Below are positions 1 through 64,000 of a stretch of DNA of 64,000 bases, one piece after another. Below the pieces are notes generated by a model. That model was given only the letters and a program-made list of their open reading frames with translations, did no database searches and was not told the DNA's origin. How positions within the stretch are numbered: position 1 is the stretch's first letter; each line of letters begins with the position of its first letter. Position numbers and translations under genes: made by a program. Where the stretch lies: positions 4,010,501 through 4,074,500 of the forward strand of contig NZ_CP031013.1 of NCBI RefSeq assembly GCF_003711205.1, written 5' to 3'. Source of the DNA: Polaromonas sp. SP1 (lineage in GTDB: Bacteria; Pseudomonadota; Gammaproteobacteria; Burkholderiales; Burkholderiaceae_C).

Positions 1-2
1 CA

Positions 3-1685
3 TCACCTGCGGCGTCAGGCACCGCAAAACCGCCCCTCGTCACCACCTGGCTGCGCGTGCGGCTCGATGAGCTGCAGGGCATGCGCACGCCCACCCATTT
101 CTACCTGATCCGCTGGCTCGCGGCCGGCCAGATCGCGGTCTATGCCGACGGCAAACTGCGCTACCGCTCCACGGGCAGCCCGGTGTGGAATTTGTTCAAC
201 CACCCGGCGCTGCTGCTGCCGCTGAACCTGACCGCCGACAGCGCGCCGCCCCGGACCCTGCTGATCCGCATGGACAGCCTGCCCTCGCCCGAGGCGGCGA
301 TTTCGTCCTTCTACGCGGGCGACTCCAACAGCCTGATCGAGATGGCCGCCAAACGCGACTGGCTGGCCTACCAGTTGCCCTTCATGAGCAGTGCCGCGTT
401 TTTGGCGGTCGGGATTTTTTCGCTGGCGGTGTGGGTGATCCGCCGCCACCCGGCCAGCCTGCTGCTGTTCGTGATTGCCCTGATGGGCGCGATACGGCGC
501 TGGCATTTTCAGCTGGGCCCTGAAAAACTCATCGTCAGCGACGCGTGGTTCATCTGGCTCACCCTCAATGCCCTGATGTGGCAGCTGCTGGCGCTGCACC
601 ACTTCATGCAACTGCTGCACGGTCGCGTCATGCGCCGGCTCGGCTGGCTGATGCTGGGCATCGCCGTGGTTTTTTCCGTCATCACGCTGCCCTTCGCCTC
701 GCTCGTGCCCAGCCTGCTGGTGATCAGGCCCTACGCCCACCTGCTGCTGATCAGCATGGGCACGGTGGTCACCGCCATCGGCCTCTGGCACTCCTGGCGC
801 AGCCCCTCGCCGGACGCGAAGATGCTGTCGTTCGCGCTGCTGATCAGCTATGTCTTCGGCTTTTACGACTGGGCGCGGCTCAAGTACGTGCTGGACCTGG
901 AAAGCTACTACCTGACGCCTTACGCGGCCATGATTCTTTTTGCGGTGTTCGTCGTGATCATGTTCCGCCAGTATGTGGGCGCGCTGGCCACGGTGGAGCA
1001 GCTCAACAGCGGGCTGGAAGAACGCCTCAAGAACCGGGAAACCGAACTGGCGGCAAGCTACGAAAAACTGCGCGAAGCCGAGCAGCGGCAAACCCTGAGC
1101 CAGGAGCGCCAGCGCCTCACGCAGGACATGCACGACGGCCTGGGCTCCTCGCTGGTCAGCGCCCTGCGCGTGGTCGAGGGCGGGCGGCTCAGCGAGGCCG
1201 ACGTGGCCGAAGTCTTGAGGGGCTGCATCGACGACCTCAAGCTGACCATCGACTCCATGGAGCCGGTGGAGGCTGACCTGCTGCTCTTGCTGGCCACCCT
1301 GCGCTTTCGCCTGGGGCCGCGGCTGGCAGGCGCGGGGGTGTCGCTGCAATGGGAGATCTCCGATGTGCCGCCGCTGCCCTGGCTTGACCCGCGCAACGCG
1401 CTGCACATCCTGCGCATCCTGCAGGAGGCTTTCACCAACACCCTCAAGCACACCCGCGCCACACAGATGCGCGTGACGACCGGCGCGCAAGACGGCTATG
1501 TCACCGTGACCATCACCGACAACGGCGGCGGCTTTCCGGTCGACCAGGCACTGGCCGGCGGCGGCAAAGGCCTGGCCAACCAGCAGCGCCGGGCCCAGGC
1601 CATAGGCGCCGAGATTGTGCTCACCACCAATGACGCGGGCACCACGCTGGTCCTGAAGCTGCCGGAAAAGCGCCTCCCGGGCTGA
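3..1685 (+). CDS. Membrane sensor histidine kinase, NarL/HisKA_3 type (5' end outside window)
   Basis: The frame is open from the window edge, so the true N-terminus is missing; a GTG at 57 is the first possible internal start and residue numbers here count from it. About seven hydrophobic segments span residues 109-305, followed by a coiled coil (315-350). The dimerisation/phosphoacceptor helix carries H359 in the motif MHDGLGSSL, typical of the HisKA_3 family paired with NarL/FixJ-type response regulators. The ATP-binding domain shows an N-box (ILQEAFTNTLKHT) and a DNGGG G1-box. The architecture resembles 7TMR-DISM kinases with an extracytoplasmic N-terminal domain. The signal is unknown. 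No response regulator gene follows; the partner may lie upstream of the window. Confidence 0.85.
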   Translation, partial: SPAASGTAKPPLVTTWLRVRLDELQGMRTPTHFYLIRWLAAGQIAVYADGKLRYRSTGSPVWNLFNHPALLLPLNLTADSAPPRTLLIRMDSLPSPEAAISSFYAGDSNSLIEMAAKRDWLAYQLPFMSSAAFLAVGIFSLAVWVIRRHPASLLLFVIALMGAIRRWHFQLGPEKLIVSDAWFIWLTLNALMWQLLALHHFMQLLHGRVMRRLGWLMLGIAVVFSVITLPFASLVPSLLVIRPYAHLLLISMGTVVTAIGLWHSWRSPSPDAKMLSFALLISYVFGFYDWARLKYVLDLESYYLTPYAAMILFAVFVVIMFRQYVGALATVEQLNSGLEERLKNRETELAASYEKLREAEQRQTLSQERQRLTQDMHDGLGSSLVSALRVVEGGRLSEADVAEVLRGCIDDLKLTIDSMEPVEADLLLLLATLRFRLGPRLAGAGVSLQWEISDVPPLPWLDPRNALHILRILQEAFTNTLKHTRATQMRVTTGAQDGYVTVTITDNGGGFPVDQALAGGGKGLANQQRRAQAIGAEIVLTTNDAGTTLVLKLPEKRLPG

Positions 1686-1692
1686 GCGCCTG

Positions 1693-1755
1693 TTTGCTAC
1701 TCTTTTGATAGCGACTTGCCCAGGCGGCGATTGGGCTGGAGGCTGATTTTGCTTA
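1693..1755 (+). repeat. Dispersed short repeat, copy 1 (intergenic)
   Basis: Begins TTTGCTACTCTTTTGATAGC and ends GGGCTGGAGGCTGATTTT. The ends match copies near 5.5, 17.7, 19.9, 34.6, 49.8 and 58.7 kb. It sits just after the kinase stop codon. Confidence 0.75.
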
Positions 1756-1840
1756 AAAGACTGCGGCGCCGCACTGCCCCGCCGCGCAAGCCGCCACCCG
1801 GCCTGGGGCATGGCCATTCATCCCTCTTCATAATCACCCC

Positions 1841-2323
1841 ATGAAGATTTCACGCCACCCCTTTCGCGCGCTGACCGGCGTTGTTCTTGCGGCCCTGTTC
1901 AGCGGCCTTGCCGGCGCACAGGCGCTCAAACCCTCCAGCGCCATCGCTGCGCCCGCATCAGCCCCCGCCGCAACGTCACCCCACCCCCTGACAGGCACCT
2001 GGAGCTGGACGCTGCCCGGAAAGACCTGCACCGAAACCTTGCAATACCGCGCCGACGGCAAACGCCTGGGCACCAGCGGCGAAGAAACCACCCAGGCCGA
2101 CTACCAGGTACCGGCCAAACCCACGACCACGGGCTTTTACCCGCTGACTGAAACGATCACGGGCAGCAACGGCAAGCGCGACTGCTCGGGCGACCTGCAT
2201 GCCGACGGGGACGAAAGCGTGATCCGCTTCCTCCAGTTCAGCCCAAAGCAGGACCAGTTCATCGTGTGCAAGACCGCCTCGCTGGAGGCCTGCTTCGGGC
2301 CGCTCAAGCGGGTGCCGGACTGA
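1841..2323 (+). CDS. Small exported protein of unknown function
   Basis: A 160-residue protein with a clear Sec signal peptide (basic start MKISRHPFR, hydrophobic core, likely cleavage after GLAGAQA near residue 27). An Ala/Pro-rich linker (about 30-47) leads to a compact domain with GTWSWTLPGKTC and four cysteines that could form disulfides. I do not recognise the family; the GTW... opening is seen in lipocalin-like and META-like small periplasmic beta proteins, but this is only a resemblance. Its stop codon directly abuts the stop codon of the convergent gene at 2324, with no spacer for separate terminators. Confidence 0.6.
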   Translation: MKISRHPFRALTGVVLAALFSGLAGAQALKPSSAIAAPASAPAATSPHPLTGTWSWTLPGKTCTETLQYRADGKRLGTSGEETTQADYQVPAKPTTTGFYPLTETITGSNGKRDCSGDLHADGDESVIRFLQFSPKQDQFIVCKTASLEACFGPLKRVPD

Positions 2324-2914
2324 TCAGTATTTGTATTTGGAGCCGCAACCGATGACGTGGTTGCGGTCGCTGGACATGCACTGGTAAAACAATTTTTTGT
2401 TGCCGGTGGCCGACTCGCAATCGGCCGGCGTGGTTTTTGAAAGCCCCTCGCGCAGCTTGCTTGCCACGCCTTCGAATTCGGCGGCGCCGGTGTAACCCTG
2501 CTGGACGTTGCGCTGGCCCGTCTCCAGCATGGTCTTGACCTGCGAGCGCACGTTTTCCACCGCGGTGCCGCAGGACAAGGGCACGCTTTTCGGATCCACC
2601 TTCTTGAGCGCGACCTCCATGCCACTCATCAGTTCCCGGGTGTCCTTGGGAATCGGCTTGGTGCCTCCCAGGTTGTTTGCACTGGTGCTGCTGGTGCTGC
2701 TGGTGCTGCTGGTGCTGCTGGTGCTGCTGCCGGTGCCGCGGCCGCCCTGCAGCTTCATCGGCTCCACCTCCTTGTCGGAAGGGGGCGGCTGGGAGCCATA
2801 GTGGGTCTTGCCGCTGGCATCCACCCATTTGTAAACCGGCTGGGCCTGGCCGCCGTGCCACACCGCCAGCAACGCGGCTGCCATCAAAATCGTTCGCCAT
2901 TGTTTTTTCAGCAT
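2324..2914 (-). CDS. DUF4124-type exported protein with Ser/Thr repeat linker
   Basis: Start ATG 2914 is chosen because AAGGA lies five bases upstream; an ATG two codons earlier (2920) is the alternative. The signal peptide ends near GGQAQ. It is followed by PVYKWVDASGKTHYG, the hallmark of the DUF4124 domain (a small beta domain common in proteobacterial periplasmic proteins). A low-complexity linker of repeated Ser-Ser-Thr is encoded by a perfect 9-base tandem repeat. The C-terminal region, about 110 residues with four cysteines, has no family I recognise. It is convergent with the preceding small exported protein. Function unknown. Confidence 0.65.
   Translation of the reverse strand: MLKKQWRTILMAAALLAVWHGGQAQPVYKWVDASGKTHYGSQPPPSDKEVEPMKLQGGRGTGSSTSSTSSTSSTSSTSANNLGGTKPIPKDTRELMSGMEVALKKVDPKSVPLSCGTAVENVRSQVKTMLETGQRNVQQGYTGAAEFEGVASKLREGLSKTTPADCESATGNKKLFYQCMSSDRNHVIGCGSKYKY
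2683..2727. repeat. 9-bp tandem repeat (5 units) inside the DUF4124 gene
   Basis: Five perfect copies of TGGTGCTGC on the plus strand encode repeated Ser-Thr-Ser on the minus strand. The unit length keeps the reading frame, so copy-number change would only lengthen or shorten the linker. Confidence 0.9.
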
Positions 2915-2995
2915 GTGCATCCTTGCAGGGCTCGTGTCCGATGCGGCACGAATGGCTGAAATTGTAGGGGGCCGCCTGCCGCGCCCGCGGCTTTT

Positions 2996-4459
2996 TCAGG
3001 CGCGCGCCGGCCCGGAAACCAGGCTGTCCAGTACGCCCGGCGCGAAGTGCTCACCGATGTAGTCAGCCAGGCCATCGAACACCGAGTCCAGCGTGGGCAC
3101 GGCCGCGCCGAACAGGGCTTTGAGCACGCGCGGGTCTTCAAACATGCCGTGCAAATACAGGCCCAGCACATTGCCCGCCTGGTTCTGCCAGGCCAGGCCT
3201 TCGGGCATCACGGCATACGCCACGTCGCCCGCCGCCGCCATCGCTGAATGCGGGGCGGTCTGGCCGTGGTGAATCTCGTAGCCCTGCACCTCGACATTTG
3301 ACAAACCGGTCCACAGCCCGTGCAGCGGCGTGAACGCAGCCTGCCGGTGCTGCACGGTCTTGGCTTCGTCAAACACCGTGACCACCGGCAGCAGGCCCAG
3401 GCCGGGCGCGTTGCCGTCAATGCCGTGCGGGTCGATCAAGGCCTCGCCCAGCATTTGCAGGCCGCCGCAAATGCCCAGCACCGCGCCGCCCCGGCCCGCG
3501 TGTGCGGCAACGGCCTGGTCCAGGCCCTGCGCGCGCAGCCAGGCCAGGTCACCGCTGGTGTGTTTGGAGCCCGGCAGGATCACCCAGTCAGCGCCCATCA
3601 GGTCGGCCGGGCTGCGCACCCATTTCAGGCGCACGCCGGGCACGTTTTTCAGCGGCTGGAATTCATCGAGGTTGCTGATGCGCGGGTAGGCGATCACCGC
3701 CACGGTCCGGGTCACGGCACCGCTGGCGACGCTGCGGTCGTCAAAAACGCCATCCTCTTCAGGCAGGCCGTGCTGCCACCACATCGGCAGCGTGGCCACA
3801 GTCGGAATACCGGTCATGTCCTGCAGCATTTGCGGGCCGGGCGCCAGCAACCGGGCGTCGCCTCTGAATTTGTTGAGCACAAAACCCTTGATGAGTTGGC
3901 GCTCCGATTCGTCGAGCATCGCCCAGGTGCCGTACAGGTGCGCAAACGCACCGCCACGGTCGATGTCGGTCACCAGCAGGCAGGCGGCGTTGGCGTGTTG
4001 CGCCGCGCGCATGTTGACGATGTCGCTGGCCTTGAGGTTGATCTCGGCGGGCGAACCGGCACCCTCCATCACCACCACATCGTTTTCTTCCAGCAGCTCA
4101 TCGAGCGCACGCGCCACCACCGGCCAGACCGACGCGCTGCGGCCGCGCCACTCCATGCGCGAGAGTTCGGCATTCACCTGCCCCATCAGCACGACCTGGC
4201 TTTGGGTGTCTTTTTCGGGCTTGAGCAGCAGCGGGTTCATGCGCACATCGGGCACCGCGTTGGCCGCGAGCGACTGGAAATACTGGGCAGAGCCGATCTC
4301 GCCCTGCGCCACCACCCTGGCGTTGTTGCTCATGTTCTGCGCTTTAAAGGGCGCTACCTTCAAACCCTGGCGCGCGTAATAACGGCACAGCGCGGTCGTC
4401 AGCCAGCTTTTGCCGGCGCCGCTGGTGGTGCCCAGCACCATCACACTTTTTGCGGTCAT
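2996..4459 (-). CDS. cobQ: Cobyric acid synthase CobQ/CbiP
   Basis: Glutamine-dependent amidotransferase that amidates four carboxylates (b, d, e, g) of adenosylcobyrinate a,c-diamide to give cobyric acid. The start ATG 4459 (MTAKSVMVLGTTSGAGKSW) overlaps the cobC stop as ATGA and matches the usual CobQ N-terminus; a longer ATG at 4486 is possible. The protein has 487 residues, normal for the family. It shows the N-terminal dethiobiotin-synthetase-like ATP domain (GTTSGAGKS), then a C-terminal class I glutamine amidotransferase domain with nucleophile C331 in GICGGLQMLG and the His motif GYEIHHG. It is the last gene of the long cobalamin locus. Confidence 0.95.
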   Translation of the reverse strand: MTAKSVMVLGTTSGAGKSWLTTALCRYYARQGLKVAPFKAQNMSNNARVVAQGEIGSAQYFQSLAANAVPDVRMNPLLLKPEKDTQSQVVLMGQVNAELSRMEWRGRSASVWPVVARALDELLEENDVVVMEGAGSPAEINLKASDIVNMRAAQHANAACLLVTDIDRGGAFAHLYGTWAMLDESERQLIKGFVLNKFRGDARLLAPGPQMLQDMTGIPTVATLPMWWQHGLPEEDGVFDDRSVASGAVTRTVAVIAYPRISNLDEFQPLKNVPGVRLKWVRSPADLMGADWVILPGSKHTSGDLAWLRAQGLDQAVAAHAGRGGAVLGICGGLQMLGEALIDPHGIDGNAPGLGLLPVVTVFDEAKTVQHRQAAFTPLHGLWTGLSNVEVQGYEIHHGQTAPHSAMAAAGDVAYAVMPEGLAWQNQAGNVLGLYLHGMFEDPRVLKALFGAAVPTLDSVFDGLADYIGEHFAPGVLDSLVSGPARA

Positions 4460-5481
4460 TGGCTTGCCTTGATGAGTTGTTGCCATGCATTGTGCAGGTC
4501 GTCCTGCGCGCCAGGCGGCAGCACACCCAGGCGCACATGGCCTGGCAAGCCAAATGAGGTGGTGTCGCGCAGCTTGATGCCACTCGCGCGCAACGCGGCC
4601 AGCGCCTGTTGCAAATCAAGCCCCTCGGGCAAGGCCGGCTGCGCACAAAAGAAGTTGGCCTCACCAGGCAGGCACTTCCAGCCCAGCGATTCGCAGACGC
4701 CGATCTGCCGGGCTTTCCATTCACGCAAGGTCTCGAGGCTGGCGGCCAGCCAGTCCTGCGCCTCGCGGCCAGTCCAGGCCTGCAGCATGGCCACGCCGTG
4801 CGCGCCCACCGGCCATGAGGGGCAGAGCTGCTCCAGCGCTTGAGCAGCATCGACCCGGCCCACGGGCGCAATTGCGTAGGCGGCGCGCACGCCGGTCAGG
4901 CCGAGCGCCTTGTTGGGCGTCCAGATTTGCCAGGTGGTTTGCAACTGCTGCGGCGACAGCGTTGGCGCGCTGCCAAGGCGCAAGGGTTCATAGGCGCGGT
5001 CCAGCACCACAAAGGTGTGCGCTTTTTGTTCAGCCGCCAGCGCCTGCAAACCGGCTTGCGCTGCCCCGGCCGGACTGGAAGGCTCGCAGGCCCACAGCAG
5101 TTGCGCATCGGCAGGCTGCCCCGCCACCGCAAGCCGGTGCGCCGCGGCGGCCTGGGCGTAGTCGCCATAACTCATCGGCGGCAACCAGGCGGAGCGCGCA
5201 CCGCCTTGCACGGCCAGCGCCGTGATGCGAAAGATAAATTCGCTGGCGCTGCCGGCCAGCAGCACACGCGCTTCGTCAACCTGGTGAAAGGCCGCCAGTT
5301 GGGCCCGCAGTGCCGTGTAGCCGGCGTCGGGGTAACGCGTGGCATCGGCCCGGCTGACCGCAGCCTGCGCCGCGGGGCAAGGACCGCAGGCGTTGCTGTT
5401 GGTGGAAAAGTCATGCAGCGGCACGCCGAGCCCGTCCGGCCCGCCGTGGATGCGCGCATGCCTGGCAAGGCCTGCGCTCAT
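4456..5481 (-). CDS. cobC: Threonine-phosphate decarboxylase-like PLP enzyme CobC (CobD of Salmonella)
   Basis: Fold-type I PLP enzyme of the aminotransferase family. In this family the product makes (R)-1-amino-2-propanol phosphate for the lower-ligand arm, or takes part in its attachment. The 341-residue protein begins MSAGLARHARIHGGPDGLG; the opening H-G-G and D-FSTN motifs are characteristic of CobC/CobD. The PLP lysine lies in TPNKALGLTG. Start ATG 5481 overlaps the cobD stop as ATGA, and the stop overlaps the cobQ start in the same way. The frame remains open upstream, but that stretch is cobD in another frame. A histidinol-phosphate aminotransferase is less likely given the neighbours. 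Confidence 0.9.
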   Translation of the reverse strand: MSAGLARHARIHGGPDGLGVPLHDFSTNSNACGPCPAAQAAVSRADATRYPDAGYTALRAQLAAFHQVDEARVLLAGSASEFIFRITALAVQGGARSAWLPPMSYGDYAQAAAAHRLAVAGQPADAQLLWACEPSSPAGAAQAGLQALAAEQKAHTFVVLDRAYEPLRLGSAPTLSPQQLQTTWQIWTPNKALGLTGVRAAYAIAPVGRVDAAQALEQLCPSWPVGAHGVAMLQAWTGREAQDWLAASLETLREWKARQIGVCESLGWKCLPGEANFFCAQPALPEGLDLQQALAALRASGIKLRDTTSFGLPGHVRLGVLPPGAQDDLHNAWQQLIKASQ

Positions 5482-6530
5482 GACCACGCCCCGATTGCTA
5501 CAAAAATCATAGCTATAAGTGCAACATACATAAGGGCTTGAAGCACTTTTGACCCAAAATTTTGAGCCTGAACGACATCCGCCGCGCCGGGGGACCGCCC
5601 TTGCGGGTTGAGGCTGTAAACCCCCGGCTTGCTGAGCGAAATGCCCAGCGCCAGGGCCATGGCCGCCATGGGCCAGCCGCTGTTGGGCGATGGGGTCTTG
5701 CGTGCCTCTTGCCGCAAAGCCCGCAGGGGCAAGCCTTTGGCCGCCAGCGCCAGCAGCAGCGCCGTGATGCGCGCCGGCGCCCACGACAGCACGTCGTCGG
5801 CGCGTGCGGCCCACTTGCCGGCCCACTCCCAGTTCTTGCCGCGGTAGACGCCGCGGTAACCCCACATGGCGTCGGCCGTGTTGGCAAACCGGTAAACCGC
5901 CGCGCCCGGCAAGCCCAGCAACACAAACCAGAAGATGGGCGCCACCACGGAGTCATTGAGGTTTTCGGCCAGCGACTCGATGGCGCTTTCGCGCACCTGG
6001 CCTTCGGTGAGCTGTGTGGTGTCGCGGCTCACCAGCCACGACAGGCGCTCACGCCCGGCATCCAGCGACTGGCCCAGGGCCAGCTCGACCGCGCCCACTT
6101 CTTCGCGCAGCATGCGCCAGGACAGCATGCCCTTCAGGGCCCAGGCCACCAGCACGGCGACCAGGGCCGCCTCGACGCCGTTCGGCAAATCAGGGTGCGC
6201 GCGGTATTCACCGACCTGCCAGAACAACAGCACTTGCAGGCTCCAGCCCAGCGCGCCCACCACCAGCACGCCCACCCACCAGGCCAGCGCCCCCAAAAGA
6301 AAAGCCGGCGCCGGCGCGCAGCGCACCGTGACGCTTCCGCACAGGCGCAGGTAATTGCCCATCCAGACCACCGGGTGCACATTCGCAGGCGGCTCGCCGA
6401 AATGCTGGTCTATCCACAAGGCCAGCAACAGCACAAAGGCCAGCACCAAAGCCGGCACCAGGGCCGGCACCCACGCCACGCTGCCGGGCAAGCCCTGTGA
6501 AGCGATAAAGGACGTCCAGCTTGCGAGCAC
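5478..6530 (-). CDS. cobD: Adenosylcobinamide-phosphate synthase CobD/CbiB (membrane)
   Basis: Integral membrane enzyme that attaches aminopropanol (phosphate) to adenosylcobyric acid. Family motifs are clear: LWIDQHFGEPPANVHPVVWMGN near the N-terminus, and DTTQLTEGQVRESAIESLAEN followed by NDSVVAPIFW in the middle. A GTG start at 6530, one base after the bluB stop, gives 350 residues, slightly longer than usual (about 300-320). Part of the excess is the last ~20 residues, which are encoded by a dispersed short repeat (5494-5553). The stop overlaps the cobC start. Confidence 0.92.
   Translation of the reverse strand: MLASWTSFIASQGLPGSVAWVPALVPALVLAFVLLLALWIDQHFGEPPANVHPVVWMGNYLRLCGSVTVRCAPAPAFLLGALAWWVGVLVVGALGWSLQVLLFWQVGEYRAHPDLPNGVEAALVAVLVAWALKGMLSWRMLREEVGAVELALGQSLDAGRERLSWLVSRDTTQLTEGQVRESAIESLAENLNDSVVAPIFWFVLLGLPGAAVYRFANTADAMWGYRGVYRGKNWEWAGKWAARADDVLSWAPARITALLLALAAKGLPLRALRQEARKTPSPNSGWPMAAMALALGISLSKPGVYSLNPQGRSPGAADVVQAQNFGSKVLQALMYVALIAMIFVAIGAWS
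5494..5553 (+). repeat. Dispersed short repeat, copy 2 (inside 3' end of cobD)
   Basis: Reads TTGCTACAAAAATCATAGC and then GGGCTTGAAGCACTTTTGAC, a diverged copy of the 1693 repeat. It forms the last ~20 codons of cobD on the opposite strand, so the element replaced or extended the C-terminus. Confidence 0.65.
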
Positions 6531-6531
6531 G

Positions 6532-7254
6532 TCAGCCCTCGGCAGGGCCGCGCCCGCCGGCGCCGCCCCAGCGGTCTTCAAACACCATGTCGGCCAGCGG
6601 TGCGCGGCGCGCCCACTTTTCGGCCTGCAACATGGGCTGGTCGTAAAAAGCGGCCACCGGCCCCAGGCACAGCACCGCGATGGGCTTGGCGCCCACGGGC
6701 ATCTGCAGCAGGCCGGCCAGTTGCTGCGGATCAAAAATCGACACCCAGCCCATGCCCAGCCCCTCGGCCCGTGCCGCAAGCCAGAGATTCTGGATGGCGC
6801 AGGCCGCCGAGGCCACATCCATTTCAGGCAAGGTGCGGCGGCCAAACACATGCTGCTCGCGCCCCGGCGGCAAGGCCACCACCAGCACCTCGGCGGCGTC
6901 GAGCACACCCTGCACCTTGAGCTTCATGAACGCGTCTTCGCGCTCGCCCAAGGCTTTGGCCGTCAGCACGCGCTCCTGCTCGATCAGGGCATGGACGCTT
7001 TCGCGCAAGGGCCGGCTGCGCACGCGGACAAAACGCCAGGGCTGCATGAAACCCACGCTGGGCGCATGGTGCGCGGCTGACAGCAGGCGCTGCAGCACGT
7101 CGTCGGCCACCGCGCCGCCGCTGAAGTGGCGCATGTCGCGCCGCTCATGGATGGCCCGGTAGAGCGCCTGCTGCTCGGCCGGGCTGAAGGCGTGGCTGGG
7201 CCTCACCTCGCCCGCGGCAGCGTTAGCGGCCTCAACGCCGCTCACATCACTCAC
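6532..7254 (-). CDS. bluB: 5,6-dimethylbenzimidazole synthase BluB
   Basis: Flavin-destructase of the nitroreductase fold that converts reduced FMN and oxygen into dimethylbenzimidazole, the lower ligand of cobalamin. The GTG start at 7254 overlaps the cbtA stop as GTGA and gives 240 residues. Family signatures visible: RAIHERRDMRHF near the N-terminus, SAAHHAPSVGFMQPW, and the C-terminal GLGMGWVSIFDP followed by a PMLQAEKWARR tail typical of BluB rather than of ordinary nitroreductases. Its presence implies oxygen-dependent lower-ligand synthesis, yet the NaMN:DMB phosphoribosyltransferase is not in the window. Confidence 0.93.
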   Translation of the reverse strand: MSDVSGVEAANAAAGEVRPSHAFSPAEQQALYRAIHERRDMRHFSGGAVADDVLQRLLSAAHHAPSVGFMQPWRFVRVRSRPLRESVHALIEQERVLTAKALGEREDAFMKLKVQGVLDAAEVLVVALPPGREQHVFGRRTLPEMDVASAACAIQNLWLAARAEGLGMGWVSIFDPQQLAGLLQMPVGAKPIAVLCLGPVAAFYDQPMLQAEKWARRAPLADMVFEDRWGGAGGRGPAEG

Positions 7255-8087
7255 TGCGACGCTTGTACAGCGCCCACAGCCGGCGCCTCGGCACGCTGCA
7301 GCACCGCCAGCAAGGCCGGGCGCACCCAGCGCTGGAAGGCCCATCCGCCTGCCAGGCCCATGCAGACCCAGAACGACAGCGACACCCAGGTCGTTGCCCA
7401 GATGAACTGCGTGCCCAACTGGCGCAAGGCTACCTGTGCCTCACCGCTGAAACCGGCGAGCGGGTCGGCCGTGATGTGGGGTGCACCTACGACATAGGGC
7501 ACAGCCAGCCAGCCGGCTGCGGCGATCCAGCGCCAGGGATTGCGCAGCACGGCCAGCGAGCCGCAGGCCAGCGCCGCACTGGCGGCCGCCAGCACCCACC
7601 AGCCCTGGCGCGAGCCCAGGCGGGCGGCATCCATGCCGGGGATTTCCGCATGCAGGCCCAGCGACGGCCAGAAGTGAAAAGTCAGCCAGCCCGCGGCGGC
7701 CACCCAGGCGGCCAGCGTGAAGGAACGCAGCTTGCTGCCGCGCGCCAGGCTCAAACCCATCACCACAAACACCAGCAGCGCCATGCTGAACGCGTGCAGC
7801 ACATTGGCCACCCAGGTCCAGACAATGCGCTCCGCGCCATCGGCCGGCGACCACTCGCTGGCTTCGTCCGCATGGCTATGCGCGGCGGCACCATCAGCGT
7901 GTGTGTGCGCCGCGGCGGCCGCGGGCGCGGGCGCAGCGGCCGGCTGAGGCGTTTCCGCCTTCTGGTTCTCAAACACCTCTGCGGCCAGGATGATGGGCAC
8001 GGCCTGCAGTTGCTGCACACCCGACTGCACGCTCCCCACCACCAAGGCGACCGCCAACGCGGCCCAGATCAATCGTTGAAAAATCAT
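7251..8087 (-). CDS. cbtA: Cobalt transporter subunit CbtA
   Basis: Membrane protein of the CbtA family, predicted cobalt uptake partner of CbtB and usually found behind cobalamin riboswitches. The 278-residue protein starts MIFQRLIWAALAVALVVG and has about five to six hydrophobic segments. A periplasm-facing His-rich loop after the first segment (about residues 58-76) could bind Co2+. Conserved LHAEIPGMDAA and PHITADPLAGF motifs fit the family. It lies 28 bases after cbtB and overlaps bluB. Confidence 0.9.
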   Translation of the reverse strand: MIFQRLIWAALAVALVVGSVQSGVQQLQAVPIILAAEVFENQKAETPQPAAAPAPAAAAAHTHADGAAAHSHADEASEWSPADGAERIVWTWVANVLHAFSMALLVFVVMGLSLARGSKLRSFTLAAWVAAAGWLTFHFWPSLGLHAEIPGMDAARLGSRQGWWVLAAASAALACGSLAVLRNPWRWIAAAGWLAVPYVVGAPHITADPLAGFSGEAQVALRQLGTQFIWATTWVSLSFWVCMGLAGGWAFQRWVRPALLAVLQRAEAPAVGAVQASQ

Positions 8088-8115
8088 GGCTTTCTCCTTG
8101 TGAAGCGCGCCGCGC

Positions 8116-8307
8116 TCAGTGGCAGGGCTTGACGGTCACGTGGCGCACATCGTGCGCGGCGTTGTGCGCCAGCGGGCTCTCGGCAAAAGCCACGCCGTAC
8201 AGCACGGCGAAGCCCAGCACGGCAGCGCCGAGCAGCGGGCGCAGCACGGCCTGGGTGGGGTTGAGAGTGTGGGACGGGCTGTGGGCCAGCGTTGTCGGGT
8301 CAGTCAT
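8116..8307 (-). CDS. cbtB: Cobalt transporter subunit CbtB
   Basis: A 63-residue single-span membrane protein: a soluble N-terminus, one transmembrane helix (about residues 24-43), then a His-rich tail with H-N-x-x-H-D-x-R-H and a final Cys-His. This size and tail are the CbtB pattern. It precedes cbtA, its expected partner. ATG 8307 is preceded by AAGGAGATC, a strong ribosome-binding site. Confidence 0.88.
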   Translation of the reverse strand: MTDPTTLAHSPSHTLNPTQAVLRPLLGAAVLGFAVLYGVAFAESPLAHNAAHDVRHVTVKPCH

Positions 8308-8361
8308 GGGGATCTCCTTGGGTTGGTGGTAAATAAAAATAAACGTAGTGGATTTGGCCGC

Positions 8362-8757
8362 TCATGTCGAGGCCAAACCGACAGGGGGAAGCCGCGCGAG
8401 GATGCCGGCGCGCAATCGCTCGGGCCGTGCGTTGCGCATCAGGTTGCCGTCGCTGCTCTGCCGGTGCAGCTGCGCGCAGGCAATCACCTGGGCGGCGGTC
8501 TCGTCGTCCGCCGCCAGGTCGCCAAAGTAATAGGTGAACTTGCCCTGGGCCTGAAGCGTGACGGTGCAGGCGCGGGAGCAGCCGCTCATGCAGGCCAGGC
8601 CGCGTAACTTCAAGCCTTTGTGCAGCCCGGCGTCGAGCTCGCACACCAGCAGCGCGTCCTGCACGGCTTCAAACAGGGCCAGGCCTTCAGCGGGCAGCTC
8701 GCGCGATGCGCCCGGTGGGCGGCAGGTGGTGCAGACAATGATTTCGGTATCGGACAT
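8362..8757 (-). CDS. DUF1636 Cys-motif protein, ferredoxin-like
   Basis: Start ATG 8757 gives 131 residues beginning MSDTEIIVCTTCRPPG. Cysteines form an N-terminal C-x2-C, a middle VCELD, and a C-x3-C-x3-C cluster in ACMSGCSRACTV. That spacing resembles thioredoxin-like [2Fe-2S] ferredoxins. The family (DUF1636) has no firm function that I know, but is often seen next to cobalt or cobalamin genes. Here it sits between the chelatase genes and the cobalt transporter, so a role as redox partner or cobalt handler is plausible inference. Confidence 0.75.
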   Translation of the reverse strand: MSDTEIIVCTTCRPPGASRELPAEGLALFEAVQDALLVCELDAGLHKGLKLRGLACMSGCSRACTVTLQAQGKFTYYFGDLAADDETAAQVIACAQLHRQSSDGNLMRNARPERLRAGILARLPPVGLAST

Positions 8758-8763
8758 GGGTAC

Positions 8764-8793
8764 GTTGTTCGGTTTGTCGTTGTTCGGTTTGTT
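8764..8793. repeat. 15-bp tandem duplication upstream of the DUF1636 gene
   Basis: GTTGTTCGGTTTGTC is followed directly by GTTGTTCGGTTTGTT. It lies in the 47-base gap between the vWA gene and the DUF1636 start, one of the few non-overlapping joints of this operon. A longer DUF1636 start would translate it as repeated Asn-Lys-Pro-Asn-Asn. Confidence 0.85.
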
Positions 8794-8804
8794 GTGCGTT
8801 TTTT

Positions 8805-9494
8805 TCAGGCCAGTGCCAGGCGGTGTTCCGCGCCCCATCGCACGGCCCAGGCGGCGCAGCGGCCCAGTTGCTTTTTCGGGTCGTCAAAGTCGACGATCAC
8901 CAGGTGCTGTGCCGCGAGCGGGGCCTGCGGTTGCTCCAGCGTGCGGCCGTCTGTCAGCAGCCACAGCCAGCATTCACTGGGGCCGCTCTTGCGAAACGTC
9001 CGTTGCAGCAGGCGGTCGGCCTGGGCCAGCGCTTCGGCCAGCGGCGTGCCCCCGCCGCCGCCCACGGGGCGCAGGCGCTGGCTGGCGGCGGCGCGCGCGC
9101 GGCCCGGCGGCAGCAGCAGCTCCACGCCCTGCCCGCCAAAGCTCAGCAGCGCCACATCGTCACCTTGCCTTGCGGCCTGCTCGATCATGAAAGCCGCATG
9201 ACCCTTGGCCAGGGCCAGGCGGCCGCGCCGGCGCATCGAGCCCGAGGTGTCGAGCACGATGCAATGCAGGCGGCCGGCGCGCAGCGCGACGGGCTGGCGG
9301 CGCAGGTGTTCGCGCTGGAGCGGCGCAGGTCCCTTGGCCACCACGGTGGGAAGCCAGGCAATCGCGGCGCTGCGCTGCCGTGCGCCTGGCGTTGCGGCGC
9401 TTGCCAAAAGTTGTTGGGGTGGAGGCCACCGCCAGCTGCCAGGCCCGTTGCGCGGGCGGCGGCTGGGGTGGCCTAGGCTTTTTTTGGCGGCCAC
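8805..9494 (-). CDS. ChlD/BchD-like vWA subunit of a metal chelatase
   Basis: A 229-residue protein from GTG 9494, overlapping the ATPase gene by 22 bases. After a basic N-terminal linker rich in Arg and Gln it carries a von Willebrand A domain with an intact MIDAS motif (VLDTSGSM, D-x-S-x-S), a GTPLAEAL loop and LWLLTDGR. This matches the C-terminal half of magnesium-chelatase subunit D. With the ChlI-like ATPase and CobN it would form a cobalt chelatase in place of CobS/CobT. The usual AAA-like N-terminal half of ChlD is absent, so only the vWA half is present as a separate gene. Confidence 0.85.
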   Translation of the reverse strand: MAAKKSLGHPSRRPRNGPGSWRWPPPQQLLASAATPGARQRSAAIAWLPTVVAKGPAPLQREHLRRQPVALRAGRLHCIVLDTSGSMRRRGRLALAKGHAAFMIEQAARQGDDVALLSFGGQGVELLLPPGRARAAASQRLRPVGGGGGTPLAEALAQADRLLQRTFRKSGPSECWLWLLTDGRTLEQPQAPLAAQHLVIVDFDDPKKQLGRCAAWAVRWGAEHRLALA

Positions 9495-10570
9495 CCTGCG
9501 ATGCGCTGAACTTTGGTGATGCCTTCAGGCTGGGCGGGCAGCGCGCCCCAATCGCCCTGGCGTTCCGGGGCTGCAGATACGGCGGGTGGCTGGTCTTGGT
9601 GGCGATCCGGTTTGGACTGGGCCTGCTGCGACGGTGCGGCGCCGCTGGATGGCGGGGCCACGCCCTCAGGCCGGCGATGCACCAGGGCCAGTTCGGCCAC
9701 GGCATCGACATCGGCTACCGTCACTTCGCTGCGCCCTTCGAGTGCCGCAAGTGCACGCGCAGCGCGCAGCATCACCAGGTCGGCACGCATGCCGTCGACA
9801 CCGGCCGCGATGGCGCAGGCGGCTGCATGCTGCAGTACTTCGTCCGACCACTTCAAGTACGGCAACGCGGCACGCGCCGCTACCAGTGCGGCGCTGAGCG
9901 CGCGTTGTGCTTCGGCATGCCGTGCAGCCAGCGCCTCGGGGTTTTCATCAAAGCCCAGGCGGGCACGCAGGATGGCGGTGCGTTCTGCGGCATCGACCGT
10001 GTTGGCCAGCACCAGCGAAAGGCCGAAGCGGTCCAGCAGTTGCGGGCGCAGCTCGCCCTCCTCCGGGTTCATGGTGCCGACCATCACAAAGCGGGCGGCG
10101 TGCTGCTGCGAAATGCCGTCGCGCTCCACGGTGTTGACGCCGCTGGCGGACACGTCCAGCAAGGCATCGACCAGTGCGTCGGGCAGCAGGTTGACTTCGT
10201 CCACATAGAGCACGCCGTTGTGGGCGCGTGCCAGCAGGCCCGGCGCCAGGCGCACCTGGCCGTCGCGCAGCACGTCTTCCACATTCAGTGTGCCCACCAG
10301 TTGCTCCAGGCTGGCCGCCAGCGGCAGGGTCACAAAGGGCGCGCCGGGCAGCAACGCGGCCAGCGCGCGCGCTGCGGTGGACTTGGCCGTCCCGCGCGGG
10401 CCGCTGATCAGCACACCGCCGATGCCGGGGTCGATGGCCGCCAGCTTCAGCGCAAGCTGCAACTGCGGCTGGCCCACCAGCCCGGTGAAGGGGAAAGCCG
10501 CGCGCGTGGCGGGCTCGACGGGAATGTTCAGTTCAGGAATGCTCATGGGGGTGCTCATGGAAATGCTCAT
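9473..10570 (-). CDS. ChlI/BchI-like AAA+ ATPase of a metal chelatase
   Basis: AAA+ motor subunit, 365 residues, starting at ATG 10570 which overlaps the cobN stop as ATGA. Walker A reads GPRGTAKST, Walker B VLYVDEVNLL, and GTMNPEEGELRPQLLDRFGL is the characteristic sensor/arginine-finger region of magnesium-chelatase subunit I. The C-terminus is a Pro/Gln-rich tail that runs into the vWA gene. Adjacent to cobN, it most likely powers cobalt insertion into hydrogenobyrinate a,c-diamide. Magnesium chelatase for chlorophyll is unlikely because no photosynthesis gene is nearby. Confidence 0.9.
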   Translation of the reverse strand: MSISMSTPMSIPELNIPVEPATRAAFPFTGLVGQPQLQLALKLAAIDPGIGGVLISGPRGTAKSTAARALAALLPGAPFVTLPLAASLEQLVGTLNVEDVLRDGQVRLAPGLLARAHNGVLYVDEVNLLPDALVDALLDVSASGVNTVERDGISQQHAARFVMVGTMNPEEGELRPQLLDRFGLSLVLANTVDAAERTAILRARLGFDENPEALAARHAEAQRALSAALVAARAALPYLKWSDEVLQHAAACAIAAGVDGMRADLVMLRAARALAALEGRSEVTVADVDAVAELALVHRRPEGVAPPSSGAAPSQQAQSKPDRHQDQPPAVSAAPERQGDWGALPAQPEGITKVQRIAGWPPKKA

Positions 10571-13500
10571 ACCAAGGGTCCTTCTCCGTGTTCTTCAAGC
10601 CGGCGCTCCAGCGCCAGCAAATGGTCTTCAATGCGCTCGCGGTGGTCGCCCGGCGCCTCCCAGAGGCCGCGGTGCATGGCTTCGAGCAGGCGCTCGCCGA
10701 TGCTGCGCAGGGCGCCAGGGTTGTGTTGCTGCAGGAAGGCGCGGTTGATGTCGTCGTGCAGGTAGGCCTCGGCAACCAGCGCGTACTGGTGGTCGCCCAC
10801 CACGCCGGTGGTGGCGTCAAACGCAACCAGGTAGTCGACCGTAGCCGCCATTTCAAACGCGCCCTTGTAGCCGTGGCGGCGCACACCCTCCAGCCACTTG
10901 GGGTTAACGGCGCGCGAACGCACCACGCGCGCCACTTCTTCCCCCAGCGTGCGGATGCGCGGCGCGCCCGGCACGCTGAAGTCGCCGTGGTACAGCGCGG
11001 CCGGCGCGCCGGCCAGGTGCTCCACCGCCACCGCCATGCCGCCCTGGAACTGGTAGTAGTCGTCCGAATCGAGCACATCGTGCTCGCGGTTGTCCTGGTT
11101 GTGCAGCACCGCGTCCAGGCCGGCCAGGCGCTGCTCAAACCTTTCGCGCGCGGGCGCACCGTGTTCGCCCTGGCCGTAGGCAAAGGCCCCGGCACGCAAG
11201 TAGGCCTGGGCCAAATCCGCGCCATTATTCCAGCGGCCGCTGGCCATGACTTCCTGCAGCCCGGCGCCATAGCCGCCGGGGCGTGGGCCAAACACGCGCC
11301 AGGTGGCTTCGCGCTGGGCCGCCTCGGCGCTGAGCCCCTTGGCCTGCGCCTCGGCCGCTTCGCGCCGCACGCGGGCGCGGATGGGGTTCACGTCGTCGGG
11401 CTCGTCCTCTTCGCTGATCGCGGCCACGGCACGCACGGCGGTGTCAAACAGGTCAATCACATTGGGAAAAGCATCGCGGAAGAAACCCGACACGCGCAGC
11501 GTCACGTCCACGCGGGGCCGGTTCCGGATGGCCATGGGCAACACTTCAATGTCTGTCACCCGGCTGCTGCCGTCGGCCCATTTGGGCCGCACACCCAGCA
11601 AGGCAAAGGCCTGGGCGATGTCTTCGCCGCCGGTGCGCATGGTGCTGGTGCCCCAGACCGACAGGCCCAGGCAACGCAGCATCTCGCCGTGGTCTTGCAG
11701 GTGGCGCTCAATCACGCGCTCGGCGGCGGCCGCGCCCATGGCATAAGCGGTCTGAGTCGGCACGGCGCGCGTGTCGACCGAATAAAAGTTGCGGCCTGTG
11801 GGCAGCACATCGGGCCGGCCGCGCGACGGCGCACCGCTCGGGCCGGCAGGCACAAACTGGCCCGACAAGCCGCGCAGGCACTGCGCAATCTCTTGCGGCC
11901 CGCAAGCGTCCAGGCGTGGGCGCAGTACAGCGCGCATGCGCTGCAGCACCGGGGCGGTGTGCGGCCAATCGGCGGCATTCCATGGCGCATCGGCCACCAC
12001 ATGGTCGGCCACGAGTTTTCGCGCCAACAGTTCCAGCCGTTCCCGTGTATGGCCGGCGTGGCGCCAGGCCTCGCCGCTGACTTCCTGCAACACGGCCGGG
12101 TAAGGCCCATTCCACGACGCGGCCCATTCCGGGCTCAGCGCGCTAAAGCCCTCCACACCGTCCAGCTGTAAATCCTGCGCCAGCGCCACCAGCAGGCTGC
12201 GCTGCCCGGCCGCCGTGCCGCCGGGAAAGCGCGCCAGTGCGACCAGCGTGTCGACCTGCTGGCGGCCCTGCGGCGAACTGCCCAGGATGTGCAGGCCGTC
12301 GCGGATTTGCGATTCCTTGATCTCGCACAAATAAGCATCCAGCCGCTGCAGCAGCGCGTTGCGTGCCGCCTCGTCGGCGGGTTTGGCAAAACCCAGCTCG
12401 GCGTGCAGGCCTTCGCTGAGCACGCGCTCCAGGATGTCTTCACGCAGGCGCTGCGCGCGCCGCGGGTCCAGCGACAGGGCTTCGTAGTACTCGTCCATCT
12501 GCCGCTCGAGCTTTTGCAGCGGGCCGTAGGTTTCGGCGCGGGTCAGGGCCGGCATCAGGTGGTCGATGATGACGGCCTGCGTGCGGCGCTTGGCCTGGCT
12601 GCCCTCACCGGGGTCGTTGACGATAAACGGGTAGAGGTGCGGCAAGGGGCCGAGGATGGCGTCGGGCCAGCAGGCCGCGCCCAGTGCCACACTTTTGCCG
12701 GGCAGCCATTCGAGGTTGCCGTGTTTGCCCACATGCACCACCGCATCAACCGAAAAGCTGCGGCGCAGCCAGAAATAAAACGCCAGGTAGTTGTGCGTGG
12801 GCACCAGGTCAGCATCGTGGTAGGTCGCCACCAGGTCCAGGTCGCGGCCACGTGCGGGCTGTATGCCGACAAACACGTTGCCATACATCTGGCCGGACAC
12901 CATGAAGCGGCCGCTGCGCACCATGGGATCCTGTTCCGGTGCACCCCACAGCGCCTTGACGGCGTCGCGGCTGGCTGCGTCCAGCCGGTTGAAATCTTGC
13001 AGGTAGTCGGCCATCGCCAGGCTTTGGCCCGCGGGCCGGCCGTCGTTGGCGTCCAGGTTGTTGGTAACGCCGGCTACCAGCGCGGCAATCAAGGCATCAC
13101 CGCCGCCCGGCAATTCGCCCGTGGCGTAGCCTGCGTCCTGCATGGCACGCAGAAGCGCCACGGTAGAGGCCGGCGTATCCAGGCCCACGCCATTGGCCAG
13201 GCGTGCATCGTCGTTCGGGTAGTTGGCCAGGATCAGCGCCACCCGCTTGCCGGCGTTGGGCTTGCCGCGCAGCACACACCAGCGTCGCGCCAGCTCGGCC
13301 ACAAAAGCCATGCGTTCGGGTTCGGGCTGGTAACGCACCACGTCTACTTCGGTGCGCTCATCGCGCCAGGCCAGGCCCTTGAAGCTGATGGCGCGGGTGC
13401 CGATGCGGCCGTCGACCTCGGGCAACACCACCTGCATCGCCAGGTCGCGCGGCGCCAGGCCATGCGGGTCGGCCTGCCACTGATCTTGCGAACAACCGGC

Positions 13501-14388
13501 GGTGATGAGTTGCAGCACCGGCGCGTCGCCGGCCAGCGGCGCCATCTGCGCGCCTTCGACGCTGTCGACGTCATCGCCGTCGAGCGCGCTCATGGCAAAG
13601 CTGGTGGCGTTGAGCACCACACCCACCTGGTGCTGCACGGCGAGCGATTGCAGCAGTGTCAGGCTGGCCGGGTTCTTTAGCGAGTCCACGGCCACTGCCA
13701 CAGTATTGAGACCCACGTCACTGAGCGCGGCAAGCATGGCATCAAACACGGGCGTGTTGCCGGCCTGCACGTGGGCGCGGTAGAACACGAGCATGGCTAC
13801 CGGTGCGCCTTCTTTCCATGGCGCATGGGCAGCCTGCGGCTGGTAGACCATGGCCGGCGGCAGGGCCACGGGCGGCGCGGGGCGTAGGCCCAAGCCAAAC
13901 GCGGAGTGGCCAATCAGCTCAAAGAAATTGCGGGCGTTGTCACGGCCGCCTTCACGCAGGCAGCGCCAGAGCTGACGGCAATCCTCCTGCGGGGCGGTGC
14001 TGCGCAGCAGCAGTTGCAGGTCTTCACTGGCATCGCCCGAAAACAAGGCCAGCCACTGGCCGCGCGCACGGGCCAGCTCGCGCACCTGCTCCACCACATA
14101 GGCCCAGTCGCTGGCACTGCCGAGGTGGTCAATCACCACCACGCGCGCATGCTGCAACACGTCGTCCACATACATGTCGGCCGATGCCGGCTGGCGCAGC
14201 CACATCAGGTTGGCCAGGCGCACCGTGGGGAAATCCGCGCCCAACTCCCCCGCCGCATCGGCCAGCAGGGCCAGCGTGGTGTCGGCCGCGCTGAGCACCA
14301 CGATGTCGCCCGGCGTTTGCGCCACACGCACCACGCCCTGGCCACCGTCTTCAACGTGGCCGCCCGGGCGGGTGGAGAGCAGATGCAT
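10567..14388 (-). CDS. cobN: Cobaltochelatase large subunit CobN
   Basis: Catalytic subunit that inserts Co2+ into hydrogenobyrinic acid a,c-diamide in the aerobic pathway. The 1273-residue length is normal for CobN/BchH-type subunits. Recognisable stretches include HVGKHGNLEWLPGKSVAL, NDPGEGSQAKRRTQAVIIDH (both canonical CobN/BchH blocks) and, towards the C-terminus, FRDAFPNVIDLFDTAV and NPKWLEGVRRHGYKGAFE. ATG 14388 lies 16 bases after cobW. It is followed by ChlI- and ChlD-like genes rather than cobS and cobT, a known alternative partnership. Confidence 0.95.
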   Translation of the reverse strand: MHLLSTRPGGHVEDGGQGVVRVAQTPGDIVVLSAADTTLALLADAAGELGADFPTVRLANLMWLRQPASADMYVDDVLQHARVVVIDHLGSASDWAYVVEQVRELARARGQWLALFSGDASEDLQLLLRSTAPQEDCRQLWRCLREGGRDNARNFFELIGHSAFGLGLRPAPPVALPPAMVYQPQAAHAPWKEGAPVAMLVFYRAHVQAGNTPVFDAMLAALSDVGLNTVAVAVDSLKNPASLTLLQSLAVQHQVGVVLNATSFAMSALDGDDVDSVEGAQMAPLAGDAPVLQLITAGCSQDQWQADPHGLAPRDLAMQVVLPEVDGRIGTRAISFKGLAWRDERTEVDVVRYQPEPERMAFVAELARRWCVLRGKPNAGKRVALILANYPNDDARLANGVGLDTPASTVALLRAMQDAGYATGELPGGGDALIAALVAGVTNNLDANDGRPAGQSLAMADYLQDFNRLDAASRDAVKALWGAPEQDPMVRSGRFMVSGQMYGNVFVGIQPARGRDLDLVATYHDADLVPTHNYLAFYFWLRRSFSVDAVVHVGKHGNLEWLPGKSVALGAACWPDAILGPLPHLYPFIVNDPGEGSQAKRRTQAVIIDHLMPALTRAETYGPLQKLERQMDEYYEALSLDPRRAQRLREDILERVLSEGLHAELGFAKPADEAARNALLQRLDAYLCEIKESQIRDGLHILGSSPQGRQQVDTLVALARFPGGTAAGQRSLLVALAQDLQLDGVEGFSALSPEWAASWNGPYPAVLQEVSGEAWRHAGHTRERLELLARKLVADHVVADAPWNAADWPHTAPVLQRMRAVLRPRLDACGPQEIAQCLRGLSGQFVPAGPSGAPSRGRPDVLPTGRNFYSVDTRAVPTQTAYAMGAAAAERVIERHLQDHGEMLRCLGLSVWGTSTMRTGGEDIAQAFALLGVRPKWADGSSRVTDIEVLPMAIRNRPRVDVTLRVSGFFRDAFPNVIDLFDTAVRAVAAISEEDEPDDVNPIRARVRREAAEAQAKGLSAEAAQREATWRVFGPRPGGYGAGLQEVMASGRWNNGADLAQAYLRAGAFAYGQGEHGAPARERFEQRLAGLDAVLHNQDNREHDVLDSDDYYQFQGGMAVAVEHLAGAPAALYHGDFSVPGAPRIRTLGEEVARVVRSRAVNPKWLEGVRRHGYKGAFEMAATVDYLVAFDATTGVVGDHQYALVAEAYLHDDINRAFLQQHNPGALRSIGERLLEAMHRGLWEAPGDHRERIEDHLLALERRLEEHGEGPLV

Positions 14389-14404
14389 GGCGTGTTCTTT
14401 ATCG

Positions 14405-15466
14405 TTACGCCGTGACAGGCGTCGCCAGTGCGGCGCTCAGTTCAGCTTGAAGCACAGCCGCATCGAGTTCAGAACCAATCAGCACCAGCCGCGATTGCCG
14501 CGCCTCATCGGCACGCCACGGGCGGTCAAAGTAACTGTCAAAGCGCGTCCCCACGCCCTGCACCACCAGGCGCATGGCCACACCGGGCAAGGCGACAAAG
14601 CCCTTGGCGCGGTAAATCTCGTGGCGCTCGACCACGCCGCGCAGTGCGGCCAGCAGCGCGTCGCGGCCGGGCACATCGAGCGTGACCTGCACCGAATCAA
14701 AGGCGTCATGGTCGTGGTCTTCTTCCTCGTCGTGGTGGGTCTTGCGCTGGTCGATCACGTCTTCCACCGCGCGCTCCAGGCCCAGCAGCACGCCGATGTC
14801 GATGCGGCCATGCTGCGCATGCACCAGCTTCACACCGGGTGCGGTTTCTAAACGAATGGCGGCTTCCACATCCGTCAACTGGACGGCGGTCAAACCGTCG
14901 GTCTTGTGCACCACCACCAGGTCGGCTGTGGCGAGCTGGTCTTCAAACAGCTCGTGAAGCGGCGAATCGTGGTCCAGGTTGTCGTCGGCGCGGCGTTGGG
15001 CGTCAACAGCGACCGGGTCGTCGGCAAAGTCGCCGGCCGCAACGGCAGGCGCGTCCACCACCGTCACCACCGCATCCACGGTGAAGGTGTTGCGCAGCGT
15101 GGGCCACTGGAAGGCCTGCACCAGCGGCTTGGGCAGGGCCAGGCCTGAGGTCTCGATGATGAGGTGGTCGATCTGGTCGCGGCGTGCGGCCAGCTTTTCC
15201 ATCACCGGCGCAAACTCTTCCTGCACGGTGCAGCACAGGCAGCCGTTGGCCAGCTCATAGAGCTGTCCATTTTCTTCACCGTTCTCATCACAGCCAATGC
15301 CGCAGCCGCGCAGCAATTCTCCGTCGATGCCGAGTTCGCCGAACTCGTTGACGATGACGGCGATGCGGCGGCCCTGCGCATTGGCCAGCAGGTGGCGCAA
15401 CAGCGTGGTCTTGCCGCTGCCCAGAAAACCGGTGACGATGGTGGCGGGAATTTTTCGGGTTTGCAT
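14405..15466 (-). CDS. cobW: CobW GTPase, cobalt metallochaperone
   Basis: G3E-family P-loop GTPase thought to deliver cobalt to CobN. The 353-residue protein shows the P-loop GFLGSGKTT (residues 13-21), NEFGELGIDGELL, the metal-binding CLCC motif, ETSGLALP and the guanine-specificity HKTD. A His/Asp/Glu-rich insert (HHDEEEDHDHD) between the GTPase and C-terminal CobW_C domain would bind divalent metal. It lies directly upstream of cobN. Zinc chaperones of the ZNG1/YeiR type share the fold, but the context argues for cobalt. Confidence 0.93.
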   Translation of the reverse strand: MQTRKIPATIVTGFLGSGKTTLLRHLLANAQGRRIAVIVNEFGELGIDGELLRGCGIGCDENGEENGQLYELANGCLCCTVQEEFAPVMEKLAARRDQIDHLIIETSGLALPKPLVQAFQWPTLRNTFTVDAVVTVVDAPAVAAGDFADDPVAVDAQRRADDNLDHDSPLHELFEDQLATADLVVVHKTDGLTAVQLTDVEAAIRLETAPGVKLVHAQHGRIDIGVLLGLERAVEDVIDQRKTHHDEEEDHDHDAFDSVQVTLDVPGRDALLAALRGVVERHEIYRAKGFVALPGVAMRLVVQGVGTRFDSYFDRPWRADEARQSRLVLIGSELDAAVLQAELSAALATPVTA

Positions 15467-15488
15467 AAGGGTGTCCTGGTTGGAAAAG

Positions 15489-16358
15489 TTAACGGGGCGG
15501 CAGCGCGCTCAGGCACTCCACCAGCATTTGCGCGGCCTCGCCCAGGCGCGGGCCGGGGCGCGACAGCAAATCCATGCGCTCGGTGTCCAGCAGGCACAGC
15601 TGCTGGCGGCGCACGGCGGGCAGCGCGCCCCAGCCTGGACGGTCTGCCACATTGGCCAAGGTGGCGCGCGGGCCGATGATGATGTCTGGCGGGCGGCGCA
15701 GCAGCAGCTCGGGGTTGATGCGGGGGAACAGGCCTAGCTCGCCGCTGACCACATTGACCAGTCCCAGCCTGGCGACCGTCTCGCCGATAAAACTTTTTTC
15801 ACTGGCCGCAGACGACCCCGCCCCCACTTCGACATAGACGGTGCGCCCGCGCAAGGCAGCGGGCATTCGGGCGGCCGCTGCGTCCATTTCGGCATCCATG
15901 CGGGCGATCAGCTCTGCAGCACGGGCCGGCTCGCCCAGGGTGTCGCCCAGCTTGAGCAGCATGCGTTTCAAATCGGCATGCGTTCGGGCATCGAAGGTCA
16001 TCACCGGCACGCCCAGGGCCTGAAGGCGTTCACCCGCACGGCTGCGCGGGCCCAGCAAAACCATATTGGGCCGCAGCGTGACGATGCGTTCGATCTGCGC
16101 GTCTTCCAGGCCACCCACCTTGGGCAAGATTTGCACCGAGCCGGGCCAGGTGGAATGGCGGTCGGTGCCGACGAGCTGGGCGCAGCGGCCCAGCGCGCAC
16201 ACGGCTTCGGTCAGGGACGGCGACATCGTGACGATGCGCGACACCGGCTGCACGCCCTGCGCCACCGCGAAGCTCGAAAACAAGCCCAGCGCCGCCATCG
16301 ACGACACCGAAGGCAGCATGCGCAATGCAGTACGCGAGGCGACAAGCGTGGGAGTCAT
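15489..16358 (-). CDS. Periplasmic corrinoid-binding protein, BtuF-like (copy A)
   Basis: Substrate-binding protein of the BtuF/FecB fold. ATG 16358 gives 289 residues and a good signal peptide ending near FAVAQG; a GTG at 16379 would overlap cobO. The mature part starts VSRIVTMSPSLTEAVCALG, the normal BtuF opening, and has the long helix connecting two lobes. Cysteines in VCALGRC and the RPGPRLGEAAQML end are shared with the second btuF copy at 18830. It follows the btuD-cobO gene and precedes cobW. Which corrinoid it prefers cannot be read from sequence. Confidence 0.88.
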   Translation of the reverse strand: MTPTLVASRTALRMLPSVSSMAALGLFSSFAVAQGVQPVSRIVTMSPSLTEAVCALGRCAQLVGTDRHSTWPGSVQILPKVGGLEDAQIERIVTLRPNMVLLGPRSRAGERLQALGVPVMTFDARTHADLKRMLLKLGDTLGEPARAAELIARMDAEMDAAAARMPAALRGRTVYVEVGAGSSAASEKSFIGETVARLGLVNVVSGELGLFPRINPELLLRRPPDIIIGPRATLANVADRPGWGALPAVRRQQLCLLDTERMDLLSRPGPRLGEAAQMLVECLSALPPR

Positions 16359-16362
16359 ATCT

Positions 16363-17745
16363 CTAATCTTCGATGCCACGTTGGGCTGGCACGCCCGCTT
16401 TGAAATGGTGTTTGATGAGCGTCATCTCCGTCACCGTATCCGCCAGCTCCACCAGCTCATTCGGCGCATTGCGGCCGGTCAGCACCACATGCACATGCGC
16501 CGGGCGTTCGCGCAGGCAGGTCAGCACGGTTTCCAGCGGAATCCAGCCGTAGCGCAACGGGTACATGATTTCATCCAGCACCACCATGAAGTGCTCGCCG
16601 GCGCGAATCGTCGCTTCGGCCTTGGCCCAACCATCGAGCGCCAGCTGGGCCGAGTGATCCAGGTCGCGGCTCTTCCAGCTGAAGCCGTCGCCCAGGCCTT
16701 CGATGGGAATGCCCAATTGCTCGAACAGGCGGTGCTCACCAAAACGCGCGGTGGGTACCTTCATGAACTGGTAGACCTTGACGGCCTTGCCGCGGCCGTG
16801 GGCGCGCAGGGCCAGGCCGAAGGCGGCCGTGCTCTTGCCCTTGCCGTGGCCCGTGTTGATCATGACCAGGCCGCGGCGCTCGGCCGTGGGAATGACACGT
16901 TCGTAATCGACGGGTGGGGTTTCAATTTGCATGGGGGCCTTCTTTGCAGGGGTGTTGACTTTGGGCAGCGCGATCCACTGCCCTTGCAGGGGGTGGACGG
17001 CAATGCGCCCGTCGAAGACGTCTTCCAGGGCCCGGTGCGTGGCCGGCTCGGCGCAGGCGCCCTGGTGGGTGATGCGGCCGCCCGCCATCACCACCATGGT
17101 GTCGGCCTGCAGCGCCATGGTGATCTCATGCAGCACGCTGACGACGGTCTTGCCCTCAGCCACCAGCGCACGCACCACATCCAGCCAGTCGGCCTGGTGC
17201 GGCGGGTCCAGGTTGGCCAGGGGTTCGTCCATCAGCAGCACCTGGGCCCGCACCGCAAGGGCCCGTGCCAGCAGCACGCGCTGGCGCTCGCCGCCCGAAA
17301 GCTGCCCCAGGGCGCGCTCGCGCCAGTCCCAGGCGCGGGTGGCGCGCAGCGCCTGCTCTACCGCCGCATGGTCGGCGGCGCTGGGCGGCGCCAGCCAGGC
17401 CTGGTGCGGCAGGCGGCCCAGCATGGCGACGTCCCACACCGTCAAGTCATCGGCCGAGGTTTCGTTCTGGCCCAGCCAGGCCAGCTGGCGCGCGCGTTCA
17501 CGGTGCGGCAGGTTTTGCATGGGCTGGCCCAGCAAGGTGACGCTGCCGCTGTGCGGCAACACGCCCGCCAGCGCCCTGAGCAAGGTGGACTTGCCCGCGC
17601 CATTGGGGCCGACGATGCTGGTCCAGCGCCCGGCCGCAATGTCCAGGCTGATGCCGTGCAGCACCGCCTGCTTTTGCAAGCCATTTCCGAGGCTGGCACT
17701 GATGGCGCTTGCGCCTATAGCTATTGATTTGATAGCAACGCTCAT
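16363..17745 (-). CDS. Fused frame: vitamin B12 ABC ATPase (BtuD) plus corrinoid adenosyltransferase (CobO)
   Basis: One uninterrupted frame of 460 residues. Residues 1-255 are an ABC ATPase: Walker A GPNGAGKST, signature LSGGERQR, Walker B LLMDEPLANLD, H-loop VLHE; with BtuC it would import corrinoids. A linker (VNTPAKKAPMQ) leads without a stop into a complete CobO/BtuR ATP:corrinoid adenosyltransferase (DYERVIPTAERRGLV, P-loop GHGKGKSTAA, VLTGRNAP, HHFKAGVPAQRGIE). ATG 17745 overlaps the btuC stop as ATGA. An internal ATG at 16932 with a strong ribosome-binding site could also give a free 189-residue CobO. Codons 3-11 derive from a dispersed repeat. Confidence 0.88.
   Translation of the reverse strand: MSVAIKSIAIGASAISASLGNGLQKQAVLHGISLDIAAGRWTSIVGPNGAGKSTLLRALAGVLPHSGSVTLLGQPMQNLPHRERARQLAWLGQNETSADDLTVWDVAMLGRLPHQAWLAPPSAADHAAVEQALRATRAWDWRERALGQLSGGERQRVLLARALAVRAQVLLMDEPLANLDPPHQADWLDVVRALVAEGKTVVSVLHEITMALQADTMVVMAGGRITHQGACAEPATHRALEDVFDGRIAVHPLQGQWIALPKVNTPAKKAPMQIETPPVDYERVIPTAERRGLVMINTGHGKGKSTAAFGLALRAHGRGKAVKVYQFMKVPTARFGEHRLFEQLGIPIEGLGDGFSWKSRDLDHSAQLALDGWAKAEATIRAGEHFMVVLDEIMYPLRYGWIPLETVLTCLRERPAHVHVVLTGRNAPNELVELADTVTEMTLIKHHFKAGVPAQRGIED
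16938..16944 (-). promoter_or_regulatory. Internal ribosome-binding site before the CobO part
   Basis: On the minus strand AAGAAGG lies five bases before ATG 16932 (MQIETPPVDYERVIPTAE), the position where stand-alone CobO proteins start. It suggests that CobO can be translated separately as well as in fusion with BtuD. Confidence 0.6.
17713..17738 (-). repeat. Dispersed short repeat, partial copy 3 (5' end of btuD-cobO)
   Basis: Minus strand reads TTGCTATCAAATCAATAGCT, the hairpin half of the repeat family; the GGGCTGGAGG end is absent or degraded. It encodes about residues 3-11 (IKSIAIG region) of the ABC ATPase. Confidence 0.55.
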
Positions 17746-18833
17746 GCCGCGCGCCCTCCGCCCAGGTTGCTGCTCCGGTGCATCAGCCACAGCAAATAGC
17801 CGCCGCCCAGAACCGCGGTGAGCATGCCCACGGGCAGCTCCTGCGGCGCAATCAGCCAGCGCGCCAGCGTGTCGGCCGCCATGAGCAGCACGCCACCCAT
17901 CAGGCTGGACAGCAGCATCAGGTGGGCGTGCGTGGTCTTGACCACCGAACGCACCAGGTGCGGCGCAGCCAGGCCGACAAAGGCGATCAGCCCGGTTTGC
18001 GCCACGGCCGTGCCCGTGGCCAGCGCCAGCACCGCCACCAGCGCCGCGCGCATGGGCGCCACCGGCAGGCCCAGGCTGATGGCCGTGGCATCGCCCAGGC
18101 TCAGGCCGTCCAGCACACGCGCCAGCAGCCACGCCGCCAGCACGCACACGCACCAGACGCTGGCCATCAGCACGCAGGATGTCCAGCCGACAAAGGCCGT
18201 CGAGCCCAGCATGAAGGCCTGCATGGCCTGCAGCGACTCCGGCGAGAACAGCAGCACCAGGTGCGTCATGGCGCCCAGCACCACGCCCACCACCACGCCG
18301 GCCAGCAGCAGGCGCAGGGTGTGGCCCACACCGCGCGACAACACGAGCGTGAGCATCACTGCCAGCACCGCGCCCAGAAACGCCGCGCCCGTCAGGCCCA
18401 GGCGCACCCAGAGCGCGCTGGAGAACACGCTGACGGCCACGCCGCCATTCATCATGCTTCCCCCTATCGATCCTCCCAACATGCCCGCGCCGCCGCCCAG
18501 GGCGGCCAGCGCCAGCGCCACACCCAGCGAAGCGCCCGATGCGCTGCCCAGCAAATACGGGTCGGCCAGCGGGTTGCGAAACAGGCCCTGCGCCACCGCG
18601 CCGGCCAGGCCCAGCAAGGCGCCGGCGGCCCAGGCGCCCAGCGTGCGCGGCAGGCGGATTTGCCAGACGATTTGCTGCGCCATCGCGGTTTGCGGCGGGT
18701 CCAGCGCGGGGTTGAGCAGCGGGCCGATCAAATTCTCCAGCCCGGCGCTGCCCACGCAGATGCCCAGCACGACGAGCGCCAGCGCACCCAGCACACCGGC
18801 CCACACCAGCCACCACACGCGGGCCTGCATCAT
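17742..18833 (-). CDS. btuC: Vitamin B12 ABC transporter permease BtuC
   Basis: FecCD-family permease, 363 residues from ATG 18833, which overlaps the upstream btuF stop as ATGA. About ten transmembrane helices are evident. Family motifs: LPRTLGAWAAGALLGLAGA near the N-terminus, NPLADPYLLGSASGASLG, and the coupling region GLIAFVGLAAPHLVRS. It lies between the binding protein and the ATPase of the same importer (order F-C-D). A siderophore permease would look similar; the cobalamin neighbours decide the call. Confidence 0.9.
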   Translation of the reverse strand: MMQARVWWLVWAGVLGALALVVLGICVGSAGLENLIGPLLNPALDPPQTAMAQQIVWQIRLPRTLGAWAAGALLGLAGAVAQGLFRNPLADPYLLGSASGASLGVALALAALGGGAGMLGGSIGGSMMNGGVAVSVFSSALWVRLGLTGAAFLGAVLAVMLTLVLSRGVGHTLRLLLAGVVVGVVLGAMTHLVLLFSPESLQAMQAFMLGSTAFVGWTSCVLMASVWCVCVLAAWLLARVLDGLSLGDATAISLGLPVAPMRAALVAVLALATGTAVAQTGLIAFVGLAAPHLVRSVVKTTHAHLMLLSSLMGGVLLMAADTLARWLIAPQELPVGMLTAVLGGGYLLWLMHRSSNLGGGRAA

Positions 18834-19714
18834 GGCTTGGCCTCCGCGGTGGATTTGGGTGCTTTGCCGGCGATGCACGTGGCCATCAGGCGCGCAGCCT
18901 CGGCCATGCGCGGGCCCGGGCGCACCAGCACATTGGCCTCTTCCGTCGGAAAGATGCAGACGCGTTGTTCACGCAGCGCGCGAATGCTCTGCCAGCCAGG
19001 CCGCGCCTGCAGGCCGTCGGCACTGCGCTGGCCGATCATGATCAGGTCGGGGTTGGCGCGCACGATGAACTCGGGGTTGAGCTTGGGAAAGGGCCCGAGC
19101 CTGGCCGGCACGATGTTTTTCACGCCCAGGCGCGTCAGCGTCTCGCCGATAAAAGACGCCTCGCTGGCCGCATACGGCCCCTGGTTGACTTCAAAGTAGA
19201 CCCGCGTGCCGCGCACGCCGGGCGGCAGCGACTGGGCCGCGGCCGAAACGCCGGCATCAATCGAGCGCCAGATGCGCGCGGCGTCGCGCACCTCGAGCAA
19301 CTGGCCGAGCTTGAGCATCACGCGCTGCACATCGGCGTGGCTCCTGGGCTCCAGCGCCACCACCTTGATGCCCAGCGCCTGCAGCCGGTCGGCCGCGCGT
19401 GACGACGTCGCCAGCAGCACCACATCGGGCTTGAGGGCCACCATGCTTTCGATGTTGGGGTCCAGCCCGCCGCCGACCTGGGGCAGCTTTTGCACGCTGG
19501 CCGGGAAGTTGGAATAGCGGTCCACCCCGACCAGGCGCTGGCACTGGCCGAGCTCGCACACCGTTTCGGTCAATGAAGGCAGCAGGCTGATGATGCGCTG
19601 CGGCGCCTGGGCCAGCGTGACGGTCACGCCGCGGTCGTCGGTGATTTGCAGCGCGCGGGCCGGCGCCGTGGCGGCCAGGCACAGCAGCAGGAAAAGAAAG
19701 ACGATGCGGTTCAC
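18830..19714 (-). CDS. btuF: Periplasmic vitamin B12-binding protein BtuF (copy B)
   Basis: Periplasmic binding protein, 294 residues, with signal peptide MNRIVFLFLLLCLAATAPARA. The mature part opens with ITDDRGVTVTLAQAPQRIISLLPSLTETVCELG, the classic BtuF/FecB start. The GTG start (19714) overlaps the cobU stop as GTGA, and the gene directly precedes btuC, so this is the binding protein matched to the importer. It is similar in layout to the copy at 15489 (shared WP/FP-x-SVQ-x-LP-x-VGG and RPGPR-x-xEAA), pointing to an old duplication within the operon. Confidence 0.9.
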   Translation of the reverse strand: MNRIVFLFLLLCLAATAPARALQITDDRGVTVTLAQAPQRIISLLPSLTETVCELGQCQRLVGVDRYSNFPASVQKLPQVGGGLDPNIESMVALKPDVVLLATSSRAADRLQALGIKVVALEPRSHADVQRVMLKLGQLLEVRDAARIWRSIDAGVSAAAQSLPPGVRGTRVYFEVNQGPYAASEASFIGETLTRLGVKNIVPARLGPFPKLNPEFIVRANPDLIMIGQRSADGLQARPGWQSIRALREQRVCIFPTEEANVLVRPGPRMAEAARLMATCIAGKAPKSTAEAKP

Positions 19715-20298
19715 GAAGGGGCTTTCAGGATGAGCGGCAAACCCGCCGCCATCAGGGTGACACGTTCACAGGCGCCGGCGACCTGCTGGTTGAGCAGGCC
19801 CAGGGCGTCGACAAAGGCGCGGGTTTCACGGCCCAGCGGGATGACACCCAGGCCGATCTCGTTGCCGACCAGGACAACGGGGCCGGGCGCAGCCTCGATT
19901 GCTCTCAAAATCATAGCGGTATGTGTAGATGCAACCTGGGCTGGAGACTGATTTGACTCATAACCCGGGGCGGGCATGAGCAGGTTGGTCAACCAGAGCG
20001 TCAGGCAGTCGACCAGCACCAAAGTGTGGGCTGCGCTGTGCCGGGTGATCGCCTGGGCCAGCTCCAGCGGCTCTTCCACCGTGGCCATGCCGGGCACGCG
20101 CTCGGCCCGGTCCTGCTGGTGGCGCCGGATGCGTTCGCGCATTTCGTCGTCCCACGGGCGGGCCGTCGCGACCATCACGGCGCGGTGCTGCGGCGACTGC
20201 GCCAGCCACTGCTGGGCCAGTTGTTCGCCGCGGCGCGACTTGCCGCTTTTCTGGCCGCCGAGGATGAGCTCGCTTTTGGCAATCGTCATCGTGCTCAT
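19711..20298 (-). CDS. cobU: Adenosylcobinamide kinase / guanylyltransferase CobU/CobP
   Basis: Bifunctional enzyme that phosphorylates adenosylcobinamide and then transfers GMP to it. The 195-residue protein shows the P-loop GGQKSGKSRRGE, the VMVATARPWDDEMRERIRRH block with the catalytic His, VDCLTLWLTNLL and VGNEIGLGVIPLGR, all CobU hallmarks. It is a little longer than usual (about 175-185) because codons about 114-134 are contributed by a dispersed repeat in a loop between beta strands. ATG 20298 overlaps the upstream stop; ATG 20289 is an alternative. Confidence 0.93.
   Translation of the reverse strand: MSTMTIAKSELILGGQKSGKSRRGEQLAQQWLAQSPQHRAVMVATARPWDDEMRERIRRHQQDRAERVPGMATVEEPLELAQAITRHSAAHTLVLVDCLTLWLTNLLMPAPGYESNQSPAQVASTHTAMILRAIEAAPGPVVLVGNEIGLGVIPLGRETRAFVDALGLLNQQVAGACERVTLMAAGLPLILKAPS
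19897..19957 (+). repeat. Dispersed short repeat, copy 4 (inside cobU)
   Basis: Reads TTGCTCTCAAAATCATAGC and ends GGGCTGGAGACTGATTTGAC, close to the 1693 copy. It is in frame in cobU and translates, on the opposite strand, to an extra loop around residues 114-134. Confidence 0.75.
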
Positions 20299-21143
20299 GA
20301 TTCGGACGCTCCGGCTTGGTCAGAATCCATCCACTTCAGGATGATCTGGTGCATCCTGGCCACGCCGTCCGTCAGTGCGGCGGGGCCGGGCTGCAGGATG
20401 TCGGGGGACTTGATTTCAAACAGTTGCTGGTGGCGCACCGCATTCACCGCATCCCAGCCTTCACGCGCCACCACGTTCTCGGGCCGGAATTTTTTGCCGC
20501 ACCAGGAGCCCAGGATGATGTCCGGGTTGCGGCGGACGATTTCGGCGCCGTCGGCAATGATGCGGTTCTTGCCCAGCGATTCGGCGGCGAGCTCGGGGAA
20601 ACAATCGTCGCCCCCCGCGATGCCGATCAGCTCCGACACCCAGCGGATCGCGCTGATGTGCGGGTTGTCCCATTCCTCAAAATACACCTTGGGCCGGCGT
20701 GCACCGCCGGCAAGCTTGCTTGCGACGGCCGCTTGCATGGCGCGCAAATCAGCCTGTATCTGTGCAATGCGCCGGGCGCCCTGCTCCGCCTCGCCGACCA
20801 TGGCGGCCAGCTGGTACAGCATGGAGAAAATTTCGGCCACGCTGCGCTGGTTGAAGATGGTGACTTGCACACCGCGCTTGACCAGGTCCGAGGCAATGTC
20901 GGCCTGCAGATCCGAAAAACCCAGCACGCAATCGGGCTGCAGTTCCATGATCTTCTCGATCTTCGCGCTCAGGAAGGCGCTGACGCGCGGCTTCTCGTCG
21001 CGCGCGCGTTTGGGGCGTACGGTGTAACCCGAGATGCCCACAATGCGCTGCTGCTGGCCCAGCAGGTAGAGCCATTCGGTGGTCTCCTCGGTCAGGCAGA
21101 CGATGCGCTGCGGGCCGGGCTGGTAGTGCAGCAAGTCCGTCAT
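20295..21143 (-). CDS. BtuF-like corrinoid-binding-fold protein without signal peptide
   Basis: A 282-residue protein of the BtuF/FecB fold. It starts directly with MTDLLHYQPGPQRIVCLTEETTEWLYLLG: no signal peptide or lipobox is present, and the ATG (21143) overlaps the cobB stop as ATGA, which supports this short start. The sequence has the bi-lobed family layout with RVSAFLSAKIEKIMELQPDCVLGFSDLQADIA and a distinctive IILGSWCGKKF. It would act in the cytoplasm unless exported unconventionally. Possible roles are corrinoid sensing, storage or hand-over to CobU/CobO; none is proven. The open frame continues upstream into cobB only as a shadow. Confidence 0.8.
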   Translation of the reverse strand: MTDLLHYQPGPQRIVCLTEETTEWLYLLGQQQRIVGISGYTVRPKRARDEKPRVSAFLSAKIEKIMELQPDCVLGFSDLQADIASDLVKRGVQVTIFNQRSVAEIFSMLYQLAAMVGEAEQGARRIAQIQADLRAMQAAVASKLAGGARRPKVYFEEWDNPHISAIRWVSELIGIAGGDDCFPELAAESLGKNRIIADGAEIVRRNPDIILGSWCGKKFRPENVVAREGWDAVNAVRHQQLFEIKSPDILQPGPAALTDGVARMHQIILKWMDSDQAGASES

Positions 21144-22480
21144 GCCATCACCTCCGCAGGTGCGGTGAACAGCTCCGCCACCGCTTCGGGGCAGGAGGGA
21201 AACCAGGCGTGGAAGTAGCTGGCGCGCACCGCACGCTGCTGCCACACGGCCTCGCCCACATCCGGCGCAGGCGCGGTGCCCGGCCGCGAGGTGCGGGCCA
21301 CAGGCTGCAGCGGCGTGGCCGTGGTCGAGTAATGGAAGGTGTGGCCGCGGACAGTGCCGCCGGCCAGTGGCAACTGCTGCGGGCCCAGGCCGGCCAGCAG
21401 CTTTTGCATGGTCACCTCGCCGGGAAGCACACCCCATTGCGCATGACGCTGGCCGTCGAGCGTGACCAGCGTGTCGAACAGCGCCATCATGCCGCCGCAC
21501 TCGGCCCACACCGGTTTGCCTGCGGCGATGTGCGCGGCCAGGCTGTCCCGCATCGCGGTGTTGGACGCAATCGTCTCTGCATGCAGTTCGGGGTAGCCGC
21601 CGGGAATCCACAGCGCGTCGCACCGGGGCACGGCCGCATCCGCCAGCGGCGAGAAAAACACCAGCCCGGCCCCCAGCGCACGCAAGGTGTCGAGGTTGGC
21701 TTCATAGATAAAGCAGAAAGCGGCGTCGCGCGCGATGGCGATTGTCTTTCCCTGAAGCGCTGGCGCCAAGGGAGCAGAAGCTTCAGGCGCCGCGAAGTCC
21801 ACCGCCCAGCGCTGCAAATCGTCCAGGCTCATCTGGCCCAGCGGCGTGTCGGCCAGCGCATCGGCTGCGGCGTCCAGCCGCTCCATGGCATCGGTCACTT
21901 CGCCTGCCACCGTCAGGCCCAGGTGGCGCTTGGGCAGGCTCATGGCGGCATTGCGCAGCACCGCACCCAGCCATTGGCCGGGCGCCACGCTGGCCTGCAG
22001 CATGCCCGCATGGCGCGCATTGGCCACACGATTGGCCAGCACCCCGGCCCAGGGCATGTCGGGCCGGTAGTGCTGCAAGCCGAACGCCAGCGCGCCGAAG
22101 GTGGCCACCATGGCCGACGCATCCACCACGGCCAGCACCGGCAAGCCGAATCGCTGCGCCAGGTCCGCCGCACTGGGCTCGCCGTCAAACAGGCCCATCA
22201 CGCCTTCCACAATGATCAGGTCGGCCTCTTGTGCCGCCGCATGCAGGCGCGCACTGCAATCGGCCTGGCCGGTCATCCACAGGTCCATCTGGTACACCGG
22301 CGCACCGCTGGCCAGGGCGTGCCAGCATGGGTCCAGGAAGTCCGGCCCGCACTTGAACACCCGCACCCGCCGCCCCTGCCGTGCATGCAGCCGCGCCAGG
22401 GCGCACGCCACCGTCGTCTTGCCCTGACCGGAAGCCGGGGCGGCGATGAGGATGGCGGGGCAGCGGGAGGGGTTGGTCAT
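21140..22480 (-). CDS. cobB: Cobyrinic/hydrogenobyrinic acid a,c-diamide synthase CobB/CbiA
   Basis: Glutamine-dependent amidotransferase acting on the a and c carboxylates. From ATG 22480 it has 446 residues. The N-terminal ATP-binding domain begins AILIAAPASGQGKTTVACALAR; the middle has VEGVMGLFDG; the C-terminal glutamine amidotransferase domain has nucleophile Cys in PVWAECGGMMAL and GGYPELH. ATG 22480 lies 14 bases after the btuB stop and is preceded by GGGAA; a GTG or ATG at 22510 inside btuB is less likely. First biosynthetic gene after the receptor in this locus. Confidence 0.94.
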   Translation of the reverse strand: MTNPSRCPAILIAAPASGQGKTTVACALARLHARQGRRVRVFKCGPDFLDPCWHALASGAPVYQMDLWMTGQADCSARLHAAAQEADLIIVEGVMGLFDGEPSAADLAQRFGLPVLAVVDASAMVATFGALAFGLQHYRPDMPWAGVLANRVANARHAGMLQASVAPGQWLGAVLRNAAMSLPKRHLGLTVAGEVTDAMERLDAAADALADTPLGQMSLDDLQRWAVDFAAPEASAPLAPALQGKTIAIARDAAFCFIYEANLDTLRALGAGLVFFSPLADAAVPRCDALWIPGGYPELHAETIASNTAMRDSLAAHIAAGKPVWAECGGMMALFDTLVTLDGQRHAQWGVLPGEVTMQKLLAGLGPQQLPLAGGTVRGHTFHYSTTATPLQPVARTSRPGTAPAPDVGEAVWQQRAVRASYFHAWFPSCPEAVAELFTAPAEVMA

Positions 22481-22494
22481 CTGGAATTTCCCGG

Positions 22495-24393
22495 TCAAAG
22501 AGGCGCCCACGTCAAACCGACGTACACCGCGCGCCGCGGCATGGCGTAGGTGCCGGCGGTTTGATAGGCCTTGTCGTTCAGGTTATCCACTTTGGCCGTC
22601 AGCTTCCAGTCTCTGGAAAGCGCCGTCGAGGCACTCAGGTTGAGCATGCCGTAGCCCGGCAGCAAGGTGGTGTTGGCAGCCGTGTCATAGCGCTGGGCCG
22701 AAAGCAGCACGTCGGCGCCGAAGTCCCAGCCGGCCACTTTGGTGTCGACGCCCAGCACGGCGTGCCGGCGCGCGCGCCGGGCCAGGTACTTGTCCAGGAC
22801 CACGTCGCGTGGATTTTGCAGGTCGAGCGAGCCGTACAGCCTGACGCCGCCCAGCCGCTCGGCGGCGGTGAAGGTGATGCCCTCGTACTGCGCCTTCGCG
22901 GTATTGGAATAGCAGCCGTTGGCCGGCACCGGGCAACCGGCTGCGCCGGCGCCTGACAGGAAGCTCAGCAGGTTGGTCATTTTGTTTTTGTAGACGACCA
23001 CGCCGTATTCGCTGCTGCCTTCGGCATATTTAAGGCCGATCTCGGCGTTGCGCCCCGATTCGGGTTTGAGGTTGGCCACGCCGTATTGGCTAAAGCGCTG
23101 GTACAGCGTCGGCACGCGGTAAGACGTGCCGGTGCTGGCCGAAACTTTCAACGCAGGCGTGATGGCGAAGGCATAGGCGGCCGAGCCGGTCGTCTTGCCG
23201 CCGAACTCACTGTCGTTGTCATGGCGGACGTTGAGCTGCACGGTGTGCCCGGCTTGCGACCAGCCGTAGCCCAGGCCCACGCCGGTCTGCGATTTGCTGC
23301 GGTCCACGCGGGGGGCGCTGGTCAGCAGGAACTCGTCCCTGCGCTGCTCCAGCGTGGCGCTCAGCAGGTGGTTGCCGATCTTGTATTCGTTTTGCCAGAG
23401 CACGCCGGCGATGCGGGTCTGGTCGACCGATCGGTCGATGCTTTCCTCGCCTTTGTCGGTGCCGTGGCTCAAGGCGATTTTGGTGCTGTAGCTGGCGGTC
23501 CATTTGGACTCCAGCTGCAGGCCCAAAGTCTGCAGGGTACTGGTGCGGCGGTAGTCGCGCACCAGCGGAAAAGGCGTGCTGTCGTACTGCGCCTCCACCC
23601 GGCTTTGCAGCACATTGGCCTCGATGCGGTGGTCGGCGTTGACCTGGAAACCCAGGCGGGCATTGGCGCTGCGGGCCTTGTAGCCGTCGGCATCGGGGTT
23701 CTGCGCGGGAACGAGGTTGGGCCGGATATTGAAGCCGTCGCTGGCGCCTTCGGAGACCCCGAACGAGTAATCGAATGCGTCGACCGAGCCGCTGGCCGAC
23801 ACGTCCAGCCGGTGGGTCTGGTAAGTGCCGTAGGTCAGCGCCACGACAGGCGCGAAAGGGCCTTCGCCCTTTTTGGTGAAGATCTGCACCACACCCGCCA
23901 CCGCATCGGAGCCGTACACCGCGCTGGTGGGGCCGCGGACCACTTCAATGCGTTCGATCTGCGACAGCGGGATCGCGCTCCAGCCGGCGCCCCCGCTGGT
24001 GGTTTGCGAGTCGATGCGCACGCCATTGATAAGCACGGCCGTATGCCGGCTCTCGCCGCCGCGTATCGACACGCCGGTGGTATTGCCGATGCCGCCGTTG
24101 CGGGTGATTTCAATGCCCGGCACGCGCGCCAGCACGTCGGCAACGCCTACGGCGCCGGCGCGCTCGATGGTTGCACGGTCGATGATGGTGACATCGGCCA
24201 CCACATCGCCGACAGGGCGCGCGCTGCGTGTGGCGGTGACCATCATTTCCTTGAGCTGCGGCGTCGTGCCGGCAGTTTGGGACAAGGCAGGAGAAGCGGC
24301 GAAAAAGGCCAGCGGAAATGCGGCGGCAACGGCCAGCGGAAGCACGGCAAGGCGTGCACGGGGAACAGTTTTCATTGAACAGACAGTCAGCAA
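22495..24393 (-). CDS. btuB: TonB-dependent vitamin B12 receptor BtuB
   Basis: Outer-membrane beta-barrel receptor for cobalamin. After a signal peptide (core LAVLPLAVAAAFPLAFFAASPALSQ) comes a TonB box-like MMVTATR, a plug domain (DVLARVPGIEITRNGG, SIRGGESRHTAVLINGVRID, IERIEVVRGPTSAVYGSDAVAGVVQIFT) and a C-terminal barrel ending in the aromatic-poor strand YVGLTWAPL. The TTG at 24393 is preferred because GGTGAGG lies six bases upstream; an ATG at 24375 has no clear ribosome-binding site. The first gene behind the cobalamin riboswitch, so likely switched off when B12 is plentiful. Confidence 0.92.
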   Translation of the reverse strand: MLTVCSMKTVPRARLAVLPLAVAAAFPLAFFAASPALSQTAGTTPQLKEMMVTATRSARPVGDVVADVTIIDRATIERAGAVGVADVLARVPGIEITRNGGIGNTTGVSIRGGESRHTAVLINGVRIDSQTTSGGAGWSAIPLSQIERIEVVRGPTSAVYGSDAVAGVVQIFTKKGEGPFAPVVALTYGTYQTHRLDVSASGSVDAFDYSFGVSEGASDGFNIRPNLVPAQNPDADGYKARSANARLGFQVNADHRIEANVLQSRVEAQYDSTPFPLVRDYRRTSTLQTLGLQLESKWTASYSTKIALSHGTDKGEESIDRSVDQTRIAGVLWQNEYKIGNHLLSATLEQRRDEFLLTSAPRVDRSKSQTGVGLGYGWSQAGHTVQLNVRHDNDSEFGGKTTGSAAYAFAITPALKVSASTGTSYRVPTLYQRFSQYGVANLKPESGRNAEIGLKYAEGSSEYGVVVYKNKMTNLLSFLSGAGAAGCPVPANGCYSNTAKAQYEGITFTAAERLGGVRLYGSLDLQNPRDVVLDKYLARRARRHAVLGVDTKVAGWDFGADVLLSAQRYDTAANTTLLPGYGMLNLSASTALSRDWKLTAKVDNLNDKAYQTAGTYAMPRRAVYVGLTWAPL

Positions 24394-24469
24394 TGTGCCC
24401 TCACCGGCTTCCCCGCCGGCGTATGAGCGTTACAAACGCCCAGCCCAAAACTGGACGTGCGCGTTCACC

Positions 24470-24735
24470 TTGTTGGCCGGTATCCGGGCTGACGGAACTG
24501 CCCCCATCGCCTTCCCAAGCGCTTGTTCAAGGCGCTCAGTGGCGAGTGATGAGAGCTGAATGGGCCTCTGGCTTTGACACCAGGAAGCGCATTCGTCCGT
24601 TTTACCGTTGCGGGGGCAGCGCAGGTTAAAAGCCTCGGCGCCGGCACATCAGGGTTGACCCGATGGGCGTGGCTTTGACTTTCTCCTGCTTCCCGTTGAA
24701 CTGCAGCGTGTGAACCACACTGCGGGCACCAACAG
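24470..24735 (-). promoter_or_regulatory. Cobalamin riboswitch
   Basis: On the minus strand, reading towards btuB: GTTGGTGCCC, then AACGGGAAGCAGGAGAA, then CTGCCCCCGCAACGGTAA, then the B12 box GCCACTG (complement of 24540-24546), then AGCCCGGATACCGGCC. These are the conserved core elements of the AdoCbl-class aptamer in the right order. Between the GGGAA and CCCGCAACGG elements there is an enlarged helix closed by AAAGCC/GGCTTT. A GC hairpin (CCGGCGGGGAAGCCGG) then sits just upstream of the btuB ribosome-binding site and is a likely expression platform. Confidence 0.92.
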
Positions 24736-24794
24736 GGCAGATTCTACGCGGCCCTCCCCCACGCCGCCCCGCAAACCCTACAATGAGGCCTGCC

Positions 24795-25031
24795 ATGGCG
24801 AACCAAACCCAAATCGACCAGATCGTCGAACGCGTTGAGCGGCTTTTGCTGCGCTACGAAGAGCTGCAGCGCACCAACGCGCTGCTGACAGAGCAGGTCA
24901 ACGTTTTGACACAGGAACGCGACTCGCTCAAGTCGCGCCTGGGTGCCGCGCGCGCGCGCGTGGATGCGCTCCTGGAGCGCCTGCCTGAAAGCAATGGCCA
25001 CACCAAAACCACCGTGGGAACCGAGTCATGA
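24795..25031 (+). CDS. Small coiled-coil protein upstream of zapA (ZapB-like/TIGR02449)
   Basis: A 78-residue protein starting MANQTQIDQIVERVERLLLRY at ATG 24795; an upstream in-frame ATG (24783) is possible. Nearly the whole length is a heptad-rich coiled coil, with no membrane segment. The small acidic/basic coiled-coil gene that overlaps zapA is a conserved neighbour in beta- and gammaproteobacteria and resembles the division factor ZapB. It overlaps zapA as ATGA, so translation is probably coupled. Likely role at the division ring, by analogy. Confidence 0.75.
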   Translation: MANQTQIDQIVERVERLLLRYEELQRTNALLTEQVNVLTQERDSLKSRLGAARARVDALLERLPESNGHTKTTVGTES

Positions 25032-25363
25032 AGCAGCTCGAAGTACAGATCATGGGCCAGAGCTACCTGCTGGGCTGCCCCGAAAACGGCGACGCCCGCA
25101 TGCTGGATGCCGTCAACCGGGTGGACATGGCCATGTGCCGCATTCGCGATGCCGGGAAAATCAAGGCACGCGACCGCATCGCCGTGCTGGCCGCACTGAA
25201 CCTCGCATTTGAGCTTCCCGAGCGCACGCCGAACAGCACACCCGCACCTGCTGCCGCGCCCGCACCCGCAAGCAGCGGCGCCGCTGAAACAGAGCACCCG
25301 CAGCTCTCTGCATTGCTGCAGCGGCTTGACACCGCACTGGGGATCGACGGCCGCCTGCTCTGA
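25028..25363 (+). CDS. zapA: Cell division protein ZapA
   Basis: FtsZ-ring-associated protein. The 111-residue protein opens MKQLEVQIMGQSYLLGCPENG, has LLDAVNRVD-like and MCRIRDAGKIKARDRIAVLAALNLAFEL stretches typical of the ZapA globular domain, then an Ala/Pro linker and a C-terminal helix that would form the tetramer coiled coil. It overlaps the upstream coiled-coil gene and is followed by 6S RNA, the conserved order in many proteobacteria. Confidence 0.92.
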   Translation: MKQLEVQIMGQSYLLGCPENGDARMLDAVNRVDMAMCRIRDAGKIKARDRIAVLAALNLAFELPERTPNSTPAPAAAPAPASSGAAETEHPQLSALLQRLDTALGIDGRLL

Positions 25364-25441
25364 GCACGCGGGCGCTGTCCGGCGTTCATCCCGTCACGCT
25401 TCTTTACCGACGCGCGGGGCTGCAAAGGCCTACAATGAAGA

Positions 25442-25620
25442 CGTCTGCGATGCGCACTGGGCTTTATATTTCCTTGAACCAATGCTCTTCGAGCACGGGC
25501 TTGGTAAATTGTCCGGCAGGTGTGATCGTCTCGCGTTAGACGAACCCGAAACCTGACTGCCCTCGCCCACCTGAACCCCGGTTCAGGATGACGGTCCGGT
25601 GGCACTCGCAGACACCTTTT
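25442..25620 (+). ncRNA. ssrS: 6S RNA (regulator of sigma70 RNA polymerase)
   Basis: The region after zapA carries a -10 box TACAAT at 25431-25436. The transcript would begin with CTGCGA (25445) which pairs with TCGCAG (about 25606-25611), the closing stem of a long rod. Near the 3' side is the hairpin CCTGAACCCCGGTTCAGG, the counterpart of the E. coli CCTTGAACCAAGGGTTCAAGG element. A T-run follows at about 25617-25621. Size about 175 nt and location after zapA both fit. 6S RNA binds RNA polymerase holoenzyme and mimics an open promoter in stationary phase. Exact ends are estimates. Confidence 0.88.
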
Positions 25621-25715
25621 TCCAGCGTTCCGGCTTGACACGTCGTCAGCAAGCCGCGAACACCATCGCCGCGAAATAGCGGGGCCAGGCGGTCACGCCC
25701 ACAACAACAACTTCG

Positions 25716-26516
25716 ATGTCCCTAGAGCCCCAACTCATTGCTGAACTCCTTGTGGTCGGGCTGTGCACCGGCTTTCTTGCCGGCCTGCTGGGCATAGGCG
25801 GGGGCATGATCATGGTGCCCTTCATCACCTTCATCCTCACGTCAAAAGGGTTCCCGGCGGAATACACCGTGAAAATCGCGGTCGCCACCTCGCTGGCCAC
25901 CATCTGCTTTACCTCGCTGTCGTCGGTGCGTGCGCATCACCGGCGAGGCGCGGTGTTATGGCCCATCGTCCGTTTGCTGGCGCCGGGCATCCTGGTGGGC
26001 TCGCTGCTCGGCGCGCAACTGGCCGTGGCGCTGCCGGGGAAAATCCTGAGCATCCTGTTTGCGGTCTTCGTGGCGTTTTCCGCCACGCAGATGTTCCTCG
26101 GCCGCAAACCCAAACCCACCCGCACACTGCCCGGCCCCGTGGGCACCTTCAGCATGGGCGGCGTGATCGGCATGTTGTCCTCGCTGGTCGGCGCGGGCGG
26201 CGCTTTTGTTTCGGTGCCTTTCATGACCTGGTGCAACGTGAAAATTCATGACGCCGTGGGCACTTCGGCTGCACTCGGCTTTCCGATTGCGTTGGCCGGC
26301 ACGCTGGGCTACATCTGGGCGGGCCAGGATTTGCCGCAGATGCCGCCCGGCTCCCTGGGCTTTCTTTACCTTCCGGGCCTGGTCATCATCTCGCTGGCCA
26401 GCATCTGCACGGCGCCGCTGGGCGCGCGCACGGCCCACCGCATGGACATCCAGCCGCTGAGAAAAGTCTTCGCGGTCGTCCTCTACATCCTGGCCGCGTA
26501 CTTCCTGCTGCGCTGA
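25716..26516 (+). CDS. TauE/SafE (TSUP) family membrane permease
   Basis: A 266-residue integral membrane protein with about eight hydrophobic segments. The two family repeats each carry a Gly-rich motif: GFLAGLLGIGGGMIMVP near the N-terminus and GMLSSLVGAGGAFVSVPFM in the middle. TSUP proteins export or import small organic or sulfur-containing anions such as sulfite, taurine-derived sulfoacetate or 2-C acids. It stands alone between 6S RNA and a convergent LysR gene, so the substrate is not indicated. The usual gene after 6S RNA (ygfA) is not here. Confidence 0.85.
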   Translation: MSLEPQLIAELLVVGLCTGFLAGLLGIGGGMIMVPFITFILTSKGFPAEYTVKIAVATSLATICFTSLSSVRAHHRRGAVLWPIVRLLAPGILVGSLLGAQLAVALPGKILSILFAVFVAFSATQMFLGRKPKPTRTLPGPVGTFSMGGVIGMLSSLVGAGGAFVSVPFMTWCNVKIHDAVGTSAALGFPIALAGTLGYIWAGQDLPQMPPGSLGFLYLPGLVIISLASICTAPLGARTAHRMDIQPLRKVFAVVLYILAAYFLLR

Positions 26517-26526
26517 TCTGTATCGC

Positions 26527-27486
26527 CTAGCGGCGCGCCGGTGTGGCCCGCTTCGTGGCCGGTTTGGTGCGCAGGCCTATCGTCTGCTCGATCAACGCCC
26601 CGCCGTCGCTCATCAAAAAATCCTTGAAGGCTTGCGCCACCGGCGTGAGTCGCTTGTTGCGGCGGTGCACCACATACCAGTTCAGCATCAGCGGAAAGCC
26701 CTGCACATCGAGCACCGCCAGGCTGCCGACCTGAAGCTCGCGGCTGATGGTGTGCGCCGACAAAAAGCTGACTCCCATGCCCGCAATCACCGCCTGCTTG
26801 ATGGTTTCCGTGCTCTTGATTTCCATGGCGATGTTGAGCTCGGCCAGGTGATCACCAAAGCCCTCCTGCATCGAATTCCAGGTGTCCGACCCCTTTTCAC
26901 GCACGACAAAAGGCTCACTTGCCAGGCGCGATAAGGGAATGCGTTTTTTACTTGCCAGCGGGTGGTCGGGCGCGGCCACGACCACATAGGGATGCGGCGC
27001 AAACGGTTCGCTCACGGTATCCATGTCCAGCGGCGGACGCACCATGACGGCCAGGTCCGTCAGGTTGTCGTTCAACTGGTTCAGCAGTTCCTCGCGGTTG
27101 CACACACCGAAGTCCAGGCTCACGCCGGAATGGCGCCGGGCAAACTCCACCAGCAGGCGCGGAAAAAAATAGTCGCCGGCACTGATCACCGTGACATTCA
27201 ATTTGCCGCCGGAGACGCCCTTGAACTGCGCCATGGCGTCTTCCACCTCCTTGAACTGCTGGATGATGATCCGGCTGGAGTGAAGCATCTCAACGCCTGC
27301 CGGCGTGAGGTGTATTTTTTTGCCCAGCTGCTCAAAGAGCGGAAGGCCTGCGTGGTCTTCCAGCTTGCTCACCTGGATGGACACGGCGGGCTGCGTCAGG
27401 TGCAACTCTTCCGCGGCCCGCGAAAAGCTCAGGTTTCGGGCCACCGCTTCAAATACCTTGAGCTGGCGCAATGTCGCGTTCTTCAT
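26527..27486 (-). CDS. LysR-type transcriptional regulator, CbbR-like
   Basis: A 319-residue LTTR. The N-terminal winged helix reads LRQLKVFEAVARNLSFSRAAEELHLTQPAVSIQVSKLE; the effector domain follows from about residue 92 (KLNVTVISAGDYFFPRLLVEF) with the family motif IKQAVIAGMGVSFLS. The opening and this motif resemble CbbR/CysB-like regulators of the RuBisCO or sulfur type. A basic C-terminal tail (KPATKRATPARR) is unusual. It converges with the TSUP gene, from which it is 10 bases away. Its target cannot be read; no Calvin-cycle gene is present. Confidence 0.88.
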   Translation of the reverse strand: MKNATLRQLKVFEAVARNLSFSRAAEELHLTQPAVSIQVSKLEDHAGLPLFEQLGKKIHLTPAGVEMLHSSRIIIQQFKEVEDAMAQFKGVSGGKLNVTVISAGDYFFPRLLVEFARRHSGVSLDFGVCNREELLNQLNDNLTDLAVMVRPPLDMDTVSEPFAPHPYVVVAAPDHPLASKKRIPLSRLASEPFVVREKGSDTWNSMQEGFGDHLAELNIAMEIKSTETIKQAVIAGMGVSFLSAHTISRELQVGSLAVLDVQGFPLMLNWYVVHRRNKRLTPVAQAFKDFLMSDGGALIEQTIGLRTKPATKRATPARR

Positions 27487-27533
27487 ACCGGCCGTCCACC
27501 CATAAGCACTAGATAATCAATAGTACCAAAGGG

Positions 27534-27547
27534 TTTAGCAATGGCTA
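27534..27547. promoter_or_regulatory. Possible LysR operator upstream of the CbbR-like gene
   Basis: TTAGC-AATG-GCTAA is a perfect 5+5 inverted repeat about 50 bases upstream of the regulator start. LysR proteins often bind such T-rich/A-rich dyads near their own promoter. The short arms make it tentative. Confidence 0.35.
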
Positions 27548-27574
27548 ATTCATCTTTGGCCCGTGTTTTCGCGG

Positions 27575-28483
27575 CTATTTCTGGTCGGCCCACCATGACT
27601 CGCCGAACTGGCCCTGCAGCCAGCCGACAAAACCGCTGACCTTGGCAGGCACCAGTTGGGGAGAAGGAAAAACGGCGTGGATCTCCTGCGAAGGAAGCAT
27701 CCAGTCGTCCAGCAAGGTCACCAGCGCACCGCTGCGTATCGACTCATGCGCCACGTACTTCGGCAAGGCGGCCACCCCCATGCCCCCGCGCGCCGCGACC
27801 AAAAGTGCGGAGAGATTGTTCGAGCGCAAAGGCCCGCTGACCGAGACCGGCAGCGCATGGCCTTCGGCGCCGGTGAAATGCCAGCGGGCATCGCCCTGCA
27901 CCGTGCTGTAGACGAGTGCACTGTGGGCGGCAAGACCGGCGGGATCGACCGGTGCGCCGTGCTTATTAAGGTACTCCGGCGACGCCACCACCACCCACGG
28001 GTTGATGCCGAGGTAACGCGCCCCCAGTGTCGAGTCCGCCAGCGGCCCCATCCGGATCGCCACGTCAATGCCTTGCTCGACCAGGTTGACGTACCGGTCT
28101 TCGAAGTTCAACTCGATTTGCAGTTTGGGATGGAGCTGCATGAAACGCATCACCAGCGGCACCAGCACACGCCGCCCGAAGGCCACCGAGGTGGTGATGC
28201 GCAGGCCGCCCTGCACCTGAGATTGCAGCAGCGCCGCCACTGTCTCCGCCTCTTCGACATGGTGGGCGATCAGCTTGCACTTGGCGTAATACAGCGCACC
28301 GATCTCGGTGGGCGTCACACCGCGCGTCGAACGGTGCAGCAAGCGCGAACCCAGTTGTTTTTCCAGTTGCACGACCAGTTTGGTGGCCGAGGGCTGGCCC
28401 ATGCCCATGTCGGCCGCGGCCTTGCTGAACGAGCCGAGGTCCACCACGCGAATGAAAAGCCGGATGGCCTGAATGCGGTCCAT
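27575..28483 (-). CDS. LysR-type transcriptional regulator divergent from gcl
   Basis: From ATG 28483 (MDRIQAIRLFIRVVDLGSFS) the protein has 302 residues; a longer start at 28519 would run into the operator region. The DNA-binding domain shows FSKAAADMGMGQPSATKLVVQLEKQLGSRLLHRSTRGV, of the CrgA/AaeR-like LTTR subfamily, and the effector domain has the usual IDVAIRMGPLADSTLGAR block. It is transcribed away from gcl with an ATTCC-N5-GGAAT dyad between them, so it is the likely regulator of the glyoxylate genes. Confidence 0.9.
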   Translation of the reverse strand: MDRIQAIRLFIRVVDLGSFSKAAADMGMGQPSATKLVVQLEKQLGSRLLHRSTRGVTPTEIGALYYAKCKLIAHHVEEAETVAALLQSQVQGGLRITTSVAFGRRVLVPLVMRFMQLHPKLQIELNFEDRYVNLVEQGIDVAIRMGPLADSTLGARYLGINPWVVVASPEYLNKHGAPVDPAGLAAHSALVYSTVQGDARWHFTGAEGHALPVSVSGPLRSNNLSALLVAARGGMGVAALPKYVAHESIRSGALVTLLDDWMLPSQEIHAVFPSPQLVPAKVSGFVGWLQGQFGESWWADQK

Positions 28484-28523
28484 GGCCGCAAGTAGACCAC
28501 GGCACTGCGGGCGCGGCAACTAT

Positions 28524-28542
28524 TTATTCCAGTTTGGAATAA
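28524..28542. promoter_or_regulatory. Inverted repeat between lysR and gcl, probable LTTR operator
   Basis: TTATTCCA-GTT-TGGAATAA, 8-base arms with a 3-base centre. It contains the LTTR-type T-N11-A pattern and lies 41 bases upstream of the regulator start and about 85 bases before gcl, the usual place for a site shared by divergent promoters. Confidence 0.65.
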
Positions 28543-28626
28543 GCGTAATGCACGCAGCAGGGATTCCGCCAGGCAGCCAAGGCCGCGACCATCAGCCCAA
28601 CGTTCAACAACCCCCAGGAGACTCAA

Positions 28627-30423
<1,797 letters not shown>

Positions 30424-30483
30424 GCCAACGCGCTTGACTCGCCTCACCTGTTCCCACACATCAACCCATACAGAAAGCAGCTC

Positions 30484-31281
30484 ATGCCCCGCTTTGCAGC
30501 GAACCTGACCATGCTCTTTAACGAGGTGCCTTTCCTCGACCGCTTCGAACGCGCCTCCATGGCGGGCTTTGAAGCTGTCGAATTTTTATTCCCGTATGCA
30601 TTCGATGCCGGTGATATCCGGCAACGCCTGGACGCCCACGGCCTGAAGCTCGTCCTGCACAACCTGCCCGCAGGCGACTGGGATGCGGGCGAGCGCGGCA
30701 TCGCGTGCCTGCCCCGCCGCGTGGACGAGTTTCGCGCCGGCGTGGCCAAAGCCGTGACCTATGCCAAGGCGCTTGGCGTCGGCCAGCTCAATTGCCTGGC
30801 CGGCAAGGCGCCGCCGGACATGGACGGTGCGCTGCTGCGCCGCACCTTTGTATCGAACCTGCGCTATGCCGCGGCCGAGCTCAAAAAAGCAGGCCTCAAG
30901 CTGTTGATCGAGCCAATCAATACCTTCGACATCCCGGGCTTTTACCTGAACCGCACCGCGCAGGCGATCGAGATCCTTGACGAAGTCGGTGCAGATAACG
31001 CCTACGTGCAGTACGACCTCTACCACGCACAGCGGATGGAGGGGGAGCTGGCCGCCACGCTGCAGAAATACCTGCACCGCATCGCCCACGTCCAGCTGGC
31101 CGACAACCCCGGCCGCAACGAGCCCGGCACGGGCGAGATCAACTACAGCTTCCTGTTCGCCCTCCTCGACCGCCTTGGGTACAAGGGCTGGGTCGGTTGT
31201 GAATACAAACCCGCGACCACGACGGAAGCGGGACTGGGCTGGTGCTGCCAGCACCTGGCCACCGAAACGGCCATCGCTTAA
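30484..31281 (+). CDS. hyi: Hydroxypyruvate isomerase
   Basis: TIM-barrel enzyme interconverting hydroxypyruvate and tartronate semialdehyde. The 265-residue protein starts MPRFAANLTMLFNEVPFLDRF and shows the family active-site blocks KLLIEPINTFDIPGFYLN (metal-binding Glu), VQYDLYHAQRMEG and GCEYKPATTT (second metal-binding Glu). It lies 60 bases after gcl and 15 before glxR, the standard glyoxylate order. Confidence 0.95.
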   Translation: MPRFAANLTMLFNEVPFLDRFERASMAGFEAVEFLFPYAFDAGDIRQRLDAHGLKLVLHNLPAGDWDAGERGIACLPRRVDEFRAGVAKAVTYAKALGVGQLNCLAGKAPPDMDGALLRRTFVSNLRYAAAELKKAGLKLLIEPINTFDIPGFYLNRTAQAIEILDEVGADNAYVQYDLYHAQRMEGELAATLQKYLHRIAHVQLADNPGRNEPGTGEINYSFLFALLDRLGYKGWVGCEYKPATTTEAGLGWCCQHLATETAIA

Positions 31282-31296
31282 ACAGAAAAGGAAACC

Positions 31297-32211
31297 ATGC
31301 ACCCGTCTGCATTAAAAATTGGATTTATCGGCCTGGGCATCATGGGCGCGCCCATGGCGGGCCACCTCATCAAGGCCGGGCACCAGCTGTTTGTCCATAC
31401 CCTGGGCAAGATGCCGGAAGCAGTCTCCGCCAGCAGTGCCACCCAATGCATGAGCGCCCGCGGCGTCGCCGAACGCGCCGACATCATCTTCCTCATGGTG
31501 CCGGACACGCCTGACGTGGAAGCGGCCCTCTTCGGTGAAGCAGGGGTCGCGGCCGGGCTCAAGGGGGCCGGCTCGGGCAAGGTGGTCGTCGACATGAGTT
31601 CCATCTCGCCGATCGCCACCAAGGCTTTTGCGCAAAAGATCAACGCGCTGGGCTGCGACTACCTGGACGCGCCCGTCTCCGGCGGTGAAGTTGGCGCCAA
31701 GAATGCGACGCTCTCCATCATGGTGGGCGGCGCCGAAGCGGTGTTTGACCGCGTCAGCCCCCTGTTCGCATTGATGGGCAAAAACATCACGCTGGTGGGC
31801 GGCAATGGCGACGGCCAGACGGCCAAGGTCGCCAACCAGATCATCGTGGCGCTAACCATCGAAGCGGTTGCCGAAGCCCTGCTGCTGGCCTCCCGCGCCG
31901 GTGCAGACCCGGCGCGTGTGCGCCAGGCCCTGATGGGCGGCTTCGCCTCGTCGAAGATTCTGGAGGTGCACGGGGAGCGCATGGTCAAGCGCAATTTCGA
32001 GCCCGGTTTTCGCATCGAGTTGCACCAGAAGGACCTGAACCTTGCGCTGTCTACCGCGCGCCAGCTGGGCATCTCGTTGCCCAATACGGCCACGGCGCAG
32101 GAGCTGTTTAACGCCTGCTCCGCCCACGGCGGCAAAGCCTGGGATCACTCGGCCATGGCGCGCGCGCTGGAAAAAATGGCCAACTTCGAAATCGGCCAGA
32201 AACCCGGTTGA
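31297..32211 (+). CDS. glxR: Tartronate semialdehyde reductase (2-hydroxy-3-oxopropionate reductase)
   Basis: NAD(P)H-dependent beta-hydroxyacid dehydrogenase that reduces tartronate semialdehyde to glycerate. The 304-residue protein has the dinucleotide motif GLGIMGAPMAGHL, the substrate motif DAPVSGGEVGAK and catalytic K177 in GQTAKVANQ. A perfect AAAGGAA precedes the ATG. Third gene of the glyoxylate operon, followed by a strong terminator. Confidence 0.94.
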   Translation: MHPSALKIGFIGLGIMGAPMAGHLIKAGHQLFVHTLGKMPEAVSASSATQCMSARGVAERADIIFLMVPDTPDVEAALFGEAGVAAGLKGAGSGKVVVDMSSISPIATKAFAQKINALGCDYLDAPVSGGEVGAKNATLSIMVGGAEAVFDRVSPLFALMGKNITLVGGNGDGQTAKVANQIIVALTIEAVAEALLLASRAGADPARVRQALMGGFASSKILEVHGERMVKRNFEPGFRIELHQKDLNLALSTARQLGISLPNTATAQELFNACSAHGGKAWDHSAMARALEKMANFEIGQKPG

Positions 32212-32235
32212 GGTCGCGGCTCCCCGCATTTTTTC

Positions 32236-32260
32236 GGCGCCGCAATCGGGCGCCTTTTTT
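32236..32260 (+). terminator. Rho-independent terminator after glxR
   Basis: GGCGCC-GCAATCG-GGCGCC followed by six T residues. It ends the gcl-hyi-glxR transcript. Confidence 0.88.
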
Positions 32261-32293
32261 CTTGCCGGCCCTGTTTTTTCACTCACCCCTATC

Positions 32294-32309
32294 ATTACTT
32301 ATAAGTAAT
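32294..32309. promoter_or_regulatory. AT-rich perfect palindrome upstream of the 123-aa gene
   Basis: ATTACTTATAAGTAAT is a perfect 16-base palindrome inside an AT-rich stretch (about 32280-32355) that contrasts with the GC-rich surroundings. It is a candidate operator or promoter region for the genes from 32441 onward. No regulator can be assigned. Confidence 0.45.
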
Positions 32310-32440
32310 ACATAGCATCAAATACTTTAACTATCATTAATCGTTCTTTCTTTTTACAGTTGCCTCAAGCCCGGTGAAATAAACCCCATGGATACCGGGC
32401 AGTGCCTCAAGAGCGCCAACCCCTTCAAAGGAGAATCCTC

Positions 32441-32812
32441 ATGCTCAACGCCTTGCCTGACAACACCGCCACCGACCAGGCCCGCCACGCTTACAACGCC
32501 GCGTTTGAAGAACTCGGCCTGAGCTGGCACTGGGACGTGGCCACGTATGCCCGCCTGCAAAACAGCGCCCACGGTGCAGTGCGCACTTACCTTGAAACCG
32601 AGCAGTCCCACCTCTTGCGCGCGTACGAAGCCGATTTCCTGGTGGAAGCCGTTGAAGCCGCCAAGGCCCGCTGCTACGCCAGCCTGGCTGCCGAGAGGGT
32701 GAGCCCGGCGCCGTATGCCGTCTGGTCCAGCCATTCACTCGCACCGGCCAGCAGCCGCCCCCAAAACACCACGCCAGCACCCCGGTTCACGCCGAGCGCG
32801 CTGTACACGTGA
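32441..32812 (+). CDS. Conserved-looking small protein of unknown function
   Basis: A 123-residue protein starting MLNALPDNTATDQARHAYN at ATG 32441, preceded by AAAGGAG. The first ~85 residues look like a small all-helical cytoplasmic domain (WHWDVATYARLQ, RTYLETEQSHLL, VEAVEAAKARCYASLAAE). The tail is Ser/Pro/Thr-rich and probably disordered. There is no signal peptide or membrane segment. It is 10 bases upstream of the FAH-family gene and so probably co-transcribed with it. I do not recognise the family. Confidence 0.6.
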   Translation: MLNALPDNTATDQARHAYNAAFEELGLSWHWDVATYARLQNSAHGAVRTYLETEQSHLLRAYEADFLVEAVEAAKARCYASLAAERVSPAPYAVWSSHSLAPASSRPQNTTPAPRFTPSALYT

Positions 32813-32821
32813 AGGGCCGCA

Positions 32822-33589
32822 ATGTCCAAGCGTTGGCTGCGTTTCAAGAAAGACAACTCCACCGGATTCGGCGTCCTGGAGGGCGAGAATATCCGGGTGT
32901 GCCAGGGCGACATGTTCTCGGGTGCGACCCCGACAGACCAGGTACTGCCGCTGGCCGGCGTCGAGCTGCTGATGCCGGTGCGGCCCACCAAGGTCATCGC
33001 GATGTGGAACAACTTCCACGCGCTGGGCCAAAAGCTGAACCTGGCGGTGCCGGCTGAGCCGCTCTACCTGATCAAGGCGCCGAACTCCTACCTCGACCCC
33101 AACGGCATCATCCTCAAGCCTCCCTGCAACGGCAAGGTGGTGTTCGAAGGGGAACTGGGCATCGTCATCGGCAAGACCTGCAAGCAGGTCTCTGAGCGTG
33201 ACGCCATCGACCACGTGTTTGGTTACACCTGCGCCAACGACGTGACGGTCGCCGACATCCTGAACCGCGATGCCTCATTCGCCCAGTGGGTGCGCGCCAA
33301 GGGCCTGGACACTTTCTGCCCCTTCGGGCCGGTCGTGGCCACAGGGCTGGATCCCGAGAAACTGGTGGTGAAAACCATCCTCAACGGGGAAGTCCGCCAG
33401 GACTATCCCATCAGCGACATGCGCTTTTCAGTCAGGCAGCTGGTGAGCCTGATCTCGCAGGACATGACGCTTTATGCGGGCGATATCATCCTGTGCGGCA
33501 CGTCAATCGGCGTGGGATCGATGAAACCGGGTAGCACGGTCGAGGTGGAGATTGCCGGCATCGGCAAGCTCAGCAACCGGTTCGAATAA
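32822..33589 (+). CDS. Fumarylacetoacetate hydrolase family protein
   Basis: A 255-residue protein of the FAH superfamily, which hydrolyses or decarboxylates beta-diketo and oxo-acids with a divalent metal. It shows VFEGELGIVIGK (metal-binding Glu pair), FGYTCANDVTVADI and DIILCGTSIGVGSMKPGSTVEVEI, the C-terminal family block. Length fits the short FAH-like group (oxaloacetate decarboxylase, acylpyruvase or 2-hydroxyhepta-2,4-diene-1,7-dioate isomerase types) rather than true FAH. Lying among oxalate/glyoxylate genes, an oxo-acid role is reasonable, but the substrate is not determined. Confidence 0.85.
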   Translation: MSKRWLRFKKDNSTGFGVLEGENIRVCQGDMFSGATPTDQVLPLAGVELLMPVRPTKVIAMWNNFHALGQKLNLAVPAEPLYLIKAPNSYLDPNGIILKPPCNGKVVFEGELGIVIGKTCKQVSERDAIDHVFGYTCANDVTVADILNRDASFAQWVRAKGLDTFCPFGPVVATGLDPEKLVVKTILNGEVRQDYPISDMRFSVRQLVSLISQDMTLYAGDIILCGTSIGVGSMKPGSTVEVEIAGIGKLSNRFE

Positions 33590-33612
33590 CGTTTTTTGCC
33601 AGGAGTACGGGT

Positions 33613-34623
33613 GTGAAGATTGCGATCATTGGGGCCGGGGCCATCGGCGGTTATGTGGGCGTGAAATTGGCTTTGGCCGGTGAGGACGTGACTTTCATCG
33701 TACGCGGTGCCAACCTGGACGCCATCCGCAAGAAGGGCATGAAGCTCATCATGCACGACGGCACCGAACATATCGCGGACAACGTCAAGGCGACCAATAA
33801 CTACGCTGAAGCCGGCCCGCAGGACCTGGTGATCCTGGCCATGAAAGCGCACCAGGTCGAGGCCGTGGCCAATGAATTGCCCAAGCTGTTCGGCCCTGAT
33901 ACCGCGGTCGTCACCATGCAAAACGGCATCCCTTACTGGTACTTCCACAACCACGGCGGCCCGTTCGAGGGCAGCCAGGTCCACAGCGTTGATCCCAGCG
34001 GCGTACAGTCAAAAATGATTCCTGCCCAGCGGGTGATCGGCTGCGTCGTGTACCCGGCCTCTGAACTGGTGGCGCCGGGCGTCGTCAAACATATCGAAGG
34101 TGATCGTTTTCCCGTGGGCGAGCTCGACGGCTCCACGAGTGAACGTGTCACGCGCATTTCAGAATGTTTTTCCAAAGCGGGCTTCAAGGCCCCGGTGCTG
34201 GACAACATCCGCTCGGAAATCTGGCTCAAGTTGTGGGGCAACCTCACCTTCAACCCCATCAGCAGCCTGTCCCATTCCACGCTGGTGGACATCTGCCAGT
34301 TTCCGCTGACGCGCGACCTGGCCGCCAACATGATGCGCGAAGCGCAGGAAGTTGCGCACAAGCTGGGCATCGAGTTTCGCGTCACGCTGGACAAGCGCAT
34401 CGCCGGCGCCGAAAAAGTGGGCAAACACAAGACGTCCATGCTGCAGGACATCGAAGCCGGCCGGGCGCCGGAGATCGACGCCCTCGTGGGCTCGGTGGTG
34501 GAACTGGGCCGCCTGACGCAAACGCCCACGCCGCACATCGACACGGTGTATGCCCTCGTCAAGCTGCTCGCCAAAACCATGGACGAAGAGCGCGGGCAAG
34601 TGCGGCTTCAGCTGGCCGCCTGA
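33613..34623 (+). CDS. PanE-like reductase (ketopantoate reductase family); candidate oxalyl-CoA reductase
   Basis: A 336-residue NADP-dependent reductase starting GTG 33613 with AGGAG nine bases upstream. The Rossmann motif is IGAGAIGGYVG (6-16); MQNGIPYWYF and EIWLKLWGNLTFNP (with K206 as the likely catalytic lysine) are ketopantoate reductase family blocks. The length is somewhat above that of E. coli PanE (303). Its setting, between glyoxylate genes and an oxalate transporter plus oxc/frc, matches the gene called panE2 in Methylobacterium extorquens, reported as an oxalyl-CoA reductase (recalled, not checked). A pantothenate role is the alternative. Confidence 0.8.
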   Translation: MKIAIIGAGAIGGYVGVKLALAGEDVTFIVRGANLDAIRKKGMKLIMHDGTEHIADNVKATNNYAEAGPQDLVILAMKAHQVEAVANELPKLFGPDTAVVTMQNGIPYWYFHNHGGPFEGSQVHSVDPSGVQSKMIPAQRVIGCVVYPASELVAPGVVKHIEGDRFPVGELDGSTSERVTRISECFSKAGFKAPVLDNIRSEIWLKLWGNLTFNPISSLSHSTLVDICQFPLTRDLAANMMREAQEVAHKLGIEFRVTLDKRIAGAEKVGKHKTSMLQDIEAGRAPEIDALVGSVVELGRLTQTPTPHIDTVYALVKLLAKTMDEERGQVRLQLAA

Positions 34624-34640
34624 GCAGGCACCGCAGCCAG

Positions 34641-34700
34641 TCGCTATATTTTTTATAGCTACAAGCCAAGTCGCTGCCTTGGCTACAGCCACTTTTCTTA
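34641..34700 (+). repeat. Dispersed short repeat, copy 5 (intergenic)
   Basis: Begins TCGCTATATTTTTTATAGC and has a degraded end (CTTGGCTACAGCCACTTTTC). It lies between the convergent panE-like gene and the gene at 34723, where its hairpin could also act as a terminator. Confidence 0.55.
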
Positions 34701-34722
34701 TAAATTCCGGCTGAAGCCGGCT

Positions 34723-35619
34723 TCAGGGCCCAAAGGCCAGCGATTTCTTCATCGCTTCGACGACCCCATCGGAGGGGGTCTCGAAATCGAACTTGGCCCC
34801 AAGGTCCAGCGCTTTCAACAGCAGCGGATTGGCGTTCTTGAGGGAGTCGAACAAACCCGCCGCTTTTTTGACCGCGTCTGCCGATGCGCCAGGGTGAACG
34901 TAGAGCCCGTAGCCCCAGCTCGCGTTAGTGGTCGGCACGATCACCAGTTGCGCCATATGGATACGCTCATCGGTGCCGTGGTGGCTCTTCATGGAGGCGG
35001 CCTGTGCGCTCTGCAGCCGGGTAATCAGGCCGGCCCAGCGGTCTGCCTGCCAGTGAAACGCCGCCTTGGTCGGCAAATAGCTCTGCCCCAACCCTTGCTG
35101 CGGCAATATCTCAACCACCGTGCCGCAAATACTTTCGGCCTTCACCAGCGATGTGGTCACGCCGCTTTTCATTCCAAAGCAACTGGTCGTCTTGAGTTTG
35201 GCCAGCACTTTGGCCTGATCGGCGGCGGGAAGCGTCTTCAGCTCGACGGGTTTGCCGTCTTTGACCGTTCCGATGTCAGCCAGAATCAGTACAGCCGACT
35301 GGATCGGATCCATGTTGACCGCCACCGGCCGATAGCCCGAGGCAAGACCGACCACCGGATTGCCGTAGACCCAGCAGGGTGGTGCGGGCTTTTTGACAGC
35401 CGTCAAAACATCCTGCGTCTCCCGGATGTTGAGCACCGGCGTGACCGACAGCCCCGTGGGGCGGATGAAGTCAACGAGTTCTTTCAGGGCACTTTCGGTT
35501 TGCGATGCGCCCTCGCCCCGAATGACCTGGGGATTCAGGTAAAGCCCGCCTTCGCACTGCTGCGCCTGAGCGGTAAAACCGCAGAAAAACAAAGCCACCA
35601 GCAACAATGCGTTTTTCAT
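34723..35619 (-). CDS. Exported protein, possible PhnD-like periplasmic binding protein
   Basis: A 298-residue protein with a signal peptide (MKNALLLVALFFCGFTAQAQ). The mature part shows ELVDFIRPTGLSVTPVLNIRETQDVLTAVKKP, CWVYGNPVVGLASGYRPVAVN and KLKTTSCFGMKSGVTT, which recall PhnD-type (PBP2) solute-binding proteins, including the pattern of a domain that samples ligands such as phosphate or phosphonate. Five or more cysteines may form disulfides. No transport genes follow it; it faces away from the TctC gene across a shared 297-base intergenic region. Function not assigned. Confidence 0.55.
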   Translation of the reverse strand: MKNALLLVALFFCGFTAQAQQCEGGLYLNPQVIRGEGASQTESALKELVDFIRPTGLSVTPVLNIRETQDVLTAVKKPAPPCWVYGNPVVGLASGYRPVAVNMDPIQSAVLILADIGTVKDGKPVELKTLPAADQAKVLAKLKTTSCFGMKSGVTTSLVKAESICGTVVEILPQQGLGQSYLPTKAAFHWQADRWAGLITRLQSAQAASMKSHHGTDERIHMAQLVIVPTTNASWGYGLYVHPGASADAVKKAAGLFDSLKNANPLLLKALDLGAKFDFETPSDGVVEAMKKSLAFGP

Positions 35620-35795
35620 GGTTATTACCTTTCAAAACATTTTTTATGTTCCAGTTATCGCCATGGAACGAAGCGCCAGCCCTGTTGAAATTCATGGTAT
35701 CGGCGATGTGACACTTTCCTCCTAGGGACATACGCTATCCGTGGGCGCCGGAGCGGCTCCGGAGAAACCCTAGAGGGGCTCGAAAATCCCGCAAA

Positions 35796-35811
35796 CTTGA
35801 CCCCTGTCAAG
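35796..35811 (+). promoter_or_regulatory. CRP/FNR-type operator upstream of tctC
   Basis: CTTGAC-CCCT-GTCAAG, a perfect 6+6 dyad with the FNR-family layout TTGAC-N4-GTCAA. It matches the site upstream of oxc (39911-39926) in half-site and spacing. It lies 106 bases before the tctC start. No good -10 box is seen at the class II distance, which would fit an activator-dependent promoter or a different activation geometry. Confidence 0.65.
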
Positions 35812-35916
35812 AGTTTTTGGCCCACTTGGTAAGACCATACGTCTGCAATATCCTCGGCGAGGGAATCAATAAAGAAATTCCAGCCAACAACAGAGTTACC
35901 CAACACAGGAGACAAC

Positions 35917-36942
35917 GTGATGAAAACCAGATTTGCAAGCATCCGGAATAAATTGGCTGCAGCGGGGACAACCGTCATCGCAGCAGCTGCGCTGACGGCC
36001 TTCCCGGCCCACGCGGCCTGGGAACCCACCAAGCCGGTGGAGTTCGTGGTACCTGCGGGTACCGGCGGCGGCGCCGACCAGATGGCGCGACTGATGCAGG
36101 GCATCGTCATCAAGCACAAGCTGATGAAAGAGCCGCTGATCGTCGTCAACAAATCCGGTGGCGCAGGCGCCGAGGGTTTCCTGGAGGTCAAGGGCGCTAC
36201 GGGCAACCCGCACAAGATCATCATCACGCTGTCCAACCTCTTCACCACGCCGCTGGCAACCGGTGTTCCCTTCAACTGGCGCGACATGACACCGGTGTCC
36301 ATGATGGCACTCGACCAGTTCGTGCTGTGGGTGAATGCAGAGAACCCGGCCAAGAACGCCAAAGACTACCTGGCTGCCGTGAAGGCCGCGGGCCCCAGCA
36401 AAATCAAGATGGGTGGCACCGGCTCCAAGCAGGAAGACCAGATCATCACCGTCGGCATTGAGCAAGCCACCGGCACCAAATTCATCTACGTGCCCTTCAA
36501 GGGCGGCGGTGAAGTCGCGGTCCAGCTGGTCGGCAAACACGTTGACTCTTCCGTCAACAACCCGATCGAGGCGGTTGCCCAGTGGCGCGCCAACCAGCTG
36601 CGCGCTCTGTGCGTGTTCGATGACAAACGAATGACCTACAAGACCAAGGTGACCGACACCCAGTCGTGGGCCGACATCCCAACCTGCAAGGAAGCCGGTG
36701 TGCCCACCGACTACACCATGCTGCGTGGCATTTTCATGGCGCCCGGTGTCTCCAAAGACCAGCTCCAGTTCTACGTCGATCTGCTCAAGAAAATCCGCGA
36801 CACACCTGAGTGGAAAGACTACATGGAAAAAGGCGCATTCAACCAGACCTCCATGTCCGGCGACGAGTTCGGCAAATGGCTCGGCAGCGCAGAGCAGCGC
36901 CATCGCGAGCTGATGAAGGAAGCCGGCTTCATCGCGAAGTAA
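35917..36942 (+). CDS. tctC: Tripartite tricarboxylate transporter, periplasmic binding protein (TctC/Bug)
   Basis: Bug-family binding protein, 341 residues, with a signal peptide ending AFPAHA. Start GTG 35917 or ATG 35920, both behind CAGGAGA. The mature part begins WEPTKPVEFVVPAGTGGGADQMAR, the classic Bug opening that wraps the dicarboxylate. QEDQIITVGIEQATGTKFIYVPFKGGGEVA is the second family motif. It is followed by the two membrane components, so this is a complete transporter. Position in front of oxc and frc suggests oxalate or a related small diacid as substrate. Confidence 0.93.
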   Translation: MMKTRFASIRNKLAAAGTTVIAAAALTAFPAHAAWEPTKPVEFVVPAGTGGGADQMARLMQGIVIKHKLMKEPLIVVNKSGGAGAEGFLEVKGATGNPHKIIITLSNLFTTPLATGVPFNWRDMTPVSMMALDQFVLWVNAENPAKNAKDYLAAVKAAGPSKIKMGGTGSKQEDQIITVGIEQATGTKFIYVPFKGGGEVAVQLVGKHVDSSVNNPIEAVAQWRANQLRALCVFDDKRMTYKTKVTDTQSWADIPTCKEAGVPTDYTMLRGIFMAPGVSKDQLQFYVDLLKKIRDTPEWKDYMEKGAFNQTSMSGDEFGKWLGSAEQRHRELMKEAGFIAK

Positions 36943-36950
36943 CGATCAAG

Positions 36951-36972
36951 AAAACCCCGTTCGCCGGGTTTT
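36951..36972 (+). promoter_or_regulatory. Hairpin between tctC and tctB
   Basis: AAAACCCCG-TTCG-CCGGGTTTT folds into a stable UUCG-looped stem ending in T residues. It probably causes partial termination or stabilises the tctC mRNA, giving more binding protein than membrane protein. Confidence 0.65.
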
Positions 36973-37054
36973 CCCCTGCGGGCTGGCCATGCGCCAGCCC
37001 CACAATCATCAAAGTTCGCCCTGGTACAGGGCACTCAATCCAACGGAGTTGCTC

Positions 37055-37573
37055 ATGGAGCCAAACCAAGAATCCGGCGCGGAGCGCACGGGCGTCGCCA
37101 CCTATGTCGTTGAAGCCATCGTCGCGACCTGTATCGTCATCATGGGGGCGGTGGTCCTCCAGGGCAGCTGGGCCCTCGGCTCCGGCTGGACCAGCGACGG
37201 GCCAGGCGCAGGTTACTTCCCGTTTTACATCGGCATCATCCTGTGTATTTCCGGCGCAGGCACCCTCTACCAGGCGCTGTTCGGAAAGAACAAGAACACC
37301 GAAGTGTTCGTCGACGGCGAGCAGCTCAAGCGCGTGCTGTCGGTACTGGTTCCCGCCATCGTTTACGTGGGGGCTGTCCAGTTTTTGGGCCTCTACGTTG
37401 CATCGGCCGTCTACATCGCGCTGTTCATGATCATCCTGGGAAAGTTTTCCCCGATCAAGAGCGTGATCACTGCCCTCCTTGTGAACGCACTGTTTTTCTT
37501 CATGTTCGAGGTCTGGTTCAAGGTCCCCTTGTTCAAGGGCCAATTCGAGCCGCTGAGCTTCCTCGGCTATTGA
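37055..37573 (+). CDS. tctB: Tripartite tricarboxylate transporter small membrane subunit TctB
   Basis: A 172-residue protein from ATG 37055, behind CGGAG, with four hydrophobic segments (about 20-40, 57-76, 92-112, 118-150). The motif SDGPGAGYFPFYIGIIL near residue 47 is a TctB family signature. The order tctC-tctB-tctA is standard. An upstream in-frame start at 36989 would add a non-conserved leader. Confidence 0.9.
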   Translation: MEPNQESGAERTGVATYVVEAIVATCIVIMGAVVLQGSWALGSGWTSDGPGAGYFPFYIGIILCISGAGTLYQALFGKNKNTEVFVDGEQLKRVLSVLVPAIVYVGAVQFLGLYVASAVYIALFMIILGKFSPIKSVITALLVNALFFFMFEVWFKVPLFKGQFEPLSFLGY

Positions 37574-37622
37574 GCCCTCTCTAACCGTACCGAGCCCCAC
37601 AGAACTTTTACCGGATATCGAA

Positions 37623-39152
37623 ATGGAAGAACTAAATTCGCTTTTTCACGGATTCAGCGTCATTCTGACGCCGATGAACATCGTCCTGATGTTCGTGGGC
37701 ATCATTCTGGGTGTGCTGATCGGCGTGCTGCCCGGCCTTGGCGGCGCCAACGGCGTGGCCATCCTGCTGCCACTGACCTTCACGATGTCGCCCACCTCGG
37801 CCATCATCATGCTGTCCTGCATTTACTGGGGCGCACTGTTCGGTGGGGCCATCACCTCGGTGCTGTTCAACATACCGGGGGAGCCCTGGTCGGTTGCCAC
37901 CACCTTTGACGGCTACCCGATGGCGCAGCAAGGCAAGGCCGGCGCTGCGCTGACGGCTGCTTTCACCTCGTCTTTCATCGGCGCCTTTGTTGCCGTGGTG
38001 ATGATCACCTTCCTGGCGCCCCTGGTCGCCAAGTTCGCGCTCAAGTTCGGCCCTCCCGAATTTTTCGCGGTCTACCTGCTGACGTTCTGCAGCTTCGTGG
38101 GCATGGGCAAGGGCTCTCCGTTCAAGATCCTCGCGTCGATGACGATCGGCTTTGCGCTGGCCTCCGTCGGCATGGACACGGTGACCGGCCAGCTGCGCCT
38201 GACCTTCGGCATCCCCGACCTGATGCGCGGCTTCGACTTCCTGATCGCGGTGATCGGCCTGTTCGGTATCGGCGAGATCCTGCTGTCCATGGAAGAAGGC
38301 CTGGCTTTCTCGGGCAAGAGCGCCAAGATCGACCCCAAGGTCGTGCTGGAAACCTGGAAGAAGCTGCCGAAATACTGGATGACCTCGCTTCGCAGCTCGC
38401 TGATCGGTATCTGGATGGGCATCACCCCCGGCGGCGCCACACCAGCCTCGTTCATGAGCTACGGCCTGGCCAAGAAGATGTCCAAGAACGGTTCGAAATT
38501 CGGCACGGGCGAAATCGAAGGCGTCATCGCCCCCGAAACCGCAGCGCACGCTGCCGGCACCAGCGCCCTGCTGCCCATGCTGGCACTGGGCATCCCGGGC
38601 TCCCCCACCGCAGCCGTGCTGCTCGGAGGCCTGCTGATCTGGGGCCTGCAGCCCGGACCTTTGCTCTTCGTTGAGCAAAAAGACTTCGTCTGGGGCCTGA
38701 TTGCCAGCATGTACCTGGGTAACCTGGTCGGCCTGATCGTTGTGCTGACCACGGTGCCGCTGTTTGCGTCCATCCTGCGCATTCCGTTCTCCATCATTGC
38801 GCCGGTGATTGTGGTGATCTGCGCGATCGGCGCCTACACCGTGCACAACGCCATGCTGGACATCTGGTTCATGATGCTGTTCGGCGTCATCGGCTACCTC
38901 TTCAAGAAGCTGGACTATCCGCTCGCGCCGCTGGTGCTCGCATTGGTCCTCGGAGACAAGGCCGAAGACTCGTTCCGCCAGGCCATGCTGGTGTCGCAAG
39001 GTGAGATGTCCATCATGTGGTCCAACCCGCTGGTGGGCGGCATCACGACACTGGCCCTGGTCCTGCTGTTCTGGCCCCTGATCTCCCGCGTGATGGCCAA
39101 GATTCGCCCGCCCAAGAAGAACGAATTTGCCGCGGAACAGCCCGTCGACTGA
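37623..39152 (+). CDS. tctA: Tripartite tricarboxylate transporter large membrane subunit TctA
   Basis: A 509-residue permease with about 11-12 transmembrane segments. The two conserved Gly/Pro-rich blocks are present: GVLPGLGGANGVAILLPLTF near the N-terminus and TGEIEGVIAPETAAHAAGTSALLP followed by LALGIPGSPTAAVLLGG in the middle. It ends the transporter operon, directly before a strong terminator. Confidence 0.94.
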   Translation: MEELNSLFHGFSVILTPMNIVLMFVGIILGVLIGVLPGLGGANGVAILLPLTFTMSPTSAIIMLSCIYWGALFGGAITSVLFNIPGEPWSVATTFDGYPMAQQGKAGAALTAAFTSSFIGAFVAVVMITFLAPLVAKFALKFGPPEFFAVYLLTFCSFVGMGKGSPFKILASMTIGFALASVGMDTVTGQLRLTFGIPDLMRGFDFLIAVIGLFGIGEILLSMEEGLAFSGKSAKIDPKVVLETWKKLPKYWMTSLRSSLIGIWMGITPGGATPASFMSYGLAKKMSKNGSKFGTGEIEGVIAPETAAHAAGTSALLPMLALGIPGSPTAAVLLGGLLIWGLQPGPLLFVEQKDFVWGLIASMYLGNLVGLIVVLTTVPLFASILRIPFSIIAPVIVVICAIGAYTVHNAMLDIWFMMLFGVIGYLFKKLDYPLAPLVLALVLGDKAEDSFRQAMLVSQGEMSIMWSNPLVGGITTLALVLLFWPLISRVMAKIRPPKKNEFAAEQPVD

Positions 39153-39169
39153 TCGTCGGGGCAAGCAAC

Positions 39170-39203
39170 AAAAAGCCGGGTAACTTACCCGGCTTTTTTA
39201 TTG
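39170..39203 (+). terminator. Bidirectional-type terminator after tctA
   Basis: AAAAAGCCGGGTAA-CTTACCCGGCTTTTTT is a strong stem with A-run on one side and T-run on the other, placed between convergent tctA and the crp/fnr gene, so it can serve both. Confidence 0.92.
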
Positions 39204-39236
39204 CTGCTTCACCTGCTGCGGCTTTGCTTTTTAGCG

Positions 39237-39845
39237 TCAGATCTTGCCGCGCTGCTTGAGCCGGCTCAGGGTTTCCGCGGAGAGGTTCAGGTAGGACGCC
39301 AATTCCTTTTTGGGAATGCGGTCGAACAGTTCCGGGTGCTTGCGCTGAAAGCGTTTGACACGGCCGGGTGCGTCCAGCAAATGCAGCGTGATGGTATGGG
39401 CCATGATCTCGCTCATCAGGCGCATCACGTAGTACTCGAACGATTGCTTGATTTCATGATGGCGTTCCAGAAACGCTACCCATTCCGGCAACGGCAGCTT
39501 TGCCACCCGCACTTTGGTCACGCACACCGTGCTGTAGGGCGTCGGCGTGCCCAGCCGCCAGGCGGCGTAGCTGGTTTCCATGTCGCGCTCGTCGGCAAAA
39601 CGAAGAATCATCTCCTTGGCCTGCTCATTGGTCACCACGCGCTTGAGGATGCCTTCAAGGATGAAATATTGCTCCATCTCATGCACCCCCTGCTCCAGCA
39701 GGGCATCGCCTTTCTGCCCGTCAACAATGACCAGGTGCGACTCGAGTTCCGCGCTTTGTTCCGCCGTCATTCCCTTGAGCACGATGTTCTGCGCCAGCTG
39801 GACACGAATGACGTTTCTCTCGGAATGATTTGGTATGGACGACAT
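39237..39845 (-). CDS. Crp/Fnr-family transcriptional regulator
   Basis: A 202-residue regulator. An N-terminal cyclic-nucleotide-binding-like beta domain (about 15-115; DALLEQGVHEMEQYFILEGILKRVV) leads to a dimerisation helix and a C-terminal HTH reading IPKKELASYLNLSAETLSRLKQRGKI. The recognition helix has E191-x-x-S194-R195, the E-x-x-S-R pattern of FNR, which reads TTGA(T/C) half-sites. No N-terminal Cys cluster exists, so it is not an Fe-S oxygen sensor, and the protein ends right after the recognition helix. It is divergent from oxc; the TTGAC-N4-GTCAA site lies 66 bases upstream of its own start. Confidence 0.9.
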   Translation of the reverse strand: MSSIPNHSERNVIRVQLAQNIVLKGMTAEQSAELESHLVIVDGQKGDALLEQGVHEMEQYFILEGILKRVVTNEQAKEMILRFADERDMETSYAAWRLGTPTPYSTVCVTKVRVAKLPLPEWVAFLERHHEIKQSFEYYVMRLMSEIMAHTITLHLLDAPGRVKRFQRKHPELFDRIPKKELASYLNLSAETLSRLKQRGKI

Positions 39846-39910
39846 GAAGGCAATAAGGATTGGGCAGGACCCGGATCCATCGGTTTTTCAGAGGGGCGAA
39901 TACACCGAAA

Positions 39911-39953
39911 ATTGACCGTGGTCAATGTTGGAATCCGAATCGATTCCTATGAT
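39911..39953 (+). promoter_or_regulatory. Class II CRP/FNR-type promoter of oxc
   Basis: The dyad ATTGAC-CGTG-GTCAAT (39911-39926) is followed by TATGAT at 39948-39953. If transcription starts at 39960, the -10 box occupies -12 to -7 and the dyad is centred at -41.5, exactly the class II activator geometry. No separate -35 box is present. The 5' untranslated region would be about 150 bases. The same half-site occurs upstream of tctC. Confidence 0.75.
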
Positions 39954-40109
39954 ACCTCGACGGTGCAAATGACCCCTTGGGCACCCAAAAGCGAGGCGAC
40001 GTAACACACCGCTGAAGGCCCTTCACTCAAGTCAACGAGTTTCAGGGCCCGATACGGCCAGTTGCTTTGCTCAACCTTTATCGAAGTCAAAACGAAGAGA
40101 CATTTCATC

Positions 40110-41828
40110 ATGACCAACGCCACCACATCGACAGAGCAGATCGACGGTTTCCACCTCGTCATCGATGCCCTCAAGCTCAACGGCATCGACACGATCTTCG
40201 CCCTGCCCGGCATCCCCATTACCGACCTCACCCGCAAAGCGCAGGCTGAAGGCATTCGCATGATCTCGTTTCGCCACGAGCAGCATGCCGGCAATGCCGC
40301 CGCAGCCGCCGGCTTCCTGACGCAAAAACCCGGGATTTGCCTGACCGTCTCCGCTCCCGGCTTCCTGAACGGCCTCACGGCCCTGGCCAATGCCACCACG
40401 AACTGCTTCCCGATGATCCTGATCAGCGGCTCCAGCGAGCGCGAGATCGTCGACCTGCAGCAGGGCGACTACGAAGAAATGGACCAGCTGGCGATTGCCA
40501 AGCCATTGTGCAAAGCAGCATTTCGCGTTCTGCACGCTGAAGACATCGGCGTGGGCATCGCCCGCGCCATCCGTTCGGCACTGTCCGGCCGTCCCGGCGG
40601 CGTTTACCTCGACCTGCCGGCCAAGCTGTTCAGCCAGTCGATGGACGCCGCGGCTGGCAAGAAGTCGCTCATCAAGGTGGTCGACCCCGCACCGCGCCAG
40701 ATCCCTGCCCCCGATGCCGTCAAGCGCGCACTCGACCTGCTCAAGGGCGCCAAACGCCCCCTGATCGTGCTCGGCAAAGGCGCTGCCTACGCCCAGTGCG
40801 ACGCCGATATCCGTGCCCTGATCGAAAAAACCGGCATCCCTTACCTGCCGATGTCCATGGCAAAGGGCTTGCTGCCTGACACGCACCCACAGTCGGCTTC
40901 GGCCACCCGCTCCCACGTATTGGCAGAAGCCGATGTGGTGGTGCTGGTCGGTGCTCGCCTGAACTGGCTGCTCTCGCATGGCAAAGGCAAAACCTGGGGC
41001 GGCGCGAATGCCGACACCCGCCAGTTCATCCAGATCGACATCTCGCCGACCGAAATGGACAGCAACGTGCCGATCGCCGCACCGCTGGTCGGCGACATCG
41101 GCTCGTGCGTCTCGGCATTGCTGGAAGGCCTGGGCGCCAAGTGGGCCAAGCCGCCTGCCGACTGGACCCAGGGCATCACCGAGCGCAAGGACAAGAACCT
41201 GGCCAAGATGGCCGCAACGCTGGCGCTGAACCCGCCGACGATGAACTTCCACAGCGCGCTGAACGTCATCCGCAATGCGGTCAAGGCCCGCCCCGACGCC
41301 ATCGTTGTCAACGAAGGCGCCAACACCCTCGACTTCGCGCGCAGCATCGTCGACATGTACGAGCCGCGCAAACGCCTGGACGTCGGCACCTGGGGCATCA
41401 TGGGCATCGGCATGGGCTTTGCCGTCGCCGCCGCCGTGACCACGGGTAAACCCGTAATCGCTATCGAAGGCGATAGCGCTTTCGGCTTCAGCGGCATGGA
41501 AGTAGAAACCATCTGCCGCTATAACCTTCCAATTTGTGTCATCGTCTTCAACAACAACGGCATTTACAAAGGCACCGACGTGAATCCACGTGGCGGCGAT
41601 GTAGCGCCTACTGTTTTTGTCAAGAATGCACGCTACGAGATGATGATGCAGGCTTTCGGCGGCGTGGGCGTTCTGGCCAACACACCGGACGAGCTGGCCA
41701 AGGCGCTGGACGAGGCCGTCAAATCCGGCAAGCCAACCCTGATCAACGCCATCATTGACGAAACTGCAGGCACCGAAAGCGGCCGGATCACAAGTCTGAA
41801 TCCGCAAAGCGCTGCAGCGAAGAAGTAA
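40110..41828 (+). CDS. oxc: Oxalyl-CoA decarboxylase
   Basis: ThDP-dependent enzyme splitting oxalyl-CoA into formyl-CoA and CO2. The 572-residue protein starts at ATG 40110 ([21 protein letters not shown]); a longer start would read through the promoter leader. Catalytic Glu is E57 in [15 protein letters not shown], as in Oxalobacter Oxc. [14 protein letters not shown]-like and [18 protein letters not shown] are family-specific, and the ThDP motif is [17 protein letters not shown] followed by FNNNGIYKG. It lies 26 bases upstream of frc, with which it forms the core oxalate pathway. Confidence 0.96.
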
Positions 41829-41854
41829 TCCAAAGCATCCTAAGGAGAAATCAA

Positions 41855-43126
41855 ATGAGCAACAAACCACTCGCCGGCATCAAGATCATCGACTTCACCC
41901 ACGTTCAAGCCGGTCCCGCCTGCACCCAGATGCTGGCCTGGTTCGGCGCCGACGTGATCAAGGTCGAGCGTCCCGGCTCCGGCGACGTCACCCGAAGCCA
42001 GCTGCGCGACATCGAGGGCGCCGACGCGCTGTACTTCACCATGCTCAACAGCAACAAGCGCGGCCTGACGCTGGACACCAAAAAGCCCGAGGGCAAGGAA
42101 GTGCTGGAGAGGCTCATCAAGGAATCCGACGTGATGGTCGAGAATTTTGGCCCCGGCGCGCTGGACCGCATGGGATTCACCTGGGAGCGCATCCAGGAAC
42201 TCAACCCCAAAATGATTCTGGCTTCCGTCAAGGGTTTCTCGGACGGCCACCACTACGAAGACCTCAAGGTTTATGAAAACGTGGCCCAGTGCGCAGGCGG
42301 CGCGGCGTCCACCACCGGTTACTGGAAAGGCGAGAACTCAGGCCCCACCATTTCGGCTGCCGCTTTGGGCGACAGCAATACCGGCATGCACCTGGCCATC
42401 GGTATTTTGACGGCCTATATCGGCCGCCAACAGACCGGCAAGGGCCAAAAAGTGGCCGTGTCCATGCAGGACAGCGTGCTCAACCTGTGCCGCGTCAAAA
42501 TGCGTGACCAGTTGCGCCTGGACAAGCTGGGCTACCTGGAAGAGTACCCACAGTACCCGCATGAAATGGAAGCCTTCAAGGACGGCGTGGTGCCGCGCGG
42601 CGCCAATGCCGGCGGCGGCGGCCAACCCGGCTGGATTTTGAAGTGCAAGGGCTGGGAGACAGACCCCAACGCGTACATCTATTTCACGGTTCAGGGCCAC
42701 GCCTGGGAGCCGATCTGCGACGCGCTGGGCAAACCCGAATGGAAAACCGACCCCGCCTACACCACGGCCAAGGCACGCCAGCCGCACATCATGGACATCT
42801 TCGCCACGATTGAAGCTTTCATCGCCGACAAGACCAAGTTCGAAGCCGTGGACGTCTTCCGCAAGTTTGACATTCCCTGCGCACCCGTGCTGTCAATGAA
42901 GGAATTGCTGCACGACGAGTCCTTGCGCGCCAGCGGCTCCATCGTTGAAGTGCCGCACAAGGTGCGCGGCAGCTACTTCACCGTGGGCAGCCCGATCAAG
43001 TTCTCCGACACCAAACCCGAAGTGACGGCATCGCCCCTGCTGGGCGAGCACACGGATGAAGTTCTGGCTGAACTGGGCTACAGCAAGGACCAGATCGCGG
43101 CCATCCACGCGGCAAAAGCGGTTTAA
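41855..43126 (+). CDS. frc: Formyl-CoA:oxalate CoA-transferase, copy 1
   Basis: Class III CoA-transferase moving CoA from formyl-CoA to oxalate. The 423-residue protein starts [22 protein letters not shown], nearly the textbook Frc opening. The catalytic Asp is D173 in [14 protein letters not shown] and the Gly loop is [10 protein letters not shown]. The start is preceded by AAGGAG. Immediately downstream of oxc and ended by its own terminator, so oxc-frc form a two-gene operon. Confidence 0.94.
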
Positions 43127-43169
43127 CGCAAGCGCGGTTTTTTTGACTTAGAGGTCTGGTGACCCGCAA

Positions 43170-43202
43170 AAACGGCGTTCAGTTTGAGCGCCGTTTTTTT
43201 TA
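43170..43202 (+). terminator. Terminator after frc copy 1
   Basis: AACGGCG-TTCAGTTTGAG-CGCCGTT followed by a run of T residues. It separates oxc-frc from the PAS gene. Confidence 0.88.
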
Positions 43203-43242
43203 AAGCCCAGCCAGCTTAATTGCCAGCAGCAGGAGTGGACCT

Positions 43243-43689
43243 ATGCAAACAACAACCGACCTGAAACAGCTCGTGGAAGCCGTGGGCGACGCCATTGTGG
43301 CCTCCGATGCCGGCGGTGCGATCGTGCTGTGGAACCCGGCCGCTACGCGGATGTTCGGTTTCACGGAAGAAGAAGCCCTGGGCAAGTCGCTGGACATCAT
43401 CATTCCGCAGCGCCAGCAGCAGCGTCACTGGGACGGCTACCACAAGACCATGGAAACCGGCAAAACGCGGTATGGCAACGACGTGCTGCGGGTGCCGGCC
43501 GTGCACAAGGACGGGCATGGCCTGTCCATCGCCTTCACCGTGGCCCTGTTACATACCCCGGACAACAAGGTTTCGGCCATTGTTGCGGTGATCCGCGACG
43601 AAACCGCCCGCTTTGCCGAAGAGCGAAATCTGAAGAAACGCCTGACGGAGCTTGAAATGCAGCTTGCCCCTCAGGGCAATACACCCTAA
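43243..43689 (+). CDS. Stand-alone PAS domain protein
   Basis: A 148-residue soluble protein consisting of a single PAS domain (about 10-125): VGDAIVASDAGGAIVLWNPAATRMFGFTEEEALGKSL, then a hydrophilic loop (PQRQQQRHWDGYHKTMETG) and the C-terminal sheet (SIAFTVALLHTPDNKVSAIVAVIRDETARFAEERNL) leading into a short coiled coil. No kinase, cyclase, HTH or other output domain is attached. The W-D-G-Y-H-K-T pattern before the FG region has a His that could bind haem in PAS proteins of the FixL type, but this is only a possibility. It sits between two formyl-CoA transferase genes. Confidence 0.85.
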   Translation: MQTTTDLKQLVEAVGDAIVASDAGGAIVLWNPAATRMFGFTEEEALGKSLDIIIPQRQQQRHWDGYHKTMETGKTRYGNDVLRVPAVHKDGHGLSIAFTVALLHTPDNKVSAIVAVIRDETARFAEERNLKKRLTELEMQLAPQGNTP

Positions 43690-43816
43690 CCCAAACCGTA
43701 CAGGCTTACCACTGGAGCAGTGATTACCATAGGGGTTGACAGGGCACAAGAGGCCCGGCCATGGCCAAAACCATGTGTCAAACAACCACTTTTTCAACTT
43801 CCCAGCAGGAACTTTC

Positions 43817-45064
43817 ATGAGCAAAGCGTTAGACGGCGTTCGCATCCTTGATTTCACCCATGTCCAGTCGGGGCCGACGTGCACCCAGTTGCTGGCGTGG
43901 TTCGGCGCCGACGTCATCAAGGTCGAGCGTGCGGGCGAAGGCGACGCCACGCGCGGGCAGCTGCGCGACATCCCCGGTGTGGACAGCCTGTATTTCACGA
44001 TGCTCAACCACAACAAGCGCTCGATCACCCTGGATACCAAAAAGCCCAAGGGCAAGGAAGTCCTGGACACGCTGATCAAGGAATGCGACGTACTGGTGGA
44101 AAACTTTGCACCCGGCGCACTCGACCGCATGGGCATCACCTGGGAACACATCCAGAAGCTCAATCCCCGCATGATCGTCGCCTCGGTCAAGGGTTTCGGC
44201 CCTGGCCGCTACGAAGACTGCAAGGTGTACGAAAACGTCGCCCAGTGTGCCGGCGGCTCCGCCTCCACCTCGGGCTTTGACGACGGCCCGCCCATGGTGA
44301 CGGGCGCACAGATCGGCGACAGCGGCACCGGCCTGCACCTGGCCCTGGGCATCGTCGCCGCCCTCTACCAGCGCAACACCACGGGTCGCGGCCAGAAGGT
44401 GCTGGCCCCCATGCAGGACGCCGTGCTGAACCTGTGCCGCGTCAAGCTGCGCGACCAGCAGCGCCTGGAGCGCACCGGCACCATGCACGAATACCCGCAG
44501 TACCCCGACGGCAAGTTCGGTGAAGCGGTCCCCCGCGCAGGCAATGCTTCCGGCGGCGGCCAGCCGGGCTCCATCCTGAAATGCAAGGGCTGGGAGACCG
44601 ACCCCAACGCGTACATCTACTTCATCACCCAGGGCGCAGTGTGGCCTGCCGTCTGCAAGGTGATCGGCGAAGAAGGCTGGATTGACGACGAGGCTTTTGC
44701 CACGCCGGCGGCCCGGCTGCTGCACCTGAAGCCCATCTTCGCGCGCATCGAGAAATGGACCATGACCAAGACCAAGTTCGAGGCCATGGAAATCCTGAAC
44801 CAGTACGACATTCCCTGCGGGCCCATCCTGTCGATGAAGGAGATCGCGGAGGAGCCAGGCCTGCGCGAGACAGGCACCATTGTGGAAGTCGACCACCCCA
44901 CCCGCGGCAAGTACCTCACCGTGGGCAACCCGATCAAGATGTCAGACAGTGCCACTGAAGTGACCCGCTCACCCCTGCTGGGCGAGCACACCGACGAGGT
45001 ATTGACGCAATTGGGCTACGGCGCCGATTACATCGCCGAACTGCGCGCCGAGCGCGTCATCTAG
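43817..45064 (+). CDS. frc: Formyl-CoA:oxalate CoA-transferase, copy 2
   Basis: Second class III CoA-transferase, 415 residues from ATG 43817 ([29 protein letters not shown]). It shares the family blocks with copy 1, including catalytic D168 in [14 protein letters not shown] and an SGGGQPG glycine loop in place of AGGGGQPG. It lacks about eight residues relative to copy 1 around the central segment ([13 protein letters not shown]), like the E. coli YfdW form. It precedes formate dehydrogenase by 52 bases, so the products formyl-CoA/formate are dealt with in one unit. An acetyl-CoA:oxalate transferase activity cannot be excluded. Confidence 0.9.
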
Positions 45065-45116
45065 GCCGGGCAGCCCACGCCACCAACGCCAGCCATACAG
45101 CGAGCCAACACGCTTC

Positions 45117-46811
45117 ATGAACCATCCCATCATTCCCATCGCCGTCATCGACGCCTCCAAGCAGCGAAAACGCCAGGCCCCCAAGGGCCGCCGCGTAGAC
45201 CCGCAGGCGCTGGCGGAGGTGCAGCGTCTGCTGGGCACCGAGTCGCGCCGTGCGGACCTGCTGATCGAGCACCTGCACAAGATCCAGGATGCGTTCGGCC
45301 ACCTGTCGGCAGCGCACCTGGCCGCGCTGGCCCAGGAGATGAAGCTGGCGCAGACCGAGGTCTATGAAGTGGCAACCTTCTATCACCACTTTGATGTGGT
45401 CAAGGAAGGTGAATCAGCGCCCCCCGAACTCACCGTGCGCGTCTGCGACGGCCTGTCATGCGAGATGGCGGGCGCCAAGGATCTGCTGGCCAGGCTCCCT
45501 GCCCTGCTGGGCCGCGAAGTCCGTGTCATTGCCGCGCCCTGCATAGGCCGCTGCGAACAGGCTCCCGCGGCCGTGGTGGGCCAAAACCCGGTGCCGAACG
45601 CCAGCTGCGAAGCCATCGTGTCGACCGTCGCTGCGCAGGCTGTGCAACACGTGCCCGAAGGGTTTGTCGACCTTCCCGCCTACCAGGCAGAAGGCGGCTA
45701 CAGCCTGCTCAAGCAATGCGTCTCGGGCGGACGTGATGTCGAAGCCGTCCTCAAGACCATGGAAGACTCCGGCCTTCGCGGCCTCGGTGGGGCAGGATTT
45801 CCGTCCGGCCGCAAGTGGCGCATTGTCCGGGCCGAAAAAGGCCCACGCCTGATGGCCGTCAACATCGACGAGGGCGAGCCCGGCACCTTCAAGGACCGCG
45901 TTTACCTGGAGCGCGACCCGCACCGTTTCCTCGAAGGCATGCTGATCGCCGCCTGGGCCGTCGGCATCGAGAAGATCTACGTTTACCTGCGGGATGAATA
46001 CCACGGCTGCCGCAACATGCTGGAAGCCGAACTGGCCCGGCTGCGGCTGGACCCATTGATGGCCGGCATGCCGGAGATCGAGCTGCGCCGCGGCGCGGGC
46101 GCCTACATCTGCGGCGAAGAGTCGGCCATGATCGAATCCATCGAAGGCAAGCGCGGCATGCCCCGCCTGCGCCCACCGTACGTGGCGCAAGTTGGCCTGT
46201 TCGGCCGGCCGACGCTGGAGCACAACTTCGAAACGCTGTACTGGGTCCGCGACATCCTGGAAAAAGGCGGCGAGTGGTTTGCCTCGCACGGCCGCAACGG
46301 CCGCAAGGGCTTGCGTTCGTTCTCGGTGTCGGGGCGGGTCAAGGAGCCCGGCGTCAAGCTGGCGCCGGCCGGCATCACCATCCAGGAGCTGATCGACGAG
46401 TACTGCGGCGGCATGCTGGACGGTCACACGTTCTATGCCTACCTGCCCGGCGGTGCTTCGGGCGGCATCCTGCCGGCCACGATGAACACGATTCCGCTGG
46501 ACTTCGACACGCTGCAACCCTACGGCTGCTTTATCGGCTCGGCGGCCGTCATCATCCTTTCCGACAAGGACACGGCCACCGGCGCTGCACGCAACATGAT
46601 GAGTTTCTTTCACCATGAGTCTTGCGGCCAGTGCACGCCCTGCCGCGTCGGCACGGCGAAAGCGGCGCACCTGATGGAGCAGCCCAAGTGGGATCTGGCC
46701 TTGCTGGCAGACCTGTCGCTGGTGATGCGTGACGCATCGATCTGCGGCCTGGGCCAGGCAGCACCGAACCCGATGGACTGCGTCGTCAAGTACTTCCCCC
46801 ACGAACTATGA
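45117..46811 (+). CDS. NAD-linked formate dehydrogenase beta subunit (NuoE-NuoF fusion)
   Basis: A 564-residue diaphorase subunit that passes electrons from the formate-oxidising alpha subunit to NAD+. Residues about 30-165 are a NuoE/FdsG-type thioredoxin-like [2Fe-2S] domain (VCDGLSCEMAG and APCIGRCEQAP supply the four Cys). Residues about 200-560 are NuoF/FdsB: FMN site GLRGLGGAGFPSGRKW, NADH loop GAGAYICGEESAMIESIEG, and the [4Fe-4S] motif ESCGQCTPCR. The fused layout resembles the beta subunit of the tungsten enzyme FDH1 of Methylobacterium rather than the separate FdsG and FdsB of Cupriavidus. Confidence 0.93.
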   Translation: MNHPIIPIAVIDASKQRKRQAPKGRRVDPQALAEVQRLLGTESRRADLLIEHLHKIQDAFGHLSAAHLAALAQEMKLAQTEVYEVATFYHHFDVVKEGESAPPELTVRVCDGLSCEMAGAKDLLARLPALLGREVRVIAAPCIGRCEQAPAAVVGQNPVPNASCEAIVSTVAAQAVQHVPEGFVDLPAYQAEGGYSLLKQCVSGGRDVEAVLKTMEDSGLRGLGGAGFPSGRKWRIVRAEKGPRLMAVNIDEGEPGTFKDRVYLERDPHRFLEGMLIAAWAVGIEKIYVYLRDEYHGCRNMLEAELARLRLDPLMAGMPEIELRRGAGAYICGEESAMIESIEGKRGMPRLRPPYVAQVGLFGRPTLEHNFETLYWVRDILEKGGEWFASHGRNGRKGLRSFSVSGRVKEPGVKLAPAGITIQELIDEYCGGMLDGHTFYAYLPGGASGGILPATMNTIPLDFDTLQPYGCFIGSAAVIILSDKDTATGAARNMMSFFHHESCGQCTPCRVGTAKAAHLMEQPKWDLALLADLSLVMRDASICGLGQAAPNPMDCVVKYFPHEL

Positions 46812-46906
46812 GCCCCCACGCTTGTCGCTTCGCGTACTACGCTGCCCCCCGAGGGGGCTGGCCTTGCTTGGGGCGGCCCGGCGCTGCGGCCGGCCTGCCT
46901 GCGCAC
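46811..46906. repeat. Intergenic GC-rich repeat between the formate dehydrogenase genes
   Basis: Starts directly after the beta-subunit stop with GAGCCCCCACGCTTGTCGCT, continues with TCGCGTACTACGCTGCCCCC and CGAGGGGGCTGGCC, then GGGGCGGCCCGGCGC. I recognise it as a common intergenic repeat of Comamonadaceae genomes (from memory). It contains hairpin-forming arms (GCCCCC / GGGGGC). Confidence 0.7.
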
Positions 46907-46920
46907 TTTAAGGATTTCTC

Positions 46921-49758
46921 ATGAATGCAATTACCCGCCAGGAACTCGCAGAGCTCGATGCTCCGCTCGTAAGTTTCAGCCTCAACGGCCGTGAAGTCCA
47001 GGGCCGTGCCACCGAATCGCTGCTGCAGGTCGCCAAACGCGAAGGCGTGGAGATTCCGCACCTGTGCTTCAAGGAAGGCATGGAAGCCGTCGGCAACTGC
47101 CGCTCCTGCATGGTCGAGATCAACGGTGAGCGCGTACTCGCCCCCTCCTGCTGCCGCGCGCCGACTGCCGGCATGAAGGTCGTCACCGACAGCGAACGCG
47201 CCGTCGCATCCCAAAAAATGGTGCTGGAGCTGTTGCTGTCGGACATGCCCGAGAAGGAATACACCCGCAACAACGAGGTGGACCAGTGGGCCGCCAAAAT
47301 CGGCGTCGGCAAGCCCCGTTTCGAGGCGCGCCAGCAGGTGCGCCAGGATGTGTCGCACCCCGCCATTGCCGTGAACCTGGACGCCTGCATCCAGTGCACG
47401 CGCTGCCTGCGCGCCTGCCGCGACGAACAGGTCAACGACGTGATCGGCCTGGCCTTCCGCGGTGACCAGGCCAAGATTGTGTTCGACATGGACGACGCGA
47501 TGGGCGCGTCCACCTGCGTGGCCTGCGGCGAATGTGTGCAGGCCTGCCCCACCGGCGCACTGATGCCCGCCCGTGAGGCTGCGCTGACCGTGCCGGACAA
47601 GCAGGTCAAGTCGGTCTGCCCCTATTGCGGCGTCGGCTGCCAGCTGACCTACAACGTCAAGGACGACAAGATTCTGTTTGTGGAGGGCCGCGACGGCCCG
47701 GCCAACCACGAGCGCCTGTGCGTCAAGGGCCGCTACGGTTTTGATTACGCACACCATCCGCAGCGCCTGACCAAGCCGCTGATCCGCCGCGAAGGCGTGC
47801 CGAAAACCGGCGACTTCACGATGGACCCGGACCGCGTGATGGACGTGTTCCGCGAAGCCAGCTGGGAAGAAGCGCTGGAATTCGCCGGCGGCAAGCTTGC
47901 CGCCATCCGCGACCAGTACGGCAAAAAATCGCTGGCCGGTTTCGGCTCGGCCAAAGGCAGCAACGAAGAGGCCTACCTGTTCCAGAAGCTGGTGCGCACC
48001 GGCTTCGGCAGCAACAACGTCGACCACTGCACCCGCCTGTGCCACGCCTCTTCCGTGGTCGCCCTGCTGGAAGGCATCGGCTCCGGTGCGGTGTCCAACC
48101 CGGTGATGGATGTGACCAAGGCGGATGTCGTTGTCATCATCGGTGCCAACCCGACGGTCAACCACCCTGTCGCTGCCACCTGGATCAAGAACGCCGTGAA
48201 AAACGGCACCAAACTGATCGTGATGGATCCGCGCCGCTCTGACCTGACCCGCGTGGCGCACCGCCACCTGCAGTTCAAGCCCGACACCGACGTGCCCATG
48301 CTCAACGCGATGATGAATGTCATCGTGACCGAAGGCCTGGTAGACCAGGCCTTCATCGACAGCCGCACCATCGGCTACGAAGAGCTGCGCAAAAACGTGG
48401 AGGGCTACACGCCCGAGTTGATGGCCCCAATCTGCGGTATCGACGCCGAGACGCTGCGCTACGTGGCACGCCTGTTCGCCACCTCCAAAGGCTCGATGAT
48501 CCTCTGGGGCATGGGCGTTTCGCAGCACGTGCACGGCACCGACAACGCACGCTGCCTGATTGCCCTTTCATTGATGACCGGCCAGATCGGCCGTCCCGGC
48601 ACCGGCCTGCACCCCCTGCGCGGCCAGAACAATGTGCAGGGCGCGTCCGACGCGGGCCTGATCCCCATGATGCTGCCGGATTACCAGCACGTCTCCAAAC
48701 CCGAGGTCCGCGCCAGCTTCGAGAAGGCCTGGGGCGTGGCGCCCGGCTCCCTGGATGACCAGGTCGGCCTGACAGTGGTCGAGGTGATGCACGCCATCAA
48801 GAAGGGCGGCATCAAGGGGATGTACGTGCAGGGCGAGAACCCGGCCATGTCCGACCCCGACGCCAACCACGCGCGTGAAGCCCTGGCGGCCCTGGACCAC
48901 CTGGTGGTGCAGGACATCTTCCTGACTGAAACCGCCTACCTCGCGGACGTGATCCTGCCGGCCAGCGCCTTCCCTGAAAAGGACGGCAGCTTTACCAACA
49001 CCGACCGGCTGGTGCAGATGGGCCGCAAGGCCATCAACCCGCCCGGCGATGCGCGCCAGGACCTCTGGATCATCACGCAGATCGCCAACCGGATGGGTTG
49101 CGGCTGGGACTACAAGCACGTCTCCGAGGTGTTCGACGAGATGCGCCACACCATGCCCAGCATTGGCGGCATCACCTGGGAGCGGCTGGACCGCGAGCAT
49201 TCGGTCACCTACCCCTGCATGAAGGAAGGCGATCCCGGCCAGTCGGTGGTGTTCGTGGAGGACTTCCCCCGCGAAGGCGGCCGCGCTAAATTCGTTCCGG
49301 CAGACATCATCCCGGCCAACGAGCGCCCCGATACCGAGTACCCCATGGTGCTGATCACCGGCCGCCAGCTGGAACACTGGCACACCGGCAGCATGACGCG
49401 GCGCGCCACGGTGCTCGATGCGATCGAGCCTGATCCGGTCGCCCTGGTGCACCCGCTGGACCTCGCCGCCATGGGCGGAAAACCGGGCGATGTGGTGACG
49501 ATCGAGTCGCGCCGCGGCAAGGTGGGCCTGTACGCCCGCGCCGATGAGAGCTCGCCACGCGGCGCTGTGTTTGTACCTTTCTGTTACTACGAGGCCGCCA
49601 TCAACAAACTGACCAACGCGGCGCTGGACCCTTTCGCGAAGATCCCGGAGTTCAAGTACTGCGCGATTCGTGTGTCGCTGGGCGGCGTGCCGCCCGAGCA
49701 GGACAGCTACGGCGGCGGGCAGGCGCTGAAGAATTCGATCGCGCTTGCCGGCTTCTGA
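46921..49758 (+). CDS. NAD-linked formate dehydrogenase catalytic alpha subunit
   Basis: A 945-residue molybdo/tungsto-bis-PGD enzyme oxidising formate to CO2. In order: NuoG-like [2Fe-2S] domain (CFKEGMEAVGNCRSC ... SCC), two [4Fe-4S] clusters (CIQCTRCLRAC; CVACGECVQACPTGAL), the CPYCGVGC cluster, and the molybdopterin domains. The catalytic residue is Cys in HCTRLCHASSV (Sec in E. coli FdhF). The C-terminal dinucleotide-binding domain carries TGRQLEHWHTGSMTRR. It starts after TAAGGA. With the beta subunit it forms a soluble NAD+-reducing enzyme; accessory FdhD and FdsC-like genes are not in the window. Confidence 0.95.
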   Translation: MNAITRQELAELDAPLVSFSLNGREVQGRATESLLQVAKREGVEIPHLCFKEGMEAVGNCRSCMVEINGERVLAPSCCRAPTAGMKVVTDSERAVASQKMVLELLLSDMPEKEYTRNNEVDQWAAKIGVGKPRFEARQQVRQDVSHPAIAVNLDACIQCTRCLRACRDEQVNDVIGLAFRGDQAKIVFDMDDAMGASTCVACGECVQACPTGALMPAREAALTVPDKQVKSVCPYCGVGCQLTYNVKDDKILFVEGRDGPANHERLCVKGRYGFDYAHHPQRLTKPLIRREGVPKTGDFTMDPDRVMDVFREASWEEALEFAGGKLAAIRDQYGKKSLAGFGSAKGSNEEAYLFQKLVRTGFGSNNVDHCTRLCHASSVVALLEGIGSGAVSNPVMDVTKADVVVIIGANPTVNHPVAATWIKNAVKNGTKLIVMDPRRSDLTRVAHRHLQFKPDTDVPMLNAMMNVIVTEGLVDQAFIDSRTIGYEELRKNVEGYTPELMAPICGIDAETLRYVARLFATSKGSMILWGMGVSQHVHGTDNARCLIALSLMTGQIGRPGTGLHPLRGQNNVQGASDAGLIPMMLPDYQHVSKPEVRASFEKAWGVAPGSLDDQVGLTVVEVMHAIKKGGIKGMYVQGENPAMSDPDANHAREALAALDHLVVQDIFLTETAYLADVILPASAFPEKDGSFTNTDRLVQMGRKAINPPGDARQDLWIITQIANRMGCGWDYKHVSEVFDEMRHTMPSIGGITWERLDREHSVTYPCMKEGDPGQSVVFVEDFPREGGRAKFVPADIIPANERPDTEYPMVLITGRQLEHWHTGSMTRRATVLDAIEPDPVALVHPLDLAAMGGKPGDVVTIESRRGKVGLYARADESSPRGAVFVPFCYYEAAINKLTNAALDPFAKIPEFKYCAIRVSLGGVPPEQDSYGGGQALKNSIALAGF

Positions 49759-49810
49759 GCGGACCGGCGGCGCGTCAGTGACGCGCCCCGGCCGCACTTC
49801 AAAAATTTAC

Positions 49811-49870
49811 GCCAAATCGCCTTCCAGCCCAGTCGCCACCTTGGGTTATAGCTATCATTTAGATAGCAAC
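49811..49870 (-). repeat. Dispersed short repeat, copy 6 (intergenic)
   Basis: Minus strand reads TTGCTATCTAAATGATAGCT and ends CTGGGCTGGAAGGCGATTTGG. It lies between the convergent formate dehydrogenase and RraA-like genes. Confidence 0.75.
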
Positions 49871-49884
49871 CAGGCGCTCGGCCC

Positions 49885-50397
49885 TTATTCCCGCTGCGGC
49901 GCCGGCATCACGACGATGCCGTCCTCATCGGCGTAAAGCCAGTCGCCCGGCCGCACCCAGACGCCTTGAATCTGCACGGGGACGCCCGTCAGGCCCGCCT
50001 GGCGCCTTTCCGTGGGCAGTGGCATGCTCGCCAGCGCGCGGATGCCGGTCTGGCATTGCGCCAGCTCAGCCACGTCGCGCACGCAGCCGTCAATCACCAC
50101 CCCCGCCCAGCCGTTTTTGGCGGCCGCCGCGCCCAGGTTGCCGCCCAGCAGCGCACGGCGCAGCGAGGCCCCGCCATCCACTACCAGCACGCGTGCCTCG
50201 CCCGGCGACTCCACCGCCGCCTTGACCGGCGTGTTGTCCTCAAAACACTTCACCGTGACCACGGGGCCGCTGAACTTCTGCAGGCCGCCATAGCCCCTGA
50301 AAACAGGCGGCAGCACCCTGAAATTTCCCGAGGTATCGCCTTTGTGGAGGTCGCAGAGATCGCAGGTGGCGAATGGCGTGACATTGTTCTGGCTCAT
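49885..50397 (-). CDS. RraA-like / HMG aldolase family protein
   Basis: A 170-residue protein from ATG 50397, which overlaps the asnC stop as ATGA. It has the RraA fold markers: TVKCFEDNTPVKAAV, VLVVDGGASLRRALLGGNLGAAAAKNG, and the divalent-metal/substrate motif GVVIDGCVRD. This family includes 4-hydroxy-4-methyl-2-oxoglutarate aldolases with oxaloacetate decarboxylase activity and the RNase E inhibitor RraA. The D-x-x-x-R-D motif of the aldolase type is present (DGCVRD), so an oxo-acid aldolase or decarboxylase is as likely as RraA. Cysteines in CDLCDLHKGDT are unusual. Confidence 0.82.
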   Translation of the reverse strand: MSQNNVTPFATCDLCDLHKGDTSGNFRVLPPVFRGYGGLQKFSGPVVTVKCFEDNTPVKAAVESPGEARVLVVDGGASLRRALLGGNLGAAAAKNGWAGVVIDGCVRDVAELAQCQTGIRALASMPLPTERRQAGLTGVPVQIQGVWVRPGDWLYADEDGIVVMPAPQRE

Positions 50398-50885
50398 TTT
50401 CCGGTGACTTTCTTGATGACGGGCTTGATGTCTTCGCGGCGGGCCGGCAAGACGACGGCATTTTCGCGGGGGGCGTTGAGGACGATGGACGTCGAGGTCT
50501 CGGTGAGGATACAGAACTTGGTCACCACCGCGTCCAGGTGCGCCACGTCGATCACCGCGATCTCCAGCACCCAGCTGTCCTCGCCGGTCACGTTGTAGGC
50601 ATTGATGACCTCGGGTGTCTGCTCGATCAGCTTGACGACCCGGGCGTACTCGACCCGCCCCACCCGCGCGATGGCGCGTATGCCATAACCCAGGCGTGCC
50701 AGGTCCACCTCGGCCCGGTAGCCCTTGATCACGCCGCCCAGTTCGAGCTTGCGTACGCGCTCCGTCACCGCGGGCTGGCTCAGGTGGACGCGCCGGCCCA
50801 GTTCGGCCATGGTGATACGCGCGTCCCGCTGCAGCTCGCCAAGGATGCGGCTGTCGTAATGGTCCCATTCGGTGGTTTCGGTCAT
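50394..50885 (-). CDS. Lrp/AsnC-family transcriptional regulator
   Basis: A 163-residue regulator from ATG 50885 (MTETTEWDHYDSRILGELQ); a TTG at 50897 would extend it. N-terminal HTH: ILGELQRDARITMAELGRRVHLSQPAVTERVRKLE. The C-terminal RAM ligand domain includes VINAYNVTGEDSWVLEIAV. It overlaps the RraA-like gene and is divergent from a DMT exporter, a typical arrangement for control of the exporter by an amino or oxo acid. A tail of about 30 basic residues (REDIKPVIKKVTGK) follows the domain. Confidence 0.9.
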   Translation of the reverse strand: MTETTEWDHYDSRILGELQRDARITMAELGRRVHLSQPAVTERVRKLELGGVIKGYRAEVDLARLGYGIRAIARVGRVEYARVVKLIEQTPEVINAYNVTGEDSWVLEIAVIDVAHLDAVVTKFCILTETSTSIVLNAPRENAVVLPARREDIKPVIKKVTGK

Positions 50886-50956
50886 GCGTGCTTTCAAGCT
50901 TTAAATTCAAAGGCCGGATGTCGTTTTGCCGTTAATTTTGCATGGCCTGAACGCAC

Positions 50957-51901
50957 ATGGCAACCTACGATCACGGCATGACCTCAGCACGCCTTTCCAC
51001 TCCCGCCGCCGGCAAAGCGCCGGCGCTTTTAATCCCCGCCCTCCTCGCCTGCTACCTGGTGTGGGGCTCCACCTACCTGGCGATCCGCTTTGCCCTCGTC
51101 AGCTTTCCGCCCTTCTTCCAGATGGGCACGCGCTTCCTGGCGGCGGGCATCCTGATGATGGCCTGGGTGCTGCTGCGCGGGCACAAGCTGCCGAGCCGGC
51201 GCGAATGGGCCAACGCCGCCGTCATCGGCACCCTGATGCTGGGCGGCGGCATGGGGTTGACGGCGTCGGCCGAAGTCCACATCGGCTCCGGGCTGATCGC
51301 CACCTTTATCGCGGTGGTGCCCATGATGGTGTCGGCCTGGGGCCTGCTGCTGGGCCAGCGGCCCGGCAGGCTGGAGTTCCTGGGCATGGTGGTGGGGCTG
51401 GCCGGCGTGCTGATGCTGGTGCAAGGCGCCAGCTTCAGCGCCGCCCCCGTCGGCATGGCGTGCATCGCGGCGGCCACCTTGCTGTGGTCGCTGGGCTCGG
51501 TGCTGTCGACCACGCGGCTGCCTCTGGCCAACGGACCCGCCGGTTTTGCCAGCGAAATGTTGTGTGGCGGCGCGGTGTTGATGGTGATTTCTCTCGCACT
51601 GGGTGAGCATCGCGAAGCCGCCGCCAACTGGCCCGCGCAGCCCGAAGCCGTGCTCGCCTGGCTCTACCTCGTGGTGTTCGGCTCGCTCATCGCCTTCAGC
51701 GCCTACCTGTATTTGCTGGCCAATGCCTCGCCTGCAGTGGCCACCAGCTACGCCTTCGTGAACCCTTTGATCGCGATTTTCCTGGGCGCATTTTTCGCCG
51801 GGGAGCACGTCACCGGGGGAGAATGGGTCGCTTGCGGCGTGATTCTCGTGGGCGTTTTCCTGATTTTCAGAGGTAAATCTGCAACATTCAGGCGCAAATA
51901 A
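50957..51901 (+). CDS. DMT-superfamily (EamA) metabolite exporter
   Basis: A 314-residue membrane protein with ten hydrophobic segments and two EamA repeats. The opening LLACYLVWGSTYLAIRFAL and the later AYLYLLANASPAVATSYAFVNPLIAIFLGAFFAGE are the YedA/RhaT-like EamA signatures. Start ATG 50957; ATG 50978 is an alternative. It is divergent from the AsnC-type regulator, which probably controls it. Substrate unknown; amino acids or related metabolites are usual. Confidence 0.88.
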   Translation: MATYDHGMTSARLSTPAAGKAPALLIPALLACYLVWGSTYLAIRFALVSFPPFFQMGTRFLAAGILMMAWVLLRGHKLPSRREWANAAVIGTLMLGGGMGLTASAEVHIGSGLIATFIAVVPMMVSAWGLLLGQRPGRLEFLGMVVGLAGVLMLVQGASFSAAPVGMACIAAATLLWSLGSVLSTTRLPLANGPAGFASEMLCGGAVLMVISLALGEHREAAANWPAQPEAVLAWLYLVVFGSLIAFSAYLYLLANASPAVATSYAFVNPLIAIFLGAFFAGEHVTGGEWVACGVILVGVFLIFRGKSATFRRK

Positions 51902-52011
51902 AGTGTGTTTTCGCTAGGAAACTGCGTTTTTCTCCAGTAGCATCCGCATTGCCACAAGGAAGAGTAGTTATCCATGTGGTGATTTATCAACTTCTAGAAG
52001 GAAAATCAATC

Positions 52012-52470
52012 ATGGCAACTGCAAAAAAAGCACCGGCTAAAAAAGCGCCTGCAAAAAAGGCTGCTCCGGCAAAGAAAGTAGCTGCGAAGAAAGCAGCTCC
52101 TGCAAAGAAGGCTCCTGCTAAGAAAGCAGCTCCTGCAAAGAAGGTAGCCGCGAAGAAGGCAGCTCCCGCCAAGAAAGTTGCGGCCAAAAAGCCAGCAGCG
52201 AAAAAAGCGCCTGCCAAAAAGCGCACTCCCAATGCAGCGTTCATGAAGGCACTGACCTTGAGCCCCGCACTGGCAGCCGTGGTGGGCGACAAGCCTCTGC
52301 CACGTACCGAGATCGTCAGCAAGCTGTGGGTTTACATCAAATCCAAGGGCCTGCAGGACAAGGTCAACAAGCGCATGATCAACGCCGACGAAAAACTGCG
52401 CGCCGTTTTCGGCAAGGCGCAAGTGTCGATGTTCGAGATGGCTGGCCTGATCGGCAAGCACGTCAAATAA
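52012..52470 (+). CDS. Histone H1-like protein with C-terminal SWIB domain
   Basis: A 152-residue, very basic protein from ATG 52012, behind AAGGAAAA. Residues 2-76 are a Lys/Ala/Pro repeat region (units such as KKAPAKKAA and KKVAAKK), like eukaryotic H1 tails and Bordetella BpH1, expected to bind DNA non-specifically. Residues about 77-152 form a SWIB/MDM2-type domain (ALTLSPALAAVVGDKPLPRTEIVSKLWVYIKSKGL, NADEKLRAVFG, VSMFEMAGLIGKHVK). Such fusions occur in betaproteobacteria and chlamydiae. Likely nucleoid-associated. The DNA of the tail is itself repetitive. Confidence 0.9.
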   Translation: MATAKKAPAKKAPAKKAAPAKKVAAKKAAPAKKAPAKKAAPAKKVAAKKAAPAKKVAAKKPAAKKAPAKKRTPNAAFMKALTLSPALAAVVGDKPLPRTEIVSKLWVYIKSKGLQDKVNKRMINADEKLRAVFGKAQVSMFEMAGLIGKHVK

Positions 52471-52488
52471 TCGGTTTTTGCCGATTTC

Positions 52489-52517
52489 AAAAAGGCCGGT
52501 TTCGCCGGCCTTTTTTT
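52489..52517 (+). terminator. Terminator after the H1-like gene
   Basis: AAAAAGGCCGG-TTTCG-CCGGCCTTTTTTT, a strong GC stem with a T-run. Confidence 0.92.
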
Positions 52518-52875
52518 ATGCCCCCACGCATCAAGGCAGCGGCGCAGCGGCCGCCCTCTGGCACGCTTCCTGCGTTGCTTTCTCCATGTTCATTCACCTT
52601 TCATTAGCGCCACAAGCACCCGTGAAGCCCTCCTGATGCCATAGGGTTACTGAGTAGCCCGCCCCTGGCGGCATAGGCAAAAAATCACGCTAATGTTGCT
52701 AAGATAAAAAATTCCCCGCGGCACTGCCCGGGCCAGACTGACCAGAACAAGATTTCATGTTGAAGCCATTGCATTCCAAGACCTGGGCGGCGGAAATTTC
52801 CGTGCGCCTTTCATGTCGCTTACGCGACGGATTCTCCACAGCCCGCGCTAAGCGCTGCTTTAGCATCCCGCGATA
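52518..52875. other. Intergenic region upstream of the dpp operon
   Basis: No gene is supported here. It includes an AT-rich patch around 52678-52710 (with TAAGAT at 52700-52705) that probably holds the dpp promoter, leaving a leader of roughly 170 bases before dppB. I see no conserved RNA structure in the leader. Confidence 0.5.
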
Positions 52876-53886
52876 ATGCTGCGCTTTATCTTTACCCGAC
52901 TGAGCCTGATCATTCCCACCTTCCTGGGAATGACACTGCTGGCCTTCTTCCTGATCCGGATGGTGCCGGGCGACCCGATTGAAACCATGGCGGGCGAGCG
53001 CGGCATCGATCCGGTGCGCCACGCCCAGCTGCTCAAGGAATTCGGCCTGGACCAGCCCGTGATGGTGCAGTACGGCATCTATATCGTCCGTGTGCTCAAG
53101 GGTGACCTGGGCAAGTCCCTCATCACGCAAGAGCCCGTGCTGCGCGAGTTCCTCACGCTGTTCCCTGCCACCATCGAACTCGCAGTCTGCGCCATCCTGT
53201 TCGCACTGCTGATCGGCATACCCGCCGGCATCCTGGCAGCGGTCAAGCGAAACTCCATCCTCGACCACGGTGTGATGGGTATCTCGCTGACGGGCTATTC
53301 CATGCCGATTTTCTGGTGGGGCCTGCTGCTGATCCTGCTGTTCTCGGTCCAACTCGGCTGGACGCCCGTGTCGGGCCGGCTCTCGGTGCAGTACTTCATT
53401 GAGCCCACCACGGGCTTCCTGCTGATCGATTCGCTGCTGTCTGACGACAAGGGCGCCTTCTGGTCGGCCGCCTCCCACCTGATATTGCCGATGATCGTGC
53501 TGGGCACCAACCCGCTGGCGGTGATCGCGCGCATGACGCGCTCGGCCATGCTGGAGGTGCTGGGTGAAGACTACATCCGCACCGCCCGCGCCAAGGGCCT
53601 TTCCAACCTGCGTGTGGTGGCCCTGCATGCACTGCGCAATGCGCTGATCCCGGTGGTCACCGTGATCGGCCTGCAGGTCGGCGTGCTGTTCACGGGCGCC
53701 ATCCTGACCGAAACCATCTTTTCCTGGCCGGGCGTCGGCAAGTGGCTGATCGAAGCCATCAGCCGCCGCGACTACCCGGTTCTGCAAGGCGGCATCCTGC
53801 TGCTGGGCGCCATCGTCATGGCCGTCAACCTGCTGGTGGACATCACCTACGGCATCATTAACCCACGCATCAGGCACCAGCGATGA
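52876..53886 (+). CDS. dppB: Dipeptide-type ABC transporter permease DppB
   Basis: A 336-residue permease with six hydrophobic segments. It begins MLRFIFTRLSLIIPTFLGMTLLAFFLIRMVPGDPIE, the DppB/OppB opening, and has the cytoplasmic EAA loop in EDYIRTARAKGLSNLRVVALHALRNALIPV. First gene of a five-gene operon; it overlaps dppC as ATGA. Confidence 0.93.
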   Translation: MLRFIFTRLSLIIPTFLGMTLLAFFLIRMVPGDPIETMAGERGIDPVRHAQLLKEFGLDQPVMVQYGIYIVRVLKGDLGKSLITQEPVLREFLTLFPATIELAVCAILFALLIGIPAGILAAVKRNSILDHGVMGISLTGYSMPIFWWGLLLILLFSVQLGWTPVSGRLSVQYFIEPTTGFLLIDSLLSDDKGAFWSAASHLILPMIVLGTNPLAVIARMTRSAMLEVLGEDYIRTARAKGLSNLRVVALHALRNALIPVVTVIGLQVGVLFTGAILTETIFSWPGVGKWLIEAISRRDYPVLQGGILLLGAIVMAVNLLVDITYGIINPRIRHQR

Positions 53887-54797
53887 GCACGGCCACCTTG
53901 AAAACCGCCGCCCAAAAACCGGGCACACCGCCGGCGCCACCGCACCCGCTGCGCGAGTTCTGGAACTACTTCAGCGCCAACAACGGCGCCGTCATCGGCC
54001 TCGTGATCGTGATCGGCGTGCTGCTGATCGCGCTCTTTGCACCGCTGCTGGCGCCGCACGCACCCAACATCACCAACAACGCGGTGTTCCTCAAGCCGCC
54101 GGCCTGGCAGGCAGGCGGCTCCTGGACATACCCGCTGGGCACCGACGCCATCGGCCGCGACATCCTTTCGCGCCTGATGTACGGCGCACGCCTGTCGCTG
54201 GTCATCGGTCTGGCCGTGGTGGCGCTGTCGGTCATCGTCGGCACGGTGCTGGGCCTGCTGGCGGGCTTCTTCCGCGGCATCTTCGAGATCGCCGTGATGC
54301 GCCTGATGGACATCATCCTGACCCTGCCCAGCCTGCTGCTGGCCATCGTCATCGTTGCCATCCTCGGCCCCGGGCTGATGAACGCGATGCTGGCCGTCGC
54401 CATCGTCGTGCTGCCGCATTACGTGCGTATCACACGCGCCGCGGTGATCGCCGAGACCTCCCGCGACTACGTGACTGCCGCCCGCATGAGCGGCGCCAGC
54501 CGCTTCCGCCTGATGTTCAGCGAGATCCTGCCCAACTGCACGGCGCCGCTGATCGTGCAGGCCTCGCTGGGCGTGTCGACTGCCATCCTGGACGCCGCCG
54601 CCCTGGGCTTCCTGGGCCTGGGCGCCCAGCCTCCCTCACCTGAATGGGGCACCATGCTGGCCGATGCCCGCGAATTTGTCTTGCGCGCCTGGTGGGTGGT
54701 TACCTTCCCCGGCCTCGCAATTTTGATCACTGTGCTGGCCTTCAACTTGCTCGGCGACGGACTGCGTGACGCGTTCGACCCCAAGCTGAAGCGCTGA
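53883..54797 (+). CDS. dppC: Dipeptide-type ABC transporter permease DppC
   Basis: A 304-residue permease. Motifs: [23 protein letters not shown] after the first membrane segment, and the EAA loop [29 protein letters not shown] Pro/Ala-rich N-terminal tail (about 30 residues) is cytoplasmic. It overlaps dppB and lies 10 bases before dppD. Confidence 0.93.
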
Positions 54798-54807
54798 AAG
54801 ATTCCGT

Positions 54808-55824
54808 ATGGCTCTCCTGGAAATAGAAAACCTCTCCGTCGAGTTCCCCTCGCAAAACGGCATCATGCATGCCGTCGACGGTATCAGCCTGTCGCTCGAA
54901 GAAGGCGAAGTGCTCGGCATCGTCGGCGAGTCCGGCTCCGGCAAAAGCGTCACCATGATGGCCTTGATGGGCCTGGTGGCCTACCCCGGCCGCGTGAAAG
55001 CCGACAAACTGCGTTTTGCCGGCCACGACCTGCTCAAGCTGTCGCAGGGCGAGCGCAACAAGCTCATCGGCAAAGACGTCGCGATGATCTTCCAGGAGCC
55101 CACGACCAGCCTGAACCCCTGCTTCACCGTCGGCTTCCAGATCACCGAAACCCTGCGTTTGCACCTGGGTATGGACAAAAAGGCCGCCACGCGCAAGGCC
55201 ATCGAGTTGCTCGAACAGGTCGGCATCAACTCGCCTGAAAGCCGCCTCAAGGCCTACCCGCACCAGCTCTCGGGCGGCATGAACCAGCGCGTGATGATCG
55301 CCATGGCGATTGCCTGCAACCCACGCCTCTTGATTGCCGATGAACCCACCACGGCGCTTGACGTGACCATCCAGGCGCAAATCCTCGACCTGCTGCGCAG
55401 CCTGCAAAAGGAACGCGGCATGGCCCTGGTGCTGATCACCCACAACATGGGGGTGGTGTCCGAAATGGCGCAGCGCATCGCCGTCATGTACGCCGGCCAG
55501 ATCATGGAAGAGCAAAGCGCGCAAGCCCTCTTCAACACGCCCCAGCACCCGTATACCGAAGCCTTGCTGTCGGCCCTGCCCGAGCGCAGCGACGGCAGCG
55601 CGCGCCTCGCAACCATTCCCGGCATGGTGCCCGGCCTCTACGACCGCCCCGCCGGCTGCCTGTTCGCGCCTCGCTGCTCCTACGCCACCGAGCATTCCCG
55701 CAATGAGCGCCCGCTGCTGCGCGCCTGGAAGGACGGCATGGTCCGCTGCCACTACCCGCTGGGCGACCCCAGCCGCGAGGGCAATATCGAACGCGACACC
55801 CCCGTGATGGAGGCCGCGCAATGA
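54808..55824 (+). CDS. dppD: Dipeptide-type ABC transporter ATPase DppD
   Basis: A 338-residue ATPase with Walker [11 protein letters not shown], signature [16 protein letters not shown], Walker [13 protein letters not shown] and the C-terminal oligopeptide-transporter motif [10 protein letters not shown] with extra cysteines (an Fe-S-type motif of the Opp/Dpp ATPases). It overlaps dppF as ATGA. Confidence 0.93.
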
Positions 55825-56834
55825 GCACCGCCACCACCCCCACCCCGCGCACCCTGCCCACCGGCCCCGTCGTCGAGGCAAAGAACCTCCGGCAGGTCTA
55901 CGAAATCCGCCGCGGTTTCATGCGCAAGTCCGATCATCTGCAAGCCGTCGGCGGCGTCTCTTTCTCGGTCGACGCCGGCAAGACGCTGGCCGTCGTCGGC
56001 GAATCGGGCTGCGGCAAGTCCACCCTCGCCCGCATGGTGTCGCTGATTGAAACCCCCACGGGCGGCGAACTGACCATCACCGGCATCGACGCGGTGAACG
56101 GCGCCCAGGAAGAACGCCAGGGCCTGCGCAAAGCCGTGCAGCTGGTATTCCAGAACCCCTACGGCTCGCTCAACCCGCGCAAGAAAATCGGCGCCATCCT
56201 TGAAGCGCCGCTGGAAATCAACACCAAACTGACCGCCGCGGAGCGCGCCGAAAAAGCCCGTGCCATGCTGGCCATGGTCGGACTGCGCCCCGAACACTAC
56301 GACCGCTACCCCCACATGTTTTCGGGCGGCCAGCGCCAGCGCATTGCCATTGCACGCGCCCTGATGCTCAACCCCACCGTGGTGGTGGCCGACGAGCCGG
56401 TGTCCGCCCTTGACGTCTCCATCCAGGCCCAGGTGCTCAACCTGCTGGCCGACCTGCAGCAGTCCATGGGCCTGGCCTACCTGTTCATTTCGCACGACCT
56501 GGGTGTGGTGCGCCACATCGCCCACGACGTGCTGGTGATGTACCTGGGCCACGCGGTAGAGCAAGGCGAGAAGAACGCCCTGTTCAACCGCCCCCTGCAC
56601 CCCTACACCCAGGCTTTGCTGGGGTCCACACCGGGCCTGGCCGGCACCGGTGTCAAGCAGCGCATCGTGCTCAAGGGCGAATTGCCCTCGCCGCTCAACC
56701 CGCCCACCGGCTGCGTGTTTTCCACCCGCTGCCCGCACGTCACCGACCGCTGCCGCGCCGAAAGGCCCCAGCTGCGCGAAGTTGCAGGGCGGCAGGTTGC
56801 GTGCCACTATGCTGAAAACTTTCTCACTGCGTGA
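55821..56834 (+). CDS. dppF: Dipeptide-type ABC transporter ATPase DppF
   Basis: A 337-residue ATPase, second of the heteromeric pair. Walker [26 protein letters not shown], signature [15 protein letters not shown], Walker [14 protein letters not shown], and C-terminal [15 protein letters not shown] hairpin directly after its stop separates it from dppA. Confidence 0.93.
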
Positions 56835-56876
56835 CCTGAAACCATGCATTTCCGCACCGGTTTCAGGCCACGTTTT
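56835..56876 (+). promoter_or_regulatory. Hairpin between dppF and dppA
   Basis: CCTGAAACC and GGTTTCAGG form a perfect 9-bp stem (56835-56843 with 56859-56867), followed by CCACGTTTTT. It begins at the base after the dppF stop and looks like an attenuator or mRNA-stability element between membrane components and binding protein. Confidence 0.6.
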
Positions 56877-56968
56877 TCAATGACCAGAGCGCACAACGTC
56901 ACAAATGTTGTGCAATCTGGCCGCAAGCCCCGCTGCGATGCAGCATCAACCTCCAAAGGGATCGTCAA

Positions 56969-58606
56969 ATGATTCAGACCAAACCAAGTGCGAGCCGGCT
57001 CCGTCCGGTCCAGCGCGCATTGCTGTGCGCCGTTGCCCTGCCAGCGCTGCTGGCACTTTCACCCGTCTCCGCCAAGACGCTGGTGTTCTGCTCTGAAGGC
57101 AGCCCCGAGAACTTCTACCCCGGTGTCAACACCACGGGTACGTCGTTTGATGCCAACGAACCCGTCTACAACCGCCTCGTCGAATTCGAATACGGCGGCA
57201 CCAAGGTTGTCCCCGGCCTGGCCGAAAAATGGGACATCTCCGCCGACGGCCTGACCTACACCTTCACGCTTCGCAAGGGCGTGAAATGGCATGCCAGCAA
57301 CAAGGCCTTCAAGCCAACGCGCGACTTCAACGCCGACGACGTGCTGTTCATGTTTGAACGCCAGTGGAAAGAAGACAACGCCTTCTTCAAGGTCACCAGC
57401 CCCAACCACTCCTACTTCAGCGACATGGGCATGCCCAAGCTGCTGAAATCGGTGGAAAAGGTCAACGACCTCACCGTCAAGATCACGCTGGACAAGCCTG
57501 AAGCGCCGTTCCTGGCCAACCTGGCCATGCCTTACGCGGCCGTCCAGTCCAAGGAATACGCCGACGCCATGCTCAAGGCCGGCACGCCCGAAAAAATCGA
57601 CCAGGACCCGGTCGGCACGGGCCCCTTCTACCTGGTGCAGTACCAGAAAGACGCGGTCATCCGCTACAAGGCTTTCCCACAATACTGGGGCGGCAAGGCC
57701 AAGATCGACGACCTTGTGTACTCGATCACGCCTGACGCATCGGTGCGCTGGGCCAAGCTGCAAAAAGGCGAGTGCCATGTCATGCCTTACCCCAACCCCG
57801 CCGACCTGGACGCCATCCGCAAGGACGCCAACGTCACCATCGTCGAGCAGGCCGGCCTGAACGTGGGCTACCTGGCCTACAACACGACCAAGAAGCCGTT
57901 TGACGACGTGCGCGTGCGCAAGGCCATCAACATGGCCATCAACAAGAAAGCCATTGTTGACGGCGTGTACCTGAGCACCGGCGTGGCCGCCAAGAACCCG
58001 ATCCCGCCGACCATGGCCGCGTACAACAACGCCATCAAGGACGACGAGTACAACCCCGAAGCCGCCAAGAAATTGCTGGCCCAGGCCGGTTTCCCCAACG
58101 GCTTCACCACCGACCTGTGGGCCATGCCCGTGCAGCGCCCGTACAACCCGAATGCCAAGCGCATTGCCGAGTTGATGCAGGCTGACCTGGTCAAGGTCGG
58201 CGTCACGGCTGAAATCAAGAGCTTCGAATGGGGCGAGTACCGCAAGCGCCTGCAGGCCGGCGAACACCAGATGGGCATGCTGGGCTGGACCGGCGACAAC
58301 GGCGATCCTGACAACTTCATGTACACCCTGCTCGGCTGCGCTTCGGCCCAGTCCGCCAGCGGCTCCAACATCGCCAAGTTCTGCTACCAGCCGTATGAGG
58401 ACCTGGTCCTGAAAGCCAAGACCGTGACCAACCCCGCAGAGCGCATCAAGCTCTACCAGCAGGCCCAGGTCATCTTCAAGGAACAGGCTCCCTGGTTCAC
58501 CATCGCCCACGCGGTGCAGCTCAAGCCCATCCGCAAGAGCGTGATCGGCTACAAGAACAGCCCGTTCGGCCGCCACAACTTCTACGCTGTGGACATCAAG
58601 GAGTAA
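56969..58606 (+). CDS. dppA: Dipeptide-binding periplasmic protein DppA
   Basis: SBP family 5 protein of 545 residues with a signal peptide ending SPVSA. The mature N-terminus KTLVFCSEGSPENFYPGVNTTG followed by VYNRLVEFEYG and VPGLAEKWDISADGL is very close to E. coli DppA in pattern. Two cysteine pairs (near CSEG and CHVM; LGCASAQ and KFCYQ) match DppA disulfides. A dipeptide (and possibly haem) ligand is expected. It is placed last in the operon rather than first, after a hairpin. Confidence 0.93.
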   Translation: MIQTKPSASRLRPVQRALLCAVALPALLALSPVSAKTLVFCSEGSPENFYPGVNTTGTSFDANEPVYNRLVEFEYGGTKVVPGLAEKWDISADGLTYTFTLRKGVKWHASNKAFKPTRDFNADDVLFMFERQWKEDNAFFKVTSPNHSYFSDMGMPKLLKSVEKVNDLTVKITLDKPEAPFLANLAMPYAAVQSKEYADAMLKAGTPEKIDQDPVGTGPFYLVQYQKDAVIRYKAFPQYWGGKAKIDDLVYSITPDASVRWAKLQKGECHVMPYPNPADLDAIRKDANVTIVEQAGLNVGYLAYNTTKKPFDDVRVRKAINMAINKKAIVDGVYLSTGVAAKNPIPPTMAAYNNAIKDDEYNPEAAKKLLAQAGFPNGFTTDLWAMPVQRPYNPNAKRIAELMQADLVKVGVTAEIKSFEWGEYRKRLQAGEHQMGMLGWTGDNGDPDNFMYTLLGCASAQSASGSNIAKFCYQPYEDLVLKAKTVTNPAERIKLYQQAQVIFKEQAPWFTIAHAVQLKPIRKSVIGYKNSPFGRHNFYAVDIKE

Positions 58607-58647
58607 TTCTTCAAGACCAGGCGGCTTCGTCACGAAGCTGCCGCCAC

Positions 58648-58677
58648 AAAAAGGCCGGGATAACCCGGCCTTTTTTG
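58648..58677 (+). terminator. Terminator after dppA
   Basis: AAAAAGGCCGGG-ATAA-CCCGGCCTTTTTT, strong stem with T-run; a second hairpin (GGCGGCTTCG / CGAAGCTGCCGCC) sits just before it. Confidence 0.92.
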
Positions 58678-58699
58678 TTTCCCTCAATCGCTTTTTTAA

Positions 58700-58759
58700 G
58701 AAAAATCAGCCTCCAGCCCAATCAGGGTATGGGCTAGCCGCTCTCTTTTTTATAGCACC
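58700..58759 (-). repeat. Dispersed short repeat, copy 7 (intergenic)
   Basis: Minus strand reads GTGCTATAAAAAAGAGAGCGGC and ends TTGGGCTGGAGGCTGATTTTTC. It lies between the dppA terminator and the ThDP-enzyme stop codon. Confidence 0.7.
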
Positions 58760-58760
58760 A

Positions 58761-60467
58761 CTAGGTCGGGCGTTTCAACGCGTTCTGCGTGATCGCCGAC
58801 AGCGTGCCGCGCGTGGTGATGACTTCCGGGTCCAGCGTGACTTCGATCACCGTGCCCTCCTTGCGCGCCAGCGCCGCCAGCAGTTCCGCTTCAAACTCGG
58901 CCGTGCGCGTGATGCGCACGCCGGCATAGCCGTAGGCAAGAGCCAGCGCGGCGAAGTCCGGGTTGTTCAGGCGTGACCCACTTTCGTGCTTCGGGTACTC
59001 CCTTTCCTGGTGCATGCGGATGGTGCCGTACATGCCGTTGTTGAGCAGCACGATGATGCTCTTGGCGCCATGCTGCACGGCCGTGGCCAGCTCCTGCCCG
59101 TTCATCAAAAAGTCACCGTCACCCGCGATGGTGAAGGCCACCCGGCCGGTCGTGATGGCCGCCGCGATGCCGGCTGGCACGCCGTAGCCCATCGCGCCCA
59201 CCGTCGGCGCCAGCTGCGTCTTGTGGCCCTTGACGAGGCCGTGGTGCTGGAAGAAGCGGTGCACCCAGCTGGCGAAGTTGCCTGCGCCGTTGGTCAGCAC
59301 CGCGTCGTCCGGCAAATGCTTTTGCAGCAGGCTGACGATGGCCGGCATGTCGATATCGCCCGGCAGGTTGGCCGTTGCCGTGGGTTTGAGGTTTTCCAGG
59401 TAGTCCTCATTCGCCGACGCCGTCCAGGCCTCCCAGGCTACGGTGACCGGTGCCGTCAGCACCTCGAGCGAACGCGCCGCCGCATTCATGGTCGCGTTGA
59501 TGGCCAGGTCGGCGTGGTAGACGCGGTTGAGTTCCTCGGCGCTGGCATGGATGTGCACCAGCTTCTGCTTCGGCCGGGGCGCTTCGAGCAGCGTGTAGTT
59601 ACCGGTTGTCATTTCGCCCAGGCGCGGGCCGATGGCGATGATCAGGTCGCTGGCCTTCACGCGTGCGGCCAGCTTGGGATTGAGGCCTATGCCCACATCA
59701 CCGGCATACAGAGGATGGTGGTTGTCAAAGGTGTCCTGGAAACGGAAGGCATTGCCTACCGGCAACTTCCAGTTCTCGGCAAAGCGCTGCAGCGCCTGCG
59801 CCGACTGCGGCGTCCAGCCGCCGCCGCCCGCAATCACCAGCGGGCGCTCGGACTTGAGCAGCATCTCGCGCAGCGTGCGCAGCGAGCCCGGGTCGCTCCA
59901 GGCCTGTACCGCTTCCACACGCGGCAGCGGCTGTGCGGCGGTCATGCGCGTCAGCATGTCTTCGGGCAAAACCAGCACCACCGGGCCGGGCCGCCCGTTC
60001 AGGGCGGTGGCAAAGGCGCGCGCGACGTATTCGGGAATGCGGTCGGCGTCGTCAATGCGCTCCACACGCTTGGCAAAACCTTTGGTGCTCGGCCCGAAGA
60101 AGTTGAAGTAGTCCACTTCCTGGAAAGCTTCGCGGTCGCGGCAGTCGCTGGCCACGTCACCCACCAGCAGCACCATGGGGGTGGAATCCTGGAAAGCTGT
60201 GTGCACACCGATGGACGCGTTGGTGGCGCCCGGCCCGCGCGTGACCATGCACACGCCCGGGCGGCCCGTCAGCTTGCCATGCGCCTCGGCCATAAAGGCG
60301 GCGCCGCCCTCCTGGCGGCAAGTGACGAACTGGATCCTGTCCTGGCGCGCATGCAGGCCGTCGAGCACGGCCAGATAGCTTTCACCGGGCACACCAAACG
60401 CATGGGTAACGCCCTGGGCCAGAAGGCAATCGACTAGGAGGTGGCCAGCAAGTTGAGGGGTAGTCAT
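58761..60467 (-). CDS. ThDP-dependent enzyme, acetolactate-synthase-like
   Basis: From ATG 60467 (MTTPQLAGHLLVDCLLAQGV) the protein has 568 residues. Three canonical domains: N-terminal Pyr domain with catalytic Glu in VTCRQEGGAAFMAEA, central domain (RPLVIAGGGGWTP), and C-terminal PP domain with ThDP motif GDGDFLMNGQELATAVQHG followed by LLNNGMYG. It is not the IlvB of isoleucine synthesis by context (no small subunit gene) and lacks oxc- or gcl-specific features. Other members of the group act on benzoylformate, sulfopyruvate or oxo acids. Substrate not assigned. Confidence 0.85.
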   Translation of the reverse strand: MTTPQLAGHLLVDCLLAQGVTHAFGVPGESYLAVLDGLHARQDRIQFVTCRQEGGAAFMAEAHGKLTGRPGVCMVTRGPGATNASIGVHTAFQDSTPMVLLVGDVASDCRDREAFQEVDYFNFFGPSTKGFAKRVERIDDADRIPEYVARAFATALNGRPGPVVLVLPEDMLTRMTAAQPLPRVEAVQAWSDPGSLRTLREMLLKSERPLVIAGGGGWTPQSAQALQRFAENWKLPVGNAFRFQDTFDNHHPLYAGDVGIGLNPKLAARVKASDLIIAIGPRLGEMTTGNYTLLEAPRPKQKLVHIHASAEELNRVYHADLAINATMNAAARSLEVLTAPVTVAWEAWTASANEDYLENLKPTATANLPGDIDMPAIVSLLQKHLPDDAVLTNGAGNFASWVHRFFQHHGLVKGHKTQLAPTVGAMGYGVPAGIAAAITTGRVAFTIAGDGDFLMNGQELATAVQHGAKSIIVLLNNGMYGTIRMHQEREYPKHESGSRLNNPDFAALALAYGYAGVRITRTAEFEAELLAALARKEGTVIEVTLDPEVITTRGTLSAITQNALKRPT

Positions 60468-60545
60468 GAGCCTATTGTGCCGCTGGATGTGCACAGCCGC
60501 AGCGCCAGAACGGGCCTCTATCAACCAAGCGGGTGCCGCGGAACC

Positions 60546-60713
60546 GGCTATGCCGGGCCGCAGGCGCCGTCCCCTGCAAGGGGAAAAGGGCTACACGGAG
60601 TGAGCCCGATAGGGGTGTGTCAATTTTTCGGCTTTGCCGGGCCGCAGGCGCCGCCCCCTTGAGGGGGGAACAGGCTACACGCAGTGAGCCTGGACGGGGG
60701 CGGGCTCTTTATT
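60546..60713. repeat. Tandem pair of ~84-bp GC-rich repeats
   Basis: Unit 1 starts at 60546 (GGCTATGCCGGGCCGCAGGC) and unit 2 at 60630 (GGCTTTGCCGGGCCGCAGGC). Both continue with CGCC..CCCCTTG/GCAAGGGG, then GGCTACAC, AGTGAGCC and a G-run. Units differ at scattered positions. The array runs up to the stop codon of the gene at 60709. Confidence 0.85.
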
Positions 60714-61017
60714 CAGGCGTCGCTGCGTCGCCGTCACCGCCGCCTGCTTCCAGGGCCTGACGGGCGAGCTCTTCGTCGCTCAGTGGGGGCGCTGCTTCCA
60801 GCGCGGCAAGTTCATCAAGGAACTCCTGCGTCGGCTCCTCATGCTCCAGCAGCACTTCCTCCAGCTTTTGCCGACCGGTCTCTGCATGTACCGACGGTGA
60901 AACCAGCACGGTGGGCGGCACCGGGAATTTCTCGCCGAGTTCAAACTTCAGCGCTTCAGATTTCTCTTCAACCCAGTGCGCGAAATCACCGTCTTTGGGT
61001 GTGTTCGAATTGCTCAT
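60709..61017 (-). CDS. Small acidic protein of unknown function
   Basis: From ATG 61017 (MSNSNTPKDGDFAHWVEEKS), 101 residues after a GGAGG-like ribosome-binding site. It is strongly acidic, with a helix-rich Glu/Leu region (RQKLEEVLLEHEEPTQEFLDELAAL) and a Gly/Asp tail. No signal peptide, membrane segment or cysteine is present. The stop codon abuts the 84-bp repeat array. Unknown family; the GGC GGC codons and normal GC skew look native. Confidence 0.6.
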   Translation of the reverse strand: MSNSNTPKDGDFAHWVEEKSEALKFELGEKFPVPPTVLVSPSVHAETGRQKLEEVLLEHEEPTQEFLDELAALEAAPPLSDEELARQALEAGGGDGDAATPE

Positions 61018-61158
61018 GGCGGCCTCCTTGGCTTGCGTTGCGGACCGGGCGCGAGTGGCCAAGACCTGAATCATTATGAAACGGTGCTGCGTATAACGAT
61101 AGTGCCGGCCGCGCTCATTCGCGTAGGCCGCAGCCCCCTGCTGCGACTGGGGACTTGA

Positions 61159-61182
61159 TTTAATTCACCAAACAGTTAAATT
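61159..61182. promoter_or_regulatory. Probable TetR operator in front of tetR
   Basis: ATTTAATTCACCAAACAGTTAAAT contains inverted ends ATTTAA / TTAAAT around TTCACCAAACAGTTA. The inner 15 bases recur with two changes upstream of the permease gene at 61911. It overlaps the expected promoter, six bases before the tetR start. Confidence 0.6.
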
Positions 61183-61188
61183 TGCAAC

Positions 61189-61836
61189 ATGCCAGCCGCC
61201 ACCGCCTCCACACCCGAACCGCGCTCACGCGACGCCGACCGCTCGCAACAAACCATCCTGCTGGCCGCACGCGACGAGTTTGCGCTCTATGGCCTCGCAG
61301 GCGCGCGGGTGGACCGCATCGCCGAGCGCGCCGACATCAACAAGCGCCTGATCTACTACTACTTCAAGAGCAAGGACGACCTCTTCCTGGCGGTTCTGGA
61401 GAACACCTACGCCGACATCCGCGCGGCCGAGCAGAAGCTGCACCTGGACGAGATGGACCCGGTCGAAGCCATCCGCGAGCTGGTGTCCTTCACCTGGCAT
61501 TACTACCTTGAGCACCCCGAGTTCATCTCGCTGCTCAACAGTGAAAACCAGCACAATGCGGCGCACCTGAAAAAGTCCGCGCGCATCCAGGAAATGAACT
61601 CCCCGCTGGTGCAGATGCTCGATACGGTGCTGGAGCACGGGCGCCGCAAGGAGCTGTTTCGCGCGGGCATAGACCCGATCCAGCTCTACATCTCGATTGC
61701 GTCGATCTGCTACTTTTACCTCTCCAACAACCAGACGCTTTCCACCATCTTCGGGCGCGACCTGCGCGCGCCCAAGGCCATGGCGCAACGCCTGTCGCAC
61801 ATGACGGACATGGTGCTCGGCTATGTGATGCGCTGA
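61189..61836 (+). CDS. TetR/AcrR-family transcriptional regulator
   Basis: A 215-residue regulator starting at ATG 61189. N-terminal HTH: TILLAARDEFALYGLAGARVDRIAERADINKRLIYYYFKSKDDLF, the normal TetR pattern ending in the YYYF-x-SK-x-x-LF helix. The C-terminal ligand domain (about 75-215) has LVSFTWHYYLEHPEFISLLNSENQ and is of the type found in regulators such as RutR-like proteins. It lies upstream of and in the same direction as an ABC transporter and shares a 15-base motif with that operon's promoter region, so it likely represses both. Confidence 0.9.
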   Translation: MPAATASTPEPRSRDADRSQQTILLAARDEFALYGLAGARVDRIAERADINKRLIYYYFKSKDDLFLAVLENTYADIRAAEQKLHLDEMDPVEAIRELVSFTWHYYLEHPEFISLLNSENQHNAAHLKKSARIQEMNSPLVQMLDTVLEHGRRKELFRAGIDPIQLYISIASICYFYLSNNQTLSTIFGRDLRAPKAMAQRLSHMTDMVLGYVMR

Positions 61837-61910
61837 GCGCAGCGCCCTCGCAGGCACACCTCCGGGATTTCCCTAGGGGCCGTTGACAGCCCTCGCCACA
61901 GCCCCAACAA

Positions 61911-61925
61911 TTCACCATATAGTTA
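61911..61925. promoter_or_regulatory. Second probable TetR operator, before the ABC transporter operon
   Basis: TTCACCATATAGTTA, matching TTCACCAAACAGTTA before tetR at 13 of 15 positions, preceded in both cases by AA. A TTGACA box (61883-61888) lies just upstream. Confidence 0.6.
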
Positions 61926-61982
61926 CATACGGACGTGCCAAACCCCGGCACAGCGCCGCATGGGCGACAAGGAGACTTCCCG

Positions 61983-62756
61983 ATGCTGCGCAAGTTGCTG
62001 CTGTTACCGGCGCTCAGGCCCTTCCTGCTGATCATCCTGCTGCTGGTGCTGTGGGACCTCGCCATCCGCGTCTTCAAGATCCCCGCTTACCTGATCCCGC
62101 GCCCCGAGGAAGTCGTGCGGCAGTTGATTGGCGAATGGAACAACCTGCTCAAGCAAAGCTGGAAGACCACCCAGGCCACGCTGGGGGGCTTTGCGCTGAC
62201 CATCGTCATCGGCATTCCACTGGCCATGGTGATTGCCTACTCCCGCCTGGTCGAGTCTTACGTCTACCCGCTGCTGGTGTTTTCACAAAGCATTCCCAAG
62301 GTCGCGATTGCGCCGCTCTTTGTCGTGTGGTTCGGCTTCGGCATCTTTCCCAAGATCATCTCGGCCTTCCTGCTGGGCTTTTTCCCCGTCGTGGTGTCTA
62401 CCGTCATGGGCTTCAAGTCGGTCGAGCCCGACATGCTGGACCTGGCGCGCTCCATGGGCGCCAGCCGCCTGCAAACCTTCTTCAAGATCAGCCTGCCGCA
62501 GGCCCTGCCCGCCATCTTCAGCGGCCTGAAGGTGTCGATCACGCTGGCGGTGGTCGGCGCAGTCGTCGGTGAATTCGTCGGCTCCAACTCCGGCATCGGC
62601 TATGTGCTGCAGGTGGCCAATGGCAATTTTGATTTGCCGCTGATGTTCGCCGCGCTGGTCGTGCTGTCGTCCATCGGCGTGCTGCTGTTTGCGGCCATCG
62701 ACCTGGCCGAGCGCCTGACGATTCCATGGCATGCCTCGCAGCGCCAGGTGTTCTGA
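61983..62756 (+). CDS. ABC transporter permease, SsuC/TauC/ThiX type
   Basis: From ATG 61983 (MLRKLLLLPALRPFLLI), 257 residues with six hydrophobic segments. The family blocks are present: IPAYLIPRPEEVVRQLIGEW, and the EAA loop in ARSMGASRLQTFFKISLPQALPAIFSGLKVSITLAVVGAVVGEF. AAGGAGA precedes the start. First gene of a permease / binding protein / ATPase operon. The substrate class is nitrate/sulfonate/pyrimidine-like. Confidence 0.92.
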   Translation: MLRKLLLLPALRPFLLIILLLVLWDLAIRVFKIPAYLIPRPEEVVRQLIGEWNNLLKQSWKTTQATLGGFALTIVIGIPLAMVIAYSRLVESYVYPLLVFSQSIPKVAIAPLFVVWFGFGIFPKIISAFLLGFFPVVVSTVMGFKSVEPDMLDLARSMGASRLQTFFKISLPQALPAIFSGLKVSITLAVVGAVVGEFVGSNSGIGYVLQVANGNFDLPLMFAALVVLSSIGVLLFAAIDLAERLTIPWHASQRQVF

Positions 62757-62815
62757 GTTCCCGTCCTTCCTTCGTCGTTTCACGTTCCATCACCGGCAAC
62801 CCCAGGAGACACATC

Positions 62816-63832
62816 ATGAAGAACCGCATTTCCCCTCTACTCACCGCCATCACCGCCCTCGCCGGCGCATTGATGCTGGCCATGGCGCCCGCCCAGGCCC
62901 AGACCAAGGCGCCCGAAAAAGTCACGCTGATGCTCAACTGGTACCTCTACAGCGAGCACGCGCCCTTCTTCCTCGGCAAGGAGCGCGGCTTCTATGCCGA
63001 AGAAGGCATAGACCTGGACATCCAGGAAGGCCGCGGCTCGGCGGTGACGGCGCAGGCGGTGGTGGCCAAGTCGGCCACCTTCGGCTATATCGACGTCACC
63101 ACCATGATCAAGGCCGCCGCCAAGGGCGCGCCACTCAAATCGACCGGCGTGCTCTTCCAGCTGAGCCCGATGTCGGTCATGGGTTTTGCCGACAAAAACA
63201 TCAAGACGCCCAAAGACATCATCGGCAAGACGGTCGCCACCACGCCCGGCGATTCGATGTCACAGATGTGGCCGCTGTTCCTGAAGGTCAACAACATCCA
63301 GGCCGACCAGGTCAAGATCGTCTCGGGCGACGGCCAGACCAAACTCAACGCCGTGATGAACGGCCAGGCCGATTTGCTGCTCGGCTACGTGATGGACCAG
63401 GCCATCAAGCTGCAGGACGCCACCGGCAAGCAGGTCTACCCGATCCGGTTTGCCGACTCGGGCATCAACCAGATCAGCTCCGGCATCATCGCCAACAAAA
63501 ACCTGCTGACCGAGAACCCCGACCTGGTCAAACGCTTTATGCGCGCCTCCACCCGTGCTGCTGAAGCCGCTGAGAAAAGCCCTGAAGCGGCCGTGGACGC
63601 CATGCTGAAAGCCAACCCCAAGGCCGGTGTGCGCGACACGCTGATCGTCGGCATGAAACAAAGCGTGGCGCTGTACCACACCAGGGAAACCGCCAACCAG
63701 CGGCCCTTCCGCGTCACGATGAAAAACGTCAGCGACTCGCTGGACCTGCTGGTGCAATACGGCGGCATGGACGCCTCGACACGCGGAAAACCAGAGGACT
63801 ACGTGAGCCTCGACTTCCTTCCTGCAAACTGA
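62816..63832 (+). CDS. ABC transporter periplasmic binding protein, NMT1/THI5-like
   Basis: From ATG 62816, 338 residues, behind CAGGAGA, with a signal peptide ending APAQA. The mature protein starts KVTLMLNWYLYSEHAPFFLGKERGFYAEEGIDLDIQEG, the NMT1/THI5-like opening. The ligand region includes KTVATTPGDSMSQMWP and RFADSGINQISSGIIANK. Relatives bind hydroxymethylpyrimidine, other pyrimidines, or aromatic sulfonates. The ligand is not readable; the neighbouring TetR regulator suggests an inducible catabolic or salvage role. Confidence 0.9.
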   Translation: MKNRISPLLTAITALAGALMLAMAPAQAQTKAPEKVTLMLNWYLYSEHAPFFLGKERGFYAEEGIDLDIQEGRGSAVTAQAVVAKSATFGYIDVTTMIKAAAKGAPLKSTGVLFQLSPMSVMGFADKNIKTPKDIIGKTVATTPGDSMSQMWPLFLKVNNIQADQVKIVSGDGQTKLNAVMNGQADLLLGYVMDQAIKLQDATGKQVYPIRFADSGINQISSGIIANKNLLTENPDLVKRFMRASTRAAEAAEKSPEAAVDAMLKANPKAGVRDTLIVGMKQSVALYHTRETANQRPFRVTMKNVSDSLDLLVQYGGMDASTRGKPEDYVSLDFLPAN

Positions 63833-63850
63833 AGAAGGCATACCGCATCC

Positions 63851-64000
63851 ATGCCCAACGACCACCTGATTGAAGCCCGCGGCGTCTCCAAGACCTACCA
63901 GACCAAGGACGGCCCTGTCGAGTCACTCAAGCCGCTGGATTTCTCCATCCGCGAGGGTGAATTCATCTCGGTGGTCGGCCCTTCGGGCTGCGGCAAAAGC
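63851..64000 (+). CDS. ABC transporter ATPase (cut by the window end)
   Basis: The first 50 codons only, from ATG 63851 (MPNDHLIEARGVSKTY). The frame reaches Walker A (VVGPSGCGKS) exactly at the window edge. It is the ATPase expected after the permease and binding protein, of the SsuB/TauB/NrtD type. Confidence 0.9.
   Translation, partial: MPNDHLIEARGVSKTYQTKDGPVESLKPLDFSIREGEFISVVGPSGCGKS

Follow-up and report, generated by a model that had tools for sequence, protein, structure and literature searches.

Oxalyl-CoA reductases of the PanE2/ApbA2 type have been described before, in Methylobacterium and in Cupriavidus, and the gene presented here is very probably a further member of this type. 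Conversion of oxalyl-CoA into glyoxylate by PanE2 of Methylobacterium extorquens has been published (PMC8411744), and the oxalyl-CoA reductase reaction was reported to be reversible with a Km of 0.36 mM for glyoxylate (PMC9485241). With apbA2 deleted, Cupriavidus necator needed 10 h per doubling on oxalate instead of 6.5 h, and the identity between PanE2 of strain AM1 and ApbA2 was reported as 51% (PMC7486775). The enzyme decides whether a bacterium only burns oxalate or also builds biomass from it, a difference that bears on oxalate-carbonate cycling. Annotation pipelines apply the name '2-dehydropantoate 2-reductase' and a pantothenate GO term to the whole clade and to its sister paralog alike, so that oxalate assimilation does not show in annotated genomes. 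In a recent survey of oxalate enzymes, assimilation was marked by Gcl, hydroxypyruvate reductase and serine-glyoxylate transaminase, not by panE2 (PMC12927642).

The panE2-type gene and its cluster in Polaromonas sp. SP1

The window, i.e. the whole stretch of DNA analysed, comprises 64,000 nucleotides at 4010501-4074500 of the complete 4.5 Mb genome of Polaromonas sp. SP1, and its panE2-type gene (at 4044113 of the contig) is an intact ORF of 336 codons with a GTG start. A sequence-only reading had placed a PanE-family gene between gcl-hyi-glxR and the tct/oxc/frc genes, and both its position and its neighbours were found exactly as described; the FAH-family gene at 32822-33589 and the small ORF at 32402-32812 had been omitted. 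The features of the cluster are as follows (window coordinates).

28627..30423, + strand: gcl, glyoxylate carboligase, which would consume the glyoxylate product (PRK11269, 1134 bits, cut-off 791)
30484..31281, + strand: hyi, hydroxypyruvate isomerase-like TIM barrel (PF01261, AP_endonuc_2)
31297..32211, + strand: glxR, tartronate semialdehyde reductase (PRK15059, 460.5 bits, cut-off 451)
32402..32812, + strand: conserved small protein of 136 aa, recurring beside FAH-panE2 in oxc/frc-type clusters
32822..33589, + strand: FAH-family protein, directly upstream of the panE2-type gene (PF01557)
33601..33605, + strand: ribosome-binding site AGGAG, read from the sequence, 7 nt before the GTG start
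33613..34623, + strand: panE2-type gene, 336 aa, predicted NADPH-dependent oxalyl-CoA reductase / CoA-acylating glyoxylate dehydrogenase (EC 1.2.1.17)
35917..39152, + strand: tctC-tctB-tctA, tripartite tricarboxylate-type transporter, candidate oxalate importer, recurring with panE2 in both architectures described below
39237..39845, - strand: Crp/Fnr-type regulator with a cNMP-binding domain (Pfam), beside oxc in relatives too
40062..41828, + strand: oxc, oxalyl-CoA decarboxylase, a competing use of oxalyl-CoA (TIGR03254, 993 bits, cut-off 739)
41855..43126, + strand: frc1, formyl-CoA:oxalate CoA-transferase, which makes oxalyl-CoA (TIGR03253, 707 bits, cut-off 504)
43736..45064, + strand: frc2, second formyl-CoA transferase (TIGR03253, 717 bits, cut-off 504)
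45117..49758, + strand: formate dehydrogenase genes, burning formate and supplying reducing power (ORF 45117-46811 and molybdopterin oxidoreductase subunit 46921-49758)

The TTG start listed for frc2 is probably overextended, with an in-frame ATG at about 43817. Between frc1 and frc2 lies a gene for a single PAS-domain protein of 148 aa (43243-43689, + strand), whose place is kept in many relatives. The small protein encoded at 32402-32812 had no match in Pfam or NCBIfam; genes of its type were present in 27 loci, 26 of which contained FAH and none (0/27) the ligase described below. A congener (L191, G203) showed a gene order identical to that of the window from tauE to frc1, with a 79% identical copy of hyi at the same position, so that the cluster is neither an assembly accident nor a chance arrangement. 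Polaromonas eurypsychrophila (L060), the closest named relative found, also had the same order (89% identity for panE, 98% for tctA and 95% for oxc). Outside the cluster, the window also carries a cobalamin-related block (2996-24393, - strand: two CobB/CobQ-type proteins, CobN, CobW, a FecCD permease and a TonB receptor) and a gene for a ThDP-dependent enzyme of 587 aa (58761-60524, - strand), which, in a comparison with the ThDP genes of the relatives' loci, showed no close relationship to Oxc, to Gcl or to the frc-linked type mentioned below.

The product of the panE2-type gene contains both PanE/ApbA domains (Pfam: PF02558, E 4e-30; PF08546, E 1e-29) and matched NCBIfam NF005089, '2-dehydropantoate 2-reductase', with 488 bits against a cut-off of 223. 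This is the pantothenate label that the sequence-only reading had expected from pipelines, and it is a misnaming of the gene. We consider it very probable, on the evidence given below, that the product is an oxalyl-CoA reductase of the PanE2/ApbA2 kind, for which substrate, cofactor and chemistry are predicted by homology to the published enzymes.

According to the proposed pathway, Frc would convert oxalate into oxalyl-CoA, of which Oxc would decarboxylate a part, the resulting formate being oxidised for reducing power, and the panE2-type enzyme would reduce the remaining oxalyl-CoA with NADPH to glyoxylate. Glyoxylate would then be carried to phosphoglycerate by Gcl, Hyi, GlxR and a MOFRL-type glycerate kinase, whose gene lies outside the window at 265917 of the contig. 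As to the presumed chemistry, the hydride would be delivered to the thioester carbonyl adjoining the carboxylate, and the adduct would collapse into glyoxylate and CoA; the active site of a ketopantoate reductase (KPR) could serve oxalyl-CoA because this substrate has a carboxylate next to a carbonyl, -OOC-C(=O)-, as in ketopantoate.

Since the reaction is reversible (PMC9485241), the step could run backwards under glyoxylate excess, and the same enzyme might even work mainly in this direction in vivo, converting glyoxylate into oxalyl-CoA for disposal via Oxc. We regard such a role as improbable, because the transporter, the two frc genes and the formate dehydrogenase of the cluster fit the intake of oxalate and because deletion of apbA2 impairs growth on oxalate in C. 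necator (PMC7486775).

Relatives and signature residues

The best match of the window protein in the plasmid collection was a Methylobacterium bullatum protein (L010; 60% by tblastn, 61% by protein alignment), and a C. metallidurans relative of C. necator ApbA2 was 56% identical. It is thus nearer to Methylobacterium PanE2 and to the C. metallidurans relative than to its own two paralogs (41% and 28%). Matches to the M. bullatum protein were found in 64 of 111 Methylobacterium genomes, exactly one in each and 73-100% identical (one a fragment), and the next PanE homolog in three genomes checked was only about 30% identical; because each matching genome holds a single clade member, the published M. 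extorquens PanE2 is almost certainly a protein of the M. bullatum-type clade, an assignment made by sequence through the genus. The M. bullatum protein and the C. metallidurans relative were 51% identical, equal to the figure reported for AM1 PanE2 and ApbA2.

A careful tree was built from 75 sequences, leaving out E. coli PanE with its very long branch. The window protein and that of P. eurypsychrophila formed a pair (100/96) within a 21-row oxalate-linked clade (99/99), and the sister paralogs, including PDB 3ghy, formed a separate group (100/100), as did the ApbA2 group of Cupriavidus, Azospirillum, Phyllobacterium and Rhodobacteraceae (98/85). The PanE-like outgroup, whose members were assigned by similarity only apart from E. 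coli PanE, fell on one side (86/88) with the window protein outside it. Union of the main clade and the ApbA2 group in a single clade was neither shown nor rejected (p-AU 0.51). The phylogenetic check that the sequence-only reading had named hence gave the expected picture, with the window protein apart from the PanE-like outgroup proteins and grouped with the Methylobacterium PanE2 clade.

The KPR catalytic residues were kept in all groups (E. coli N98, K176, S244 and E256 = window N104, K206, S275 and E287), and for this reason the window protein may have some ketopantoate activity. The main clade agreed with the ApbA2 group against the sister group at 14 positions (window H80, Y110, Y147, P148, A149, F166, R200, E202, L211, F255, A266, V269, H272 and A314), and no positions were found that favour either other pairing of these three groups. 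With a 12-residue test set, which was picked after the groups were known, the ApbA2 group not being used for choosing the first list, the window protein matched at 12 of 12 residues, all 91 of 91 main-clade rows at 11 or 12, the ApbA2-group rows (n=5) at 11 or 12, the sister rows at 0-2 and the PanE-like rows at 1-3. The E. coli counterpart of window H272 in the alignment is N241, which we take to line the substrate site. An AlphaFold2 model of the window protein (pLDDT 93.9, pTM 0.90) was nearest to PDB 3ghy (TM-score 0.90).

Gene neighbourhoods of the relatives

Among 201 genomes of the family, PanE2 occurred in 46. When PanE2 was at least 68% identical to the window protein, 14 of 16 genomes contained oxc (2.7 expected, Fisher p 1e-10), whereas below 68% oxc was present in 2 of 30, the inspected ones carrying a ligase instead. 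Because these distant members use the ligase architecture, the association of all PanE2 with canonical oxc was only moderate (16 of 46 genomes, 7.8 expected, p 6e-4), and the neighbourhood was therefore used as evidence instead. The count covered loci flanked by 8 kb or more on each side, and oxc, frc, oxlT and oxalate-CoA-ligase-like genes served as markers when they lay no further than 10 kb away. Such a marker was found in 44 of 53 clade loci (31/38 in genome contigs and plasmids, 13/15 in the family sample), against 0 of 19 loci of the sister paralog.

Two main architectures were seen: one has oxc/frc and a Crp-type regulator, as in the window, and the other an AMP-forming ligase together with OxlT or TctABC. 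Among solved structures, the AMP-forming ligase of the Methylobacterium loci came closest to oxalyl-CoA synthetase / oxalate-CoA ligases, and the order FAH-panE2-ligase or oxlT-FAH-panE2 was present in 30 of 30 Methylobacterium loci inspected. The two sets of partners are unrelated, and oxalyl-CoA is their sole common point. A third context was found in a MAG labelled Oxalobacter formigenes, where a panE2 ortholog 77% identical to the window protein (L066:9962-10990, + strand) lies between genes for formate-THF ligase and a BhcA-like glyoxylate aminotransferase; this ortholog is a candidate oxalyl-CoA reductase gene of the gut bacterium O. formigenes. Common to the oxc/frc, ligase and Oxalobacter contexts are oxalyl-CoA and glyoxylate. 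Together with the grouping with the Methylobacterium PanE2 clade, this neighbourhood specific to oxalyl-CoA genes supports the function that the sequence-only reading had suggested, and the residue signature and the neighbourhood rule could become a proper annotation model.

Three further gene associations were observed in these loci. A ThDP enzyme about 25-29% identical to Oxc lies beside frc and panE2, upstream of frc (L011, L041, L052, L069, L075 and L096), scoring 222 bits against the Oxc model in L052 (cut-off 739); by sequence it is a candidate for a second type of oxalyl-CoA decarboxylase. A sucC/sucD-like pair recurs beside FAH-panE2 (L014, L034, L055, L057, L088, L096, L193 and L201) and could serve as a CoA activator of oxalate or formate. 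Membrane transhydrogenase genes follow closely 3' of panE2 in Azospirillum and Phyllobacterium (L012, 9744-12763; L014, 9058-12261), which fits the NADPH demand.

Less known than the enzyme itself are its FAH partner and the part that TctABC is likely to play in oxalate uptake. In both architectures FAH was found near panE2 more often than any other gene: of 88 distinct panE2 loci, 51 contained it, and in 38 it stood immediately upstream on the same strand. The nearest solved relatives of the FAH protein of the window (32822-33589) were HpcE-type decarboxylase/isomerases. We put forward, as a tentative proposal with the odds rather against it, that the FAH gene is a functional partner of the oxalyl-CoA reductase in an FAH-panE2 module conserved across both architectures. 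If so, FAH may clear or process a glyoxylate by-product, for example the adduct of an aldol reaction with oxaloacetate or pyruvate. The published oxalate-assimilation schemes that we found contain no such step, and our literature search gave no paper linking FAH proteins with oxalyl-CoA or oxalate metabolism. Regarding the transporter, TctCBA accompanied panE2 in oxc/frc loci as well as in ligase loci with no oxc nearby, replacing OxlT; TctABC is a candidate tripartite oxalate importer. The literature search likewise gave no paper linking TTT transporters with oxalyl-CoA decarboxylase.

The same neighbourhoods bear on whether the window protein could be a KPR-fold 2-oxoacid reductase acting on glyoxylate, hydroxypyruvate or tartronate semialdehyde and not on a CoA thioester. 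Structure comparison placed D-mandelate dehydrogenases in the same fold, and the gene lies near gcl-hyi-glxR. However, a tartronate semialdehyde reductase is already present in the cluster as glxR, most relatives share oxalyl-CoA-forming neighbours rather than gcl, and the published data on PanE2 and ApbA2 favour oxalyl-CoA (PMC8411744, PMC7486775, PMC9485241), so that a second tartronate semialdehyde or glyoxylate reductase was rejected as very unlikely.

Paralogs and comparison with known systems

The genome contains three strong PF02558 (PanE-family) genes: that of the window, one at 1205316, whose product is 41% identical to the window protein and belongs to the same NCBIfam subfamily NF005089, and one at 3679543 (L001), whose product is 28% identical. 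The gene at 3679543 is the best PanE candidate of the genome, because its product matched E. coli KPR over the full length (E 1.6e-15), whereas the match of the window protein was weak and covered a partial stretch (E 5.2e-5). The sequence-only reading would have been weakened by a sole panE in this genome; instead, the panE2-type gene is one of three, and panB (2275390) and panC (2272563) lie close together elsewhere on the contig, far from it. That it might be a genuine ketopantoate reductase of pantothenate biosynthesis standing beside oxalate genes by chance, as its Pfam and NCBIfam names, its retained KPR catalytic residues and the presence of an L001-type paralog in only 83 of 201 family genomes would allow, is hardly credible and was rejected in view of the two further PanE-family genes, the better KPR match of one of them, the separate panB and panC, and the patchy distribution of the clade (46/201) tied to oxalate genes.

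The window protein shares with PanE2 of M. extorquens AM1 the fold, the NCBIfam family and the oxalate context and, judged via the M. bullatum ortholog, 61% identity and all 12 test signature residues. The surroundings differ, as the Methylobacterium operon combines panE2 with the ligase and/or OxlT and with FAH, whereas the window has Frc/Oxc and TctABC. ApbA2 of C. necator has the same reported role and a gene close to frc-oxc (PMC7486775), and its C. metallidurans relative, which has 56% identity with the window protein, carries all 12 test signature residues; ApbA2 nevertheless belongs to a separate branch (98/85), and in C. metallidurans CH34 the ThDP enzyme beside frc shares only about 29% identity with the Oxc of the window. 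The sister NF005089 paralog (1205316; PDB 3ghy) has the insertion after the NG(I/V)P motif, the catalytic residues and the NCBIfam subfamily in common with the window protein, but the identity is about 41-43%, the genome's own copy and 3ghy show 0 of 12 signature residues, and no oxalate genes lie nearby in 19 loci. E. coli PanE (PDB 1ks9) has the catalytic residues of the window protein and the same kind of fold (TM-score 0.72 by query length), but it is 23% identical, has neither the insertion nor the signature, and acts in another pathway.

Follow-up and report, generated by a model that had tools for sequence, protein, structure and literature searches.

A Crp/Fnr-family regulator predicted to control oxalate catabolism in Burkholderiales through a conserved promoter dyad

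Introduction

Soil and plants are rich in oxalate, a compound that bears on carbon cycling and on kidney-stone biology. In the stretch of Polaromonas sp. SP1 DNA analysed here (64,000 nucleotides, referred to as the window), genes for a tripartite tricarboxylate transporter, oxalyl-CoA decarboxylase, formyl-CoA transferases and formate dehydrogenase subunits lie together with the gene of a Crp/Fnr-family protein, here called REG (Table 1). An initial annotation had proposed that REG links oxalate uptake and breakdown through two copies of the dyad TTGAC-N4-GTCAA. The question raised by this locus is whether REG is indeed a dedicated regulator of oxalate catabolism, or whether the dyads belong to another protein or to another mode of control.

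Results

Table 1. Features of the oxalate locus (window coordinates) and of the alternative TPP enzyme loci in relatives
Feature	Position	Strand	Remarks
298-aa protein, divergent from tctC	34723..35619	-	no family match; syntenic in close relatives
Third perfect extended dyad, TTTGACAGCCGTCAAA	35392..35407 (core 35393-35406)	+	inside CDS 34723-35619(-)
Extended dyad upstream of tctC, CTTGACCCCTGTCAAG, proposed REG site	35796..35811 (perfect core 35797-35810)	+	at most 1 mismatch in 53/60 tctC upstream regions
GACCAT, weak -10-like element of tctC	35833..35838	+	same 22-bp gap as at oxc; its A2 and T6 show partial conservation
tctC, tripartite tricarboxylate transporter binding protein	35917..36942	+	PF03401
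tctB	37055..37573	+	PF07331
tctA	37623..39152	+	PF01970
REG, 202-aa Crp/Fnr-family regulator	39237..39845	-	PF00027, E 1.2e-07; AlphaFold2 pLDDT 88.8
Extended dyad upstream of oxc, ATTGACCGTGGTCAAT, proposed REG site	39911..39926 (perfect core 39912-39925)	+	conserved in relatives
TATGAT, -10 of oxc	39948..39953	+	predicted start near 39960
oxc, oxalyl-CoA decarboxylase	40110..41828	+	TIGR03254, 993 bits (cut-off 739)
frc1, formyl-CoA transferase	41855..43126	+	TIGR03253, 707 bits (cut-off 504)
PAS-only protein between frc1 and frc2	43243..43689	+	PF00989; conserved in many Polaromonas and Ramlibacter-type loci
frc2, formyl-CoA transferase paralogue	43817..45064	+	TIGR03253, 717 bits
NuoE/NuoF-type fused formate dehydrogenase subunit	45117..46811	+	PF01257 + PF01512
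Formate dehydrogenase alpha subunit	46921..49758	+	TIGR01591, 775 bits (cut-off 666)
Alternative TPP enzyme replacing oxc beside REG and frc, several families	L155:6196-7821, L213:8196-9821, L214, L215, L216, L079		NCBIfam best PRK05858 / 2-hydroxyacyl-CoA lyase, below cut-offs

Both dyads named in the initial annotation, one before tctC and the other between REG and oxc, are perfect extended copies. A third perfect copy, which it had missed, was located inside the coding sequence divergent from tctC; since no relative beyond the two closest shares this copy, it was rejected as a third functional site and is probably incidental. When one mismatch was allowed, the window held 5 matches against 1.2 expected, a number reached in none of 100 shuffles. 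No RNA family was found in the region 34000-50000. Near the cluster, at window 33613-34623, sits a 2-dehydropantoate 2-reductase-like gene; ApbA2, a relative of this kind in Cupriavidus, is a CoA-acylating glyoxylate dehydrogenase (PMC7486775).

The arrangement of the oxc promoter bears directly on how a regulator might act there. The dyad is centred at 39918.5, which is 29.5 bp before the first base of TATGAT and hence at -41.5; both this -10 element and the centring, as originally described, held up, and the spacing is conserved at oxc in relatives. Indeed, when 90 non-redundant oxc promoters were compared, the gap between the dyad and a perfect TATNAT downstream was 22 bp in 36 instances and 23 bp in 23 (dyad centres at -41.5 and -42.5, respectively), and no further offset up to 33 yielded one. 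Some oxc dyads have no good -10 at the usual gap. The columns of the dyad hardly vary across 75 non-redundant windows, whereas most neighbouring columns have drifted; the conserved form is GAAAATTGACCGNGGTCAATGG with TATNAT some 20 bases further on. The oxc promoters have no recognisable -35, since similarity to TTGACA at spacers of 16-18 stood at shuffle level (mean 3.57 vs 3.64 mismatches). With a predicted start, a -10-placed site near -41.5 and no good -35, the promoter has the make-up of a class II promoter and should therefore need an activator of that class. The predicted oxc leader (window 39960-40109, about 150 nt) is long for a catabolic gene and gave no Rfam match.

The same arrangement might instead serve repression, REG blocking the polymerase when oxalate is lacking and being released from the dyad by a metabolite. 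A dyad beside the -10 could block the polymerase too, and the opposite-strand half-site TTGACC might serve REG as its own -35, which would give autorepression. However, repression tolerates varied positions whereas the fixed spacing of 22-23 bp is what class II activation requires, and repression would leave the need for an activator at a promoter of this kind unanswered. We consider this alternative unlikely. Autoregulation of REG through the 264-bp intergenic region that it shares with oxc might conceivably occur; the -10 of the REG promoter is weakly conserved.

REG itself adds a new member to the Crp/Fnr family, and the regulon predicted for it was previously undescribed. Its N-terminal cNMP_binding domain scores above the PF00027 cut-off and its beta-roll is borne out by AlphaFold2 (AF2) and Foldseek, the model having a Crp/Fnr fold that matches GlxR, CRP and FNR. 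Helices span residues 130-156, 159-169, 171-176, 179-185 and 190-198, with a long dimerisation helix (C-helix) followed by a C-terminal helix-turn-helix (HTH). The recognition helix, NLSAETLSRLKQR, carries an E-x-x-S-R motif whose E191, S194 and R195 are invariant in the orthologue alignment, and the chain stops four residues beyond it. This is probably why the HTH_Crp Pfam model gave no match to REG. The C-terminal wing that follows the HTH in most, but not all, Crp/Fnr members is absent from both the sequence and the AF2 model of REG; because other short members (e.g. 3DN7) are also wingless, its absence was not taken as excluding REG from the superfamily.

An FNR-like recognition helix without Fe-S cysteines had been noted at the outset, and the alignment bears this out: the single cysteine, C108, is not conserved, and neither conserved cysteines nor 4Fe-4S ligands were found among 61 orthologues. 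The residues through which CRP contacts cAMP (E72, R82 and S83) are replaced in REG by S92, T102 and P103 within a gapless stretch of the phmmer alignment, which makes cAMP unlikely as the effector. Invariant across the 61 orthologues are R82, the ETSYAAW segment (90-96), P103, Y104 and S105, and these residues may line a new effector pocket.

Perfect dyads are not restricted to the oxalate genes. The whole 4.5-Mb genome (G000, one contig) contains 13, compared to 2 for the reversed control, and two of the others lie by hemN and usp, which flank the true fnr gene (3507936-3508610). TTGAC-N4-GTCAA alone is therefore not oxalate-specific in this genome; it is a general FNR-type sign, and any link to oxalate has to come from comparison. 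A further pair of perfect dyads, 42 bp apart between thioesterase-like and GH94-like genes (G000:C1:2548497-2548552; L004, L005), is a possible target of FNR or REG. It is conceivable that FNR, the oxygen sensor, binds all of these dyads, which would place the oxalate genes in the anaerobic regulon and leave REG with another role. FNR, which is encoded in this genome beside dyad-bearing genes, has the E-x-x-S-R helix in common with REG, and Anr of Pseudomonas is reported to use TTGac-N4-gtCAA, the same dyad as that at the oxalate genes (PMC4974557).

We therefore turned to the distribution of REG, oxc and the dyad. REG orthologues, 60-100% identical, are confined to Burkholderiales in the sampled genomes, and none was found on plasmids. 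At family level (301 genomes), REG (67-100% identity) and Oxc above cut-off each occur in 49 genomes and both in 47; at order level (349 genomes), REG occurs in 64, Oxc in 63 and both in 56. With kinship ignored, Fisher p values for this co-occurrence are 5e-50 and 6e-48, respectively. At class level, REG was found in its own genome alone among 274 sampled. The exceptions at family level are a REG gene beside a contig end in a genome 58% complete (G293), an oxc split in two pieces (G105), an oxc at a contig end (G053) and an oxc in a genome lacking REG (G050).

Among relatives, 109 of 139 distinct oxc upstream regions contain the perfect TTGAC dyad, whereas any other half-site permutation appears in at most one, by which we reject a chance origin of the oxc dyads. 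Presence of the dyad at oxc depends on REG: with up to one mismatch it was found in 67 of 70 REG-bearing genomes but in one of nine lacking REG (p 5e-8), the lone case (G053) being probably an assembly gap. Two genomes with both REG and oxc have a site with 2 mismatches (G047 and G351), and in G198 the true oxc sits away from REG and has no dyad. In L208 (G586), tctA and tctC look broken, REG is missing beside oxc and oxc has no dyad, an apparent decay of the regulon.

These comparisons speak against FNR as the binding protein. The dyad persists in all ten genomes that encode REG and Oxc but not FNR, as a perfect copy in nine and with a single mismatch in the tenth, so FNR is not necessary and was rejected as a necessary binder, while the REG-less genomes mostly have no dyad at oxc although G050 among them has an FNR-like protein. 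The flanks differ as well, with TTGACC favoured at oxc and tctC but TTGACA at hemN and usp. An FNR regulon is thus a very improbable account of the oxalate dyads, and FNR and REG may cross-talk in genomes that have both proteins.

The dyad also travels with oxalate function. It remains perfect before oxc where oxc and REG lie on different contigs (G308 and G356), precedes oxc at a gap of 22 where the two genes are in tandem (G375 and G520), and is likewise found before oxc in G634. In Herminiimonas-type loci and one Rhodoferax locus it stands before frc, with the -10 at 22-23, and in two loci before fdsB. At oxlT, encoding the OxlT oxalate/formate antiporter (TIGR04259), it was found in 16 of 30 cases in REG-bearing genomes compared to 0 of 12 in those without REG (p 0.0009). 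Some dyad-bearing oxlT genes are unlinked to REG, including those of G156 and G287, which lie on a different contig from REG and have a perfect dyad; the oxlT of G000 itself, 160 kb away, has none. The oxalate regulon proposed initially was therefore upheld in that dyad, regulator and oxalate genes co-vary over Burkholderiales, but elsewhere it extends beyond two sites to frc, oxlT, fdsB and an alternative TPP enzyme. The refuting condition set by the initial annotation, a common dyad bearing no relation to oxalate genes, was put to the test and did not refute the proposal; in this genome the dyad also marks the FNR-type targets hemN and usp.

A paralogue 43-45% identical to REG occurs in some genomes (L159:13813-14415 in G067, G169:C25 and G247:C135). 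This second paralogue adjoins an OxlT gene in G067 and G169, with dyads upstream in G067, and could represent a split regulon serving the antiporter.

Of the eight order-level genomes that have REG and lack Oxc, seven show the alternative TPP enzyme beside REG, counting G391 by expectation from its family mates and not from a reading of its own locus. The enzyme is 23-28% identical to Oxc, its copies share 50-94% identity with that of G198, and its loci usually carry the dyad with a -10 at 20-23. It is a candidate alternative oxalyl-CoA decarboxylase. An oxalate/formate antiporter of Collimonas pratensis is reported to rise in concert with frc and a predicted oxalyl-CoA decarboxylase (PMC12542777). 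The Collimonas layout seen here runs from the TPP enzyme through REG and about three genes to OxlT, and we infer that it corresponds to C. pratensis locus tags NKI69446 to NKI69451.

That the conserved dyad is the site of some other protein, with REG a mere passenger of the cluster, is the least probable alternative: REG and oxc are mostly adjacent, so linkage alone could hold them together, and REG-dyad binding is a prediction, but oxc has no dyad in genomes lacking REG, the unlinked oxc of G308 and G356 retains it, its half-site is that expected for an E-x-x-S-R helix, and a scan of cluster genes turned up no further recognisable DNA-binding protein.

Discussion

Taken together, we consider it highly probable that REG is a Crp/Fnr activator dedicated to a single pathway, oxalate catabolism, and that it acts via TTGAC-N4-GTCAA at -41.5/-42.5. 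From these genomic patterns we infer that REG physically binds the dyad, activates rather than represses, and answers to an effector of the pathway. Oxalate or a signal derived from it, most likely oxalate, oxalyl-CoA or formyl-CoA, would act on REG in the cell; the REG dimer would bind the dyad and touch RNA polymerase in class II fashion, making up for the absent -35; and oxc-frc and the formate dehydrogenase genes that follow would be switched on together with the transporter tctCBA. More tentatively, REG may be the first Crp/Fnr sensor of oxalate itself (or of oxalyl-CoA/formyl-CoA) through a remodelled cNMP pocket, and its regulon may point to a second, so far unrecognised kind of oxalyl-CoA decarboxylase, namely the TPP enzyme found next to REG in place of Oxc, in Collimonas among others; we rate this joint proposal well below that of an activator.

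With a site and a regulator defined, the control of oxalotrophy becomes directly open to experiment. The dyad serves as a marker for oxalate genes and already leads to the alternative TPP enzyme and oxlT, and the REG/dyad pair could become an oxalate biosensor. The initial annotation knew of no oxalate-specific Crp/Fnr regulon; likewise, our search, which covered the open-access literature, found no paper joining a Crp/Fnr regulator to oxalate catabolism and no bacterial regulator of oxc/frc other than EvgA of E. coli.

How, then, does REG relate to known systems? EvgA controls yfdXWUVE (oxc/frc) in E. coli (PMC3720670); it thus acts on the same pathway genes but is an acid-responsive two-component response regulator, unrelated to REG in protein and site. 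The best PDB sequence match to REG is 3DN7 (E 1e-8), a short Crp-type protein that likewise ends soon past the HTH, with low similarity over about 170 aligned residues. CRP and GlxR resemble REG in the beta-roll sensor domain and long C-helix (TM-score about 0.7-0.8), but REG lacks the cAMP residues and C-terminal wing of CRP. With the FNR/Anr/Dnr group REG shares the fold, the E-x-x-S-R helix, a TTGA-type dyad (TTGA-N6-TCAA) and the class II geometry at -41.5; unlike that group, it has no conserved Cys or Fe-S ligands, has oxalate catabolism as its predicted regulon and is present in FNR-less genomes. CprK and NtcA, each a Crp/Fnr regulator of a particular pathway, take small organic molecules as effectors. 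In working mode (activation in response to a metabolite, through an FNR-like dyad) they resemble REG as we propose it, and they differ from it in effector and targets.
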